Of a DNA stretch of 46,576 bases, positions 1 to 46,576 are shown piece after piece (positions within the stretch are counted from its first letter, which is position 1; the number at the start of each line of letters is the position of its first letter). Position numbers and translations under genes: made by a program. Origin of the DNA: Alphaproteobacteria bacterium (GTDB taxonomy: Bacteria; Pseudomonadota; Alphaproteobacteria; SHVV01); the NCBI GenBank assembly GCA_009694095.1, contig SHVV01000005.1:1-46576 (forward strand), read 5' to 3'. Under the pieces are notes generated by a model. The model was given only the letters and a program-made list of their open reading frames with translations, was not told the origin of the DNA and ran no database searches.

Positions 1-665
1 CGGTCGAAATTGTTGAAGATCTCGGCCATCAACTCGTGCAGATCTTGGCGCGCGACGTGCTGGAGGTTCGACATGAATTCCGTCCGCAACGTCTTTTCGA
101 CACTCAAAAGCACCTCCTTGCTCACGCCCTCGAGGTGCAGCATGCGATTGATGACCTCGATCGACGTTTCTTCCGGTAGCGCGGCGAGGACGCGCGCGGC
201 GTAGCCGCCGTCGATTTTCGATAAGATGACGGCGATCGTCTGCGGATATTCGTTCTTCAGGTACGTGGCGAGCATCACCTCGTTGACGTTGGAAAGCTTG
301 TCCCATACCGTGCGCCCGGCAGGGCCGCGCATTTCCTCCGTGATGCGATCGGCTCTTTCCTCACCGAGGGATTCGCGCAATATCTTTTGCGTTCCGTCGT
401 AGCTTCCCATCAACATGCCGGTCGACGATAGGCGGCTGACGAATTCATCGAACACGCGGTCGACGACGTCGGAGTCCATTCGCCCGAGAAGCGACATCGC
501 GAGCGAGACCTCCTTGATCACCTGCTCGTCCATTTTCGTAAACGGGGCGACGACGTGCTCCTCTTTGAGCGCGAGCATCACGGTGGCTGCCTTTTGCGCT
601 CCGGTCAGAGCGCGGCCTTTGGCCCCAGCGCTCGTTTGTTCATTTGCGGTTCCGCCGGCAACCAT
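1..665 (-). CDS. fliG: Flagellar motor switch protein FliG, 5' part (runs off left edge)
   Basis: The minus strand reads open from an ATG at 665 to the window edge, giving about 221 residues. The product begins MVAGGTANE and contains the FliG N-terminal pattern (ALTGAQKAATVMLAL, then DEFVSRL) and middle-domain sequence (AVILSKIDGGYAARVLAALPEE; HLEGVSKEVL). FliG is the cytoplasmic rotor ring protein that couples the MS ring to the stator and works in switching with FliM and FliN. The C-terminal torque domain lies outside the window. No clear ribosome site precedes the ATG, so the start is moderately certain. It is divergent from the Rieske gene; the 177 nt between them show nothing I can name. 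Confidence 0.9.
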   Translation of the reverse strand, partial: MVAGGTANEQTSAGAKGRALTGAQKAATVMLALKEEHVVAPFTKMDEQVIKEVSLAMSLLGRMDSDVVDRVFDEFVSRLSSTGMLMGSYDGTQKILRESLGEERADRITEEMRGPAGRTVWDKLSNVNEVMLATYLKNEYPQTIAVILSKIDGGYAARVLAALPEETSIEVINRMLHLEGVSKEVLLSVEKTLRTEFMSNLQHVARQDLHELMAEIFNNFD

Positions 666-842
666 CGCGCACACTAGGCGCTTCGACGGACGTTAGGTAT
701 CGGCTGGAGCCTGCGGTCGGGCAGGGGTATTCTCGGAGATCGGTGACGCTGGGTCCGCGTCTCTTCGGCCCGATCTAACGGTCGATTTGACGCCGGTCCT
801 AGTTTGGAACGACGATGGGATCGAAAAAGGCGAGCGGTGACA

Positions 843-1985
843 ATGAGTAGCGCGGCGACGGCACGACGAACGCTAGCGTTCGGAAGAGATCCCGAAGTCT
901 CGGCGACGCTACCGGGCAACTACTATTTCGACTCCGGAATTTACGAGCGTGAGAAAGAAGCGATCTGGTCGAAGTCGTGGCTGTTCGTCGGCTATGCCCG
1001 AGACGTCGAGCGCCAGGGGAGCTATATCACCGCCACGCTGTTCGACCAACCGGTTGTCGCGGTGCGCGGTAAGGACGGAGTTCTACGCTCGTTCTACAAC
1101 GTGTGCATGCACCGCGGGCATACGCTCCTCGAGGGCAAGGGCCAACGCGCAATCATTACCTGTCCGTTCCACGCCTGGTCGTACGATCTCGAAGGATCGC
1201 TCAAGGCCGCGGGCAACGCCGAGAACGTCGCCGGCTTCGAGCACCGCGACTTCTCGCTGACCCCGATCAAGGTCGACACCTTTCTCCATATGGTGTTCGT
1301 GAATTTCGATCCCGCCGCTCGATCGATCGCCGACACCTATGCCGGCTTCACAGCCGACGTGCGCCGGACCATTCCCGGCTTCGACCGCCTCAAGCTCGCG
1401 AGCAGCGATCCGTTGCCCGGCAAATACAACTGGAAGTTCTTTCCCGACATGAACGAGTGCTACCACTGCCCGGTGCTGCACACGATCATGGGCGAGCAGC
1501 AAGGCGCCTATTTGCAAAACAGCTGGGTCAGCGAAGAACACGGGCGCTGGGCCAAGCACATCATTCTCGGCAAGAGCGACCTTGGTCCGGATGAGCGGCC
1601 CTACAGTTTCGGCACCGAAGCGATCCAGGACGTGAACATCTGGTACATGTGGCCCAACCTCATTTTCATCGCCCATCAGGGCTCGCCCAATTTCAAGATT
1701 CAGGCGACGTGGCCGACCGGCCCGGAAACGACGCACCAAGTCCTCGACGTGTGGTGCCTGAACGATCCACCCGACGAAGCCGATTTAGGCCACATCCGCA
1801 ACTACCGCGACCGCATCATGCCCGAGGACATCACTGCGATGGAGAAGCAACAGCTCGGCGTCCACTGCCGCGGCTACAAGCAGGGTCGGCTGATGGTCGA
1901 CGTCGCACGCTCGTGGCGGAGCGAGCACGGCACCCACCACTTCCAGCGCATGGTGTGGGAAGCGTTGAACGGAGTAAATTACTAG
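843..1985 (+). CDS. Rieske [2Fe-2S] aromatic-ring-hydroxylating oxygenase, large subunit
   Basis: The 380-residue product fits the alpha subunit of a Rieske non-haem iron oxygenase. The Rieske cluster ligands are visible as C88-x-H90 (in VCMHRGH) and C107-x2-H110 (in CPFHAW). The catalytic iron site follows as N204-E205-C-Y-H208-C-P-x-x-H213, and an acidic segment (PEDITAMEKQQ) near residue 340 probably gives the third ligand. The NECYHCP form resembles carnitine and choline-type monooxygenases more than dioxygenases such as naphthalene dioxygenase, but the substrate is unknown. No reductase or ferredoxin gene is adjacent. A TTG at 804 in frame would add 13 residues; I prefer the ATG at 843. 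Confidence 0.88.
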   Translation: MSSAATARRTLAFGRDPEVSATLPGNYYFDSGIYEREKEAIWSKSWLFVGYARDVERQGSYITATLFDQPVVAVRGKDGVLRSFYNVCMHRGHTLLEGKGQRAIITCPFHAWSYDLEGSLKAAGNAENVAGFEHRDFSLTPIKVDTFLHMVFVNFDPAARSIADTYAGFTADVRRTIPGFDRLKLASSDPLPGKYNWKFFPDMNECYHCPVLHTIMGEQQGAYLQNSWVSEEHGRWAKHIILGKSDLGPDERPYSFGTEAIQDVNIWYMWPNLIFIAHQGSPNFKIQATWPTGPETTHQVLDVWCLNDPPDEADLGHIRNYRDRIMPEDITAMEKQQLGVHCRGYKQGRLMVDVARSWRSEHGTHHFQRMVWEALNGVNY

Positions 1986-2032
1986 CGGCCGTATGTCCGC
2001 CGCGGCAGACAGCGAATCGGAACAGCCGCCCG

Positions 2033-2743
2033 CTACCCCGTCCGTCGCACCGCTGCCGCGCCGGTTTCGATCAAGGCGATCGTTTCGGCCGCGCTCCGCA
2101 CGTCGCCGAAATAGCGCAGCATGGTCGAGAGCCCGGCGACGTGATCGACGTCGGAGTGCGACGCGTTGGCGTCGGCGATCATGATGACTCGAAAGCCCAG
2201 CATTGCTGCATCGCGCGCGCTCGACTCGCAGCAGACGTTGGTCGCGGTGCCGGCGATCAGCACGGTGCCGATGCCCTGGCCGCGTAAGAAAGTCTCGATG
2301 TCGGAGGCGCCCTGAATGAACGCGCTCGGCCGGCACTTATTGACGATGCGATCGCCGCCGCGAACGTCGAGTGCTGGGTAGAGCGCGTGCAGTGGATGGC
2401 CTTCGCTCACCGCCGCGTGGGCCCGCTCGCGCCCAGCGGGAGCGAGAAAGTTCTCGAAGAAGAGTTCGAAATACTGTGCCGTGCCTTTCTTTCCTTGCGT
2501 CGCCTGGACCCACACCACCCGGCCGGCGGCCGAGCGAAGCGCCGCCGCGACCCGGTTGATGGCAGGAACAATCGCGCGGGCCGCAGGCACCTCGAACGGC
2601 GCCCCTTCGGCGACGAAAGCGTTTTGCATGTCGATCACGACGAGCGCCGTCGCCGCCGGATCGAGCGCCGTGAAGACGTGGCGCCGGTCGCGCAATTGCG
2701 TGACGCGCTCGACGTATTCCTCGGAAAGATCAGCTTGGGCCAT
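2033..2743 (-). CDS. Isochorismatase-family cysteine hydrolase
   Basis: The 236-residue protein has the isochorismatase-like fold signatures. The catalytic Asp lies in VVIDMQNAF near residue 38, and the nucleophilic Cys lies in the NVCCESSARDA segment, followed by a typical strand (FRVIMIADAN). The family includes N-carbamoylsarcosine amidase, maleamate amidohydrolase and ureidoacrylate hydrolase, all of which cleave C-N bonds; the exact substrate cannot be read. The ATG has an AAGG-type ribosome site and overlaps the end of the upstream DMT transporter gene by 14 nt, so the two are translated together. With the amidase two genes upstream this suggests an amide or urea-derivative degradation operon. 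Confidence 0.83.
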   Translation of the reverse strand: MAQADLSEEYVERVTQLRDRRHVFTALDPAATALVVIDMQNAFVAEGAPFEVPAARAIVPAINRVAAALRSAAGRVVWVQATQGKKGTAQYFELFFENFLAPAGRERAHAAVSEGHPLHALYPALDVRGGDRIVNKCRPSAFIQGASDIETFLRGQGIGTVLIAGTATNVCCESSARDAAMLGFRVIMIADANASHSDVDHVAGLSTMLRYFGDVRSAAETIALIETGAAAVRRTG

Positions 2744-3743
2744 GGCTCACCTTCTCGGTCAATGATAGCGCCGCTGGCGGCGACGGCATAGTTGGCGATT
2801 CTCTCGAGCGCACGCGATTGGCGAGGAAAACGCCGATCAAGATCAGCCCTAATCCCACACCATGATAAACCGCGAGCGTTTCACCGATCGTCAACCAGGC
2901 GGCGATCGCAGTGAACGGCGGCTGGAGGTAGTTGAACATCGCCGCGCGCGGCGCGCCGATCCGATTGATGCCGCTGATCATGAACGAGAGTGCGAGGATC
3001 GACCCGAACACCGCCATGTACAACAGAGTGCCGACCGCGGCTCCAGACACAGTCAACCTCTGGCCGCCCCACGCCGCTTCGGCGAGATAGAGCGGCAGCG
3101 TGCCGAGGACAGCGAACACGGCGAGCACCTCGAACATCACGAACGGCGGCAACGCGCCGGCCATGTTCCGAATCAAGATCGCGTAAAGACCCCAGCCGGC
3201 GATGGCCAGAACGATGAAGAGATCGCCGATCACGATATCGAGCCCGAGCAGAGCGGCCGGACTGCCGCGCGCGACGATGACGATAGCGCCCGATGCCGCT
3301 GCGATCAGCCCAACGCTTTGCAGGGTGCTAATCCGCTCGCGCAGGAGCAGGCGCGCGAACAACACGACGAACGCCGGTTGCGCGGCGGTGATCAAGGCGC
3401 CATTGGTCGCGGTCGTCGTGTGCAGCCCGAGGAAGAACAGGGTCTGTCCGATTGTCGTCTGCAGCGTCGCCGCGGCAAACAATGCCCGCCAGTGCCGTGC
3501 GACGATGGCGCGGTGCACGACCAGCGAACGAGCAACGAACGGCGCCAGGATCACGGCGGCAGCGAGGTAGCGCCAGAACGAGAACGCAGCCGGCGGAATG
3601 TCGTCGCGCATGACCCGCGAGAGAACGTTCGAAATCGAGTAAAACACCATGGTCGCGGTCAGGCTGGCATACGACATCCACACCGCGTTACCAGCGCGGG
3701 CCCAACGATCGCCGCCGCCTTCCTGACTCACCAACCGCGCCAC
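2730..3743 (-). CDS. EamA/DMT-family transporter
   Basis: The roughly 337-residue protein is strongly hydrophobic with about ten membrane segments arranged as two EamA repeats, the usual drug/metabolite transporter architecture (for example GLHTTTATNGALITAAQPAFVVLF in the first half and ISGINRIGAPRAAMFNYLQP in the second). Such proteins usually export amino acids or metabolites from the inner membrane. The start at GTG 3743 lies 3 nt after the amidase stop; an internal ATG (MSYASLTATM, about 22 residues in) is an alternative because no good ribosome site is seen at either. It sits between an amidase and a cysteine hydrolase in one operon, so its substrate may be related to their products. Confidence 0.85.
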   Translation of the reverse strand: MARLVSQEGGGDRWARAGNAVWMSYASLTATMVFYSISNVLSRVMRDDIPPAAFSFWRYLAAAVILAPFVARSLVVHRAIVARHWRALFAAATLQTTIGQTLFFLGLHTTTATNGALITAAQPAFVVLFARLLLRERISTLQSVGLIAAASGAIVIVARGSPAALLGLDIVIGDLFIVLAIAGWGLYAILIRNMAGALPPFVMFEVLAVFAVLGTLPLYLAEAAWGGQRLTVSGAAVGTLLYMAVFGSILALSFMISGINRIGAPRAAMFNYLQPPFTAIAAWLTIGETLAVYHGVGLGLILIGVFLANRVRSRESPTMPSPPAALSLTEKVSHGPS

Positions 3744-3746
3744 ATC

Positions 3747-5261
3747 TCAGCGCTCGCGCCAGTCGCGCACCTGCTCGAACGCGAACGCGGCTCTAAACAG
3801 GGCCGTCTCCTCGAACGCTCGCGCCACCAGCATGAGGCCGATCGGCAAGCCAGCCGATAGGCCGCACGGCAGCGTAAGCGCCGGATGGTGTGTGATGTTG
3901 AAGGGCGCCGTATTGGTCGATTGTTCCGACGTGCGTTCGATCTGCAGCGCGATCGGCGCGTCCGCCGGAGGCATGGGTTGCGCCTTCATCGGCGCGGTCG
4001 GCATCAGCAGCAGATCGTGACGCGAGAGCACCGCGTCATAGGCCGCGCGCAACCGGCGCGATAGATTCATCGCTTTGCCATAGAATCGGCCGCCGTAGTG
4101 CTTCGACACATAGTCTCCGAGCAGAACGCGCATCTTGAGGCTGTGCGGAAAAGACGGGGCGTAGCGGCGCCAATCGCGGAGTCGATCGTTGAGCGCCGGC
4201 AAGAACAAGCCTTCGTGATTGGTGCCGAACCCGCCGCCTAAAAACATGTTGGCATAGTAGCCCTCGAGTGCGATCGACGCCCAAATCGACTTGGCGTCGC
4301 GGTGGATCGGGATCGAAACCGACTCGACCCTGGCGCCGAGTTCGGCAAACGCGGCGGCGGCGGCGCGTACCTTGGCATCGACATCGGTTTCGGAGTTGGG
4401 CCATCCGAAGCCTTCTTCGAGCACCGCGATGCGCAAGCCCCGGCAGCCCTCGCGCAACGAGTCGCAGTAAGGCCTCACCTCGTCGTCGCGCTGGCGCGGG
4501 TCGATGCCGTCGACACCGGCTACCGCTTCGAGCAGCAACGCATTGTCGGCCACCGTCCGCGTCATCGGTCCGGTGTGGTCGACCGTGAATTCGCTCGACA
4601 TGATCCCGGTGTAGGGAACGAGTCCGTAAGTCGGTTTGAGGCCGACGATACCGCAATAGGCGGCGGGAACGCGGATCGACCCCGCTTGGTCGCCGCCCAT
4701 CGCCATGTCGACCTCGCCGCGCGCGACCAAGGCCGCGCAACCCGACGACGAACCACCGGCCGAATAGCCGCGTTTGTAGGGGTTGTGCACCGGACCGGTC
4801 GCGGCCGTGTGGCTAGCGCCGGAATAGGAGAAGTACTCGCAGACCGCTTTGCCGGCGATGGTGCCACCGGCATCGAGAATGCGGCTCACGATCGTTGCAT
4901 CGACCGCGGGCACGAACCCTTCGAGCACATCGGAGCCGTTCGCCATAGGCAGCCCAGCGACGGCGATCGTATCCTTGAGGACAACGCTCTTGCCCGCGAG
5001 CTTGCCATCCGCCGATCCGCGGATCATCGACTTAACCGCCCACGCGCCAAATTCGTTTTCCGCCCCCGCGGGCCGGTAGCCCGGCGTACGCGGACAACGC
5101 ACCGGCGGGGTTTCATCGCTCATCCGTTCGACGGTATCGAAGGCCGTCAGCAACCGGTCGATCGCGACGCCGTAGGCCGAGACCTCGGCGTCGCTAGCGC
5201 TAAGGCCGAGCTCTTGAGAAGCGGCCGTCAGCTCTTCCGTGCTCGGGCGTCGAACCACCAT
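3747..5261 (-). CDS. Amidase signature family enzyme, enantioselective/nitrile-pathway type
   Basis: The 504-residue protein has the amidase signature. With the ATG at 5261 the Ser-cisSer-Lys triad falls at K96 (VVLKDTIAVAG), S171 (AGGSSSG) and S195 (GGDQAGSIRVP). From memory these are the positions in the Rhodococcus nitrile-pathway amidase, which supports this start over the in-frame upstream ATG at 5345. The region after the signature (GLKPTYGLVPYTG, DHTGPMTRTV, DGIDPRQ) and the C-terminal NTAPFNITHHPALTLPCG also resemble that group. It hydrolyses carboxamides to acids and ammonia. The start codon is 2 nt after the aldo-keto reductase stop, so the genes are tightly coupled. No nitrile hydratase is seen in the window. 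Confidence 0.9.
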   Translation of the reverse strand: MVVRRPSTEELTAASQELGLSASDAEVSAYGVAIDRLLTAFDTVERMSDETPPVRCPRTPGYRPAGAENEFGAWAVKSMIRGSADGKLAGKSVVLKDTIAVAGLPMANGSDVLEGFVPAVDATIVSRILDAGGTIAGKAVCEYFSYSGASHTAATGPVHNPYKRGYSAGGSSSGCAALVARGEVDMAMGGDQAGSIRVPAAYCGIVGLKPTYGLVPYTGIMSSEFTVDHTGPMTRTVADNALLLEAVAGVDGIDPRQRDDEVRPYCDSLREGCRGLRIAVLEEGFGWPNSETDVDAKVRAAAAAFAELGARVESVSIPIHRDAKSIWASIALEGYYANMFLGGGFGTNHEGLFLPALNDRLRDWRRYAPSFPHSLKMRVLLGDYVSKHYGGRFYGKAMNLSRRLRAAYDAVLSRHDLLLMPTAPMKAQPMPPADAPIALQIERTSEQSTNTAPFNITHHPALTLPCGLSAGLPIGLMLVARAFEETALFRAAFAFEQVRDWRER

Positions 5262-5263
5262 CG

Positions 5264-6241
5264 TCAGACCGACCGTCCGACGGCGCGATCGATCCGCGCG
5301 ATCAGCTCGGTTGAAAGTTTGCCAGCGGATTCCGCCGCGATGCACTCGTCGAGCTCGGCTCGATTCTTGACGCCAAGAACGACCGAATCGACGCCCGGGA
5401 TCGATAGCACGTAACGATGCGCGAGCGCTGCTGGACGCTCGCCGAGTTCGCGCGCGAGCGCGCGGAACGGGGCGGCGCGGCGGTAGTCGGCCATGTCCGG
5501 ATGATCATCGGGGATCGGCCGATCGAACGCATCGGTCAGGGCGCCGGCCTGAACGGCGCGAATGCCGAGCACGCCCACTTTGTTGGCGACCGCCGTCGTC
5601 AGCAGCCGACGCGGTTCGGCCGGTTCGGTAAAACGTTTCAGACCACCCGCCGAGCCGAGCAAGTTGGAAATGATCTGCGCCGCCGCCGGCTTCGGCGTAT
5701 CGTCGAGCGCACGGACGATCGAGTCGGGTAAGCCGATTCCGGTGATCCCCCAGGCACCAATCAGCCCCTCGCTGACGAGTTCCGCCAGCACCGGGCGAAG
5801 ATGATCGGCGTAGACGCTCCACGCCGTCGGCGGACGCGGACTATTGGGCCCCCCTGGTAGCGCGTAGCCGTCCGCCGCGATCATCGAATGCAGAAAGAAC
5901 AAATCGACCCGCTTGAGCCGCATGGCCGCCAAACTCGCCGTGAGCGATGCGCGGATCGCTGGCTCGACCGCTTCGGGCGCCGGGCTCCCGAGGTAGCACT
6001 TCGTCGTCACGCGGACGCCGCTCGGCAAGCGCCCCTGGAACGCCTCGCCGATCACTCGCTCGGCCTCGCCGTTGCCATAGAGCGGCGCCATGTCGAGAAG
6101 CGTGATGCCCTTATCGACCGCGGCACGCGCGGTAGCGACGCATTCCTCGCGCGTCGTCGCTCCCCATAGCTGCCCTAATCCACCGCCGCCCAGCGTCAAT
6201 GCGCTCACCGGCCACAGCGTTCCGAGTCTTGTCGTTCGCAT
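5264..6241 (-). CDS. Aldo/keto reductase
   Basis: The 325-residue protein is a TIM-barrel aldo/keto reductase. The catalytic tetrad is visible: D50 and Y55 in LLDMAPLYGNGEAE, K81 in TTKCYLG and H118 in FFLHSM. A C-terminal nicotinamide-phosphate-contacting segment (SIPGVDSVVLGVKNRAELDE) is typical of the L-fucose/D-threo-aldose dehydrogenase and pyridoxal dehydrogenase-like subgroup. It is likely NAD(P)-dependent and cytoplasmic. It is the first gene of an apparent four-gene minus-strand operon with amidase, transporter and cysteine hydrolase. Substrate unknown. Confidence 0.88.
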   Translation of the reverse strand: MRTTRLGTLWPVSALTLGGGGLGQLWGATTREECVATARAAVDKGITLLDMAPLYGNGEAERVIGEAFQGRLPSGVRVTTKCYLGSPAPEAVEPAIRASLTASLAAMRLKRVDLFFLHSMIAADGYALPGGPNSPRPPTAWSVYADHLRPVLAELVSEGLIGAWGITGIGLPDSIVRALDDTPKPAAAQIISNLLGSAGGLKRFTEPAEPRRLLTTAVANKVGVLGIRAVQAGALTDAFDRPIPDDHPDMADYRRAAPFRALARELGERPAALAHRYVLSIPGVDSVVLGVKNRAELDECIAAESAGKLSTELIARIDRAVGRSV

Positions 6242-6336
6242 ACCACCCGTCCGTCAGAAGATACTTTGACCGGCCTATCGTATCCGCAAACCTTCGCAAT
6301 GGGTCTATCATGCGGCTGGACGAGGGAGCATGACGC

Positions 6337-6924
6337 ATGACGACAGTGGCAGTCCACGACCAAACCGTTCCGGGCATCAATTGGAATAATCTTTGGATCG
6401 TCGCGCTCGCCGTCGGGGTGATGGTTGCGGCGATCTATAGCCACAACGCCTGGTACATCAATTTCATCCACGTCGCCTTCGGTCTGATGTGGACCGGAAT
6501 CGATCTCTTCATGGGTTTCGTGATTGGGCCGATCATGCGTTCGCTGCCGCCTGACGCGCGCAAATCGATGACGCTGCGGCTCATGCCGCGCATGTTGTTC
6601 CTGATGCCGACGCTTTCGATCATCACCACGACGGCCGGTTGGTTTCTTGCCATCGAGCTCGGCTACATCAACCCCGACGCTCCGGAGACCTGGTCTTGGT
6701 GGATCATCGCCGCGCTGGCGATCGTCACGATCCTAACCGTCCAGGGCCTCGGCATTTTGCTGCCGACCAACATCCGGGTTTATCTCGAGATCAGAAGCGC
6801 CAATCCGGACCTCGCCAAGGTCGGCCGCTTGATGCGGCGCTACATCGTGACCGTCGCCGTGCAAGGCTGCATGCAGATCGCGATCATCGTCGTCATGACG
6901 CGGCTTGCGACCGGCGACATCTGA
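6337..6924 (+). CDS. Hypothetical integral membrane protein, about four to five TM segments
   Basis: The 195-residue protein has a short hydrophilic N-terminus and hydrophobic segments near residues 22-42, 47-65, 85-108, 120-145 and 170-190. The segment NFIHVAFGLMWTGIDLFMGF carries a histidine and tryptophan pattern reminiscent of DUF2269/CopD-like membrane proteins, where such histidines may bind haem or copper; this is a weak resemblance only. A GAGGGAG ribosome site precedes the ATG by 8 nt. It lies divergent from the aldo/keto reductase operon and convergent with the AI-2E family gene, so it appears to be a single transcription unit. Confidence 0.7.
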   Translation: MTTVAVHDQTVPGINWNNLWIVALAVGVMVAAIYSHNAWYINFIHVAFGLMWTGIDLFMGFVIGPIMRSLPPDARKSMTLRLMPRMLFLMPTLSIITTTAGWFLAIELGYINPDAPETWSWWIIAALAIVTILTVQGLGILLPTNIRVYLEIRSANPDLAKVGRLMRRYIVTVAVQGCMQIAIIVVMTRLATGDI

Positions 6925-6959
6925 GCCGCCGGCGCTTGGTTCGGCGGGCGCCGCCCGGG

Positions 6960-8030
6960 TCAGTCGCCGATCTGCGCCCGGTCGATCTTACCGTCGGCCG
7001 ATAGCAGGACTGCGACGCCGCGCGAGGCGGGAAAATGCGCGCAAATGATCATCGCCACGACGGTGATCGGCACGCAGAGAAACATGCCGGTGACGCCCCA
7101 AAGGGTGCCCCAGACCGCGAGCGACAGGATCACCACGAGCGCGCTCAGGTTGAGTGAAGCACCCATCAAGCGCGGCTCGATCACGTTACCGACGATGATC
7201 TGGGTCAACGCCAACAGCCCGCCGACGATTCCGGCCGGAACCGCTTCGCCGAATTGGACCAGCGCCAGCACGGTCGGAAAGGCGGCGCCGAGAAGCGCGC
7301 CGACGGTCGGAATGTAGCTCAGAAGAAAGATCACGAACGCCCAAAAAAGCGCGAAATCGACGCCGACCAGCTTTAGGACCACGAAACTTGCCACTGCCGT
7401 CAGCAGCGCCATTAAGGTCTTGATCCAAATGTAAGTCTGGATTTCCCGCTGCATGCGGTGCAACAGCCGACGCACCTGTTGCTCGCGCGCGGCGTCGGGA
7501 AGGAGCGCTTTGAGCTTGCCATCGAAGCTTTGCTGCTCGATCAGAAGAAAAAGCACGTAGACGACGATGAGGCCGGTGCTGCTCGCGAGGTCGGCCGTCG
7601 TCGCGGCGAGCTGCGACACCGCCTTGCCGATGTCGATCTGATCGACGATCTGGGCGAACGTCGGCACAGCGCCGAGCCCCAGCATCCGCGCGGCCTCGAC
7701 CGCCATGCGTTCGAGATTGTGCTGGTAGCCGGGGGCCGCGGCGCTGACGGCGCCGATGTTCTGGCTGACGAGTTCGACCAGCGCCCCGAATATGGCCACG
7801 ACGGCTAGCACCGCCGCCGTCATGCGCAACCACCCGGGAGGCGACCATCCGCCGATTCGGAGGTGGCCAATGGTCGATGCCAGCGCGTTGAGGACGTACC
7901 AGATCATGAGCGCGATCGCGATCGGGATCAGCAGGTTCTTGCCGACGACGAGCAACCCGATCGCCATTAAAACGACGGCGAACGCGAGCGAAGCGTAGAG
8001 CCGCTTGAGCGCGGCTTCAGACGTCGTCAT
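6960..8030 (-). CDS. AI-2E family transporter (PerM/YdiK-like)
   Basis: The 356-residue protein has the AI-2E transporter layout: paired N-terminal membrane segments (IGLLVVGKNLLIPIAIALMIWYVLNAL), a third segment, a long hydrophilic middle (about 95-200), then four to five C-terminal membrane segments including the conserved FALFWAFVIFLLSYIPTVGA and IVGNVIEPRLMG motifs. Members of this family include the autoinducer-2 exporter TqsA and many probable ion or solute antiporters, so quorum signalling should not be assumed. A GGTGGA ribosome site precedes the ATG. Confidence 0.88.
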   Translation of the reverse strand: MTTSEAALKRLYASLAFAVVLMAIGLLVVGKNLLIPIAIALMIWYVLNALASTIGHLRIGGWSPPGWLRMTAAVLAVVAIFGALVELVSQNIGAVSAAAPGYQHNLERMAVEAARMLGLGAVPTFAQIVDQIDIGKAVSQLAATTADLASSTGLIVVYVLFLLIEQQSFDGKLKALLPDAAREQQVRRLLHRMQREIQTYIWIKTLMALLTAVASFVVLKLVGVDFALFWAFVIFLLSYIPTVGALLGAAFPTVLALVQFGEAVPAGIVGGLLALTQIIVGNVIEPRLMGASLNLSALVVILSLAVWGTLWGVTGMFLCVPITVVAMIICAHFPASRGVAVLLSADGKIDRAQIGD

Positions 8031-8097
8031 CTCGATCCACCGTTACGCAAGAGACGCGGTCTGCGATAACCGCAGGTGGCAATGTCGACCACCATCG

Positions 8098-8772
8098 TCA
8101 CGGCGACTGCCGCCACAAGCTCACACTGGTCCAACTGAGCCAGAGGAGCCACAGCGGACCTGCGATCTGGAGCCAATTCGCCGCCACGATCGAAACCGGC
8201 TGCATGGCGACCGGAACGGTCGCAGCGCCGACGACGACGCCCATTATCGCAAGTGCGCGGCTTCGTCGGGGATCGCGCGCCATGGCCCACCCCGACAAAA
8301 TCATGCCGATGCCGAACAGCGCGTTAAATAACGCATCCATCGTGATCGCCCAGCCCAAAAGCGCGAATGCGGCGCTTTGAAAATTGGCCAAGGGACCATT
8401 GGATGCAGCCGCGAGAGGTCCGATCGCGACGAACGGCGCGAGCGTCGCCGTGGCGTTCATGAGCCCGGCGGCGGCGATGAAAATCGCGCCGATGCGGGCG
8501 ATCCCGGCTTGCGGGCCGGACGCAGCCCGCGCCAGACCGCCGGCGAACGGAATCAAAGCTAGCACGCCGGCCGTAAAAGCGACCGCGCTGACCGTTGCCC
8601 CGGTTGGATGCGCCAAGCTGGCTTCAAGCCATGCGGCAAACATCGTGGGCTTGTACGCCGCTGGAATGTCGCGAAGCCCCACGACGCCAATCACGTTCAA
8701 TGCGACGGCCAGGCCGCCAAACGTGGCCGCTGCACGCGCCGAGGGCAGCGGAGCGGGCGAAAGGTCAGCCAC
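8098..8772 (-). CDS. Hypothetical membrane protein (DUF4386-like)
   Basis: The 224-residue protein has about six hydrophobic segments (for example ATFGGLAVALNVIGVVGL, VSAVAFTAGVLALIPFAGGL, AGLMNATATLAPFVAIGP, LLGWAITMDALFNALFGIGMIL and IAGPLWLLWLSWTSVSLW). The spacing and content resemble the DUF4386 group of uncharacterised integral membrane proteins, but I am not certain of that assignment. Its start is 15 nt downstream of the oxalocrotonate decarboxylase-like gene on the same strand, so it probably belongs to that operon. No function can be assigned. Confidence 0.7.
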   Translation of the reverse strand: MADLSPAPLPSARAAATFGGLAVALNVIGVVGLRDIPAAYKPTMFAAWLEASLAHPTGATVSAVAFTAGVLALIPFAGGLARAASGPQAGIARIGAIFIAAAGLMNATATLAPFVAIGPLAAASNGPLANFQSAAFALLGWAITMDALFNALFGIGMILSGWAMARDPRRSRALAIMGVVVGAATVPVAMQPVSIVAANWLQIAGPLWLLWLSWTSVSLWRQSP

Positions 8773-8787
8773 GAGCGCAGTCCGTGT

Positions 8788-9594
8788 TCACTGCTGTTGT
8801 TGGTCCATCGCGACACGGAACCCGACCCGGCCGATGGTTTCGACCGAAAGCGAGACGGCGGCGCCAACCTTGAGCGGCTCGGCCGCCGTCGCAGATCCCG
8901 CCATCACGATGTAGCCCGCTTGAATTCTGTCGCCGGCCAACGCGGCGAGGCGCGCTGCTTGCACCAGCGAACGCGCCGGGTGGCCGAGAATTGCCGCCGA
9001 CGATCCGATCTGAACCGGGCGGCCATCGATTTCGAGCACCATCCCCAGGTTGCTGATGTCGATGTCGGGACGATGCCAGGGACCGAGCAAATATCCGGCC
9101 GCTGAACAGTTGTCGGCGACGACGTCGGCGAGGGTGAATTTGAAGTCGCGATAGCGCGAATCGATCACCTCGATCGCTGGAGCGATCGCCTCGACGGCCG
9201 CCATCGCTTGCGCGACGCTTATGGGTCCGCCGAGCGGAGCCTTCAAAAGAAACGCAATCTCGGGTTCGACGCGCGGTTGAATGTACGCCGAGAGCGTGAT
9301 CTCGCCGCCGTCGTCGATCAGCATTCCGTCGGTCAGCCGGCCATAGATCGGTTCGGCGATTCCCATTTGCGCCGCTTTGGCGCGACTCGTCAGCCCAAGC
9401 TTGATGCCCGAGCGCTCGTCCTGGCGATTGAGCCGATGTTCGACGAGCGCCATCTGGATTCGGTAGGCGTCGACGAGCGTAACCGCCTCGCCGGCGCTGA
9501 GCTGTGGCAACGGGATACCGGACGTCATGGCTTCATCAAGCGCCCGGGCATGTTTGGCGACATCGATTGCGAGTCGTCGAGACGCGCGCGCCAT
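8788..9594 (-). CDS. 4-oxalocrotonate decarboxylase-like enzyme (hydratase/decarboxylase family)
   Basis: The 268-residue protein belongs to the family shared by 2-oxopent-4-enoate hydratase and 4-oxalocrotonate decarboxylase. Features matching the decarboxylase branch (XylI, DmpH, NbaG) include GLTSRAKAAQMGIAEPIYGRL, RVEPEIAFLL, the metal-ligand style segment APAIEVIDSRYRDFKF and SAAILGHPARSLVQAA. The reaction would convert 2-oxohex-3-enedioate to 2-oxopent-4-enoate plus CO2 in the lower meta-cleavage pathway. It starts 3 nt after the stop of the partner hydratase, with a GAGGAG ribosome site. In known systems the two proteins form a complex so that the unstable dienol is channelled. Confidence 0.85.
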   Translation of the reverse strand: MARASRRLAIDVAKHARALDEAMTSGIPLPQLSAGEAVTLVDAYRIQMALVEHRLNRQDERSGIKLGLTSRAKAAQMGIAEPIYGRLTDGMLIDDGGEITLSAYIQPRVEPEIAFLLKAPLGGPISVAQAMAAVEAIAPAIEVIDSRYRDFKFTLADVVADNCSAAGYLLGPWHRPDIDISNLGMVLEIDGRPVQIGSSAAILGHPARSLVQAARLAALAGDRIQAGYIVMAGSATAAEPLKVGAAVSLSVETIGRVGFRVAMDQQQQ

Positions 9595-9597
9595 ATC

Positions 9598-10389
9598 CTA
9601 GCTCCTCGAGAAAGCGGCGCGCACCGAGCCAAGACCCGAAATGCGCGCGGTGTAGACTTCGCCCGGCGCTGCCGACACCATCGGGCCGAGCGCGCCGGAC
9701 ATGACGATGTCGCCCGCCGCCAATGGGCGGCTGCGCCGCACCATTTCGGCAGCGACCCAGCGCAGCGCGTTCAGCGGGTGGCCGAGGCAGGCAGCGCCGG
9801 CGCCAACCGAGATCGGCTCGCCCCGATTCTCCACGGTCATGCCACACAAGCGGCCATCAAAATCGTCGATCGCGCGCCTTTCGTTGCCGAGTACGAACAA
9901 GCCGGACGAGGCGTTGTCGGCGATGGAGTCGAGGATATTGATGTCCCATTTGGCGATCCGACTGCCGACCACTTCGATCGCCGGAACGGCGTAGCTGACG
10001 GCGCGGATCACGTCGGCGGCCGTCGGACGTTCATAAAGCAGCGGTCGCTCAAGCACGAAAGCGACCTCGGCCTCAATGCGCGGCTGCAGGACGGCGCCGA
10101 TTTCGATCTCCTCGCCGTCGCCGATCGCCATGTCGGCGAACAGCATGCCAAAATCGGGTCGGTCGACGCCGAGTTGCATCTGAACCGCTTTGGATGTCAG
10201 ACCGATCTTACGACCAACCAAGCGCCGGCCGGCGCCCAACCAGTAGCGGGTGTTCGCTTCTTGAACCGCGTAGGCGGCGGCGATGTCGCCCGTGGGCAAC
10301 CCGCCACGGACCGGCGGACATGGAATGCCGCTGTCGTAGGCACCACGCAAGCGCTCGGCCAAGCCCGCAATCGCCAGTTCGTCGACCAA
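9598..10389 (-). CDS. 2-oxopent-4-enoate hydratase-like enzyme
   Basis: About 263 residues of the 2-keto-4-pentenoate hydratase family (MhpD, XylJ, DmpE), with GRKIGLTSKAVQMQLGV, a metal-binding region QPRIEAEVAFVL and PAIEVVGSRIAKWDINILDSIADNAS. It would add water to 2-hydroxypenta-2,4-dienoate to give 4-hydroxy-2-oxovalerate. I chose the TTG at 10389 because a GGAGG motif sits six bases upstream; an in-frame GTG at 10434 would add 15 residues without a visible ribosome site. The aldolase and aldehyde dehydrogenase that complete the usual pathway are not in the window. Confidence 0.85.
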   Translation of the reverse strand: MVDELAIAGLAERLRGAYDSGIPCPPVRGGLPTGDIAAAYAVQEANTRYWLGAGRRLVGRKIGLTSKAVQMQLGVDRPDFGMLFADMAIGDGEEIEIGAVLQPRIEAEVAFVLERPLLYERPTAADVIRAVSYAVPAIEVVGSRIAKWDINILDSIADNASSGLFVLGNERRAIDDFDGRLCGMTVENRGEPISVGAGAACLGHPLNALRWVAAEMVRRSRPLAAGDIVMSGALGPMVSAAPGEVYTARISGLGSVRAAFSRS

Positions 10390-10608
10390 GTTCTCCCTCC
10401 GTACCGTGCCTGCGAACGGTCCAACTTCCGGCACTATTTCTAACGTTCGGCACTATAGTCGGTCTCTAGGTCGGCGAAAGCCTACATCTGGACGTTGAGC
10501 AACGCCGTAAGAACTCGCCACAAACAGTAAGGCAATACCCTTCCGCACTAGGTGGTGCGCCGAGCTGCTAGCGGAACCATCCAGACCTATTCTTAGGCTA
10601 TCGCGCCG

Positions 10609-11751
10609 ATGAGCATAACCAAGGCTAGCGAGCTAAAAGCCGCACTTCGCCGACACCGTGACTGGATCGAGAACGTCTTCGGCGGCACACGCGCCGCTCT
10701 GAGCCACCTCGATTTGCACGGCTCGAAACTTAACGCCGCGACACTCTCCGATGCGAAACTTACCGGCGTCATTCTCTCCGATTTCGATCTCGAAGGGGCG
10801 AACTTCACTGCCGCCGACTTGTTCGCTGCCGACCTATCGGGCTGCAACCTTGCGGGCGCTATTCTCACCCGCGCCGATCTACGTGGCACTAAGCTGCGCG
10901 ACGCTTGCCTCGACGGTGCAGATTTACGCGCCGCTCAGCTCTCGGAAGGCACGCTCGTCCTCGACCAGCGGCGTCAGAAAACGCGGTTCGTCAAACGCCA
11001 AGGCGGCGGGTTCAGCCTCAAAGGCGCGTCGCCCCAAGGCGTGAACCTCGACGACGTGAAGATCCCCGGGTCAGTCATCGCTCAGGCGGACTTGACCGGA
11101 GCGAGCTTGCGTAAGACCAACCTCGACGGCGCCAATCTCTCTCGCGCCGATATCACGGGCGCAAAGTGCACCGGCGCCAAACTCACCGACGTTGACTTGT
11201 CGGCAGCTGATCTCGGAAAGGCGCTGCGCGAGCGAGCGCCGCCCAAGGACCTTGCGCGTGCGATCGCCAAGCACGCCCAATGGCTCACGACCCGTGGCAA
11301 AAATGGAGCGCGCCTCGTTCTCAAGGACGGCGAATTCTCGACGGTCGACTTCGGCGCCGCCAACCTGACGGCGGCCGTGTTCAATGACATCCGGTTCGCC
11401 GCCGCGAACCTCGCCCACGCTAAACTTCGTTTCAGCAAATTTGCCGGTTGCGATTTATCGCGCGCCAATCTGGCGTCCGCCGATCTCGCCGGCGCTCGTT
11501 TCACGCGGTGCAAGCTCACCGAGAGCAACCTCGATAACGCAAAACTCGGACCGGCGAAAATCACCGACCGTTCCAGGCGTGGCACCGGCCGCGTGGCGGC
11601 GGCGTGGCTCGAACGAATCGATCTGCGCCGCGCCAATCTGACCGGCGCCATGCTCAAAGGCGCCCAGCTCGCGCACGCGGACTTAAAACGGCGCGACGAT
11701 CCGCTCGACCTGCCTCGCTCAAGCCGACCTCAGTCATGCAAAAGTCGCTGA
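10609..11751 (+). CDS. Pentapeptide-repeat protein
   Basis: The 380-residue protein consists largely of A(D/N)LXX repeats in two or three blocks (about residues 30-110, 140-205 and 235-360), for example AADLSGCNLAGAILTRADLRG and ANLSRADITGAKCTGAKLTDVDLSAADL, which fold as a right-handed quadrilateral beta-helix. Between blocks, around residue 220, there is a helical linker HAQWLTTRGKNGARLVLKDG that closely matches a linker in the response-regulator/pentapeptide protein at 43855-45474. The N-terminus (LKAALRRHRDWIENVFGG) resembles the same linker type. No signal peptide is seen. Function unknown; some family members mimic DNA, but nothing here shows that. Confidence 0.85.
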   Translation: MSITKASELKAALRRHRDWIENVFGGTRAALSHLDLHGSKLNAATLSDAKLTGVILSDFDLEGANFTAADLFAADLSGCNLAGAILTRADLRGTKLRDACLDGADLRAAQLSEGTLVLDQRRQKTRFVKRQGGGFSLKGASPQGVNLDDVKIPGSVIAQADLTGASLRKTNLDGANLSRADITGAKCTGAKLTDVDLSAADLGKALRERAPPKDLARAIAKHAQWLTTRGKNGARLVLKDGEFSTVDFGAANLTAAVFNDIRFAAANLAHAKLRFSKFAGCDLSRANLASADLAGARFTRCKLTESNLDNAKLGPAKITDRSRRGTGRVAAAWLERIDLRRANLTGAMLKGAQLAHADLKRRDDPLDLPRSSRPQSCKSR

Positions 11752-11777
11752 CCTTCAACCGAGCGACGGCGTTTTTT
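11744..11777 (+). terminator. Rho-independent terminator of the pentapeptide gene
   Basis: A GTCGCT...AGCGAC stem (11744-11749 with 11762-11767) with a 12-nt loop is followed by GGCG and six T residues (11772-11777). The stem begins inside the last codons and overlaps the stop codon at 11749-11751. Confidence 0.65.
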
Positions 11778-11936
11778 ATGATGCCGTCTAGATCGGCTCA
11801 GCGCACGGACCCGACCTGCGCCTTTGGCAGGCACACGCAATTCAAGACGGCGCGGTGAATCGTCGCCGCCCCATTGGGGATCCTTCCGATTCGCGGTGCG
11901 GAAAACGACGCGACCGATGGTCGATCGCGGCAATAG

Positions 11937-13046
<1,110 letters not shown>

Positions 13047-13319
13047 GGCGTGCTCCTCAGGGAGACGTAAGCGGCAGTATGCGGGCCAACCCGTGCCGGT
13101 CAATGCCTGCGCGCCGCCGCGTCGTATTTTTTGATAGATGCTGATCGCAGTGGTCGCCATCGTCGCCTTCCGAGACTGCCACCTCGCTGCCGGCGCAAAT
13201 GAGACGCGGGTGGGGCGGCGGCGGCGGCCACGTCAACCCACCGTTAACTTCCAGTTCCAAAATCTCGTCCCGAACCACCCGCACAGGTCGTGACAGGTTT
13301 CGAGAGAGGGAATAAAAAC

Positions 13320-13724
13320 GTGGTCCACGCGCGCAACAGCATCATCTTAGCGATGATTGTTCACATTGGGTTGGCCGGTGCCGCCCTGGCCAACACCGGG
13401 CCAGCCGAACGGTTCAGCACCCCGGTCGGCGATCCGCGTGGCATCACGCTCGCGATCGAAGCGTCCTGCGTCGGCGAGTCGGTGGCGTTCAGAGTCAAGA
13501 ATACCGGGCCCACTTGGCCATCGACCGGCGTGTTCGGCGTTTTCACCGAGCAGGGGGCGCCGATTCGGCAGTGGTCGCGGCGATTGACGGCCGGACAGAC
13601 GATTACGTTCACCCGCCCGGCGACAGCGGGCGACGGCCATTTCGTGTTTCGCGTTCCGCCGAACTGGGTAGCCGCCAATGCCACGGCCGGCAAGAACGCC
13701 GACGCCAAGATCGTCTGCTCGTAG
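13320..13724 (+). CDS. Hypothetical secreted protein, about 134 residues
   Basis: From a GTG at 13320 (with an AGGGA motif about 9 nt upstream) the product starts with a clear signal peptide: VHARNS, a hydrophobic core (IILAMIVHIGLAGAALA) and a probable cleavage after ALA. The mature part is about 107 residues with two cysteines (EASCVGES and the C-terminal KIVCS), which could form one disulfide. Beta-rich composition (AFRVKNTGP, FTRPATAGDGHFVFRVPPNW) suggests a small Ig-like fold. An in-frame GTG at 13290 would mask the signal peptide. I do not recognise a family. It is divergent from frmA and convergent with the TRAP operon. Confidence 0.65.
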   Translation: MVHARNSIILAMIVHIGLAGAALANTGPAERFSTPVGDPRGITLAIEASCVGESVAFRVKNTGPTWPSTGVFGVFTEQGAPIRQWSRRLTAGQTITFTRPATAGDGHFVFRVPPNWVAANATAGKNADAKIVCS

Positions 13725-13742
13725 CCAGCGCTGGCGCTCGGT

Positions 13743-15059
13743 CTACTGCCCCGGCCCCATCAGCGCCGTCGGCAACCAGGTGGCGATGCCGGGTACGAAG
13801 CACAACACGACCATGAATCCCAGCATGATCCAAACGAATGGCAGCGCGCCCTTGAGCACGGTCGAAACCGGCACGTCAGGCGCGACGCCGCGCAAAACGT
13901 AGAGGTTTAGCCCGACCGGCGGCGTGATCAGGCCGACCTCGAGGTTGACGGTCAGCATGACGCCGAACCAGATCAGGTCGAAGCCATTCCGCTCGAGGAC
14001 CGGTGTCAGAATCGGCATCACCATCAAAATGATCGCGACCGGGGGCAGGAAGCAGCCAGCGACCAACAAGAACACGTTGATCAAGAACAGCAGCACCCAG
14101 CGATTGAGCGAAAGGCTCACCAGCGCGTCGGCGGCCGTTTGCGTCACGTAAAGCAGCGACATCATGTACGAAAAAAGAGCCGCGGCGGCAATGATGACCA
14201 TGATCATGGTCGACTCGCGGATCGTGTCGCGGTAGATCGCCCACCAGTCGGAGAGCCGCCAGGTGCGGTAGATGACGACCACCAAGAACAGCGCCAGGAA
14301 CGCGCCGAGCGCGGCGACCTCGGACGGCGTCGCCAGGCCGCCGTACATGGCGTAGCCGATCGCGACGATGATGCCGAGAAACGGCGCCACCCGGGCCAGG
14401 CCGTCGATTTTTTCGCGCAGCGTGAAATGTTCGTCCGGCATCGGATGCGTCTTGAGATCGCGGCGCGCGGAGAGCCACGCGTAGAGCGAGAACAACACGA
14501 CGAGCACCGCGCCCGGAATCACGCCGGCGATGAATAGGCGCCCGATCGAGGTTTCGGTCACCAGACCGTAGAGGATGAACGTAATCGAGGGCGGAATCAG
14601 GATACCGAGCGTGCCGCCGGCGCAGATCGCCCCGGTCGCAAGCGATGGGCTGACGCCGCGGCGGATCATTTCCGGCACGCCGATCTTGCCGATCGCCGCG
14701 GCGGTCGCGGGTGACGAACCGCACACCGCCGCGAACAGGCCGCAGGCGACGATGTTGGCGATCACCAACCCGCCCGGGATGCGCGCCAACAGGCGGTGCA
14801 ACGAGACGTAGATATCGCGACCGGCCGCCGAAACGCCGATCGCGGCGCCGAGCAAAATGAACAGCGGGATGGTCAGGAGCGCGAACGAAGCGACCTCGTC
14901 CATCATCGTGTTCGAGACGATGGCGAGCGCGTTCGGACCGCCGAACACGGCGAGAAAGCCGAGCGCGACCAGCACCAAGCCCCAGGCGATCGGCAGGCCG
15001 CTGAACAGGACGATCAGCGTGACGACCAAGAGGAGCGTGCCGATCGCGGCGTCGCTCAC
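13743..15059 (-). CDS. dctM: TRAP transporter large permease (DctM-like)
   Basis: The 438-residue protein is highly hydrophobic, with about twelve membrane segments and the DctM hallmarks: LTIPLFILLGAAIG, the conserved CGSSPATAAAIGKIGVPEM loop, AGGTLGILIPPSI, and the C-terminal EVGLITPPVGLNLYVL. It is the sodium-driven transport subunit of a tripartite ATP-independent periplasmic transporter for organic acids or similar solutes. The start is a GTG overlapping the stop of the small permease by 4 nt (GTGA), so translation is coupled. An upstream extension of the open frame to 15668 is only shadow sequence. Confidence 0.92.
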   Translation of the reverse strand: MSDAAIGTLLLVVTLIVLFSGLPIAWGLVLVALGFLAVFGGPNALAIVSNTMMDEVASFALLTIPLFILLGAAIGVSAAGRDIYVSLHRLLARIPGGLVIANIVACGLFAAVCGSSPATAAAIGKIGVPEMIRRGVSPSLATGAICAGGTLGILIPPSITFILYGLVTETSIGRLFIAGVIPGAVLVVLFSLYAWLSARRDLKTHPMPDEHFTLREKIDGLARVAPFLGIIVAIGYAMYGGLATPSEVAALGAFLALFLVVVIYRTWRLSDWWAIYRDTIRESTMIMVIIAAAALFSYMMSLLYVTQTAADALVSLSLNRWVLLFLINVFLLVAGCFLPPVAIILMVMPILTPVLERNGFDLIWFGVMLTVNLEVGLITPPVGLNLYVLRGVAPDVPVSTVLKGALPFVWIMLGFMVVLCFVPGIATWLPTALMGPGQ

Positions 15060-15544
15060 TGGACCTCCGGATCGAGCAAGGGGCGAAAAATCTCGGCCAG
15101 GTATTGCAGCGCGGTGAGCCCGAGCCCGAGCGGCATCGTCGCGTAGAGCGGCCACTTGGCCGGCCGCCACAGGCTTTCCGACGTTTCGCCGTGCCTCCAG
15201 GCCTTGAGCGCGAGGTCGTAGCCATCGACCGCCAGGTAGACGCAGACGCCGAGGCTCAAGGCGCCGACCATGACCGCCATCGCCGTCGCCGCCCGGGTCG
15301 GCAGGAACTCGCTCAAGAGATCGACCGCGACGTGGCCCTTGGTCCGCGCGCAATACGGCGAGCCGAGGAAGATCGCGGCGACGATCGCGTAAACCGCGAA
15401 CTCGATCTCCCAATAGGCCGAGTTGCCGAGCGCCCGCCACAGCACCATCCAGGTCACGACCAGGACCGCGAGCGTGATCAGAATCGCCGCGATCGCGGCG
15501 CAGGCGACGCCGAGCGCATCGACGGTACGGACGAACGATCGCAT
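15056..15544 (-). CDS. dctQ: TRAP transporter small permease (DctQ-like)
   Basis: The 162-residue protein has four hydrophobic segments (VACAAIAAILITLAVLVVTWMVLW, WEIEFAVYAIVAAIFLGSPYCA, AMAVMVGALSLGVCVYLAVDGY and a C-terminal one near LYATMPLGLGLTAL). The SPYCARTKGHVAVDLL segment is the conserved DctQ signature (family form GxxxxLrxxgHVrVD). It lies 54 nt after the binding-protein gene and overlaps the large permease gene. Confidence 0.9.
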   Translation of the reverse strand: MRSFVRTVDALGVACAAIAAILITLAVLVVTWMVLWRALGNSAYWEIEFAVYAIVAAIFLGSPYCARTKGHVAVDLLSEFLPTRAATAMAVMVGALSLGVCVYLAVDGYDLALKAWRHGETSESLWRPAKWPLYATMPLGLGLTALQYLAEIFRPLLDPEVQ

Positions 15545-15598
15545 CGGCTGCCCCCTCGCCGGACGGACGCGACGCCGAGCGCGCGCGAACCCCGCCCG

Positions 15599-16621
15599 CT
15601 ACTTCACCTCGGCGATCAGATCGAGCAGTTCCTTGCCGGCCTTTGCGGTGTTCGCATACTCGACCCACGCGGTCTTCTTGGCGAGTTCGACCCAGGCGTC
15701 GTATTCGGCCTTGGTGAGAGCGCGGACCTTGGCGCCGGCCTTGACGTAAGCTTCAGCCATCTTCGCGCTCGCCTCTTGTTGCGTGCCGTCGAAGAACTCA
15801 TCGCTCGCGTCGGCCGCCTCCTTGAACGCGGTCTTTTGCGCCGGCGTCAATTTGTCCCACGCCGATTTCGCGATCACCAACGGCTGCAGCAACATCCAAA
15901 GCGTGTAGTCGCCGCCGATGGTGGCGAACTTGGTCTGCTCGAAAATCTTCATGCTGACGAAGGTTTCGGCCGACGTCAGCGTCGCGTTGAGGACGCCGGA
16001 CTGCAACGCCGGATAGATTTCGGTCGACGCCATCGCGTGCACCGAAGCGCCGGCGGCTTTGAGCATCGCCTCGAAGGTCGGATCGGCGGCCCGCATCGAC
16101 AGACCCTTGACCGAATCGGGGCCGGCGATCTCGCGGTCCTTGGTCGCGAACCCGCCCGGCGTCCACCACCAGGTGACGACGCGGATGCCGTTGGCCTCGG
16201 CCACTTCCTGAAGGCGCTGGTAAAACTTCGAGCCCTTCATGCGCTTGGCGTGCGCGAGCGAGGTCACGGTGCCGGGCATGATCGTGATCGAGAATTCGGG
16301 AATCTTGCCGACCGCGTAGGACAGCGGATAGACCGCCATTTCCAGCGAGCCCGCCTGCATGGCGTCGAGTTGCGCCACCGGCTTGATGTTGAGCGAACTC
16401 GAGGGATAGATGCGGAACTTGATATTTGGGTCGCGCTTCTTGACCTCGTCGACGAATACGCGCGTGGCGCGGTCGCGCGCGTCGGCGCCTTCCTTCCATT
16501 GGTGCGAGATCTTGATTTCTTGGGCAGCGACGGGCGCGAGCGCGGCCAAGGCGAGGCTCGCGGCGACCCCCGCCGCGACGAAGAGCGAAAGCGAACGCGA
16601 TAACAAAGCGGTTGGCGTCAT
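15599..16621 (-). CDS. dctP: TRAP transporter substrate-binding protein (DctP-like)
   Basis: The 340-residue protein has a signal peptide (residues 1 to about 34, ending near APVAAQ) followed by the DctP/SBP fold: IKISHQWKEGADARDR, DAMQAGSLEMAVYPLSYAVG, the KGLSMRAADP segment that contains the carboxylate-binding Arg in this family, and SGVLNATLTSAETFV. It captures the solute in the periplasm and delivers it to DctQM. A strong GAGGGAGG ribosome site precedes the ATG. It heads the dctPQM operon. The ligand cannot be read, though the tryptophan-rich VVTWWWTPGG loop may contribute to specificity. Confidence 0.92.
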   Translation of the reverse strand: MTPTALLSRSLSLFVAAGVAASLALAALAPVAAQEIKISHQWKEGADARDRATRVFVDEVKKRDPNIKFRIYPSSSLNIKPVAQLDAMQAGSLEMAVYPLSYAVGKIPEFSITIMPGTVTSLAHAKRMKGSKFYQRLQEVAEANGIRVVTWWWTPGGFATKDREIAGPDSVKGLSMRAADPTFEAMLKAAGASVHAMASTEIYPALQSGVLNATLTSAETFVSMKIFEQTKFATIGGDYTLWMLLQPLVIAKSAWDKLTPAQKTAFKEAADASDEFFDGTQQEASAKMAEAYVKAGAKVRALTKAEYDAWVELAKKTAWVEYANTAKAGKELLDLIAEVK

Positions 16622-16718
16622 GACGCACCTCCCTCGCAGCGGCGCCGATCGCCCGAGCGGCGAAATGAGTCGCGCTGGATCAAGTCCACTCTAACAGAAA
16701 TCGGCGCTTCGCCCAGGA

Positions 16719-17705
16719 TCAACGCGCCAAGCACCGGTTCACCAGTCCAAGCACGCCGTCGCTTGAGGTGAAGGAACCGCGGCGCGTCAAATAGGTCGTC
16801 GCCGGCGCGAGGTCGATCTCGACCTCCCACTCGCGTTCGAACAACGAGCGCATCGCTGCGTGAATGCTCGGGCTGTGGGTACCGAGGTGGATTCGGCGCA
16901 CCCGACGGCTCAACAAATCGATCGCTGGCGGCAACGCCGTCAGCTCCGAAGACTGCATGTCGATTTCGAGATAATCGACCGGGCCGAGCGGCGAGACGAC
17001 GTCGGCGACGGTCATGGTGCTCACCATCTCGATATCGGCGGGAACCTCGCCGAACTGAAACGAGACACCGGTCGTGCCGTCGAAGACGAGGTTGCGGACC
17101 GCTTGGGCGGCGCGGTCGTGCTTGACGATGGCGTCGACCACCATCGAGCAAAGGTCGGCGTGGTGCATGGCGAAGTTGGTGCCGGTGCGCACCGGTGAAA
17201 CGGTAAAGGGGACCGGCGCGTTCGACGAGCTCACGGCGACGTTGAGCAGCCAATGGTCAGCCGGGTCGAGGCCGTTTTCGGTGAAATGGGCCTTCATCGC
17301 CGCGAACATGTGGCGGTCGGCTTCGACGCCGACCAGCGTGAACGGCAAAGGTTTCAGCCGTCTGAACTGCAGCGCTGCGTTGACCAGCGGGCCGCCGTAG
17401 TGAGCCCCGAACGAGATCGCGACGTAGCGCTTGTCCGCCGCCTCGACCTAGTGCTACGTCGAAACCCCCTCGAAGAACGTTTCTCCGTCCTCGATCCGCG
17501 GCAGTCGCGTCGTGCAAAGTCCGGTGGCCGGATCGGGCGCATCGCCGCCGCAACCGGGAGGCAGCGCGACACCCAAAAAATTGCGCGCTCGGCGGCCGGC
17601 GACGGTTCTGCGCCAGGGGAAAATCGTCGTCAACGCGTCTTCGATCCGCGCTTCGAGCGCGCGGTCAAGCACGGCCGGTGCGTTGTTCGGGCGAGGCGCC
17701 GTCAT
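16719..17705 (-). pseudogene. FkbM-family methyltransferase gene with two in-frame TAG codons
   Basis: An ATG at 17705 with a perfect GGAGG site five bases upstream opens 83 codons that end in ETFFEGVST, then TAG, CAC, TAG (17454-17456 and 17448-17450). The very same frame continues with VEAADKRYVAISFGAHYGG and runs open to 16719. The downstream part carries the SAM-methyltransferase features of FkbM proteins: FTLVGVEADRHMF after a Rossmann-like glycine stretch, and DYLEIDMQSSELTALPPAI. Joined, the product would be about 328 residues, a normal length. No start codon lies between the TAGs and VEAADK, and the first usable TTG (17348) would remove the SAM-binding core. I call it a pseudogene; amber readthrough or a base-calling error are alternatives. 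Confidence 0.75.
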
Positions 17706-17776
17706 AAATCCCTCCCCGTCGTTCGGGCAGAGGATAGCGCCGGCACGGTTAACGATCCGTCACCATCGGACCGACG

Positions 17777-17809
17777 AAAAACGCCGGGCGCCCCGACACG
17801 GGGCCGCCC
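17777..17809 (-). terminator. Rho-independent terminator of the glutathione S-transferase gene
   Basis: Read on the minus strand, a GC-rich stem (GCCCCG-TGT-CGGGGC, extended by GGGC/GCCC with one bulge, 17786-17809) is followed by GGCG and five T residues (17777-17781). It lies 42 nt after the GST stop codon and upstream of the FkbM gene, so the two are separate transcription units. Confidence 0.7.
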
Positions 17810-17850
17810 AGCGTTCGACCGGCTTGAAGTCTAAGGCGCGTTAAGCGGGC

Positions 17851-18459
17851 CTACTTCGCGAGTCCTTCGACTTTGAGCGCTTCCTGCACATTCGGCCGCG
17901 CGGCGATTCGGTCGTAGTACGTCCTCACGTTCGGCCATTTAGCGAGGTCGATCTTGACGTGACCGGCCCACGACAGGACGGTGAACGCGTAGGCGTCGGT
18001 GACCGAGAACGCGTTGCCGTTCATGTACTGGTTCGATGCGAAATGGTCGTTGAGATAGGCCAGCCGCATTTCGAGGCGCTGCTGCGCCATGTCCTTGGCT
18101 TCCTTCGGCATGTTCGGGTTGAACAGCGGACCGAAGCCCTTGTGCAGCTCGGTGGCGATGAAGTTGAGCGTCTCTTGGGTGCGGTAGCGTTCCATCGTGC
18201 CGGCGGCCGGCGCGAGTTTCGCCCCCGTCGCCTTGTCGGCGATGTACTGCACGATTGCGGTGCCTTCGGTCAGGATCTGCCCGTCGTCGAGCTGGAGCGT
18301 CGGGACATAACCTTTGGGGTTCACTTTGTTGAAGTCGGCGCCGCTCTTGGTCTTCTTCGCCTTGAGGTCGACCTGTTCGAGGTCGAACTTGAGGCCTGAT
18401 TCGCGCAACGCGATGTGCGGCGAAAGCGAGCACGCGCCTGGTGAGTAATAGAGTTTCAT
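17851..18459 (-). CDS. gst: Glutathione S-transferase, beta-class-like (GstA)
   Basis: The 202-residue protein begins MKLYYSPGACSLSPHIAL, the signature of bacterial beta-class GSTs, with C10 as the likely glutathione-contacting cysteine. NPKGYVPTLQLDDG supplies the cis-proline, and LTEGTAIVQYIAD the gamma-glutamyl-binding residues. The C-terminal helical domain has the conserved FSVTDAYAFTVLSW N-capping segment. It conjugates or reduces electrophiles using glutathione. A GGAGGA ribosome site lies six bases before the ATG. The gene stands alone with its own terminator. Confidence 0.92.
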   Translation of the reverse strand: MKLYYSPGACSLSPHIALRESGLKFDLEQVDLKAKKTKSGADFNKVNPKGYVPTLQLDDGQILTEGTAIVQYIADKATGAKLAPAAGTMERYRTQETLNFIATELHKGFGPLFNPNMPKEAKDMAQQRLEMRLAYLNDHFASNQYMNGNAFSVTDAYAFTVLSWAGHVKIDLAKWPNVRTYYDRIAARPNVQEALKVEGLAK

Positions 18460-18562
18460 CCGTATTCCTCCGCTGAAGATTTGAAGCCGCGATCGAACGA
18501 CGGCGGGCGGGCCCTGAGGCCGAACGCTAAGATAGAGCGCCCCCCATCGGTGGTCAAAGAGC

Positions 18563-18620
18563 GGTGGGCCACGATCGGCGCTCGCATCAAGTTGATCGCC
18601 CGATCGATCGCACCACGATT
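18563..18620. repeat. Imperfect intergenic repeat, copy A
   Basis: This stretch starts with GGTGGGCCA and contains GGCGCTCGCATCAAGTTGAT then CGATCGATCGCACCA. It aligns with copies B (18873) and C (19804), but lacks the shared GAGCCGACCATGACCGA end. It lies in the 528-nt gap between the GST gene and the AT-rich membrane gene, where I see no gene. Confidence 0.7.
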
Positions 18621-18653
18621 GCGTTCAGTGCGGGGGCATCGCTCCAAGTCGCC

Positions 18654-18732
18654 ATGCGCGGGCTTGTCCCGCGCATCCACGGCCTTGCTTTGCTGGCACG
18701 AAAGGCGTGGATGGCCGGCCTTCGCCGGCCAT
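18654..18732. repeat. Dispersed palindromic element with three hairpins
   Basis: Three nested or adjacent stems are visible: ATGCGCGGG with CCCGCGCAT (18654-18662 and 18668-18676), ATCCACG with CGTGGAT (18675-18681 and 18706-18712), and ATGGCCGGC with GCCGGCCAT (18711-18719 and 18724-18732). On the minus strand it translates in part as VDARDKPAHG, and on the plus strand as PAFAGHDE, strings I recognise from spurious ORFs across alphaproteobacterial genomes. It is probably one copy of a widespread REP-like or MITE-like repeat. Confidence 0.7.
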
Positions 18733-18872
18733 GACGAATAGATAAAGTAACCAGCGAAGCTGCATCGCTCAGGCGACGCCGCGTCGACGTCGGTCATGCC
18801 CGCCCCCCGTTCAGCGACGGTCCAATCCCAGTCCCGCACGCCGGCGCGGGTCGTGGCGACATACAAAGTCAG

Positions 18873-18950
18873 GGTGGGCCAGCGTCACGCGCTCGCATGA
18901 AGTTGATTGCCGATGGATCGCTTCAACGAGTTGAGCCGACCATGACCGAG
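18873..18950. repeat. Imperfect intergenic repeat, copy B, ending in a start-codon remnant
   Basis: It shares GGTGGGCCA, GCGCTCGCAT, AGTTGAT, GATCGC and TGAGCCGACCATGACCGA with copy C at 19804. The ATG inside begins a 13-codon frame (MTEPEAPVPYWQP, then TAA at 18981), which looks like the vestige of a start site like that of the acyl-CoA synthetase gene at 19872. Confidence 0.7.
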
Positions 18951-18987
18951 CCCGAAGCCCCCGTTCCGTATTGGCAACCCTAAGTAG

Positions 18988-19719
18988 GTGCCCCGGCAAA
19001 CTTTTTCTCTACGCTGTACTCTCGATTTTTTTTGCCGCCGATGTCTTAAGTTGCCGTTTACTTCAACTATCATTTTCTTAATTTTCGCGTTCAGAAAACA
19101 CAGCAATTGGGGATCGCGATTTTTTCACCGCGTATTCGTGCTCTGGTCGCTGTCTTTTGTTTTTTGTCTCGCCGCGCTGGTTTTGATTCGAAATTTCGGC
19201 GTCCCAGCGCTGCTGGGTGAGGTATTGGATCAGACCGCCAAACTCTTGGCCTATGCGATATCGACCTTTGCGCGCTTGAGCTCTGTTTCTTCGAGTTTCG
19301 AGAACGATTGGTCAAACAACGCGGTTTCTCGAGCCTATGTCATCGTTGCTGTTCTCAGCCTATTTTCACTCGTTGTATATGCGCGCTATTGGGGTTCCGG
19401 CGTCGAAGCGGGGATCGCGAATTTTCGGAAGAGAGGCCTACGAAGAAGCCTCTACGTACTCATGGCGGCGCCTCGATCGCTTTTGATGTTCTTTGGCATA
19501 CTCCTGGTGTCCACGTCCTCCGACGCCGCAACGTATTGCTTGGGCGATTTACTTCGATACAGTCCAAGAACGATCGCAATTTCTTCCTTGCTAAAATTCA
19601 GCAAATTTGGCCTTGGCGTGGCGTCGTTTTGGTTCGTTTTGTTTTTGTCTGCACTTTCGACGGCGATAATAATTGAATTGTTCACGAACCCTCACGCCAC
19701 CGACGACAATAAGACCTAG
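18988..19719 (+). CDS. Hypothetical AT-rich membrane protein
   Basis: An open frame of up to 243 codons whose base composition and codon use differ sharply from its neighbours (many TTT, ATT, TCT and GAA codons). Hydrophobic segments occur near residues 48-66 (VLWSLSFVFCLAALVLIRNF), 115-133 (AYVIVAVLSLFSLVVYARY), 158-175 (LYVLMAAPRSLLMFFGILLV) and 205-230 (KFGLGVASFWFVLFLSAL), so it is probably a four-TM inner-membrane protein. The GTG at 18988 has no ribosome site and the true start may be downstream. I recognise no family. It is flanked by repeat copies B and C, which suggests horizontal insertion. Confidence 0.5.
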   Translation: MPRQTFSLRCTLDFFCRRCLKLPFTSTIIFLIFAFRKHSNWGSRFFHRVFVLWSLSFVFCLAALVLIRNFGVPALLGEVLDQTAKLLAYAISTFARLSSVSSSFENDWSNNAVSRAYVIVAVLSLFSLVVYARYWGSGVEAGIANFRKRGLRRSLYVLMAAPRSLLMFFGILLVSTSSDAATYCLGDLLRYSPRTIAISSLLKFSKFGLGVASFWFVLFLSALSTAIIIELFTNPHATDDNKT

Positions 19720-19803
19720 CGTCGAAACCATAAGTCGATGGTGCTGCGGATGGGGCCCACCTCACGCCTCCACGTAAGCCGGCACTAGGCCGCGCTGAAG
19801 AGG

Positions 19804-19880
19804 GGTGGGCCAAAGCTGGGCGCTCGCATAGAGTCGATGCCCGACCGATCGCACCACCGAATGAGCCGACCATGACCGAA
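19804..19880. repeat. Imperfect intergenic repeat, copy C, containing the start codon of the acyl-CoA synthetase gene
   Basis: GGTGGGCCA, GGCGCTCGCAT, GATCGCACCACCGA and TGAGCCGACCATGACCGA are shared with copies A or B. The ATG at 19872 is the start of the downstream gene, so the repeat includes the probable leader and translation start region. Confidence 0.7.
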
Positions 19881-21572
19881 ACCGACGCTGCCCGTTTCGC
19901 CGCCGCGCGCGCCTTCATGCTGCGGCACCGTACCGACTACGACGGCGCATGCCGCGACTTCCGCTGGCCCCAACTCACGCGCTTCAACTGGGCGCTCGAT
20001 CATTTCGACGCGCTGGCGCGGGGCAACGAGCGCCCGGCGCTCTGGATCGTGAATGAAGACGGCGGCGAGACCAAGATTTCGTTCGCCGCCATGGCGCTAC
20101 GCACCAATCGCGTCGCCAATTTCCTGCGCACGCAGGGCGTCAAGCGTGGCGATCGCGTACTTCTGATGTTGGGAAACGTCGCGCCGCTTTGGGAGTGTCT
20201 GTTGGCGGCGATGAAGCTGGGCGCGGTGGTCATCCCGGCGACGACGCTTCTCACCCACAACGATCTGCTCGATCGCTTCGCGCGCGGCCGCCTCCGCCAC
20301 GTCATCACCGACGCCAAACACGCCCAGAAATTCGCCGCCATCCCCGGCGACTATACCCGGATCGCGGTCGGCGGCGCCGCGGCCGGCTGGCAGAGTTACG
20401 GCGCGGCCGATGCCGCCTCGGCCGCGTTCGTGCCCGACGGCCCGACGCAAGCCGCCGATCCGATGCTGCTCTATTTCACCTCGGGCACGACAGCAAAACC
20501 CAAGCTCGTGCTGCACAGCCACCAGAGCTACCCGGTCGGCCATCTCTCGACCATGTTCTGGCTCGGGCTGCGGCCCGGCGACGTTCACTTGAATATCTCC
20601 TCGCCCGGCTGGGCCAAGCACGCCTGGAGCTGCTTCTTCGCGCCGTGGAACGCGGGCGCGACCGTGTTCATGGTCAATCAGGCGCGCTTCAACGCCAAGG
20701 CACTTTTGGACATCATCGTTCTCTGCGGCGTCACCACGTTCTGCGCCCCGCCCACGGTGTGGCGCCTCCTCATTCAAGAAGATTTAGCGCACTGGAAGGT
20801 AAAGCTCACCGATCTGGTCGGCGCCGGCGAGCCGCTGAACCCAGAGGTGATCGACCGCGTCAAGGCGGCGTGGGGCTTGACCATCCGCGACGGCTACGGC
20901 CAGACCGAGACCACGGCGCAGATCGGCAACGCGCCGGGCCAGCCAGTCAAGGCCGGTTCGATGGGCCGGCCGCTCCCGGGCTACCGCATGAAACTGCTCG
21001 ATCCGGACGGCAACGAGACGGACGAAGGCGAGGTCGCGTTGCTGCTCGATCCGAGGCCCTTGGGGCTCATGATGGGGTACCAGGCCGACGACGGCCGGGT
21101 GCAGCCGATCGAAGGCGCGGTCTATCGCACCGGTGACATCGTCGCCCGCGACCAGGACGGCTACCTCACCTACGTCGGCCGGGCCGACGATGTGTTCAAG
21201 GCCTCCGACTATCGCATTAGCCCGTTCGAGCTCGAGAGCGCGCTGATCGAGCACCCGGCGGTGGTCGAGGCGGCGGTCGTACCCTCGCCCGATCCGATGC
21301 GCCTCGCGGTGCCCAAAGCATTCGTGACACTCGCCCCCGGACACGCGCCCGACCGCGCCACCGCGCTCGCGATCTTCCGCCACGTGCGGGCGAGTTTGTC
21401 GCCGTTCAAGCGCGTGCGGCGCTTGGAGTTTGCCGAGCTGCCGAAAACGATCTCAGGCAAAATCCGCCGCGTCGATCTGCGCAAAGCGGAAGCCGCGAAA
21501 CGCGCGGGCGCGGCGGCGAGCACGCGCGGCGCGGGCGAATATTGGGAAGAGGATTTTCCGGAGTTGGGGTGA
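19872..21572 (+). CDS. AMP-dependent acyl-CoA synthetase/ligase
   Basis: The 566-residue enzyme is of the ANL superfamily and resembles acetyl/medium-chain acyl-CoA synthetases. Core motifs are A3 LLYFTSGTTAKPK near residue 200, A5 DGYGQTETT near 338, A7 YRTGD near 418, A8 GYLTYVGRADDVFKASDYRISPFELE near 430, and the catalytic lysine in A10 PKTISGKIRR near 528. It activates a carboxylic acid to its CoA thioester through an acyl-adenylate. The substrate is unknown. It is followed 230 nt later by two triple-RidA genes and a molybdenum hydroxylase subunit on the same strand. The translation start lacks a good ribosome site and lies inside repeat copy C. Confidence 0.92.
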   Translation: MTETDAARFAAARAFMLRHRTDYDGACRDFRWPQLTRFNWALDHFDALARGNERPALWIVNEDGGETKISFAAMALRTNRVANFLRTQGVKRGDRVLLMLGNVAPLWECLLAAMKLGAVVIPATTLLTHNDLLDRFARGRLRHVITDAKHAQKFAAIPGDYTRIAVGGAAAGWQSYGAADAASAAFVPDGPTQAADPMLLYFTSGTTAKPKLVLHSHQSYPVGHLSTMFWLGLRPGDVHLNISSPGWAKHAWSCFFAPWNAGATVFMVNQARFNAKALLDIIVLCGVTTFCAPPTVWRLLIQEDLAHWKVKLTDLVGAGEPLNPEVIDRVKAAWGLTIRDGYGQTETTAQIGNAPGQPVKAGSMGRPLPGYRMKLLDPDGNETDEGEVALLLDPRPLGLMMGYQADDGRVQPIEGAVYRTGDIVARDQDGYLTYVGRADDVFKASDYRISPFELESALIEHPAVVEAAVVPSPDPMRLAVPKAFVTLAPGHAPDRATALAIFRHVRASLSPFKRVRRLEFAELPKTISGKIRRVDLRKAEAAKRAGAAASTRGAGEYWEEDFPELG

Positions 21573-21802
21573 AGGCCGACGAACGTCGCGCCGAACGGCC
21601 GTGAAGCGACGCTAGCCAGCCAGCGAAAACGGTGCGAACCGGTTGAGAGCCCTGCACGGCGATATTCGCTGCTAGGGGCCCTCCGCCCCCCGGTTGCCAT
21701 CCCGGCCCGTCCCGGGCTATGTGAGAGTGCCTTCGGCTAGCCCATCGCGCGCGGCCGCCGAGCTTCCACAGAAGCCGCCAAACGTCCTAAGGGAGGGTTA
21801 TC

Positions 21803-23044
21803 ATGGCTGCACCGCGTAAGGATTTCCGACTGACCGGCAAACTGAGCGAACCGATCAGCCACTACAGCGATGCCGTGCTGTGCGGCGACTACCTCTTCAT
21901 GTCGGGCGCCGGTCCGTTCGACGCCGACCTAAAGCTGATCGGCTTGGGCGAAGTCGATCGCCAAACCGAGGCGACGCTCGGCAACATCGCGAAAATGCTC
22001 GAAGCCGCCGGCATGTCGTTCAATGACGTGGTCTACTGGCGCATCCTGCTCGACAACGTGCGCGACCAGAAAAAGGTCGACGCCGCGATCAAGCGCGTCA
22101 CCGGCAAGGCCAAGCCGGCGACCACCTACATCGGCGTCGAGGCGCTGGCGCTGCCCGGCATGCTGATCGAGATCGAGGGCGTCGCCTACAAGCCCTCGGC
22201 CGGCGCCGGCCCGCGCCGCGAGATCATGGTCGATGGCGTCTGCGATCTCGGGCTCCATTACAGCCACGTCTGCAAGGGCGGCGACCTAGCCTGGTATTCC
22301 GGCGTCAACGCCAGCCCGGTCGATGCGATGGGGCGCGTCTTGAACGTCGGCGATCCGGCGCTGCAGGCCAACCAGTCCTACGAGAACCTGGCCAAGATGT
22401 GCGCCGCCGCCGGCCAAGAGGTCGCCGATGTCGCTAAGGTGACGGTCTTCATCGAGAACGTCCGCCACAACCAACTCCTGAGGCCGGCGCGCGCGCGCTA
22501 CCACGGCAAGGGCCGCCCGACGAGCGCGATGATCGGCATCAAGGAACTCTGCATCCCCGGCCAGCACCACCAGATCGAACCGGTCGGCTACCGGGCGACC
22601 GGCTCGAATCCGCCGCGCAAGGAATGGGTGGTCGCCGGCTACCGCAAGCCGATCAGCCACTACACCGACGCCGTCCAGTGCGGCGACATTCTTTATGTCT
22701 CCGGCGCCGGCGGGCTCGAAGCCAACTTGAAGCCGGTGCACGACCGCGACGTCGTCAAGCAATGCGAAAAGACCTTCGAGCACATCGACACCATGCTGAA
22801 GGTCGCGGGCTACGGCTTCGACGACGTGGTCAAGGTCACGGTATTCCACACTCAGGTGGTCGAACGGCCGCTGATCAATCCAGTGCGCCAGCGCATCTTC
22901 AAGAAGTCGCTGCCGGCCAGCACTCTGTTCGGCGTGCGCGGGCTAGCGATCGAGCCGCTGCGCCTCGAGATCGAGTCGATCGCCTACAAGCCCGGCATGG
23001 GCGAGGCCAATCGCAACAAGCCGGCGACCGGTTCGTACGACTGA
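21803..23044 (+). CDS. Three-domain RidA/YjgF fusion protein, first copy
   Basis: The 413-residue protein is built of three RidA (YjgF/YER057c/UK114) domains in tandem, about residues 1-133, 137-265 and 272-397. Each repeats the order HY-x6-CGD or KGGD (ISHYSDAVLCGDYLFMSG, LHYSHVCKGGDLAWYSG, ISHYTDAVQCGDILYVSG), an N(V)R or Q(V)V loop, and an EIE/QIE strand near its end. Normal RidA is a single ~130-residue domain forming a homotrimer with active sites at interfaces, so this is predicted to be a covalent pseudotrimer. The residue equivalent to E. coli RidA Arg105 is T107, S241 and S373 here. An AGGGAGGG ribosome site precedes the ATG. Substrate unknown. Confidence 0.88.
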   Translation: MAAPRKDFRLTGKLSEPISHYSDAVLCGDYLFMSGAGPFDADLKLIGLGEVDRQTEATLGNIAKMLEAAGMSFNDVVYWRILLDNVRDQKKVDAAIKRVTGKAKPATTYIGVEALALPGMLIEIEGVAYKPSAGAGPRREIMVDGVCDLGLHYSHVCKGGDLAWYSGVNASPVDAMGRVLNVGDPALQANQSYENLAKMCAAAGQEVADVAKVTVFIENVRHNQLLRPARARYHGKGRPTSAMIGIKELCIPGQHHQIEPVGYRATGSNPPRKEWVVAGYRKPISHYTDAVQCGDILYVSGAGGLEANLKPVHDRDVVKQCEKTFEHIDTMLKVAGYGFDDVVKVTVFHTQVVERPLINPVRQRIFKKSLPASTLFGVRGLAIEPLRLEIESIAYKPGMGEANRNKPATGSYD

Positions 23045-23057
23045 GGAATGAGAAACA

Positions 23058-23126
23058 CCCTCCGCTCGCGGGAGGGGGCAGGTGGAGGGGTCGCCCCTCT
23101 CCCTACCCTCCCCCACAAGGGGGAGG
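23058..23126. repeat. GC-rich intergenic palindromes between the two RidA genes
   Basis: Three hairpins follow one another: CCCTCC with GGAGGG (23058-23063, 23071-23076), AGGGG with CCCCT around TCG (23086-23098), and CCTCCCCC with GGGGGAGG around ACAA (23107-23126). It fills most of the 106-nt gap and resembles the palindromes at 24367, 37946, 38806 and 40300. Confidence 0.65.
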
Positions 23127-23150
23127 CAGACAACAACAGGGAGAACCACC

Positions 23151-24356
23151 ATGACCGCAGCGGCGCGCCGGGAGATCCGGCTCAAGGAATTGATGCAGCC
23201 TATCAGCCACTACACCGACGCAGTGCTGTGCGGCGACTTTCTCTTCATGTCGGGCGCCGCGCCGTTCGATCGAGAGGGCAACCTGATCGCGCCGGGCGAC
23301 GTCGCCAAGCAATGCGAGGCGATCTGCAAGAATATCGAGGCGATGCTCTCGGCCGCGGATATGTCATTCAAGGACATCGTCTACTTCAAGGTGCTGATGG
23401 AAGAAGTTTACGACGGTCCCAAGATCAACCCGATTCGCAAGGCCTTCCACGGCGATTCGAAACCGGGCTCGACCCGGGTCGGCGTCGGCCACTTGGCGAT
23501 CCCCGGCATGTTGCTCGAGGTCGATTGCGTCGCCTACAAGCCGTTTTCGGGCGGTCCCGCCAAGCGCGAGATTCGCTGCGCCAATCTGTTCGAGCCGCCC
23601 AGCCACTACACCGACGTCGTGGTGTGCGGCGATTTCGCGTTCCTCTCCGGCACCGGCCCGATCGGCGCGGACGGCAAGTCAGTCCATTTAGGCGATCCCG
23701 AGCGCCAGGCGCACGTGACGATGGAAAACATGCAGGTCATGCTCGATGCCTGCGGCATGGGCTTCGAGGACATCGCCAAGGTCGTCTGCTACCTTGAGAA
23801 CGTGAACGACCGCGCCAAGATCAACGTCGCGCGCAAGAAATTCTTCGGCAAGAGCAAGCCGGTCTCGACGCTCTTTGGCGTGCGCCGCCTGGCGATCCCG
23901 GGCATGAACCACGAGATCGAGGCGATCACCTACAAGCCGAGCCGGGCGGGAGCGCCCAAACGGCGCGAGATTCGCGTGCCCGGCATGCATGGGCCGATCT
24001 CGCACTACACCGACGCCGTGAGTTGCGGCGACTTTCTGTTCGTCTCCGGCCAGGGGCCGTTCAACTCCAAGCTCAAGCTGGTCGGCGACGACGACATCAC
24101 CAAGCAGGCGGTGTGCGTGCACGAAAATCTGAAGCGCATCATGAAGGCGGGCGGCATGGGCTTCGCCGATGTCGCCAAAACCACCGTCTACATGGACAAC
24201 TGCGACGAACGCCAGGCGTTGAACAAGGTGCGCAAGAAATACTGGGGCAAGGCCAAGCCGGCGAGCACCCTCTTCGGCGCCAACCGCCTGGCGCTGCCCG
24301 GCATGAAGCTTGAGATCGAGACCATCTGCTACAAGCCGGGCGCCGGGACGAAGTAA
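23151..24356 (+). CDS. Three-domain RidA/YjgF fusion protein, second copy
   Basis: A 401-residue paralogue of the preceding protein with the same three-domain plan (about residues 1-132, 136-263 and 270-396). Each domain has the HYTD-x3-CGDF core (for example ISHYTDAVLCGDFLFMSG and ISHYTDAVSCGDFLFVSG) and ends with a KP-x-ST-LFG-style segment and an EIE-type strand. The Arg105 position is Ser in all three (S107, S239, S372). The ATG at 23151 has an AGGGAG ribosome site; an in-frame upstream ATG at 23082 would translate the palindromic repeat and is unlikely. The two proteins may form a heteromeric complex or act in sequence. Function unknown. Confidence 0.88.
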   Translation: MTAAARREIRLKELMQPISHYTDAVLCGDFLFMSGAAPFDREGNLIAPGDVAKQCEAICKNIEAMLSAADMSFKDIVYFKVLMEEVYDGPKINPIRKAFHGDSKPGSTRVGVGHLAIPGMLLEVDCVAYKPFSGGPAKREIRCANLFEPPSHYTDVVVCGDFAFLSGTGPIGADGKSVHLGDPERQAHVTMENMQVMLDACGMGFEDIAKVVCYLENVNDRAKINVARKKFFGKSKPVSTLFGVRRLAIPGMNHEIEAITYKPSRAGAPKRREIRVPGMHGPISHYTDAVSCGDFLFVSGQGPFNSKLKLVGDDDITKQAVCVHENLKRIMKAGGMGFADVAKTTVYMDNCDERQALNKVRKKYWGKAKPASTLFGANRLALPGMKLEIETICYKPGAGTK

Positions 24357-24366
24357 CCCCCTCCCG

Positions 24367-24392
24367 ACCTCCCCCTGCGGGCAGGGGGAGGT
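24367..24392. repeat. Perfect 11-bp GC-rich hairpin
   Basis: ACCTCCCCCTG (24367-24377) pairs with CAGGGGGAGGT (24382-24392) around the loop CGGG. It sits 11 nt after the second RidA gene and before the molybdenum hydroxylase gene. No T run follows, so it is more likely a repeat or mRNA-stability hairpin than a terminator. Confidence 0.7.
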
Positions 24393-24447
24393 CGCCGCCC
24401 CGCACCGGGTAGGGGTTCGCGGAGATAAACAACGGAACGCGTCCATC

Positions 24448-26742
24448 ATGTACAAATTCGGCGTCGGACAAGCGCTCACCCGGATCGAGGACAAACGCCT
24501 GCTGACCGGACAGGGTCACTTTACCGACGACGAGATCGAAGCCGGCCAAGTCTGCGCTTACTTCCTGCGATCGCCGCACGCGCACGCGGCGATCGACCGG
24601 ATCGACGTCGCGGCCGCACGCGCTCTTCCAGGCGTGCTCGGGGTCTTCACGGCGGCCGACGCGGACGCCGCCGGCTTGGGTACGATCAAGCCGGTGATCA
24701 AGACCAAGAACCGCGACGGTTCGAACAACGTCGAGCCGGACTGGCCGCTCCTAGCGCGCGGGAGCGTCCGCCATGTCGGCAATTTGGTGGCAATGGTGGT
24801 GGCCACGAACGAAGCGCAGGCGCGCGACGCGGCCGACGCGATCGTCGTCGGCTACCGGGCGCTGCCGGCCGCGGTCGAGCTATCGGCGGCCGTGGCGCCG
24901 GGCGCGCCGCAAGTCTGGCCTGAGGCGCCCGGCAACATCTGCTTCGACTGGATTCACGGCGACGAGGCCAAGACCCAAGCAGCGTTCGCGTCGGGCGCAC
25001 ACCGGGTCGAGGTCGAACTCGTCAACAACCGCGTGGTATCGAACCCGATCGAGCCGCGCGCCGCGCTCGTGCGCCATGACGCGGCGGCCGATCGCTACAC
25101 GCTTCACGTCGCGAGCCAGGGCGTCCACAATATCCGCGACCGCATGGCCGGCGCGCTCGGCGTTAAGCCGGAGCAGATCCGGGTGCTCACCGGCGATGTC
25201 GGCGGCGGCTTCGGCACCAAGATTTTCGTTTATCCCGAATACGTCCTCGCCTGCTGGGCGGCGAAGAAGCTCGGCCGCCCAATCAAGTGGACTAGCGACC
25301 GCAGCCATGCGTTCGTCACCGACGTTCACGGCCGCGACAACCTGGCCAAGGGCGAACTCGCGCTCGACCGCGAGGGCAAGATCCTCGCCATGCGGGCTAC
25401 GATCCTGGCTAACATGGGCGCCTATCTCTCGAACTTCGCTCCGCTCATCCCGGCCGGATCGCCCGCCGGCATGTTCACCGGCGTCTACGCGATCCCGGCC
25501 GCGTTCATCAACGTCAAGGCGGTCTTCACCCACACCGTGCCGGTCGATGCCTATCGCGGCGCCGGTCGGCCGGAGGCGTCGTACCTGATCGAGCGCCTGG
25601 TCGATGCCGCCGCCCGCCAGATCGGGCTCGATCCTGGCGAAATCCGGCGCCGCAATTTCATTCCGCCGGCGGCGTTTCCGTTTACCAATTCGCTCGGCAA
25701 GAAATTCGATTCCGGCGAGTTCGCCCGCAACATGGATCAGGCGCGCTCGACCGTCGATTGGGCCGGGCTCGCGCGGCGCAAGGCGCAAGCCAAGGCGCGC
25801 GGCAAGCTCTTGGGGCTCGGGCTCTCCTATTACATCGAAGTGTGCGCCTTCGCCGGAACCGAGATCGCCCACGCCGAGTTCGAGGGCGAAACGGTCGCGG
25901 TCTGGGTCGGCACCCAGAACAACGGCCAGGGCCACGAGACGTCCTTCGCCCAGGTCGCGGCCGAACGCTTCGGCATTCCGATCGAGCGCATCCGTATCCG
26001 GTTCGGCGATTCCGACCGCATCCCGAAGGGCGGCGGCACCGGCGGCTCGCGCTCGATGGCGCTGGGCGGCCACGCCGTCGGCGACGCGGCCGTCGCAATC
26101 ATCGACAAAGCCAAGGCGGTGGCGGGCGAGTTGCTCGAAGTCGCAACTGCCGATCTGGCCTACGCCGAGGGCGCGTTCACCGTGGTCGGCACCGACCGGC
26201 GCGTCGATCTTTTTCAAGTCGCGGCCGAAGCGACCCGGCGCGGCGCGGCGCTGGTGGCCGACGTCACCTACAAGCAGACCGACGCCACGTTCCCCAACGG
26301 CTGCCACGTCGCCGAAGTCGAGATCGACCCCGAGACCGGCGCGCTCCGGGTGGTACGCTACGTCGCGGTCGATGACTTCGGCCGCGTCGTCAATCCGTTG
26401 CTGCTGGCCGGCCAAGTGCACGGCGGCATCGCTCAAGGTCTAGGTCAGGCGCTGATCGAGCACGCCGTCTACGACCATGCCTCAGGGCAGTTGTTGAGCG
26501 GCTCGATGATGGACTATGCGATGCCGATGGCGGAGCTCTTGCCGCCGATCGAGTTCGCGTGGAACGAAGTGCCGTGCCGGACCAACCCGCTCGGGGTTAA
26601 AGGCGCCGGCGAGGCGGGTTCAATCGGCGCGCCGGCCGCGGTCATCAACGCGATACTCGATGCGCTCGCACCTTACGGGGTCACCGCGATCGACATGCCG
26701 GCGACGCCGGAGAAAATATGGCGCGCATTGGGGCGACGCTGA
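24448..26742 (+). CDS. Xanthine dehydrogenase/CO dehydrogenase-family molybdenum-binding subunit (CoxL-like, form II)
   Basis: The 764-residue protein is a molybdopterin cytosine dinucleotide-binding large subunit. It contains the N-terminal a/b hammerhead region (LTGQGHFTDDE, LRSPHAHAAI), GDVGGGFGTK, the active-site loop AYRGAGR, QNNGQGHETSF, GGGTGGSRSM and the catalytic Glu in VKGAGEAGSIGAP. The AYRGAGR loop is that of form II enzymes rather than the AYxCSFR loop of true CO dehydrogenase, so CO oxidation is not expected. The [2Fe-2S] and FAD subunits that normally accompany it are absent next door. It probably hydroxylates a heterocycle or aldehyde. The ATG at 24448 gives a family-typical N-terminus; the open frame extends further upstream through repeat sequence. 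Confidence 0.9.
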   Translation: MYKFGVGQALTRIEDKRLLTGQGHFTDDEIEAGQVCAYFLRSPHAHAAIDRIDVAAARALPGVLGVFTAADADAAGLGTIKPVIKTKNRDGSNNVEPDWPLLARGSVRHVGNLVAMVVATNEAQARDAADAIVVGYRALPAAVELSAAVAPGAPQVWPEAPGNICFDWIHGDEAKTQAAFASGAHRVEVELVNNRVVSNPIEPRAALVRHDAAADRYTLHVASQGVHNIRDRMAGALGVKPEQIRVLTGDVGGGFGTKIFVYPEYVLACWAAKKLGRPIKWTSDRSHAFVTDVHGRDNLAKGELALDREGKILAMRATILANMGAYLSNFAPLIPAGSPAGMFTGVYAIPAAFINVKAVFTHTVPVDAYRGAGRPEASYLIERLVDAAARQIGLDPGEIRRRNFIPPAAFPFTNSLGKKFDSGEFARNMDQARSTVDWAGLARRKAQAKARGKLLGLGLSYYIEVCAFAGTEIAHAEFEGETVAVWVGTQNNGQGHETSFAQVAAERFGIPIERIRIRFGDSDRIPKGGGTGGSRSMALGGHAVGDAAVAIIDKAKAVAGELLEVATADLAYAEGAFTVVGTDRRVDLFQVAAEATRRGAALVADVTYKQTDATFPNGCHVAEVEIDPETGALRVVRYVAVDDFGRVVNPLLLAGQVHGGIAQGLGQALIEHAVYDHASGQLLSGSMMDYAMPMAELLPPIEFAWNEVPCRTNPLGVKGAGEAGSIGAPAAVINAILDALAPYGVTAIDMPATPEKIWRALGRR

Positions 26743-26805
26743 CCCGACCGTTCCCGCCGCTGCTTGCAGCCTGAGGGGGAGAAGCGGCGCGACTGGGTAG
26801 AGTCC

Positions 26806-27579
26806 TCACATCGACGCCGTCATCCCGCCGTCGACAACGAGCACGTGGCCGTTGACGTAAGCGCTGGCGCCCGAGGCGAGGAACACCGCAGCGCCGCCCA
26901 ATTCGTGCGGCTCGCCCCAGCGTTTCATCGGCGTGCGGCCCTTGAGCCAGCCGTCGAACACCGGGTCGGCGGCGAGGTGGCGGGTGAGATCGGTGACGAA
27001 GTAGCCGGGCGCGATCGCGTTGGCCGTGATGCCGCGGGCGCCGAGTTCAACCGCCATAGCCTTGGTGAGTCCGGCGAGCGCATGCTTCGAGGCTATATAA
27101 GGCGCGATCGTCGGCCGGGCGATGAAGGTCGCGATCGAGGCGATATTGATGATGCGCCCGTAACCCTCGCGAAGCATTGATTTCGCGGCCGTGCGTGCGA
27201 GGTAGAAACAAGCGTTCAGGTTGACGTCCATCACGTAGCGCCAGTCGTCGGTCGGGTAGTCCTCGAACTTGTGGCGGACCGCGAGGCCGGCGTTGTTGAC
27301 CAAGATGTCGAGCCGGCCCCGGTCCCGCACCACGCCTTCGACGGCGGCCACGGCAGCGGTTTCGTCGGTCACGTCGAAGTCCGCGACCGAGGCGCCGAGA
27401 CCCTGCGCGCGCAAGCTTTCGGCGTTGACTTCGAGCGCTTCACGGTCGCGCCCGGCCAGGACCACGTGCGCACCGGCGCTGGCCAAAGCTTGGCCGAGCG
27501 CGACCCCTAGCCCGCGCGAGCCGCCGGTGACGAGCGCCACGCGCCCGTCGAGCGAAAACATTTCGTTCAAAGTTGTCAT
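26806..27579 (-). CDS. SDR-family oxidoreductase (gluconate 5-dehydrogenase-like)
   Basis: The 257-residue short-chain dehydrogenase has the NAD(P) motif TGGSRGLG (residues 18-25), NNAG (95-98), and the catalytic S148, Y161 and K165 (INIASI, YIASKHAL). The segment EMFSLDGRVALVTGG and the loop TPMKRWGEPHELGGAAVFLAS are typical of gluconate 5-dehydrogenase and 3-oxoacyl-ACP reductase-like SDRs. The ATG at 27579 is preferred over the longer in-frame ATG at 27666, which lacks homology. It is convergent with the molybdenum hydroxylase gene and divergent from phoR. Substrate unknown. Confidence 0.88.
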   Translation of the reverse strand: MTTLNEMFSLDGRVALVTGGSRGLGVALGQALASAGAHVVLAGRDREALEVNAESLRAQGLGASVADFDVTDETAAVAAVEGVVRDRGRLDILVNNAGLAVRHKFEDYPTDDWRYVMDVNLNACFYLARTAAKSMLREGYGRIINIASIATFIARPTIAPYIASKHALAGLTKAMAVELGARGITANAIAPGYFVTDLTRHLAADPVFDGWLKGRTPMKRWGEPHELGGAAVFLASGASAYVNGHVLVVDGGMTASM

Positions 27580-27636
27580 GAATCCGTCATCCTTTTCGCC
27601 GACATTGGTAGTGCGCGAGGATATCGCTAGAGTGCG

Positions 27637-29058
27637 ATGTTCGCGCGCCGAATCAGTCTGCGCCAACCAAAGTCACCACCGATGGTCGAGCCGCTCGCCC
27701 TGCGCCGTACCCTGGCCAATGCCGGCCTCCTCTCGGCCCCGACGCTCGTTACGTTGGGGTTCCTGCTGCTGGGCGGCAAGATCCCGTTGTGGATGTTCGC
27801 GCTCGGCGCCAGCGCCGCGTACGCCGCGACGTCGGCGCTGATCGCGACCGAGGTCATCCGCTTGGGGCGTTGGGAAACTTATATCGGCCGCCTGCTCGAT
27901 CGCGGCCCGGCGGCCAGCGCCGACGCGCTGCCGGAGGCTTCGCCCCGCTTCTTGCCCTCGCTCGGTCGTTATGTCCGCGAGGCCATCAAGCGCTTGGATG
28001 GACTCGCGGCTGAACGAGCGGTCCATGACGCAGTCCTCGGCGCGCTGCCCGACCCCCTACTCCTACTCGACACCAAGCGCACTATCGTGCGCGCGAACGC
28101 TGCCGCCGAAGCCGTGTTCGGCGTCGACCTTGTCGAACGCGACCTGTCGGCAGCGGTCAGGCATCCGGCAGTGATCGCCGCCGTCGACGAGGTCCTGGCC
28201 GGCGGTCAGTCGAACCGCAGCGTTGAATATGCCGACCCGGGTCCGCCGGTCGAACGAATGTTCGTCGTCGAGGTCGTTCGCCTGTCGGTCCAATCGGCGA
28301 CCGCCCGCGTGATCGTCGCGTTCCACGATCTCACCTACGCCAAGCGCTCCGAGGAAATGCGCTCCGATTTCATCGCCAACGTGAGTCACGAGCTTCGAAC
28401 GCCGCTCGCCAGCCTGATCGGATTCATCGAAACGCTGCAAGGATCTGCCCGCTCCGACATCGAGGCTCGCGACCGATTCCTGGCGATCATGGGCGAGCAA
28501 GCAAGCCGCATGAATCGACTGGTCAGCGATCTCCTGTCGTTGAGCCGCATCGAGTTGCTCGAGCACACGCCGCCGCAGGATCGAGTCGATGTCGGCGCGC
28601 TTCTGAAACAAGTGGTGCAAGCGCTCGAACCGCAAGCGAAGGCGCGGCGGATCGCCATAGTCTGCGACATCCCGGAGGGGCACCACATCGTCGGAGGCGA
28701 ACGCGATCAATTGGCGCAAGTGTTCCAAAATCTCATCGACAACGCGATCCGCTACGGCCGCGACGACATGACGATCGCCATCGAGGTCAGCGCCGGCGGC
28801 GATGGCAGTTCGGCGACCCGCGGCTCGCTTTCGATTGCGGTCAAGGACCGCGGACACGGTATTCCCCCCGAGCACGTGCCGCGCCTGACCGAGCGCTTTT
28901 ACCGAGTCGATGCTGCGCGCTCACGAGCACTCGGCGGAACCGGTCTCGGGCTCGCGATCGTCAAGCATATCGTCAATCGGCACCGCGGCGCGCTGACCAT
29001 CGACAGCGTCGAGGGCAAAGGAAGCACGTTTACGGTTTCCCTGCCGATATCCACATAA
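27637..29058 (+). CDS. phoR: Phosphate regulon sensor histidine kinase PhoR
   Basis: The 473-residue kinase has two N-terminal membrane segments (about residues 32-48 and 50-72), a PAS-like domain (about 130-235), a HisKA phosphoacceptor box with H251 (FIANVSHELRTPLASLIGF), and a HATPase domain with N (NLIDNAIRYG), G1 (DRGHGIPPEH) and G2 (GGTGLGLAIVKH) boxes. The short periplasmic loop is typical of PhoR, which senses the state of PstSCAB-PhoU rather than phosphate directly. It phosphorylates PhoB, whose gene closes the cluster at 36926. Confidence 0.92.
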   Translation: MFARRISLRQPKSPPMVEPLALRRTLANAGLLSAPTLVTLGFLLLGGKIPLWMFALGASAAYAATSALIATEVIRLGRWETYIGRLLDRGPAASADALPEASPRFLPSLGRYVREAIKRLDGLAAERAVHDAVLGALPDPLLLLDTKRTIVRANAAAEAVFGVDLVERDLSAAVRHPAVIAAVDEVLAGGQSNRSVEYADPGPPVERMFVVEVVRLSVQSATARVIVAFHDLTYAKRSEEMRSDFIANVSHELRTPLASLIGFIETLQGSARSDIEARDRFLAIMGEQASRMNRLVSDLLSLSRIELLEHTPPQDRVDVGALLKQVVQALEPQAKARRIAIVCDIPEGHHIVGGERDQLAQVFQNLIDNAIRYGRDDMTIAIEVSAGGDGSSATRGSLSIAVKDRGHGIPPEHVPRLTERFYRVDAARSRALGGTGLGLAIVKHIVNRHRGALTIDSVEGKGSTFTVSLPIST

Positions 29059-29097
29059 CTAATTATAATCGCTGACTTTTTATTGCCTCACGCAGCG

Positions 29098-29126
29098 TTG
29101 TCATAAAACCGCAATCGAACTGCAAT
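29098..29126 (+). promoter_or_regulatory. PHO box of three direct half-sites upstream of pstS
   Basis: TTGTCAT (29098), CCGCAAT (29109) and CTGCAAT (29120) lie exactly 11 nt apart with AT-rich 4-nt spacers. This is the arrangement of PhoB-binding half-sites; the E. coli consensus unit is CTGTCAT. It sits in the AT-rich gap between phoR and pstS, about 108 nt before the pstS ATG. CTGACTT and TTGCCTC at 29072 and 29083 may be weaker additional half-sites. Confidence 0.7.
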
Positions 29127-29233
29127 AATAAACACATCGGCGGCTTCTATGACTCGGCGCTGCCGACACCCGACGCGCAACGCGAGCCGGGCGGGCCCGC
29201 ACCGACCGTAGCCAGCCAAACGAAGGAAATACT

Positions 29234-30208
29234 ATGCGAATGAAAACGGCACTCGGCGCAACCTTCGGCGTCATTGCGATGACGGCGGCCGCGGGTGCGC
29301 AACAAATCGATCCCAGCCTCAAACCCTACAATGCGGTCAGCGGAGTCTCCGGTAACCTCAAATCGATCGGCTCCGATACACTCAACAACCTGATGACGTT
29401 GTGGGCCGAGGGCTTCAAGGCCAAATATCCGAGCGTCAAGATCGAGATCGAAGGGAAAGGGTCTTCGACCGCTCCCCCGGCGCTGATCAACGGCACCGCG
29501 CAATTCGGTCCGATGTCGCGACCGATGAAGAGCGCCGAGATCGACGAGTTCGAGAAGAAGTTCGGCTATAAGCCCTCGGCGATTCGCGGCGCGGTCGACG
29601 CACTGGCAATTTTCGTCCATAAAGACAACCCAATCAAGTGCCTCTCGCTTCAGCAAGTTGACGCCGTCTTCTCAAAAACCCGCAAGGGCGGCGGCGACAA
29701 GGACATCGCGACGTGGGGCCAAGTTGGAGCGACCGGCGACTGGGCCGACAAGCCGATCTCTCTCTATGGCCGCAACTCGGCCTCGGGCACCTACGGCTAC
29801 TTCAAGGAAGTCGCGCTGTTCAACGGCGACTACAAGGACAGCGTCAAGGAGCAGCCGGGCTCCTCGGCCGTGGTCCAAGGGGTCGCGTCGGATAAGTTTG
29901 CGATCGGATATTCTGGCGTCGGCTACAAGACGGCCGACGTGCGCAGCGTGCCGCTATCGGCCACGGTGGGCGCTGAATGTTTCAACGCCACTTCCGAAAA
30001 CGCCTATTCTGGCGACTATCCGATTTCGCGGTTCCTGTACGTCTACGTGAACGTCAACCCGAACCAGCGGCTTGATCCGATACGGGCCGAATTCATCGAA
30101 TACGTTTACTCGAGGCAGGGCCAGGAAGCAGTTGTCAAGGACGGCTATTTCCCGATCACGGCGAAGATCGCCGAGACCGATCTCAAAGTGAACAAGCTAA
30201 GAAACTAG
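29234..30208 (+). CDS. pstS: Phosphate-binding protein PstS
   Basis: The 324-residue protein has a signal peptide (residues 1-22, cleavage near AGA-QQ) and the PBP-like phosphate-binding fold: GNLKSIGSDTLNNLM, IEIEGKGSSTAPPALINGTAQFGPMSRPM and SLYGRNSASGTYGYFKEVAL. The Ser/Thr and Arg residues in these loops typically coordinate phosphate. It is the high-affinity periplasmic receptor for the PstCAB transporter. An AAGGAA ribosome site precedes the ATG and a PHO box lies upstream, so expression should rise under phosphate starvation. Confidence 0.94.
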   Translation: MRMKTALGATFGVIAMTAAAGAQQIDPSLKPYNAVSGVSGNLKSIGSDTLNNLMTLWAEGFKAKYPSVKIEIEGKGSSTAPPALINGTAQFGPMSRPMKSAEIDEFEKKFGYKPSAIRGAVDALAIFVHKDNPIKCLSLQQVDAVFSKTRKGGGDKDIATWGQVGATGDWADKPISLYGRNSASGTYGYFKEVALFNGDYKDSVKEQPGSSAVVQGVASDKFAIGYSGVGYKTADVRSVPLSATVGAECFNATSENAYSGDYPISRFLYVYVNVNPNQRLDPIRAEFIEYVYSRQGQEAVVKDGYFPITAKIAETDLKVNKLRN

Positions 30209-30237
30209 GTCCGCAAACGCCCGACGGAACAACGGCG

Positions 30238-32865
30238 GTGTCTGAAAACCAATCGGTTGAAAATTCACCGGGGCAACGCCGCGCTAAAGCGAGCGGGCGC
30301 CGGACGCGCCGTTCAGTCATCGTCATCGACAAGATTGTCGACTGGGTCATCACCGTGGGCGGCATCGGCGTCATCGTTGCCGTTTTTGGCATCATGGCCT
30401 TTCTCATCGAGGTGGTCGTGCCGCTCTTCGCCGGCGGTTCCGTCGGCGCGCGGGTCGAAAATGCAGCGCCAACGGCAAGCGGCGATATCGTCCTGTCGCG
30501 AGTCGATGAGTACAAGACGTTGTTCGTGACCGTCACGAACCGCGGCGAGGTGCGGGCGTTGCATATCCCGACCGGAGCGCCCGTATTCGATGCACGGTTC
30601 GACTTCGTCGACGCCCAGGCGAGCGCGGCCGGCGCAACACTGACGCGCGATCACGTCGCATTCGGCTTTGCCGACGGTACAGTTCGTTTCGGCAAGGTCG
30701 ATATTCGTGTCGAGGTGGTAACGCCCGATCGGGTGCCGCCAACTGCGAAAAAGCTCAACGATCGCGATCATGCCGAGGGGGGTAGCGTCTACACCGCCCT
30801 CGGCCCCAACCAAGTCCGAAAACAATCGGTCGTCCTCGAACTGGGCGAACCGCAAGCAATCCCGGGCAGCAAAGCGATTCGCGCACTCGACTATCGTATC
30901 GGCGGGACGGTCGAACGTCCGACCCGCACCTTCATCACCGTAGATGTCGATGGCGCGATTCGGTTGAACCGTGCCGAAAGCCGTCTCAACCTCTTGACCG
31001 GCGCGACGACCACGCGGGTTGCGACCTCCGCTTTACCCGATCTGCCCCGGCGGGTGAATCTGGTGAAAGTCCTCATCACCGACCAGGCCGATCAGGCCTA
31101 CGTCGCCGACTCCGACGGGACGATCTATCGCTTCGACACGCGCGAATTCGGTGCGCCGAAGCTCGCCGAAATCGTCGATGTCATGCCAGGCGATCTGCGC
31201 CTCACCACGTTCGGATTCCTGATCGGCGAGCAGTCGCTTATCGTCGGCGGCTCCGATGGACGGGTCGATGTGTACTTTCGCCTGCAACAGACCGACGCCA
31301 AGGGCAGCGACGGGTACACGCTCGTCAAGGCGCATGCGCTCGAGCCGCACGCGGGCGCCGTAGTCTCGTTCGATCAAAGCGTGCGCACCAAGACGTTTGC
31401 CACCGCCGATGCCGGCGGCAAAATATGGCTCCGGCACGCCACCAGCGAGCAAACCCTATTCAAGCTCGCTCGACCCGATGCGGCGAGCGGCGTCATCAAT
31501 GCCATGACCATTGCGCCGCGCGACGACGCCATCCTGATCAGCAGCACCGACGGTCGCTACGCGGTGTGGGATGTCGAGGTGCCGCATCCGGAGACGACCT
31601 TGAGTTCGATTTTCGGCAAGACTTGGTACGAGGGCTACGCCGCGCCCGGGTTTACGTGGCAGTCGTCGTCCGGAACCGATTCATTCGAGCCAAAATTTTC
31701 GCTGGTCCCTCTTATCTTCGGAACGATCAAAGCGACCATCTACGCGATGCTGTTTGCGGTCCCGGTCGCCTTGTTGGCAGCGATCTATACCTCCGAGTTC
31801 GTCAACCGGCAGACCAGAGCGATGGTCAAGCCGGCGATGGAAATGATGGCGTCGCTGCCCTCGGTGGTGCTCGGTTTCATCGCTGCGTTGGTTCTTGCGC
31901 CGATCGTCGAAACATGGATCGCGGCAGTCGTGTGGGCCTTCGTCGTCGTGCCGACCGGCCTCTTCGCTGGCGCGTTGATCTGGCAGACGCTGCCCCGTCC
32001 GATTGTCTTCGCGCTCGGCGAGGCGCCTAAGCTTGCGACTATGGCGGCGGCGATTTGCCTGACAGTGTACCTCGCGGCTCTGACAGGCCCGGCGTTCGAG
32101 GCGGTGTTCTTCGCCAGCGATTTCAAAGCGTGGGCCAACGGCGACGTCGGGTCCGACGCTCCGTTCATGATGCTGATCCTGTTTCCGCTCGTGTTCGCGC
32201 TGTGTGTGCGAGGCTTCGATGTTTGGTTGGCAGCAATCTTTAAGGATCTCATTCGTGGTTCGCCGCGCGGTCGGGCGGGTTGGTTCGACGCCGCGCGCTG
32301 GCTCGCGCTGAGCGCAATCGCGTTGGCCGCGAGTTACCTGCTCGGTTGGCTGATGATTGCGATCGACCTCGGCCCGCGCGGCGGTGTGGCCGGCACCTAC
32401 GTGCAACGCAACACGCTGATCGTCGGGTTCGCGATGGGATTTGCGGTGATTCCCATCATCTACACCATCGCCGAGGACGCTTTGGCCGCAGTGCCCGAAC
32501 ACTTGCGTGCCGCGAGCCTCGCCTGCGGCGCAACGTCATGGCAAACCGCCACGACCGTGGTTCTACCGACGGCGGTGAGCGGCGTGTTTGCCGCCATCAT
32601 GATCGGCATGGGACGCGCCGTCGGCGAGACCATGATCGTCGTCATGGCGGCCGGCAACACGCCGGTGATCGAATGGAACGTGTTCAGCGGCCTACGCGCC
32701 CTGTCGGCCAATATCGCCGTCGAACTTCCCGAAGCCGTTAAGGACAGCACGCTTTATCGTATGCTGTTCTTGGCGGCGCTTGCTCTTTTCGTCATGACAT
32801 TCGCCGTCAACACAGGCGCCGAAATCATCCGGCAGCGGTTCCGCAAACGAACTGCTCAACTATAG
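30238..32865 (+). CDS. pstC: Phosphate ABC transporter permease PstC with large periplasmic insert
   Basis: The 875-residue protein is far longer than the ~320 residues of E. coli PstC. After one membrane segment (about 30-60) comes a hydrophilic region of roughly 400 residues with propeller-like units (FADGTVRFGKVD, DGTIYRFDTREF, GSDGRVDVYF, ADAGGKIWLRH, DGRYAVWDVEV). The permease part begins near residue 480 (LIFGTIKATIYAMLFAVPVALLAAIYTSEF) and carries the ABC EAA-type loop (LRAASLACGATSWQTATTVVLPTAVSG). It starts with GTG and is 29 nt after pstS. Together with PstA it forms the transmembrane channel. Confidence 0.92.
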   Translation: MSENQSVENSPGQRRAKASGRRTRRSVIVIDKIVDWVITVGGIGVIVAVFGIMAFLIEVVVPLFAGGSVGARVENAAPTASGDIVLSRVDEYKTLFVTVTNRGEVRALHIPTGAPVFDARFDFVDAQASAAGATLTRDHVAFGFADGTVRFGKVDIRVEVVTPDRVPPTAKKLNDRDHAEGGSVYTALGPNQVRKQSVVLELGEPQAIPGSKAIRALDYRIGGTVERPTRTFITVDVDGAIRLNRAESRLNLLTGATTTRVATSALPDLPRRVNLVKVLITDQADQAYVADSDGTIYRFDTREFGAPKLAEIVDVMPGDLRLTTFGFLIGEQSLIVGGSDGRVDVYFRLQQTDAKGSDGYTLVKAHALEPHAGAVVSFDQSVRTKTFATADAGGKIWLRHATSEQTLFKLARPDAASGVINAMTIAPRDDAILISSTDGRYAVWDVEVPHPETTLSSIFGKTWYEGYAAPGFTWQSSSGTDSFEPKFSLVPLIFGTIKATIYAMLFAVPVALLAAIYTSEFVNRQTRAMVKPAMEMMASLPSVVLGFIAALVLAPIVETWIAAVVWAFVVVPTGLFAGALIWQTLPRPIVFALGEAPKLATMAAAICLTVYLAALTGPAFEAVFFASDFKAWANGDVGSDAPFMMLILFPLVFALCVRGFDVWLAAIFKDLIRGSPRGRAGWFDAARWLALSAIALAASYLLGWLMIAIDLGPRGGVAGTYVQRNTLIVGFAMGFAVIPIIYTIAEDALAAVPEHLRAASLACGATSWQTATTVVLPTAVSGVFAAIMIGMGRAVGETMIVVMAAGNTPVIEWNVFSGLRALSANIAVELPEAVKDSTLYRMLFLAALALFVMTFAVNTGAEIIRQRFRKRTAQL

Positions 32866-32873
32866 ACTGACCC

Positions 32874-34616
32874 GTGACAACCGAACTCGCCAACAATTCT
32901 GGCACCGTTAAGCTCGGTCGATCGACGCGTTTTCGACGCCGGACCGCGACCGATTTCGCCGCCGAGGGCGAACCGTTCGTGTGGGCGCTTGGCGGCGCGC
33001 TGGCGCTTGGAATTCTGATGATCGTCGGCTTTCTCGCCCTGGTGATATGGAACGGAATCGTCACGTTCATCCCCAAGCCGATCGTGGTCGTGACGGCGAC
33101 CAACGGCGATGTATTCGCCGGCGAGCCGGTGCGAAGCGAGCAGTTTCGTCCCGGCCCGGAAGTGTTGGCCCCGCTCGCGCCCGACGCACGCGCCGCGATC
33201 GCCGCCAATGGCGGCCTCGCCAGCCGAACCCTTTATCGCGTCGGCAACTATGATCTTTATGGCGAAGACTTCCGTTGGATCGCCGCCCACGACGTGAAAA
33301 GCATCGAGGCTCCGACAGGCCTCGTGCTCGTCGAGCGGCTTGAATGGGGGCCGTTCATCGGCACGATCAAATCGGTTGAGCTCGGCGATAGCGCGAAGGA
33401 GGTAGCAGCATCAACCGTTGGCGAAATCGCCGCCGCGCATGACCGCGCCCGCGAACGCTGGCAGCGCCTCCATCGCATCGAGCGCAACGACATCGGCGCC
33501 GTCAACTACGACCTCAATCAGGACCGCTTGCGGCTCCGCAAGATCGAAATCGAAAGCGGCCCCGCGAGTCAAGCGTACACACAGGCCAAGCAGCGTTTCG
33601 CCGAGCGCGAGGCCAACCTAAAGCGCGACTATGAACGCCTATCGGCGATGGTGGCAGCGCTGCGCGCCGACGACGACAAAGAAGTGATCACGTTCGCCGA
33701 CGTTCGCGGTCGAGAGAAGACGATTTCGCTTTCGGCGGTGGTCCGGATGTACAAAGCCAACGATCTTGGTCTGGTTGGCAAGATCGGCGTCTATTTGTCG
33801 CGCTGGTGGGAGTTCTTATCCGACGAACCGCGCGAAGCCAACACCGAGGGCGGAGTCTTTCCAGCAATCTTCGGCACCTTCGTCATGACGTTGCTGTTAG
33901 TCGTCGCGGTGACCCCGTTCGGCGTGATCACGGCGCTGTATTTGCGCGAATACGCCAAACAAGGGCGGCTCGTCGCCGTGGCACGCATCTCGGTCAACAA
34001 TCTCGCCGGGGTGCCGTCGATCGTTTACGGCGTCTTCGGTTTGGGTTTTTTTGCATACATCCTCGGCGGCACCATCGATCATTTGTTCTACGCTGAGCGC
34101 TTGCCGAGTCCGACGTTTGGAAGCGGTGGCTTACTGTGGTCGTCGCTCACGCTCGCGCTTCTCACCGTCCCCGTCGTCATCGTCGCGACCGAGGAAGCGG
34201 TGGCCGCCGTCCCACGGTCAATGCGCGAAGGCTCGCTCGCCTGCGGGGCGTCAAAATGGCAAACCATCCGCTATGTTGTTCTGCCGCGCGCGATGCCCGG
34301 CATCATGACCGGAATCATCCTGGCCATGGCGCGAGGCGCCGGCGAAGTCGCGCCGCTCATGCTGGTCGGGGTGGTCAAACTCGCGCCGGAACTACCGCTC
34401 GATGGTTTCTTCCCCTACATCCATCTTGAACGCAGCTTCATGCATTTGGGTTTTCATATTTACGACGTCGGGTTCCAATCGAGGAACTCGGAAGCGGGAA
34501 AGCCGATGGTATTCGTGGCGACATTACTGCTGATCGTCTTGATCGCGCTCATGAACGCGAGCGCGATCGTCGTTCGCAACCGACTCAAGCGTAAATTCGT
34601 CGGCAGCCAGTTCTGA
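32874..34616 (+). CDS. pstA: Phosphate ABC transporter permease PstA with N-terminal extension
   Basis: The 580-residue protein has one N-terminal membrane segment ([24 protein letters not shown]), a hydrophilic domain of about 250 residues including a charged coiled-coil-like part ([21 protein letters not shown]-type sequence near residue 235), then the PstA permease core from about residue 325 ([21 protein letters not shown]) with the EAA-type loop [28 protein letters not shown]. coli PstA is about 296 residues; long forms are known in proteobacteria. It starts with GTG eight bases after pstC. Confidence 0.92.
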
Positions 34617-34624
34617 GGATCGCG

Positions 34625-35446
34625 ATGACGCGCGTTGAAAAAATCGATGTGGTGGAACCGCCGACCGTCTATCACGTCAAGAAGGGCGAGCAAGGGTCGG
34701 TGCTCGATATCTCTGGTTTTAACCTTTGGTACGGTGCCGCGAGGGCTCTGTTCGGTATCTCAATGACGGTCGAGCGCGGTTTGGTCACGGCGCTGATAGG
34801 ACCCTCGGGCTGCGGCAAATCGACGCTGCTGCGCGCGCTCAACCGCATGAACGACTTGATCGAGGGAGTTACGATCGGGGGTAAGGTCACCCTTGAGGGC
34901 AATGACATTTACGATCATCGCGCCGACGTGATCGCGCTGCGGAAACGCATGGGCATGGTATTCCAGAAACCCAACCCCTTTCCGATGACGGTGTTCGACA
35001 ACGTGACCTATCCGCTGCGCGTCGATGGCGTACGCGATCGACGCGTGCTCGAAGAGACCGTCGAGCGCGCACTGCGGGGCGCGGCGTTGTGGGACGAAGT
35101 GAAAGACCGCCTACAGGACAGCGCGCTCGGCCTTTCGGGCGGACAGCAACAGCGCCTTTGTATCGCGCGCGCCATCGCCGGCGATCCTGAAGTGCTCCTG
35201 ATGGACGAGCCCTGCTCCGCGCTCGACCCGATCGCGACGGCCAAGATCGAAGAATTGATCGACGAATTGCGCGGCCACTATTCGATAGTGATCGTCACCC
35301 ACAACATGCAACAGGCCGCGCGCGTGTCGCAGAACACGGCGTTCATGTATCTCGGCCGCCTAATCGAGTATGGCGAAACGAAGGCGATGTTCACCGTGCC
35401 CAAGGTGCGCCAGACCCACGATTACGTAACCGGCCGTTTCGGCTGA
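34625..35446 (+). CDS. pstB: Phosphate ABC transporter ATP-binding protein PstB
   Basis: The 273-residue ATPase has Walker [10 protein letters not shown], the Q-loop in [15 protein letters not shown], the signature [16 protein letters not shown], Walker [14 protein letters not shown] and the H-loop in [28 protein letters not shown] is diagnostic of PstB. It powers phosphate import through PstCA and, with PhoU, relays the phosphate state to PhoR. It follows pstA by 8 nt. Confidence 0.96.
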
Positions 35447-35472
35447 AGCGCCGGACCGATCAAGGGGAAATC

Positions 35473-36204
35473 ATGGATAGCCCACACAAAGGCCACACGG
35501 TTCGCTCGTACGACGACGAACTCAATCAACTCGACAACTATATTTCTGAGATGGGCGGGATCGCCGAATCGCAACTCGCGGCGGCGCTCGATGCGTTGGC
35601 CAAGCGCAATTCTGAACTGGCCGCCCTGGTCATCGTCCAGGACGAAGCAATCGACAAGATCGAAGCCAAAATTGGTGAAGCCGCGGTCGAATTGATCGCG
35701 CGGCGCCAGCCGATGGCCAACGACCTGCGCCAAGTCCTAGCTTCGCTCAAAATAGCGCAGATCCTGGAGCGGATCGGCGACTATGCCGCCAACGTCGCCA
35801 AGCGCTCGACCGTCTTGAACCAGCTGCCGCCGGTCGAGCCGGCGCGCTCGGTGCCGCGCATGGGCCGCCTGGTCGAGCAGATGATTCACGAAGTGCTCGA
35901 TGCTTACTCGACGCGCAACGCCGAAGCTGCGCTCTCGGTTTGGCACCGAGACGAGGGCATCGACGGCCTCTACGACAGCGTGTTTCGGGAACTCCTGACC
36001 TACATGATGGAGGACCCGCGCAACATCACCGCCTGCACGCACTTGTTGTTCATCGCCAAGAATATCGAGCGCATCGGCGACTACACCACCAACGTCGCCG
36101 AGATCATCTACTTCCTCGTCAAAGGCGAACCGCTTACCGAAACGCGGCCCAAGGCCGACACCACGAGCTTCGCTGTCATGACGCCCGGAGCGCCTAAAGG
36201 ATGA
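35473..36204 (+). CDS. phoU: Phosphate signalling protein PhoU
   Basis: The 243-residue protein consists of two three-helix PhoU domains with the metal-binding acidic motifs (VQDEAIDKIEAKI near residue 58 and WHRDEGIDGLYDSVF near 157) and repeated KIAQILERIGDYAANVAKR and KNIERIGDYTTNVAE helices. It links PstB to PhoR and represses the Pho response when phosphate is plentiful. Its stop overlaps the phoB start by 4 nt (ATGA). Confidence 0.95.
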   Translation: MDSPHKGHTVRSYDDELNQLDNYISEMGGIAESQLAAALDALAKRNSELAALVIVQDEAIDKIEAKIGEAAVELIARRQPMANDLRQVLASLKIAQILERIGDYAANVAKRSTVLNQLPPVEPARSVPRMGRLVEQMIHEVLDAYSTRNAEAALSVWHRDEGIDGLYDSVFRELLTYMMEDPRNITACTHLLFIAKNIERIGDYTTNVAEIIYFLVKGEPLTETRPKADTTSFAVMTPGAPKG

Positions 36205-36926
36205 AGGCGTCCTCCAGCGTCACGACGAAGCCGCTCGTTCTCGTGGTCGAGGACGAAGGGCCGCTTGTCACCATGTTGCGCTACAATCTGGAAAAGGCTG
36301 GATATCGCGTCGTTGCCGCGGTCGACGGCCAGGAAGCTCTGACTCTTCTCGCCGAAGAATGTCCAGACCTCGTGCTGCTCGATTGGATGCTGCCGCAAAC
36401 CTCGGGCCTCGAAGTGTGCCGCCAGATCCGCCGCCGGTCCGAGACGCGCAACGTGCCGGTCGTAATGCTGACGGCGCGCGCAGAAGAGGCCGACCGCGTG
36501 CGCGGGCTCGAGACCGGCGCCGACGACTACATCACCAAGCCGTTCAGTCCGGCCGAACTTATCGCCCGCGTCCGCGCCGTGCTCCGGCGCGCCACGCCGA
36601 CGCTCGAGGACGAAACGTTGTCCCGTGGCGGCTTGATCATGGACCTTGTGCGCCATCGGGTCACCCGCGCCGGCCGGCCGATCGAGCTCGGACCGACCGA
36701 GTTCCGCTTACTCCGCCATTTCCTCGCCAAGCCCGAACGGGTGTTTGCGCGCGAGCAGCTCCTGGACGCCGTCTGGGGGCGCGATACCTACGTCGAGGAA
36801 CGAACGGTCGACGTCCATATCCGTCGGCTGCGCAAGGCGCTGAACGGCCCGGGCGAAGCCGACATCATTCGCACCGTCCGTTCCGCCGGCTATGCGCTCG
36901 CGCTCGAGGAACCGGTCGCCGGCTGA
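36201..36926 (+). CDS. phoB: Phosphate regulon response regulator PhoB
   Basis: The 241-residue OmpR/PhoB-type regulator has a receiver domain with E17-D18, phosphoacceptor D61 (LLDWMLPQTSG) and K113 (YITKPFSPAEL), followed by a winged-helix DNA-binding domain (GPTEFRLLRHFLAKPERVFAREQLLDAVWG and VDVHIRRLRKALN). It is translationally coupled to phoU and presumably binds the PHO box before pstS. Confidence 0.95.
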   Translation: MKASSSVTTKPLVLVVEDEGPLVTMLRYNLEKAGYRVVAAVDGQEALTLLAEECPDLVLLDWMLPQTSGLEVCRQIRRRSETRNVPVVMLTARAEEADRVRGLETGADDYITKPFSPAELIARVRAVLRRATPTLEDETLSRGGLIMDLVRHRVTRAGRPIELGPTEFRLLRHFLAKPERVFAREQLLDAVWGRDTYVEERTVDVHIRRLRKALNGPGEADIIRTVRSAGYALALEEPVAG

Positions 36927-36935
36927 CCCACCCTT

Positions 36936-36958
36936 CCTCCCTCGGATTTACAGGGAGG
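36936..36958 (+). terminator. Possible hairpin after phoB
   Basis: CCTCCCT (36936-36942) pairs with AGGGAGG (36952-36958) around a 9-nt loop, 9 nt after the phoB stop. No T run follows on either strand, so termination is uncertain. The converging FAH-family gene ends at 37001. Confidence 0.4.
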
Positions 36959-37000
36959 ACGGCGAGCCCAGCGCGATGGCGCGGTGAACGGCGTCAAGCT

Positions 37001-37849
37001 CTACTCGTCGGCGATCGGGTTGCTTAGGAGGCCGACCTTGGAGATTTCGACCTCGACTGTATCGCCAGCCTTCATCCAGAGCGGCGGCTTGCGCGCCGCG
37101 CCGACGCCCGAGGGCGTCCCGGTCGAGATCACGTCGCCCGGCATTAGCTCGGTGAATCCGGAGATGTACTCGATGCAGTGCGCGACCGTGTAGGTCATGT
37201 CGCCGGTATTGGTCTTCTGCACCACCTTGCCGTTCAGTCGCGTCTCGAGTTCGAGGTTCTGCACATCGCCCACTTCTTCGGGCGTGACCAGATAGGGCCC
37301 AAACCCGCCGGTCTTGGGAAAGTTCTTGCCTGGCGTGAACTGCGTCGTGTGGCGCTGCCAGTCGCGCACGCTGCCGTCGTTATAGCAGGCGTAGCCGGCG
37401 ACGTAATCGAGCGCGTTGGCGCGCGGGATATAGCGCCCGGTGCGGCCGATCACCAACGCAAGCTCGCCCTCGAAATCGAGTCGCTCCGAAACCTTGGGCC
37501 GGACGATCGGCTGGTTGTGGCCAACCTGGGCCGAGGTGAAGCGCGTGAAGATCGAGGGATGCTCGGTCTTGTCGCGCCCAGTCTCGATCCGGTGCGCCTC
37601 GTAGTTCAAGCCGACCAACAGAATTTTGTCCGGGTCCCACACCACCGGCAAGAACGTCACGTCCTTGATCTTGGTGTCAGCCGCCTCGCCGGCCGCGGCC
37701 GTCGCCAGCGCATGCAGCGCCCCGGCCTTGAGCACGGCGCACAGAGTCGGATATTTTTGGCTCAGTTTGTTGCTGACGGTCACGAGGCCATCGCCTCGGA
37801 CCACCCCGTACGCCGGCCGGCCACCCGACAGATAACTCGCTACTTTCAT
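37001..37849 (-). CDS. Fumarylacetoacetate hydrolase family protein
   Basis: The 282-residue protein has the FAH catalytic domain from about residue 75. Metal ligands are visible as E127 and E129 (DFEGELALVIG) and D158 (CYNDGSVRDWQ), with the conserved GKNFPKTGGFGPYLV, and the C-terminal GDVISTGTPSGVG. The family includes 2-hydroxyhepta-2,4-diene-1,7-dioate isomerase, fumarylpyruvate hydrolase and acylpyruvases; sequence length and motifs fit these single-domain enzymes. It probably acts on a ring-cleavage product of an aromatic compound. It lies divergent from the alpha/beta hydrolase gene. Confidence 0.9.
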   Translation of the reverse strand: MKVASYLSGGRPAYGVVRGDGLVTVSNKLSQKYPTLCAVLKAGALHALATAAAGEAADTKIKDVTFLPVVWDPDKILLVGLNYEAHRIETGRDKTEHPSIFTRFTSAQVGHNQPIVRPKVSERLDFEGELALVIGRTGRYIPRANALDYVAGYACYNDGSVRDWQRHTTQFTPGKNFPKTGGFGPYLVTPEEVGDVQNLELETRLNGKVVQKTNTGDMTYTVAHCIEYISGFTELMPGDVISTGTPSGVGAARKPPLWMKAGDTVEVEISKVGLLSNPIADE

Positions 37850-37945
37850 GTGACGTTTCCCCCTCGCGACGAAGCTGGAATTGGGTTATAGCCGCTTCAC
37901 CACGCCGTCGCCAATTGCAGCATTCTCCCGGTCGTAGGGGGTAGT

Positions 37946-37962
37946 GGAGGGGTCGACCCTCC
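37946..37962. repeat. Short GC-rich palindrome upstream of the alpha/beta hydrolase gene
   Basis: GGAGGG (37946-37951) and CCCTCC (37957-37962) flank GTCGA. It lies 15 nt before the ATG at 37978 and may also influence translation. Confidence 0.55.
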
Positions 37963-37977
37963 TTAGGAAAGAACATC

Positions 37978-38781
37978 ATGCCGATCGCCAAGATCAACAA
38001 TCATGCCATGTATTACGAGGTTCACGGTTCGGGCCCGCCGCTCGTTTGCTCCGGCGGCTGGGGAACGTTCTGCCACGGCGAGGATAAGCACATCCCGCGC
38101 GGCCTGACCGATCGCTATTCGGTCGTGATCTTCGACCACCGCGGCATCGGCGCATCGACTGACGATCCCAAGGTGCCGTCGTCGATGCGGCTTTACGCCG
38201 ACGACATCGTCGGTCTGATGGCGCATCTCGGTCACGAAAAGTTCCACATGCTCGGCATGGTCGGCATGGGCGCCTGCGTCGGCCAGGAGATCGCGATCAA
38301 CTATCCCGACAAGATCCGCAGCCTCGTCAACATGGGCTGTTGGGCTTACGCCGACGAGCACTTCAAGGGCCAAATGGAGATGTTCACGACGCTGCACGCC
38401 GAGGTCGGGTTTTACGCCTTTCAGCTTTGCGTCGTGCTGCACTCCTTCACGCCCGAATACTTCAACGATAAAAAATCCGTTCTGCTCGGGCCGAACGGCG
38501 GCTGGAAGGACCTGATCGGCAAGGTCGCCGCGCACAAGCGCTTCGTCAACGCCTGCATCACCCATCACGCGATCGATCGCTTGGACAAAGTCACCTGCCC
38601 GACCCTGGTGATCCACGCCGGTCGCGATGCCGTCACGTCGCCACGCCTCACAGTGCCGGTCGAAAAAGCGATCCGCGGCGCCGAGGGGGTGATGTTCGAC
38701 GACATGGCCCACGTCGTCGCCGGCAAAGAGCAGAAGATCCGCTTCTCGAACCTGCTCACGGACTTTTTCGGCAAGCATTGA
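37978..38781 (+). CDS. Alpha/beta-fold hydrolase with non-canonical nucleophile region
   Basis: The 267-residue protein follows the alpha/beta hydrolase pattern: YEVHGSGPPLV with oxyanion region GGWGT, FDHRGIGAS, and a C-terminal VIHAGRDAVTSP (acid) and DMAHVVAG (histidine). The nucleophile elbow, normally GxSxG, reads LGMVGMGACVGQEIA: either Gly replaces Ser, or the Cys in GACVG is the nucleophile. The acid and histidine appear retained, so activity is possible with cysteine. It lies between an FAH-family gene and a CoA-transferase gene, in a catabolic context. Substrate unknown. Confidence 0.85.
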   Translation: MPIAKINNHAMYYEVHGSGPPLVCSGGWGTFCHGEDKHIPRGLTDRYSVVIFDHRGIGASTDDPKVPSSMRLYADDIVGLMAHLGHEKFHMLGMVGMGACVGQEIAINYPDKIRSLVNMGCWAYADEHFKGQMEMFTTLHAEVGFYAFQLCVVLHSFTPEYFNDKKSVLLGPNGGWKDLIGKVAAHKRFVNACITHHAIDRLDKVTCPTLVIHAGRDAVTSPRLTVPVEKAIRGAEGVMFDDMAHVVAGKEQKIRFSNLLTDFFGKH

Positions 38782-38805
38782 GCGGGCGTACCACTACTTG
38801 ACTGG

Positions 38806-38892
38806 CCTTCCCTATCGGCGCACGGGGAGGGTAGCGAGTAGGTCGTGACCGGCCCCGCCCCTACTCCCTCCCGCTGATGCCCTGGGGAGGGG
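38806..38892. repeat. GC-rich palindromic intergenic stretch
   Basis: It contains GAGTAG with CTACTC (38836-38841 and 38861-38866) and CCCTCCC with GGGGAGGGG near 38866-38892. It lies between the hydrolase and CoA-transferase genes and resembles the other GC-rich palindromes of the window. Confidence 0.5.
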
Positions 38893-38923
38893 CGAAAAAA
38901 TGACTGTGGATACGGAGGAGACG

Positions 38924-40294
38924 ATGGCGCGAATGAAAAAGAAGCGTGCGGCGAAACGAGCGGCCAAGCGCGGTCCGACCCGTGCGGCCAAGTCAGTGAA
39001 GAAAACATCTGGCCAAAAATCGAGCGCAAAGCGCGTCGCGGCGCGTGCGCCTCGAGTAACGCCGCTCGCCGCCGCCCGCGCGCGCGCCCAAGCCTCCAGC
39101 CGCCAAGGCCCGCTCGCGGGCTTGCGCGTGATCGAGATCGGCCAGATGCTGGCCGGACCCTACGTCGGCAGCCGCCTAGCCGATTTCGGTGCTGAGGTGA
39201 TCAAGGTCGAGGCGCCCGACCGCAAGGACCCTATGCGAGTCTGGGGCGAGAACAAAGTGAACGGCACCGGGCTCTGGTGGTCGTGGCTTTCGCGCAACAA
39301 GAAGTGCGTGACGGCCAATCTGCGCGACCCGCGCGGCGTCGATCTGATCCGCAAGCTCTGCGCCACGTCCGACGCGTTGGTCGAGAACTTCCGCCCCGGC
39401 ACGCTCGAGGAATGGGGCATCGGCCCGGCCGAGTTGCACAAGATCAACCCGCGCCTCGTGATCTGCCGCGTCTCGGGCTGGGGCCAGGATGGACCCTATT
39501 CGCAGCGCCCCGGCTTCGCGTCCGTCGGCGAGGCGATGGGCGGCTTCCGCCACGTTAACGGCTTTCCCGGCGAGCCGCCGGTGCGCATGGGCATTTCGCT
39601 CGGCGACTCGCTCACCGGCATGTTCGCCACCCAGGGCGTGCTGATGGCGCTCTATTGGCGCGACGCCATGGGCGGCGGCAAGGGCCAGGTGATCGACGCC
39701 TCGATCATCGACTCCTGCTTCGCCTTCATGGAAAGCACCGTCCCCGACTACGTCAAGTTCGGCACCGTGCGCGGGCCCTCAGGGACGGGCCTGGCCGGCG
39801 TCGTGCCGTCCAATATCTTCAAATCGAAGGATGGCGTCTGGGTGGTGATCGCCGCCAACGTCGATCCGATGTACCAGCGCTTCTGCAAGGCGATGGAGCG
39901 GCCCGATCTGGCGCAGTACGCGACCCACGATCTGCGGGCGCAGAACCGCGCCACGATCGAGCAGGCGATCACCGCTTGGGCCGGTGCCCGCACCGCAGCC
40001 GAGATCGACACCATCTTAAACGACAACAACGTCGTCGTCGGCCCGATCTATTCGGCGGCCGAGATGGTCAAGGACCCGCACTTCCAGGCCCGCGGCATGA
40101 TCCAACCGGCGCACGACGACTTCTACGGCGACATCGTCGTGCCGGCGATGACGCCGCGCTTCTCGGAAACCATGGGCCGGATGGAGTGGCTGGGCCCGCC
40201 GGCAATGGGTGCCCACAACCAGGACGTCTATGGCCGGATCTTAGGGATGAGCGCCGATCAGTTGGGCGGGTTCAAGAAGGCGGGAGTGATTTAG
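38924..40294 (+). CDS. CaiB/BaiF-type (class III) CoA-transferase with Lys/Ala-rich N-terminal tail
   Basis: The 456-residue protein has a basic tail of about 60 residues (KKKRAAKRAAKRG, RAAKSVKKTSGQKSSAKR) followed by the class III CoA-transferase fold: LAGLRVIEIGQMLAGPY, DFGAEVIKVEAP, VENFRPGTLEEWG, and the catalytic Asp at D228 (GISLGDSLTG). It moves CoA between carboxylic acids, typically from succinyl-CoA or acetyl-CoA to an unusual acid. The tail resembles histone H1-like proteins and is not part of the normal fold. The ATG at 38924 has a GGAGGAG site; an in-frame ATG at 38900 is an alternative. The true acceptor is unknown. Confidence 0.92.
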   Translation: MARMKKKRAAKRAAKRGPTRAAKSVKKTSGQKSSAKRVAARAPRVTPLAAARARAQASSRQGPLAGLRVIEIGQMLAGPYVGSRLADFGAEVIKVEAPDRKDPMRVWGENKVNGTGLWWSWLSRNKKCVTANLRDPRGVDLIRKLCATSDALVENFRPGTLEEWGIGPAELHKINPRLVICRVSGWGQDGPYSQRPGFASVGEAMGGFRHVNGFPGEPPVRMGISLGDSLTGMFATQGVLMALYWRDAMGGGKGQVIDASIIDSCFAFMESTVPDYVKFGTVRGPSGTGLAGVVPSNIFKSKDGVWVVIAANVDPMYQRFCKAMERPDLAQYATHDLRAQNRATIEQAITAWAGARTAAEIDTILNDNNVVVGPIYSAAEMVKDPHFQARGMIQPAHDDFYGDIVVPAMTPRFSETMGRMEWLGPPAMGAHNQDVYGRILGMSADQLGGFKKAGVI

Positions 40295-40299
40295 CTTTG

Positions 40300-40325
40300 C
40301 CACCCCCCTTCGAGGGGAGGGGTGG
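40300..40325. repeat. Hairpin downstream of the CoA-transferase gene
   Basis: CCACCCC (40300-40306) pairs with GGGGTGG (40319-40325), with an inner CCCC/GGGG around TTCGA. It follows the stop by a few bases. It could terminate transcription, but no T run is present; it belongs to the same class as the other GC-rich palindromes. Confidence 0.5.
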
Positions 40326-40473
40326 GGGCCTTCGCGACCGTTGCGACAGCAACGCCGTCCCGCGGCGACGCCGTGCAGCACCCTATCGCGCGGACCGTTC
40401 CCTCGAGCGCGGAATGGCGAGCGAGGCCGAGAATGTTAAGGTAGACGACCTCCAGCCCCACCGCCAACCACGC

Positions 40474-40896
40474 ATGCGTCGCCCGATCGTCCTTTTCGTC
40501 CTCGCGTCGGCCTCCCTCGTCGCGGCTTGTCTCGCCGCCCCGGTCGCCGCCGAACCGATCGGCCTTTGGCTCACCGAGGGCGGCAAGTCGCGGGTTAAGA
40601 TCGAGCCGTGCGCCGAGCGGCTATGCGGCACGATCGTCTGGCTGCGCGAGGATCTCCCGGGCATCGATGCACGCAACGAGGGCGAGGCGCTCCGCGCCCG
40701 CCCGATCCTCGGCATCACGTTGATCGCCGGCTTCAAGCCGAGCGGCGAGGCGCGCTGGAACGGCGGTACCATTTACAACCCCGAGGATGGCCGCACCTAC
40801 GATTCGAAGATCGAACTCGCCGACCCGCACACACTGCGAGTGAGCGGTTGCGTCCTCTTCTTCTGCAAGGCGCAACACTGGACCAGGGTTGAGTAG
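40474..40896 (+). CDS. DUF2147 family secreted protein
   Basis: From the ATG at 40474 the 140-residue product starts with a signal peptide (MRRPIVLFVLASASLVAACLAAPVAA, cleavage probably before EPIG). The mature part has the DUF2147 pattern: GLWLTEGGKSRVKIEPC, LCGTIVWL, LIAGFKPSGE, IYNPEDGRTYDSKIEL and a C-terminal GCVLFFCKAQHWTRVE. Two conserved Cys pairs could form disulfides. The family is envelope-associated and of unknown function. An in-frame ATG at 40414 would extend the N-terminus ahead of the signal peptide and is unlikely. Confidence 0.85.
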   Translation: MRRPIVLFVLASASLVAACLAAPVAAEPIGLWLTEGGKSRVKIEPCAERLCGTIVWLREDLPGIDARNEGEALRARPILGITLIAGFKPSGEARWNGGTIYNPEDGRTYDSKIELADPHTLRVSGCVLFFCKAQHWTRVE

Positions 40897-40924
40897 ACGG
40901 CTCTGTCTCGCGCTCCGAGCCGTC
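40896..40924. terminator. Hairpin between convergent DUF2147 and outer-membrane protein genes
   Basis: GACGGCTC (40896-40903) pairs perfectly with GAGCCGTC (40917-40924) across a 13-nt loop. It overlaps both stop codons. There is no T run, so it may act as a bidirectional stop only weakly. Confidence 0.5.
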
Positions 40925-42359
40925 AGAACTCGTAAGTCATGATTAGCTGCCCGAGCCAGATCGTGCGGTTGTTGGCATCGGTCGTGCCGAGCGCTTGTTT
41001 TTGTCCCGCGCCGGGACGGCCGAGGCCGAGGCCTGGCGAAACCGTGACCCCAGCTACCGGCGTGGTCCATTCAAGCCACACGTCGTATTCGTCCATCAGT
41101 CGGCGCGAGCGCGCACCAACCTGGGATGGGCGGTCGAAGTCGTGGTGGAAATAGGCGAACCCCGCCTTCAGGGTGTCGGCGATCGGCTCGATATCGAGCC
41201 CGAGGTGATGAGTGTCGAGGTTGCTATTGGCGCCGACGTACTGGCTGAAGATCTGCCCCTGCGTCCAGGTGGTAGCGCCGCGCGCCCCGGCGTCGGAGTA
41301 GAGCGGATCCCACGAGCGATCGATCGTATCGGTCGTGTCGGCGTCGCCGCTGAAGTGCGCATAGCGCCACGTGAGCGACGGTTTCCAAGGTAGTTGCGAG
41401 AACGTGTATTGGGGTTGCGCATACCAAGCGCCGGCACGAACTGACCCCCCGGTCGCGCCATTGCTATTGCGCTCCAGGGCCCATTCGCCAAAGAGCTTGA
41501 GGTCGGGCACGCTCGACAGAAACGCTCCGCCGGCCCTTAGGCTGTAGACGCTAAGCCCGTCGCGATTACCGGCGAGCGAAGCACCGTCGGCGCCGGCAAA
41601 GGAAAATGCGACGTCTGCAGCGAACACTTTGATGTAGGTCAAAGCCACGTACCACTTGCGCTGATCATACTCGCGCCGACCCTCGTCGTTCCCCTTCGAT
41701 GCGAACCATTCGAGGTTGACGCCGTGGAGTTTGGTTGCGGGGTTATCGCCGCCGTGCATGAGCTTCTGATCAACCCCCGCTTCGAGGCGGAAAAAGTCGG
41801 CGCGCACCGGCTCGGTATTCAGCCTGACGATCGCGGTGCGTTCGAAAACGTTTCGCGGCCCGAGGTAGTAGGCTGCACGGCCGCCACCGTCGAGCGTGCC
41901 GTTCACAATCAGGAATCCGTCGCCGACGGCGAACTCCTGATTGCCAAACGAGACGTCCAATCCGTTGGGTGGCAGGACCGAGTCAAACAACGGCCCGGAG
42001 CGCCAACCCGCGGCGAGATCGTTGATCGCCAGGTGTTCCGGGCGGTCCGAGGTCGTCGAAGCTGCACCGGCTTCCCCGGCGCCGCGGGTCGCCGTGCCCA
42101 CGACCGAGGCCTTGCCATAAGCTTCGCCGTAGTCAAAGGAATCCCAATCGAATTCGAGTCCCGGTTTGAAGAAAAATTCGCTCCATTGTCGCCCACCGCG
42201 GCGCACGCCATCGCGGCCGACGGAGCCGATTCCGTGCTGCGCGTTTTGGACGGATTGAAAACTCGATGCGACGTCGAAAGTCATGCGAAGCTCGACCGGA
42301 GCGAGGTTGAACTTAAATCCAGGTTCGTCGTCGGCCGCCGCCGGGTTGGCGAACGCCAT
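40923..42359 (-). CDS. Outer-membrane beta-barrel protein, porin-like
   Basis: The product is at least 478 residues, rich in amphipathic beta-strands with aromatic girdles (for example WYVALTYIKVFAADVAFSF, LSVYSLRAGGAFL and LKLFGEWALERNS), and ends in LIMTYEF, the C-terminal aromatic residue typical of BAM-assembled barrels. It probably forms a porin-type channel. I see no specific family. The N-terminus is uncertain: the ATG at 42359 leaves only nine residues before the mature-looking DDEPGFKF, whereas the frame continues upstream with a signal-like STLAAAAAAFIM but no ATG. A well-spaced GGAG-ATG at 42469 is in another frame. Confidence 0.75.
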   Translation of the reverse strand: MAFANPAAADDEPGFKFNLAPVELRMTFDVASSFQSVQNAQHGIGSVGRDGVRRGGRQWSEFFFKPGLEFDWDSFDYGEAYGKASVVGTATRGAGEAGAASTTSDRPEHLAINDLAAGWRSGPLFDSVLPPNGLDVSFGNQEFAVGDGFLIVNGTLDGGGRAAYYLGPRNVFERTAIVRLNTEPVRADFFRLEAGVDQKLMHGGDNPATKLHGVNLEWFASKGNDEGRREYDQRKWYVALTYIKVFAADVAFSFAGADGASLAGNRDGLSVYSLRAGGAFLSSVPDLKLFGEWALERNSNGATGGSVRAGAWYAQPQYTFSQLPWKPSLTWRYAHFSGDADTTDTIDRSWDPLYSDAGARGATTWTQGQIFSQYVGANSNLDTHHLGLDIEPIADTLKAGFAYFHHDFDRPSQVGARSRRLMDEYDVWLEWTTPVAGVTVSPGLGLGRPGAGQKQALGTTDANNRTIWLGQLIMTYEF

Positions 42360-42525
42360 GATGAACGCCGCCGCAGCCGCGGCGAGGGTGCTAGGTGGGG
42401 ATATCGGTTTCAGCGCGCTTAACGAGTAGCTATCAGGAGGAAGTCGAGGAAGTTGCTTAGTGAAATCATTGTCGCTCCGGTGAAGTAGAAATCGCGCTTA
42501 TTGAGAAATTCTATTACGCGCCAGG

Positions 42526-43362
42526 CTACGTCCCGACCTTGAGCGGCCCGACCAGGCCGCGCAGGCAGGCAATCACCGAGAGCGCGGTGATCTTGCCGGT
42601 CGCCGGATTCTCGACGCTCGGCACGTTCTCGATCGTCATCCGGAACCGCGCCTCGTCCGACTCGACCTCGATCGAGTGGGTGTTGCGATCAACCGTTGGG
42701 TCGGCCCAGATTTCGAGCCGGGTCTGGTCGGGGCCGATGCCGGCCAAGCCTAGCGCGGCGGCGACGTTGACGTTGGCGGGAAATCCCTTGGCGCCGTCAC
42801 GGGCCGAGCCGTCGAACACCTTGGTCGGAGCGTTCACTCGCTCGACGTCGATGCCCATCTCGACCAGATACGGCGCGCCCTTGAGCGAAAGCGGCGGTTT
42901 GCGCGTCACCATGGTGATCGAACGGATCGTGCCCTCGGCCGCGGCGCGCACCGCATCGAGCCCCAGCAGCGCGCCGGTCGCCAGGATGATGCGCCCGCCG
43001 TGGCGTTTGGCCAGCTCGACGACTTCCGGGTGCGCCAACAACCCAGCACCCGAGACCGTCACCAGCACGCGACCGGCCTCGAGCGCAGGCTGGGCGATGG
43101 CGATGAAGGCGGCGCGCGGCACGCACTCGACGATCACATCGCAGGCGGACGCGAGCCCCGCCGCGTCGACCAGCGGTACCGGGCGCGTCAAGACGGCCAT
43201 CGCGTGCCCGGCCTTCGCCTGGTCGCGCGCGCACACCGCCGAGAGTTCGAGCCCGGCGATACCGCGGTCGAGCGCGGCGGCGACCTTGCGCCCGATCGTG
43301 CCGAAGCCGGCGATGCCCACTTTCAGCGGCGCGCGGGCGGCGTTGGGAACTTCAATGCTCAT
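42526..43362 (-). CDS. nadX: L-aspartate dehydrogenase-like oxidoreductase (NadX family)
   Basis: The 278-residue protein has a Rossmann motif (VGIAGFGTIGRKVAAAL, residues 15-31) and an aspartate dehydrogenase-type C-terminal domain (KVFDGSARDGAKGFPANVNVAAALGLAG, DRNTHSIEVESD, VENPATGKITALS). The histidine in NTHSIEVE is a likely catalytic residue. NadX converts aspartate to iminoaspartate with NAD(P), feeding NAD synthesis, or acts in amino-acid catabolism. The quinolinate synthase gene usually linked to NadX is not present, so the pathway is uncertain. The start overlaps the stop of the upstream small membrane protein gene by 4 nt. Confidence 0.82.
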   Translation of the reverse strand: MSIEVPNAARAPLKVGIAGFGTIGRKVAAALDRGIAGLELSAVCARDQAKAGHAMAVLTRPVPLVDAAGLASACDVIVECVPRAAFIAIAQPALEAGRVLVTVSGAGLLAHPEVVELAKRHGGRIILATGALLGLDAVRAAAEGTIRSITMVTRKPPLSLKGAPYLVEMGIDVERVNAPTKVFDGSARDGAKGFPANVNVAAALGLAGIGPDQTRLEIWADPTVDRNTHSIEVESDEARFRMTIENVPSVENPATGKITALSVIACLRGLVGPLKVGT

Positions 43363-43790
43363 CGGGGCGGTCTTTCGTTGCCGGGCGGGTCGGCGGTGAG
43401 TTCGTGGTAACGCAAAGTCGCGCGCACGGCGGTAATGAAGAAGATGACGAAGAAAAGCGCAAGCAGGATCGCGAGCGAGCGCGGGCTATGCTGAAATGCC
43501 GCTCCGCGTTCGAGCACAAAAAGGATAAGCGCCGCGCCGGCCGCCAGGCGCGACATCGAGCGGATGCCGAACGCCAGCAGCGCCCATGCGGCGGCGGCCG
43601 CGACGTTCAACCACGGCGTCGGCGCCAGGTCAAGCGAGCGTGAGAGATCGGGCGAGAATGCAGCATAAAGCGCGACGAACACAGCGGCGATGACGCCGCG
43701 CGTCGCGGCGTCGCGCGCCGCCTCGGCGCTGGCGATCGCCGGCCACAAGAATTCGCGGGCGCGACCGGCGTCGAAACCGCCTTGGCTCAT
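43359..43790 (-). CDS. Small hypothetical membrane protein
   Basis: The 143-residue protein has four hydrophobic segments (GVIAAVFVALYAAFS near 32, WLNVAAAAAWALLAFGI near 60, LAAGAALILFVLERG near 82 and LAILLALFFVIFFITAV near 105). No family is recognised. Its stop overlaps the start of the NadX-like gene by 4 nt, so it may be co-translated with it. The context gives no clear function. Confidence 0.7.
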   Translation of the reverse strand: MSQGGFDAGRAREFLWPAIASAEAARDAATRGVIAAVFVALYAAFSPDLSRSLDLAPTPWLNVAAAAAWALLAFGIRSMSRLAAGAALILFVLERGAAFQHSPRSLAILLALFFVIFFITAVRATLRYHELTADPPGNERPPR

Positions 43791-43854
43791 CGACGGCTGC
43801 TCGTGCCGGCGCCGTTCGCGCGTCCAAGCCTCGACTGCGACGCGACGCGATCGC

Positions 43855-45474
43855 TCACTGGCCGGGCCGCGTCTTGACGGGGCGCATTCCGGCCGGGAGA
43901 TTGGTGTGGCGGTCGCCGGTCGCCGAGGTGAGCTGACGCTGGATCAGACCTTGGACGCGGCTCAGGTCGGCGCCGGCGAGTTCGGCTTGGAACAGATTGG
44001 CGCCCGACAGGTCGGCGCCGCACATCGTCGCGCCGCGCAGGTTGCTTTTGTAAAAGTCGACGCTTCGGAGCTTGGCAACGTTGAAATTGGCGCCCTTGCC
44101 GCGCACGCCCGTCAGCGTCGCGCCGCGCAGATCAGCCGCTTCGAGATTAGTGTCGTGAAGGACGGCGTCGGTGAGATTCGAATCTCTAAGGTCGGCGCTG
44201 ACGAGATCCACGTTGGAGAAGTCGCGGCCCGAGAGGTCCTCGCCCATCAGGAAAGCGCGCGCGCCCTCGCTGCCGCGGGTCGCGAGCCATGTCTGGTGCT
44301 GATCGAGTACACGCTCAACGTTGACCGTCAGGTCGGAGTCCGCATTGATATCGGCCCCGGCGTCCTCTGTTTCGAGAGCGACCAAGCCATCGGCTTCGTC
44401 TTCGTCTTCGACTTCTTCGTCATCGTCCTCGTCGTCGAGCGTCTCCGAATCGTCGGGATCGTCCGATTCCGCGCCGGCCCGATCCGCTTGCACCGGCGGC
44501 GCGAACGTCGGATCAGCGCGCGCGGCGGCGAGATCGATTTCTTCTTCCTCTTCCGGTAAATCACCCGCCGCCTTGGCCGGCGGCGGCGCGAGCGAAGCGT
44601 AAAATTCATCGTCCTCCGTCATCGCGCGCTCCGAGGCAGTCTGCGGCGCGACCGGTTTTTCGACCGTATTCGCGGCCTGTATCGTCTCTCGTTCGGTGCG
44701 CAGCCGGCTCAAGATATCGGCGACGCTCGGCTCCACCACGGCGGCCGGAGCGGAGCGCGCCGTCTGGCGCACCACCGCCGCACGAACGGCCGCCACCGAT
44801 GCTTCGCTTTCGGGAGCACCGTGCGCTTTTTCGCCGACGGGCGAGTTGGGTCGAGCCCCGGCCGCTGGCGCCAGCCGCGCCGCATCGCGCAGGGTGTCGG
44901 TCGCCGAGCGCGGCGCTGGCGGCGCCCACGCCGAGGCGTCGAGGGTGAACCGCGGCATGGCCGCTGGAACCGGAACGATCGCCCTCCCGGTGCGCTTGGC
45001 GGCGCCGCGCCGCCGATCCCGGCCGATGTAGGAATCGATCCAAACGATGCGTCGCGGCGCCCACAGGGTCGCGATCACCCGCTTCAGGAACTCAGCCTGC
45101 GAGATCGGTTTGCGGAGAAGGCTCTCGACCCCGGCCTGGCAAGCGTCGCGCGGCAGATTTTTCTCGCCCGACTTGGAGACAAGGATGATCCGCAGATCCC
45201 GGCTCGAGCTTCGGTGCGGATCGCGCAATTGTCGAATTAGAGCGCCGGCGTTCGCGCTATCGATCAGGATATCGACCAAGCAGAGATCGATCTGCGTCCG
45301 CTGCATGCGATCGATCGCCTCGATTCCGGTTGAAACCGAGTAATAGTTATTGACGCCCTTGTGCAGCAGCACTTGCTGCGCCCACGCCCGAAAGCGCAGA
45401 TCTCCGTCGATCGCGAGAACGGAAAGCTGTCGCCAATCGGGCTCGGGCTTGTCGAGTGGGAAAGCAACCGCCAT
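43855..45474 (-). CDS. Response-regulator receiver domain fused to pentapeptide repeats
   Basis: The 539-residue protein begins with a receiver domain (about 15-140) bearing D23 and D25 (AIDGDLRF), the phosphoacceptor D68 (CLVDILID) and K122 (LLRKPISQ). A long disordered, Ala/Pro-rich middle follows, then a very acidic stretch near 340-375 (ETLDDEDDDEEVEDEDEADG). The C-terminal third has a helical linker HQTWLATRGSEGARAFL and pentapeptide repeats (SADLRDSNLTDAVLHDTNLE, GADLSGANLFQAELAGADL). No DNA-binding or enzymatic output domain is seen. This suggests a phosphorylation-controlled scaffold or inhibitor. No histidine kinase gene is adjacent. Confidence 0.85.
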   Translation of the reverse strand: MAVAFPLDKPEPDWRQLSVLAIDGDLRFRAWAQQVLLHKGVNNYYSVSTGIEAIDRMQRTQIDLCLVDILIDSANAGALIRQLRDPHRSSSRDLRIILVSKSGEKNLPRDACQAGVESLLRKPISQAEFLKRVIATLWAPRRIVWIDSYIGRDRRRGAAKRTGRAIVPVPAAMPRFTLDASAWAPPAPRSATDTLRDAARLAPAAGARPNSPVGEKAHGAPESEASVAAVRAAVVRQTARSAPAAVVEPSVADILSRLRTERETIQAANTVEKPVAPQTASERAMTEDDEFYASLAPPPAKAAGDLPEEEEEIDLAAARADPTFAPPVQADRAGAESDDPDDSETLDDEDDDEEVEDEDEADGLVALETEDAGADINADSDLTVNVERVLDQHQTWLATRGSEGARAFLMGEDLSGRDFSNVDLVSADLRDSNLTDAVLHDTNLEAADLRGATLTGVRGKGANFNVAKLRSVDFYKSNLRGATMCGADLSGANLFQAELAGADLSRVQGLIQRQLTSATGDRHTNLPAGMRPVKTRPGQ

Positions 45475-46079
45475 GGACCCTACGTCTGAAGCGCGAATAT
45501 CACGAAGTTGGTGCTATTCGTCTCCGCTACAATAGTCCGCGCCGCCCCAGCGCGCCAAGCAGCGAGCGCCAGCGTAGGCGTAGCTTTGATCTCAACTTCA
45601 CCAAGACGCAGCGGATGCCAAGCGACCAGCAAAGGAACCGCCTATGGAACCAACGATGACTCCCGCAACTATTACCATAGCTGCCTCGTCCCTGAGTTTG
45701 TTCCGCGCCGCCGATCCTCTCGTTCGCGACTGCATCGAGCCCGCCGTCACCAAATCGACTGTCGATCTGATTTTACTGGCGCGGCACTAAGTTGGTTCGC
45801 TCCGGGTTCTGCGGTCGATTTTTGTCCGGGCACTGGTCGAATTTTCGCCGCGTTAGTCAGGGATTTGTGAAAGATTATAGCTGCCTCCGTCGCAGGCGGG
45901 CTCGGCATTGGATGCGTCCTGACCTCCACCCTTCCCTCCCTTTGCGAGCAGAAGATGTCTTCCTCGTAGCCTTGGCGCGCTGTGCCGCCTCCGCGAACGC
46001 CGTGCGGCGTATTGATCGAAGTAAACGAAATCCGGCTGAAACTAGGGTTAGTTCATCCGGTTCGACGGGGTGCGGGACG
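45475..46079. other. Long intergenic region, no certain gene
   Basis: Apart from the 48-codon candidate at 45644, I see no conserved protein, repeat or RNA structure here. The region is visibly less GC-rich in places (for example around 45860-45900) than the coding DNA, and probably includes promoters for the flanking divergent genes. Confidence 0.5.
45644..45790 (+). CDS. Possible small protein, 48 residues
   Basis: An ATG preceded by AAAGGA at 8 nt opens 48 codons (MEPTMTPATITIAASSLSLF...LILLARH). It lies in the 605-nt region between the receiver/pentapeptide gene and the Sel1 pseudogene. No family is recognised. Only the ribosome site and closed frame support it, and it may be chance. Confidence 0.25.
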   Translation: MEPTMTPATITIAASSLSLFRAADPLVRDCIEPAVTKSTVDLILLARH

Positions 46080-46460
46080 ATGCGTTCGCTACGGTTGGCC
46101 TTCGTCCTACTGGCCATGCTTTTACCGCCGATCGCGGCCGAAGCAGGGCCGTACGAGGATGGCGCGGCAGCCTACAAGAGGCAGGACTATGCGAACGCGT
46201 ACCGGCTGTGGCGTCCGCTGGCAGCGCGGGAAAATTCGCGCGCCCAATTCAACCTCGGCGTCATGTGCGACAAGGGGTTGGGCCTCGGGCAGAACGACGC
46301 CGAAGCGGCGAAATGGTATCGCCAAGCCGCCGAGAATGGCGTCACGCAAGCTCAATCCAATCTCGGGTTCATGTGCGCGAACGGCAAAGGAGTGCCGTAA
46401 GACTTCGGCGAAGCGGCGAAGTGGTGTCGCAAGGCCGCTGAGCAGGGCGACGCCCGCGCG
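46080..46460 (+). pseudogene. Sel1-repeat protein gene with premature TAA
   Basis: The frame starts with a signal peptide (MRSLRLAFVLLAMLLPPIAAEA) followed by YEDGAAAYKRQDYANAYRLW and Sel1 repeats (AQFNLGVMCDKGLG, AAKWYRQAAENG, AQSNLGFMCANGKGVP). TAA at 46398-46400 interrupts it, yet the frame continues with DFGEAAKWCRKAAEQGDARA, the expected next part of the repeat (family form GVPQD). A CAA-to-TAA change would explain it. The gene therefore appears broken, or makes a 106-residue truncated product. Downstream sequence runs into an opposing SDR gene. Confidence 0.75.
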
Positions 46461-46469
46461 CGGCTTTCG

Positions 46470-46576
46470 TCAGTCGCGCGCGCCGCTGCGGTAGGTCTTC
46501 ATTTCTTCCTGTGCGAAGATCAAGCCGGCGGCGCCGAAACCGCCGTCGACGTTGATCGTCTCGCCGGTCACGAACT
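46470..46576 (-). CDS. SDR-family oxidoreductase, C-terminal end only (runs off right edge)
   Basis: The minus strand reads FVTGETINVDGGFGAAG then a tail ending TYRSGARD and a stop at 46470. The VTGETINVDGG motif is the conserved C-terminal substrate-loop end of short-chain dehydrogenases such as 3-oxoacyl-ACP reductases. Only about 34 residues are in the window, so no finer assignment is possible. Confidence 0.8.
   Translation of the reverse strand, partial: FVTGETINVDGGFGAAGLIFAQEEMKTYRSGARD

Follow-up and report, generated by a model that had tools for sequence, protein, structure and literature searches.

Two adjacent triple-domain Rid proteins with serine or threonine in place of Arg105 and, in most domains, an arginine at position 91

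Tandem genes for two triple-domain proteins

The window, by which we mean the whole stretch of 46,576 bases analysed here (contig C69), comes from an alphaproteobacterial genome that is 63% complete. Two of its genes encode proteins A and B, each of which consists of three RidA domains in tandem (Table 1). The matches to Ribonuc_L-PSP (PF01042), together with the RidA fold of a model of domain B3 (see below), place both proteins in the Rid (YjgF/YER057c/UK114) superfamily, and three tandem RidA domains per chain is the architecture of the 3x-RidA proteins. Both also score above the cut-off of TIGR00004, the score being summed over three domains. The label 'Rid family detoxifying hydrolase', which automatic annotation would give to A and B, claims more than is known. 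The residue numbers used here hold with ATG start codons at the first base of each gene. For B, the mechanical open reading frame begins earlier, at GTG 23082; the ATG is backed by the start MTAAARREIRL, which is found in both orthologues.

Table 1. Features of the locus, with the residues found at the equivalents of E. coli RidA positions in each domain
Feature	Coordinates	Strand	Description
AMP-forming acyl-CoA ligase	19872..21572	+	AMP-binding, E 2.2e-59; 230 bp upstream of A
Protein A	21803..23044	+	413 aa, three RidA domains, PF01042 in three stretches, E 2.7e-58
Domain A1 (aa 1-135)	21803..22207	+	T107 at 105, Ile91, Asp88
Domain A2 (aa 136-268)	22208..22606	+	S241 at 105, Arg88, Arg91, Gln120
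Domain A3 (aa 269-404)	22607..23014	+	S373 at 105, Arg84, Asn88, Arg91, Glu120
Protein B	23151..24356	+	401 aa, three RidA domains, PF01042 in three stretches, E 1.5e-66
Domain B1 (aa 1-135)	23151..23555	+	S107 at 105, Asn88, Arg91
Domain B2 (aa 136-268)	23556..23954	+	S239 at 105, Arg84, Asn88, Arg91
Domain B3 (aa 269-401)	23955..24353	+	S372 at 105, Arg84, Asn88, Arg91
Molybdenum hydroxylase large subunit (xanthine dehydrogenase/CoxL family)	24448..26742	+	MoCoBD_1, MoCoBD_2, Ald_Xan_dh_C

An AF2 model of full-length B, built from 6 sequences only, had a pLDDT of 49.6 and a pTM of 0.49 and was discarded; further sequences for modelling were sought in viral contigs and none was found. The single domain B3 (18 sequences) gave a model with a pLDDT of 86.5 and a pTM of 0.83 that has the RidA fold, matching RidA structures in Foldseek with an E-value of about 1e-12 and a query-normalised TM-score of about 0.76-0.87.

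The ATG of the molybdenum hydroxylase gene lies 92 bp downstream of B. This gene is also directly downstream of B in the sister genome L044, where it is 84.5% identical and where a convergent SDR gene is retained as well, and the order is the same in L009. The large subunit is probably co-transcribed with A and B. No FAD or iron-sulphur subunit is encoded beside it; these were found on contigs C64 and C79 of this incomplete genome. The acyl-CoA ligase gene was considered as part of a conserved operon and rejected, as it is absent upstream in the sister genomes L043 and L044.

Residue 105, the pocket and the descent of the six domains

Numbering follows E. coli RidA, in a sequence that matches PDB 1QU9 at 127/127 residues. 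The initial annotation had proposed that all six domains lack the catalytic Arg105, that Ser or Thr replaces it uniformly, and that HY-D...CGD segments are invariant in most domains. Alignment to E. coli RidA bears out the absence of the arginine from every domain. The replacing residue is serine or threonine in all six, although 'uniform' slightly overstates the case, since A1 has threonine and A2 is clearly divergent. The HY pair is found in all six domains; the following D and the CGD are broken in A2, which reads HYSHV...GGD.

The pocket residues of the family are listed in the TdcF paper as Tyr17, Gly31, Asn56, Asn88, Pro114 and Glu120 (PMC1884159). Tyr17 and Gly31 are each present in all six domains, as are Ser30 and Pro103; Asn56 is present in five, Asn88 in four, Glu120 in five, and Pro114 in none. 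Position 16, which is proline in E. coli RidA, is histidine throughout. The most divergent domain is A2, with a 2-residue insertion, GGD replacing CGD, Arg88, and glutamine at 120. Domain A1 has arginine at none of positions 84, 88, 91 and 105; Arg84 occurs in three domains (A3, B2 and B3). In the wider clade marked by the His-Tyr pair (HY clade), position 105 is Ser in 33 and Thr in 3 of 36 domains, and His16 is found in 36/36.

The equivalent of Arg105 is considered to be the determinant of deaminase activity (PMC5619798). As this defining arginine of the RidA-type proteins (RidA and Rid1-Rid3) is missing from all six domains, and from their orthologues, A and B lie outside the Arg105 deaminase class. 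Niehaus et al. (2015) described the Arg-less subfamilies Rid4-Rid7, of which Rid4 and Rid7 have Trp instead (PMC4433059); A and B, with Ser or Thr in every domain, do not fit Rid4 or Rid7 either. Rid5 and Rid6 have variable residues at the site. Niehaus et al. also recorded serine for arginine in a minority of about 10% of RidA proteins (PMC4433059), and there is accordingly nothing new in the replacement as such. With this minority A and B share the serine together with the remaining RidA fold and motifs; they differ from it in being triple-domain proteins within a subclade that has an invariant His16-Tyr17.

Two more members of the genus, known from metagenome-assembled genomes (L009/G002 and L010/G001), have orthologous A-B pairs, in which the orthologues of A are 92-94% identical. 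The six residues at the 105 site are identical in the three genomes, and the pocket residues of A1 and A2 are the same in both orthologues. Comparison of the three species gives dN/dS values of 0.065-0.10 for protein A, 0.06-0.15 for protein B and 0.05-0.21 for the six domains taken singly. These values bear on the possibility that the domains are decaying, or drifting as pseudoenzymes after loss of function, as the disappearance of several pocket residues from A1 and A2 might suggest. With dN/dS low in every domain, a sign of purifying selection, and the replacement residues shared by three genomes, decay is practically excluded; we regard it as highly improbable and have rejected it, in agreement with what the initial annotation had proposed.

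In a careful tree of 65 domains, the six domains of the window and their orthologues form one supported clade (97/81*), whose sister is a single-domain protein, L053, from the same genus (97/88*). Within the clade, A1 groups with B1 (100/97*), A2 with B2 (88/86, not starred) and A3 with B3 (96/78, not starred), from which it follows that triplication came first and duplication of the whole gene later. A and B are thus paralogues that go back to a single-domain relative, tripled within one gene before that gene was copied. Two other triple-Rid proteins of the class, L050 and L051, form a separate supported clade and represent an independent triplication. Single-domain relatives with the HYTDAV motif are rare: outside the genus, of the 385 genomes sampled from the class, only 6 gave a match of about 190 bits or more. 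One such relative (L052) is encoded on a Rhodococcus plasmid.

The relation between positions 91 and 105

We analysed an alignment of 196 Rid domains, made up of 195 from Proteobacterial genomes and E. coli RidA itself. None of the 110 domains with Arg105 has arginine at position 91, which is occupied by Tyr in 93, Phe in 10, Met in 4 and Trp in 3. Arg91 is present in 51 of the 53 domains with Ser105, counts that are not to be read as frequencies because sampling was partly steered by similarity to the window domains. Domains with Asp105 have Arg91 in 7/7 cases, and those with Trp105 have Lys91 in 3/3. In a set of 60 domains taken in order of their similarity to E. coli RidA, 47 have Arg105 and 7 have Ser105, and all seven of the latter have Arg91. 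In the window, five of the six domains (A2, A3, B1, B2 and B3) combine Ser105 with Arg91 and so belong to a class that we define here by these two residues; A1, with Thr and Ile at the two positions, falls outside it.

APC-corrected mutual information ranks the pair 91-105 fourth among 7260 pairs of columns; the three that score higher draw on columns 100 and 101, which face a three-residue gap in the majority of sequences. In a tree calculated without columns 91 and 105, the Arg105 state changes once only. Arg91 is kept across most of the deep Ser105 side of this tree and never occurs on the Arg105 side. With one change of state, the association of the two positions amounts to a single ancient split and not to repeated co-evolution. 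For the same reason an independent-pairs test cannot reach significance, and an attempt to obtain statistical proof of compensation in this way had no power.

Published structures bear on where position 91 is likely to lie. Asn88 of TdcF is part of the pocket lining, and two hydrogen bonds tie it to Arg105 (PMC1884159); in Arabidopsis thaliana RidA the pyruvate site is lined by Phe147 (PMC4960622), which aligns with position 84. As both of these residues line the pocket, positions 84, 88 and 91 would share one face of helix α2, with position 91 expected three residues, or one helical turn, from Asn88. In the B3 model the residues corresponding to 84, 88 and 91 fall within one helix, 83-97. The pair also occurs in a solved structure, that of PA3499 from Pseudomonas aeruginosa (PDB 2IG8), where a PAST motif contains Ser111 and where Ser111 and Arg98 correspond by alignment to positions 105 and 91. 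This protein differs from A and B in being single-domain and in lacking His16; no publication on its function was found in the literature searched.

It is plausible from these patterns, though not proven, that Arg91 compensates for the loss of Arg105. The initial annotation had named another arginine filling the same site as evidence that would refute its reading. The distribution of Arg91 in the window and in the Ser105 and Arg105 domains at large goes some way towards this, the assignment to the same site being argued from sequence. The absence of Arg105 by itself was already known, whereas no account of the relation between 91 and 105 was found in the literature searched, most subscription papers lying outside the search.

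If Arg91 might in principle stand in for Arg105, the proteins could have ordinary RidA activity on 2-aminoacrylate in spite of the substitution, and the retention of Tyr17, Gly31 and Glu120 in most domains is in keeping with this. We nevertheless consider it rather improbable, as the Arg105 equivalent is held to determine deaminase activity (PMC5619798) and as the same genome also encodes Rid proteins of the Arg105 type.

Known relatives, genomic context and a proposed function

Tandem 3x-RidA proteins were described by Niehaus et al. (2015), an example being EF_0115 of Enterococcus faecalis (PMC4433059); nothing further on them was found in the literature searched, from which most subscription papers were absent. 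Compared by architecture, A and B resemble EF_0115 in having three tandem RidA domains per chain, presumed to form a covalent trimer. They are set apart as two adjacent paralogues, and perhaps also by the lack of Arg105 from all six domains and by being of the Ser105/Arg91 class. A second comparison is with the 2-aminomuconate deaminase AmnE (PDB 6IZH), a catabolic enamine deaminase that acts on aromatic breakdown products and forms trimers or hexamers (PMC6742747). It shares the Rid fold, with 28% identity and a TM-score of about 0.84, but is single-domain and retains the family arginine as Arg117; A and B have no equivalent, and membership of the AmnE type was rejected on this ground. Two further assignments fail on score: to RutC, where the domain scores add up to 103.9 and 116.3 bits against a cut-off of 169.1 for NCBIfam TIGR03610, and to the FkbO/Hyg5 chorismatases, with 19.7 and 26.8 bits against a cut-off of 325 for TIGR04444.

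The genes beside the single-domain relatives encode a range of catabolic functions. L045 lies near a Rieske oxygenase and an amidase, and L229 near a Rieske oxygenase and an alpha/beta hydrolase. L047 is accompanied by a LigB dioxygenase, an FAA hydrolase, a flavin monooxygenase and an amidohydrolase, and the Rhodococcus plasmid relative L052 by an HpaB hydroxylase, an amidohydrolase and an FAA hydrolase. Among more distant relatives of the His-Tyr, Ser type, L221 is near a Rieske oxygenase and L223 near an Ldh_2 dehydrogenase. The contexts vary and no partner gene recurs across the single-domain relatives; their shared theme, as judged from the predicted genes, is aromatic or heteroaromatic catabolism.

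We tentatively favour the view that A and B are a pair of covalent pseudo-trimers of the Ser105/Arg91 class, encoded in one catabolic operon together with the molybdenum hydroxylase, and that their substrate is probably an enamine, an imine or a related carboxylate. By analogy with the RidA homotrimer, each chain would fold as a pseudo-trimer with three outer clefts between its domains. In most of the clefts, Arg91 from helix α2, joined by Arg84 in A3, B2 and B3, would replace Arg105 as the anchor for the carboxylate, and Tyr17, Glu120 and His16 may also face the ligand. The cleft would then bind an unsaturated amino- or oxo-carboxylate and promote either hydrolysis of an enamine or imine, in the manner of 2-aminomuconate deaminase, or a related tautomerisation, so that A and B would serve a catabolic step beside that of the adjoining hydroxylase. 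Fusion may have let the clefts specialise: arginine is missing from all of these sites in A1, as is Glu120 from A2, so the clefts of A perhaps do not all have the same job.

Some observations count against this view. Domain A1 has neither arginine, and the gene contexts of the relatives are diverse. The Arg-less Rid7 protein STM1549 has no imine hydrolase activity (PMC4433059), though it belongs to another subfamily than A and B. No activity for any Ser105 Rid protein was found in the literature searched.

The initial annotation had taken the substitutions to indicate a different conserved chemistry. In such a case there would be no imine deamination, and Ser105 would act with His16 or Arg91 in another reaction, for example one in which a lactam, an enol ester or a cyclic imine is hydrolysed or has its ring opened. 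The strictness of the HY clade at positions 105 and 16 is in favour of this, as are the amidases and amidohydrolases that adjoin the relatives. A precedent is provided by AtzD/barbiturase, of the Toblerone fold, which is thought to be built from three joined YjgF-type units, each contributing a serine and an arginine, and which shows that such joining can give a new serine-using enzyme (PMC3758960). The active site of AtzD, with its Ser-Lys dyads and metal site, is in the central barrel, whereas position 105 is in the outer clefts. A and B have no match to AtzD/TrzD in Pfam or NCBIfam, for which reason we rejected them as ring-opening amidases of that type, and their sequences do not allow a catalytic triad to be identified. 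Overall, we judge a different chemistry unlikely.

RidA homologues are known to bind a variety of carboxylates, and non-enzymatic roles are on record for several members of the family. A and B might likewise bind a metabolite without turnover, in a ligand-binding, regulatory or chaperone role, and the classical pocket residues missing from A1 and A2 are compatible with this. The linkage to the molybdenum hydroxylase and the catabolic contexts of the relatives are suggestive instead of a pathway enzyme, and there is no consistently linked regulator or transporter; a role in binding seems to us likewise unlikely.

Returning to a catabolic Ser105/Arg91 enzyme, a broader interpretation can be put forward as a possibility, though a doubtful one. 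The Rid family would contain a second, deeply separated catalytic class whose essential arginine sits on a helix, at position 91, after a shift from position 105 on a strand. Besides Ser105/Arg91 this class would take in the variants Asp105/Arg91 and Trp105/Lys91, and its rebuilt carboxylate pocket would have substrates of its own. In this genus the pocket would have been triplicated and then duplicated, to provide six non-identical clefts for one catabolic pathway linked to a molybdenum hydroxylase. As one-chain trimers, A and B allow three clefts to be mutated singly, which is impossible in homotrimers. At present a single residue, Arg105, decides whether a Rid protein is counted as an imine hydrolase or among the 'mysterious' members. 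The part worth following is the relation between positions 91 and 105: if it is true that many proteins lacking Arg105 hold Arg91 in the same pocket, the one-residue rule oversimplifies, and a sizeable body of proteins labelled 'Rid family detoxifying hydrolase' would become directly testable, with the solved structure 2IG8 as a starting point.

Surroundings of the triple-domain Rid genes

The spacers on either side of B, the second of the two proteins with three RidA domains apiece (A and B), carry palindromes resembling dispersed intergenic repeats. The large subunit gene of a molybdenum hydroxylase lies downstream of B, and FAD and 2Fe-2S subunits of this type were found only on two other contigs, C64 and C79, of the incomplete genome. 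Further catabolic-type genes in the window encode a Rieske oxygenase, isochorismatase, amidase, FAA hydrolase, alpha/beta hydrolase and CoA-transferase III.

Upstream of A, direct repeats whose copies are 74-95% identical enclose a 243-residue open reading frame of low GC3, for which a Pfam search returned no match. The AMP-forming acyl-CoA ligase gene starts inside the second repeat copy, and the arrangement looks like a duplication or an insertion.

Features of the window (nt)
Feature	Position	Remarks
Catabolic-type genes	804-1985, 2033-5345, 37001-40294	
Direct repeat region	18566-19888	Pairs 18566/19808, 18598/19839, 18932/19862
Open reading frame between repeats	18988-19719	
A-B spacer palindrome	23060-23127	CCTCCCCC...GGGGGAGG
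B-hydroxylase spacer palindrome	24357-24393	CCTCCCCC...GGGGGAGG
Molybdenum hydroxylase large subunit	24448-26742	FAD and 2Fe-2S subunit genes not adjacent

Other Rid proteins and the Rid content of the genome

Triple-domain proteins from two other genomes, L050 (G165) and L051 (G163), have mixed residues at the site of Escherichia coli RidA Arg105 (Ile/Ala/Thr and Leu/Ala/Ser by domain, respectively) and are an independent, second origin of the three-domain architecture. Asp105 is combined with Arg91 in a subgroup bearing a PADT motif (all seven of the Rid domains L069, L074, L075, L078-L080 and L085); with this combination the Asp and Arg side chains could pair directly. The genome harbouring A and B is itself unusually Rid-rich, with 19 Rid-domain matches in its 1.88 Mb, Arg105, Ser105 and Met105 types among them.
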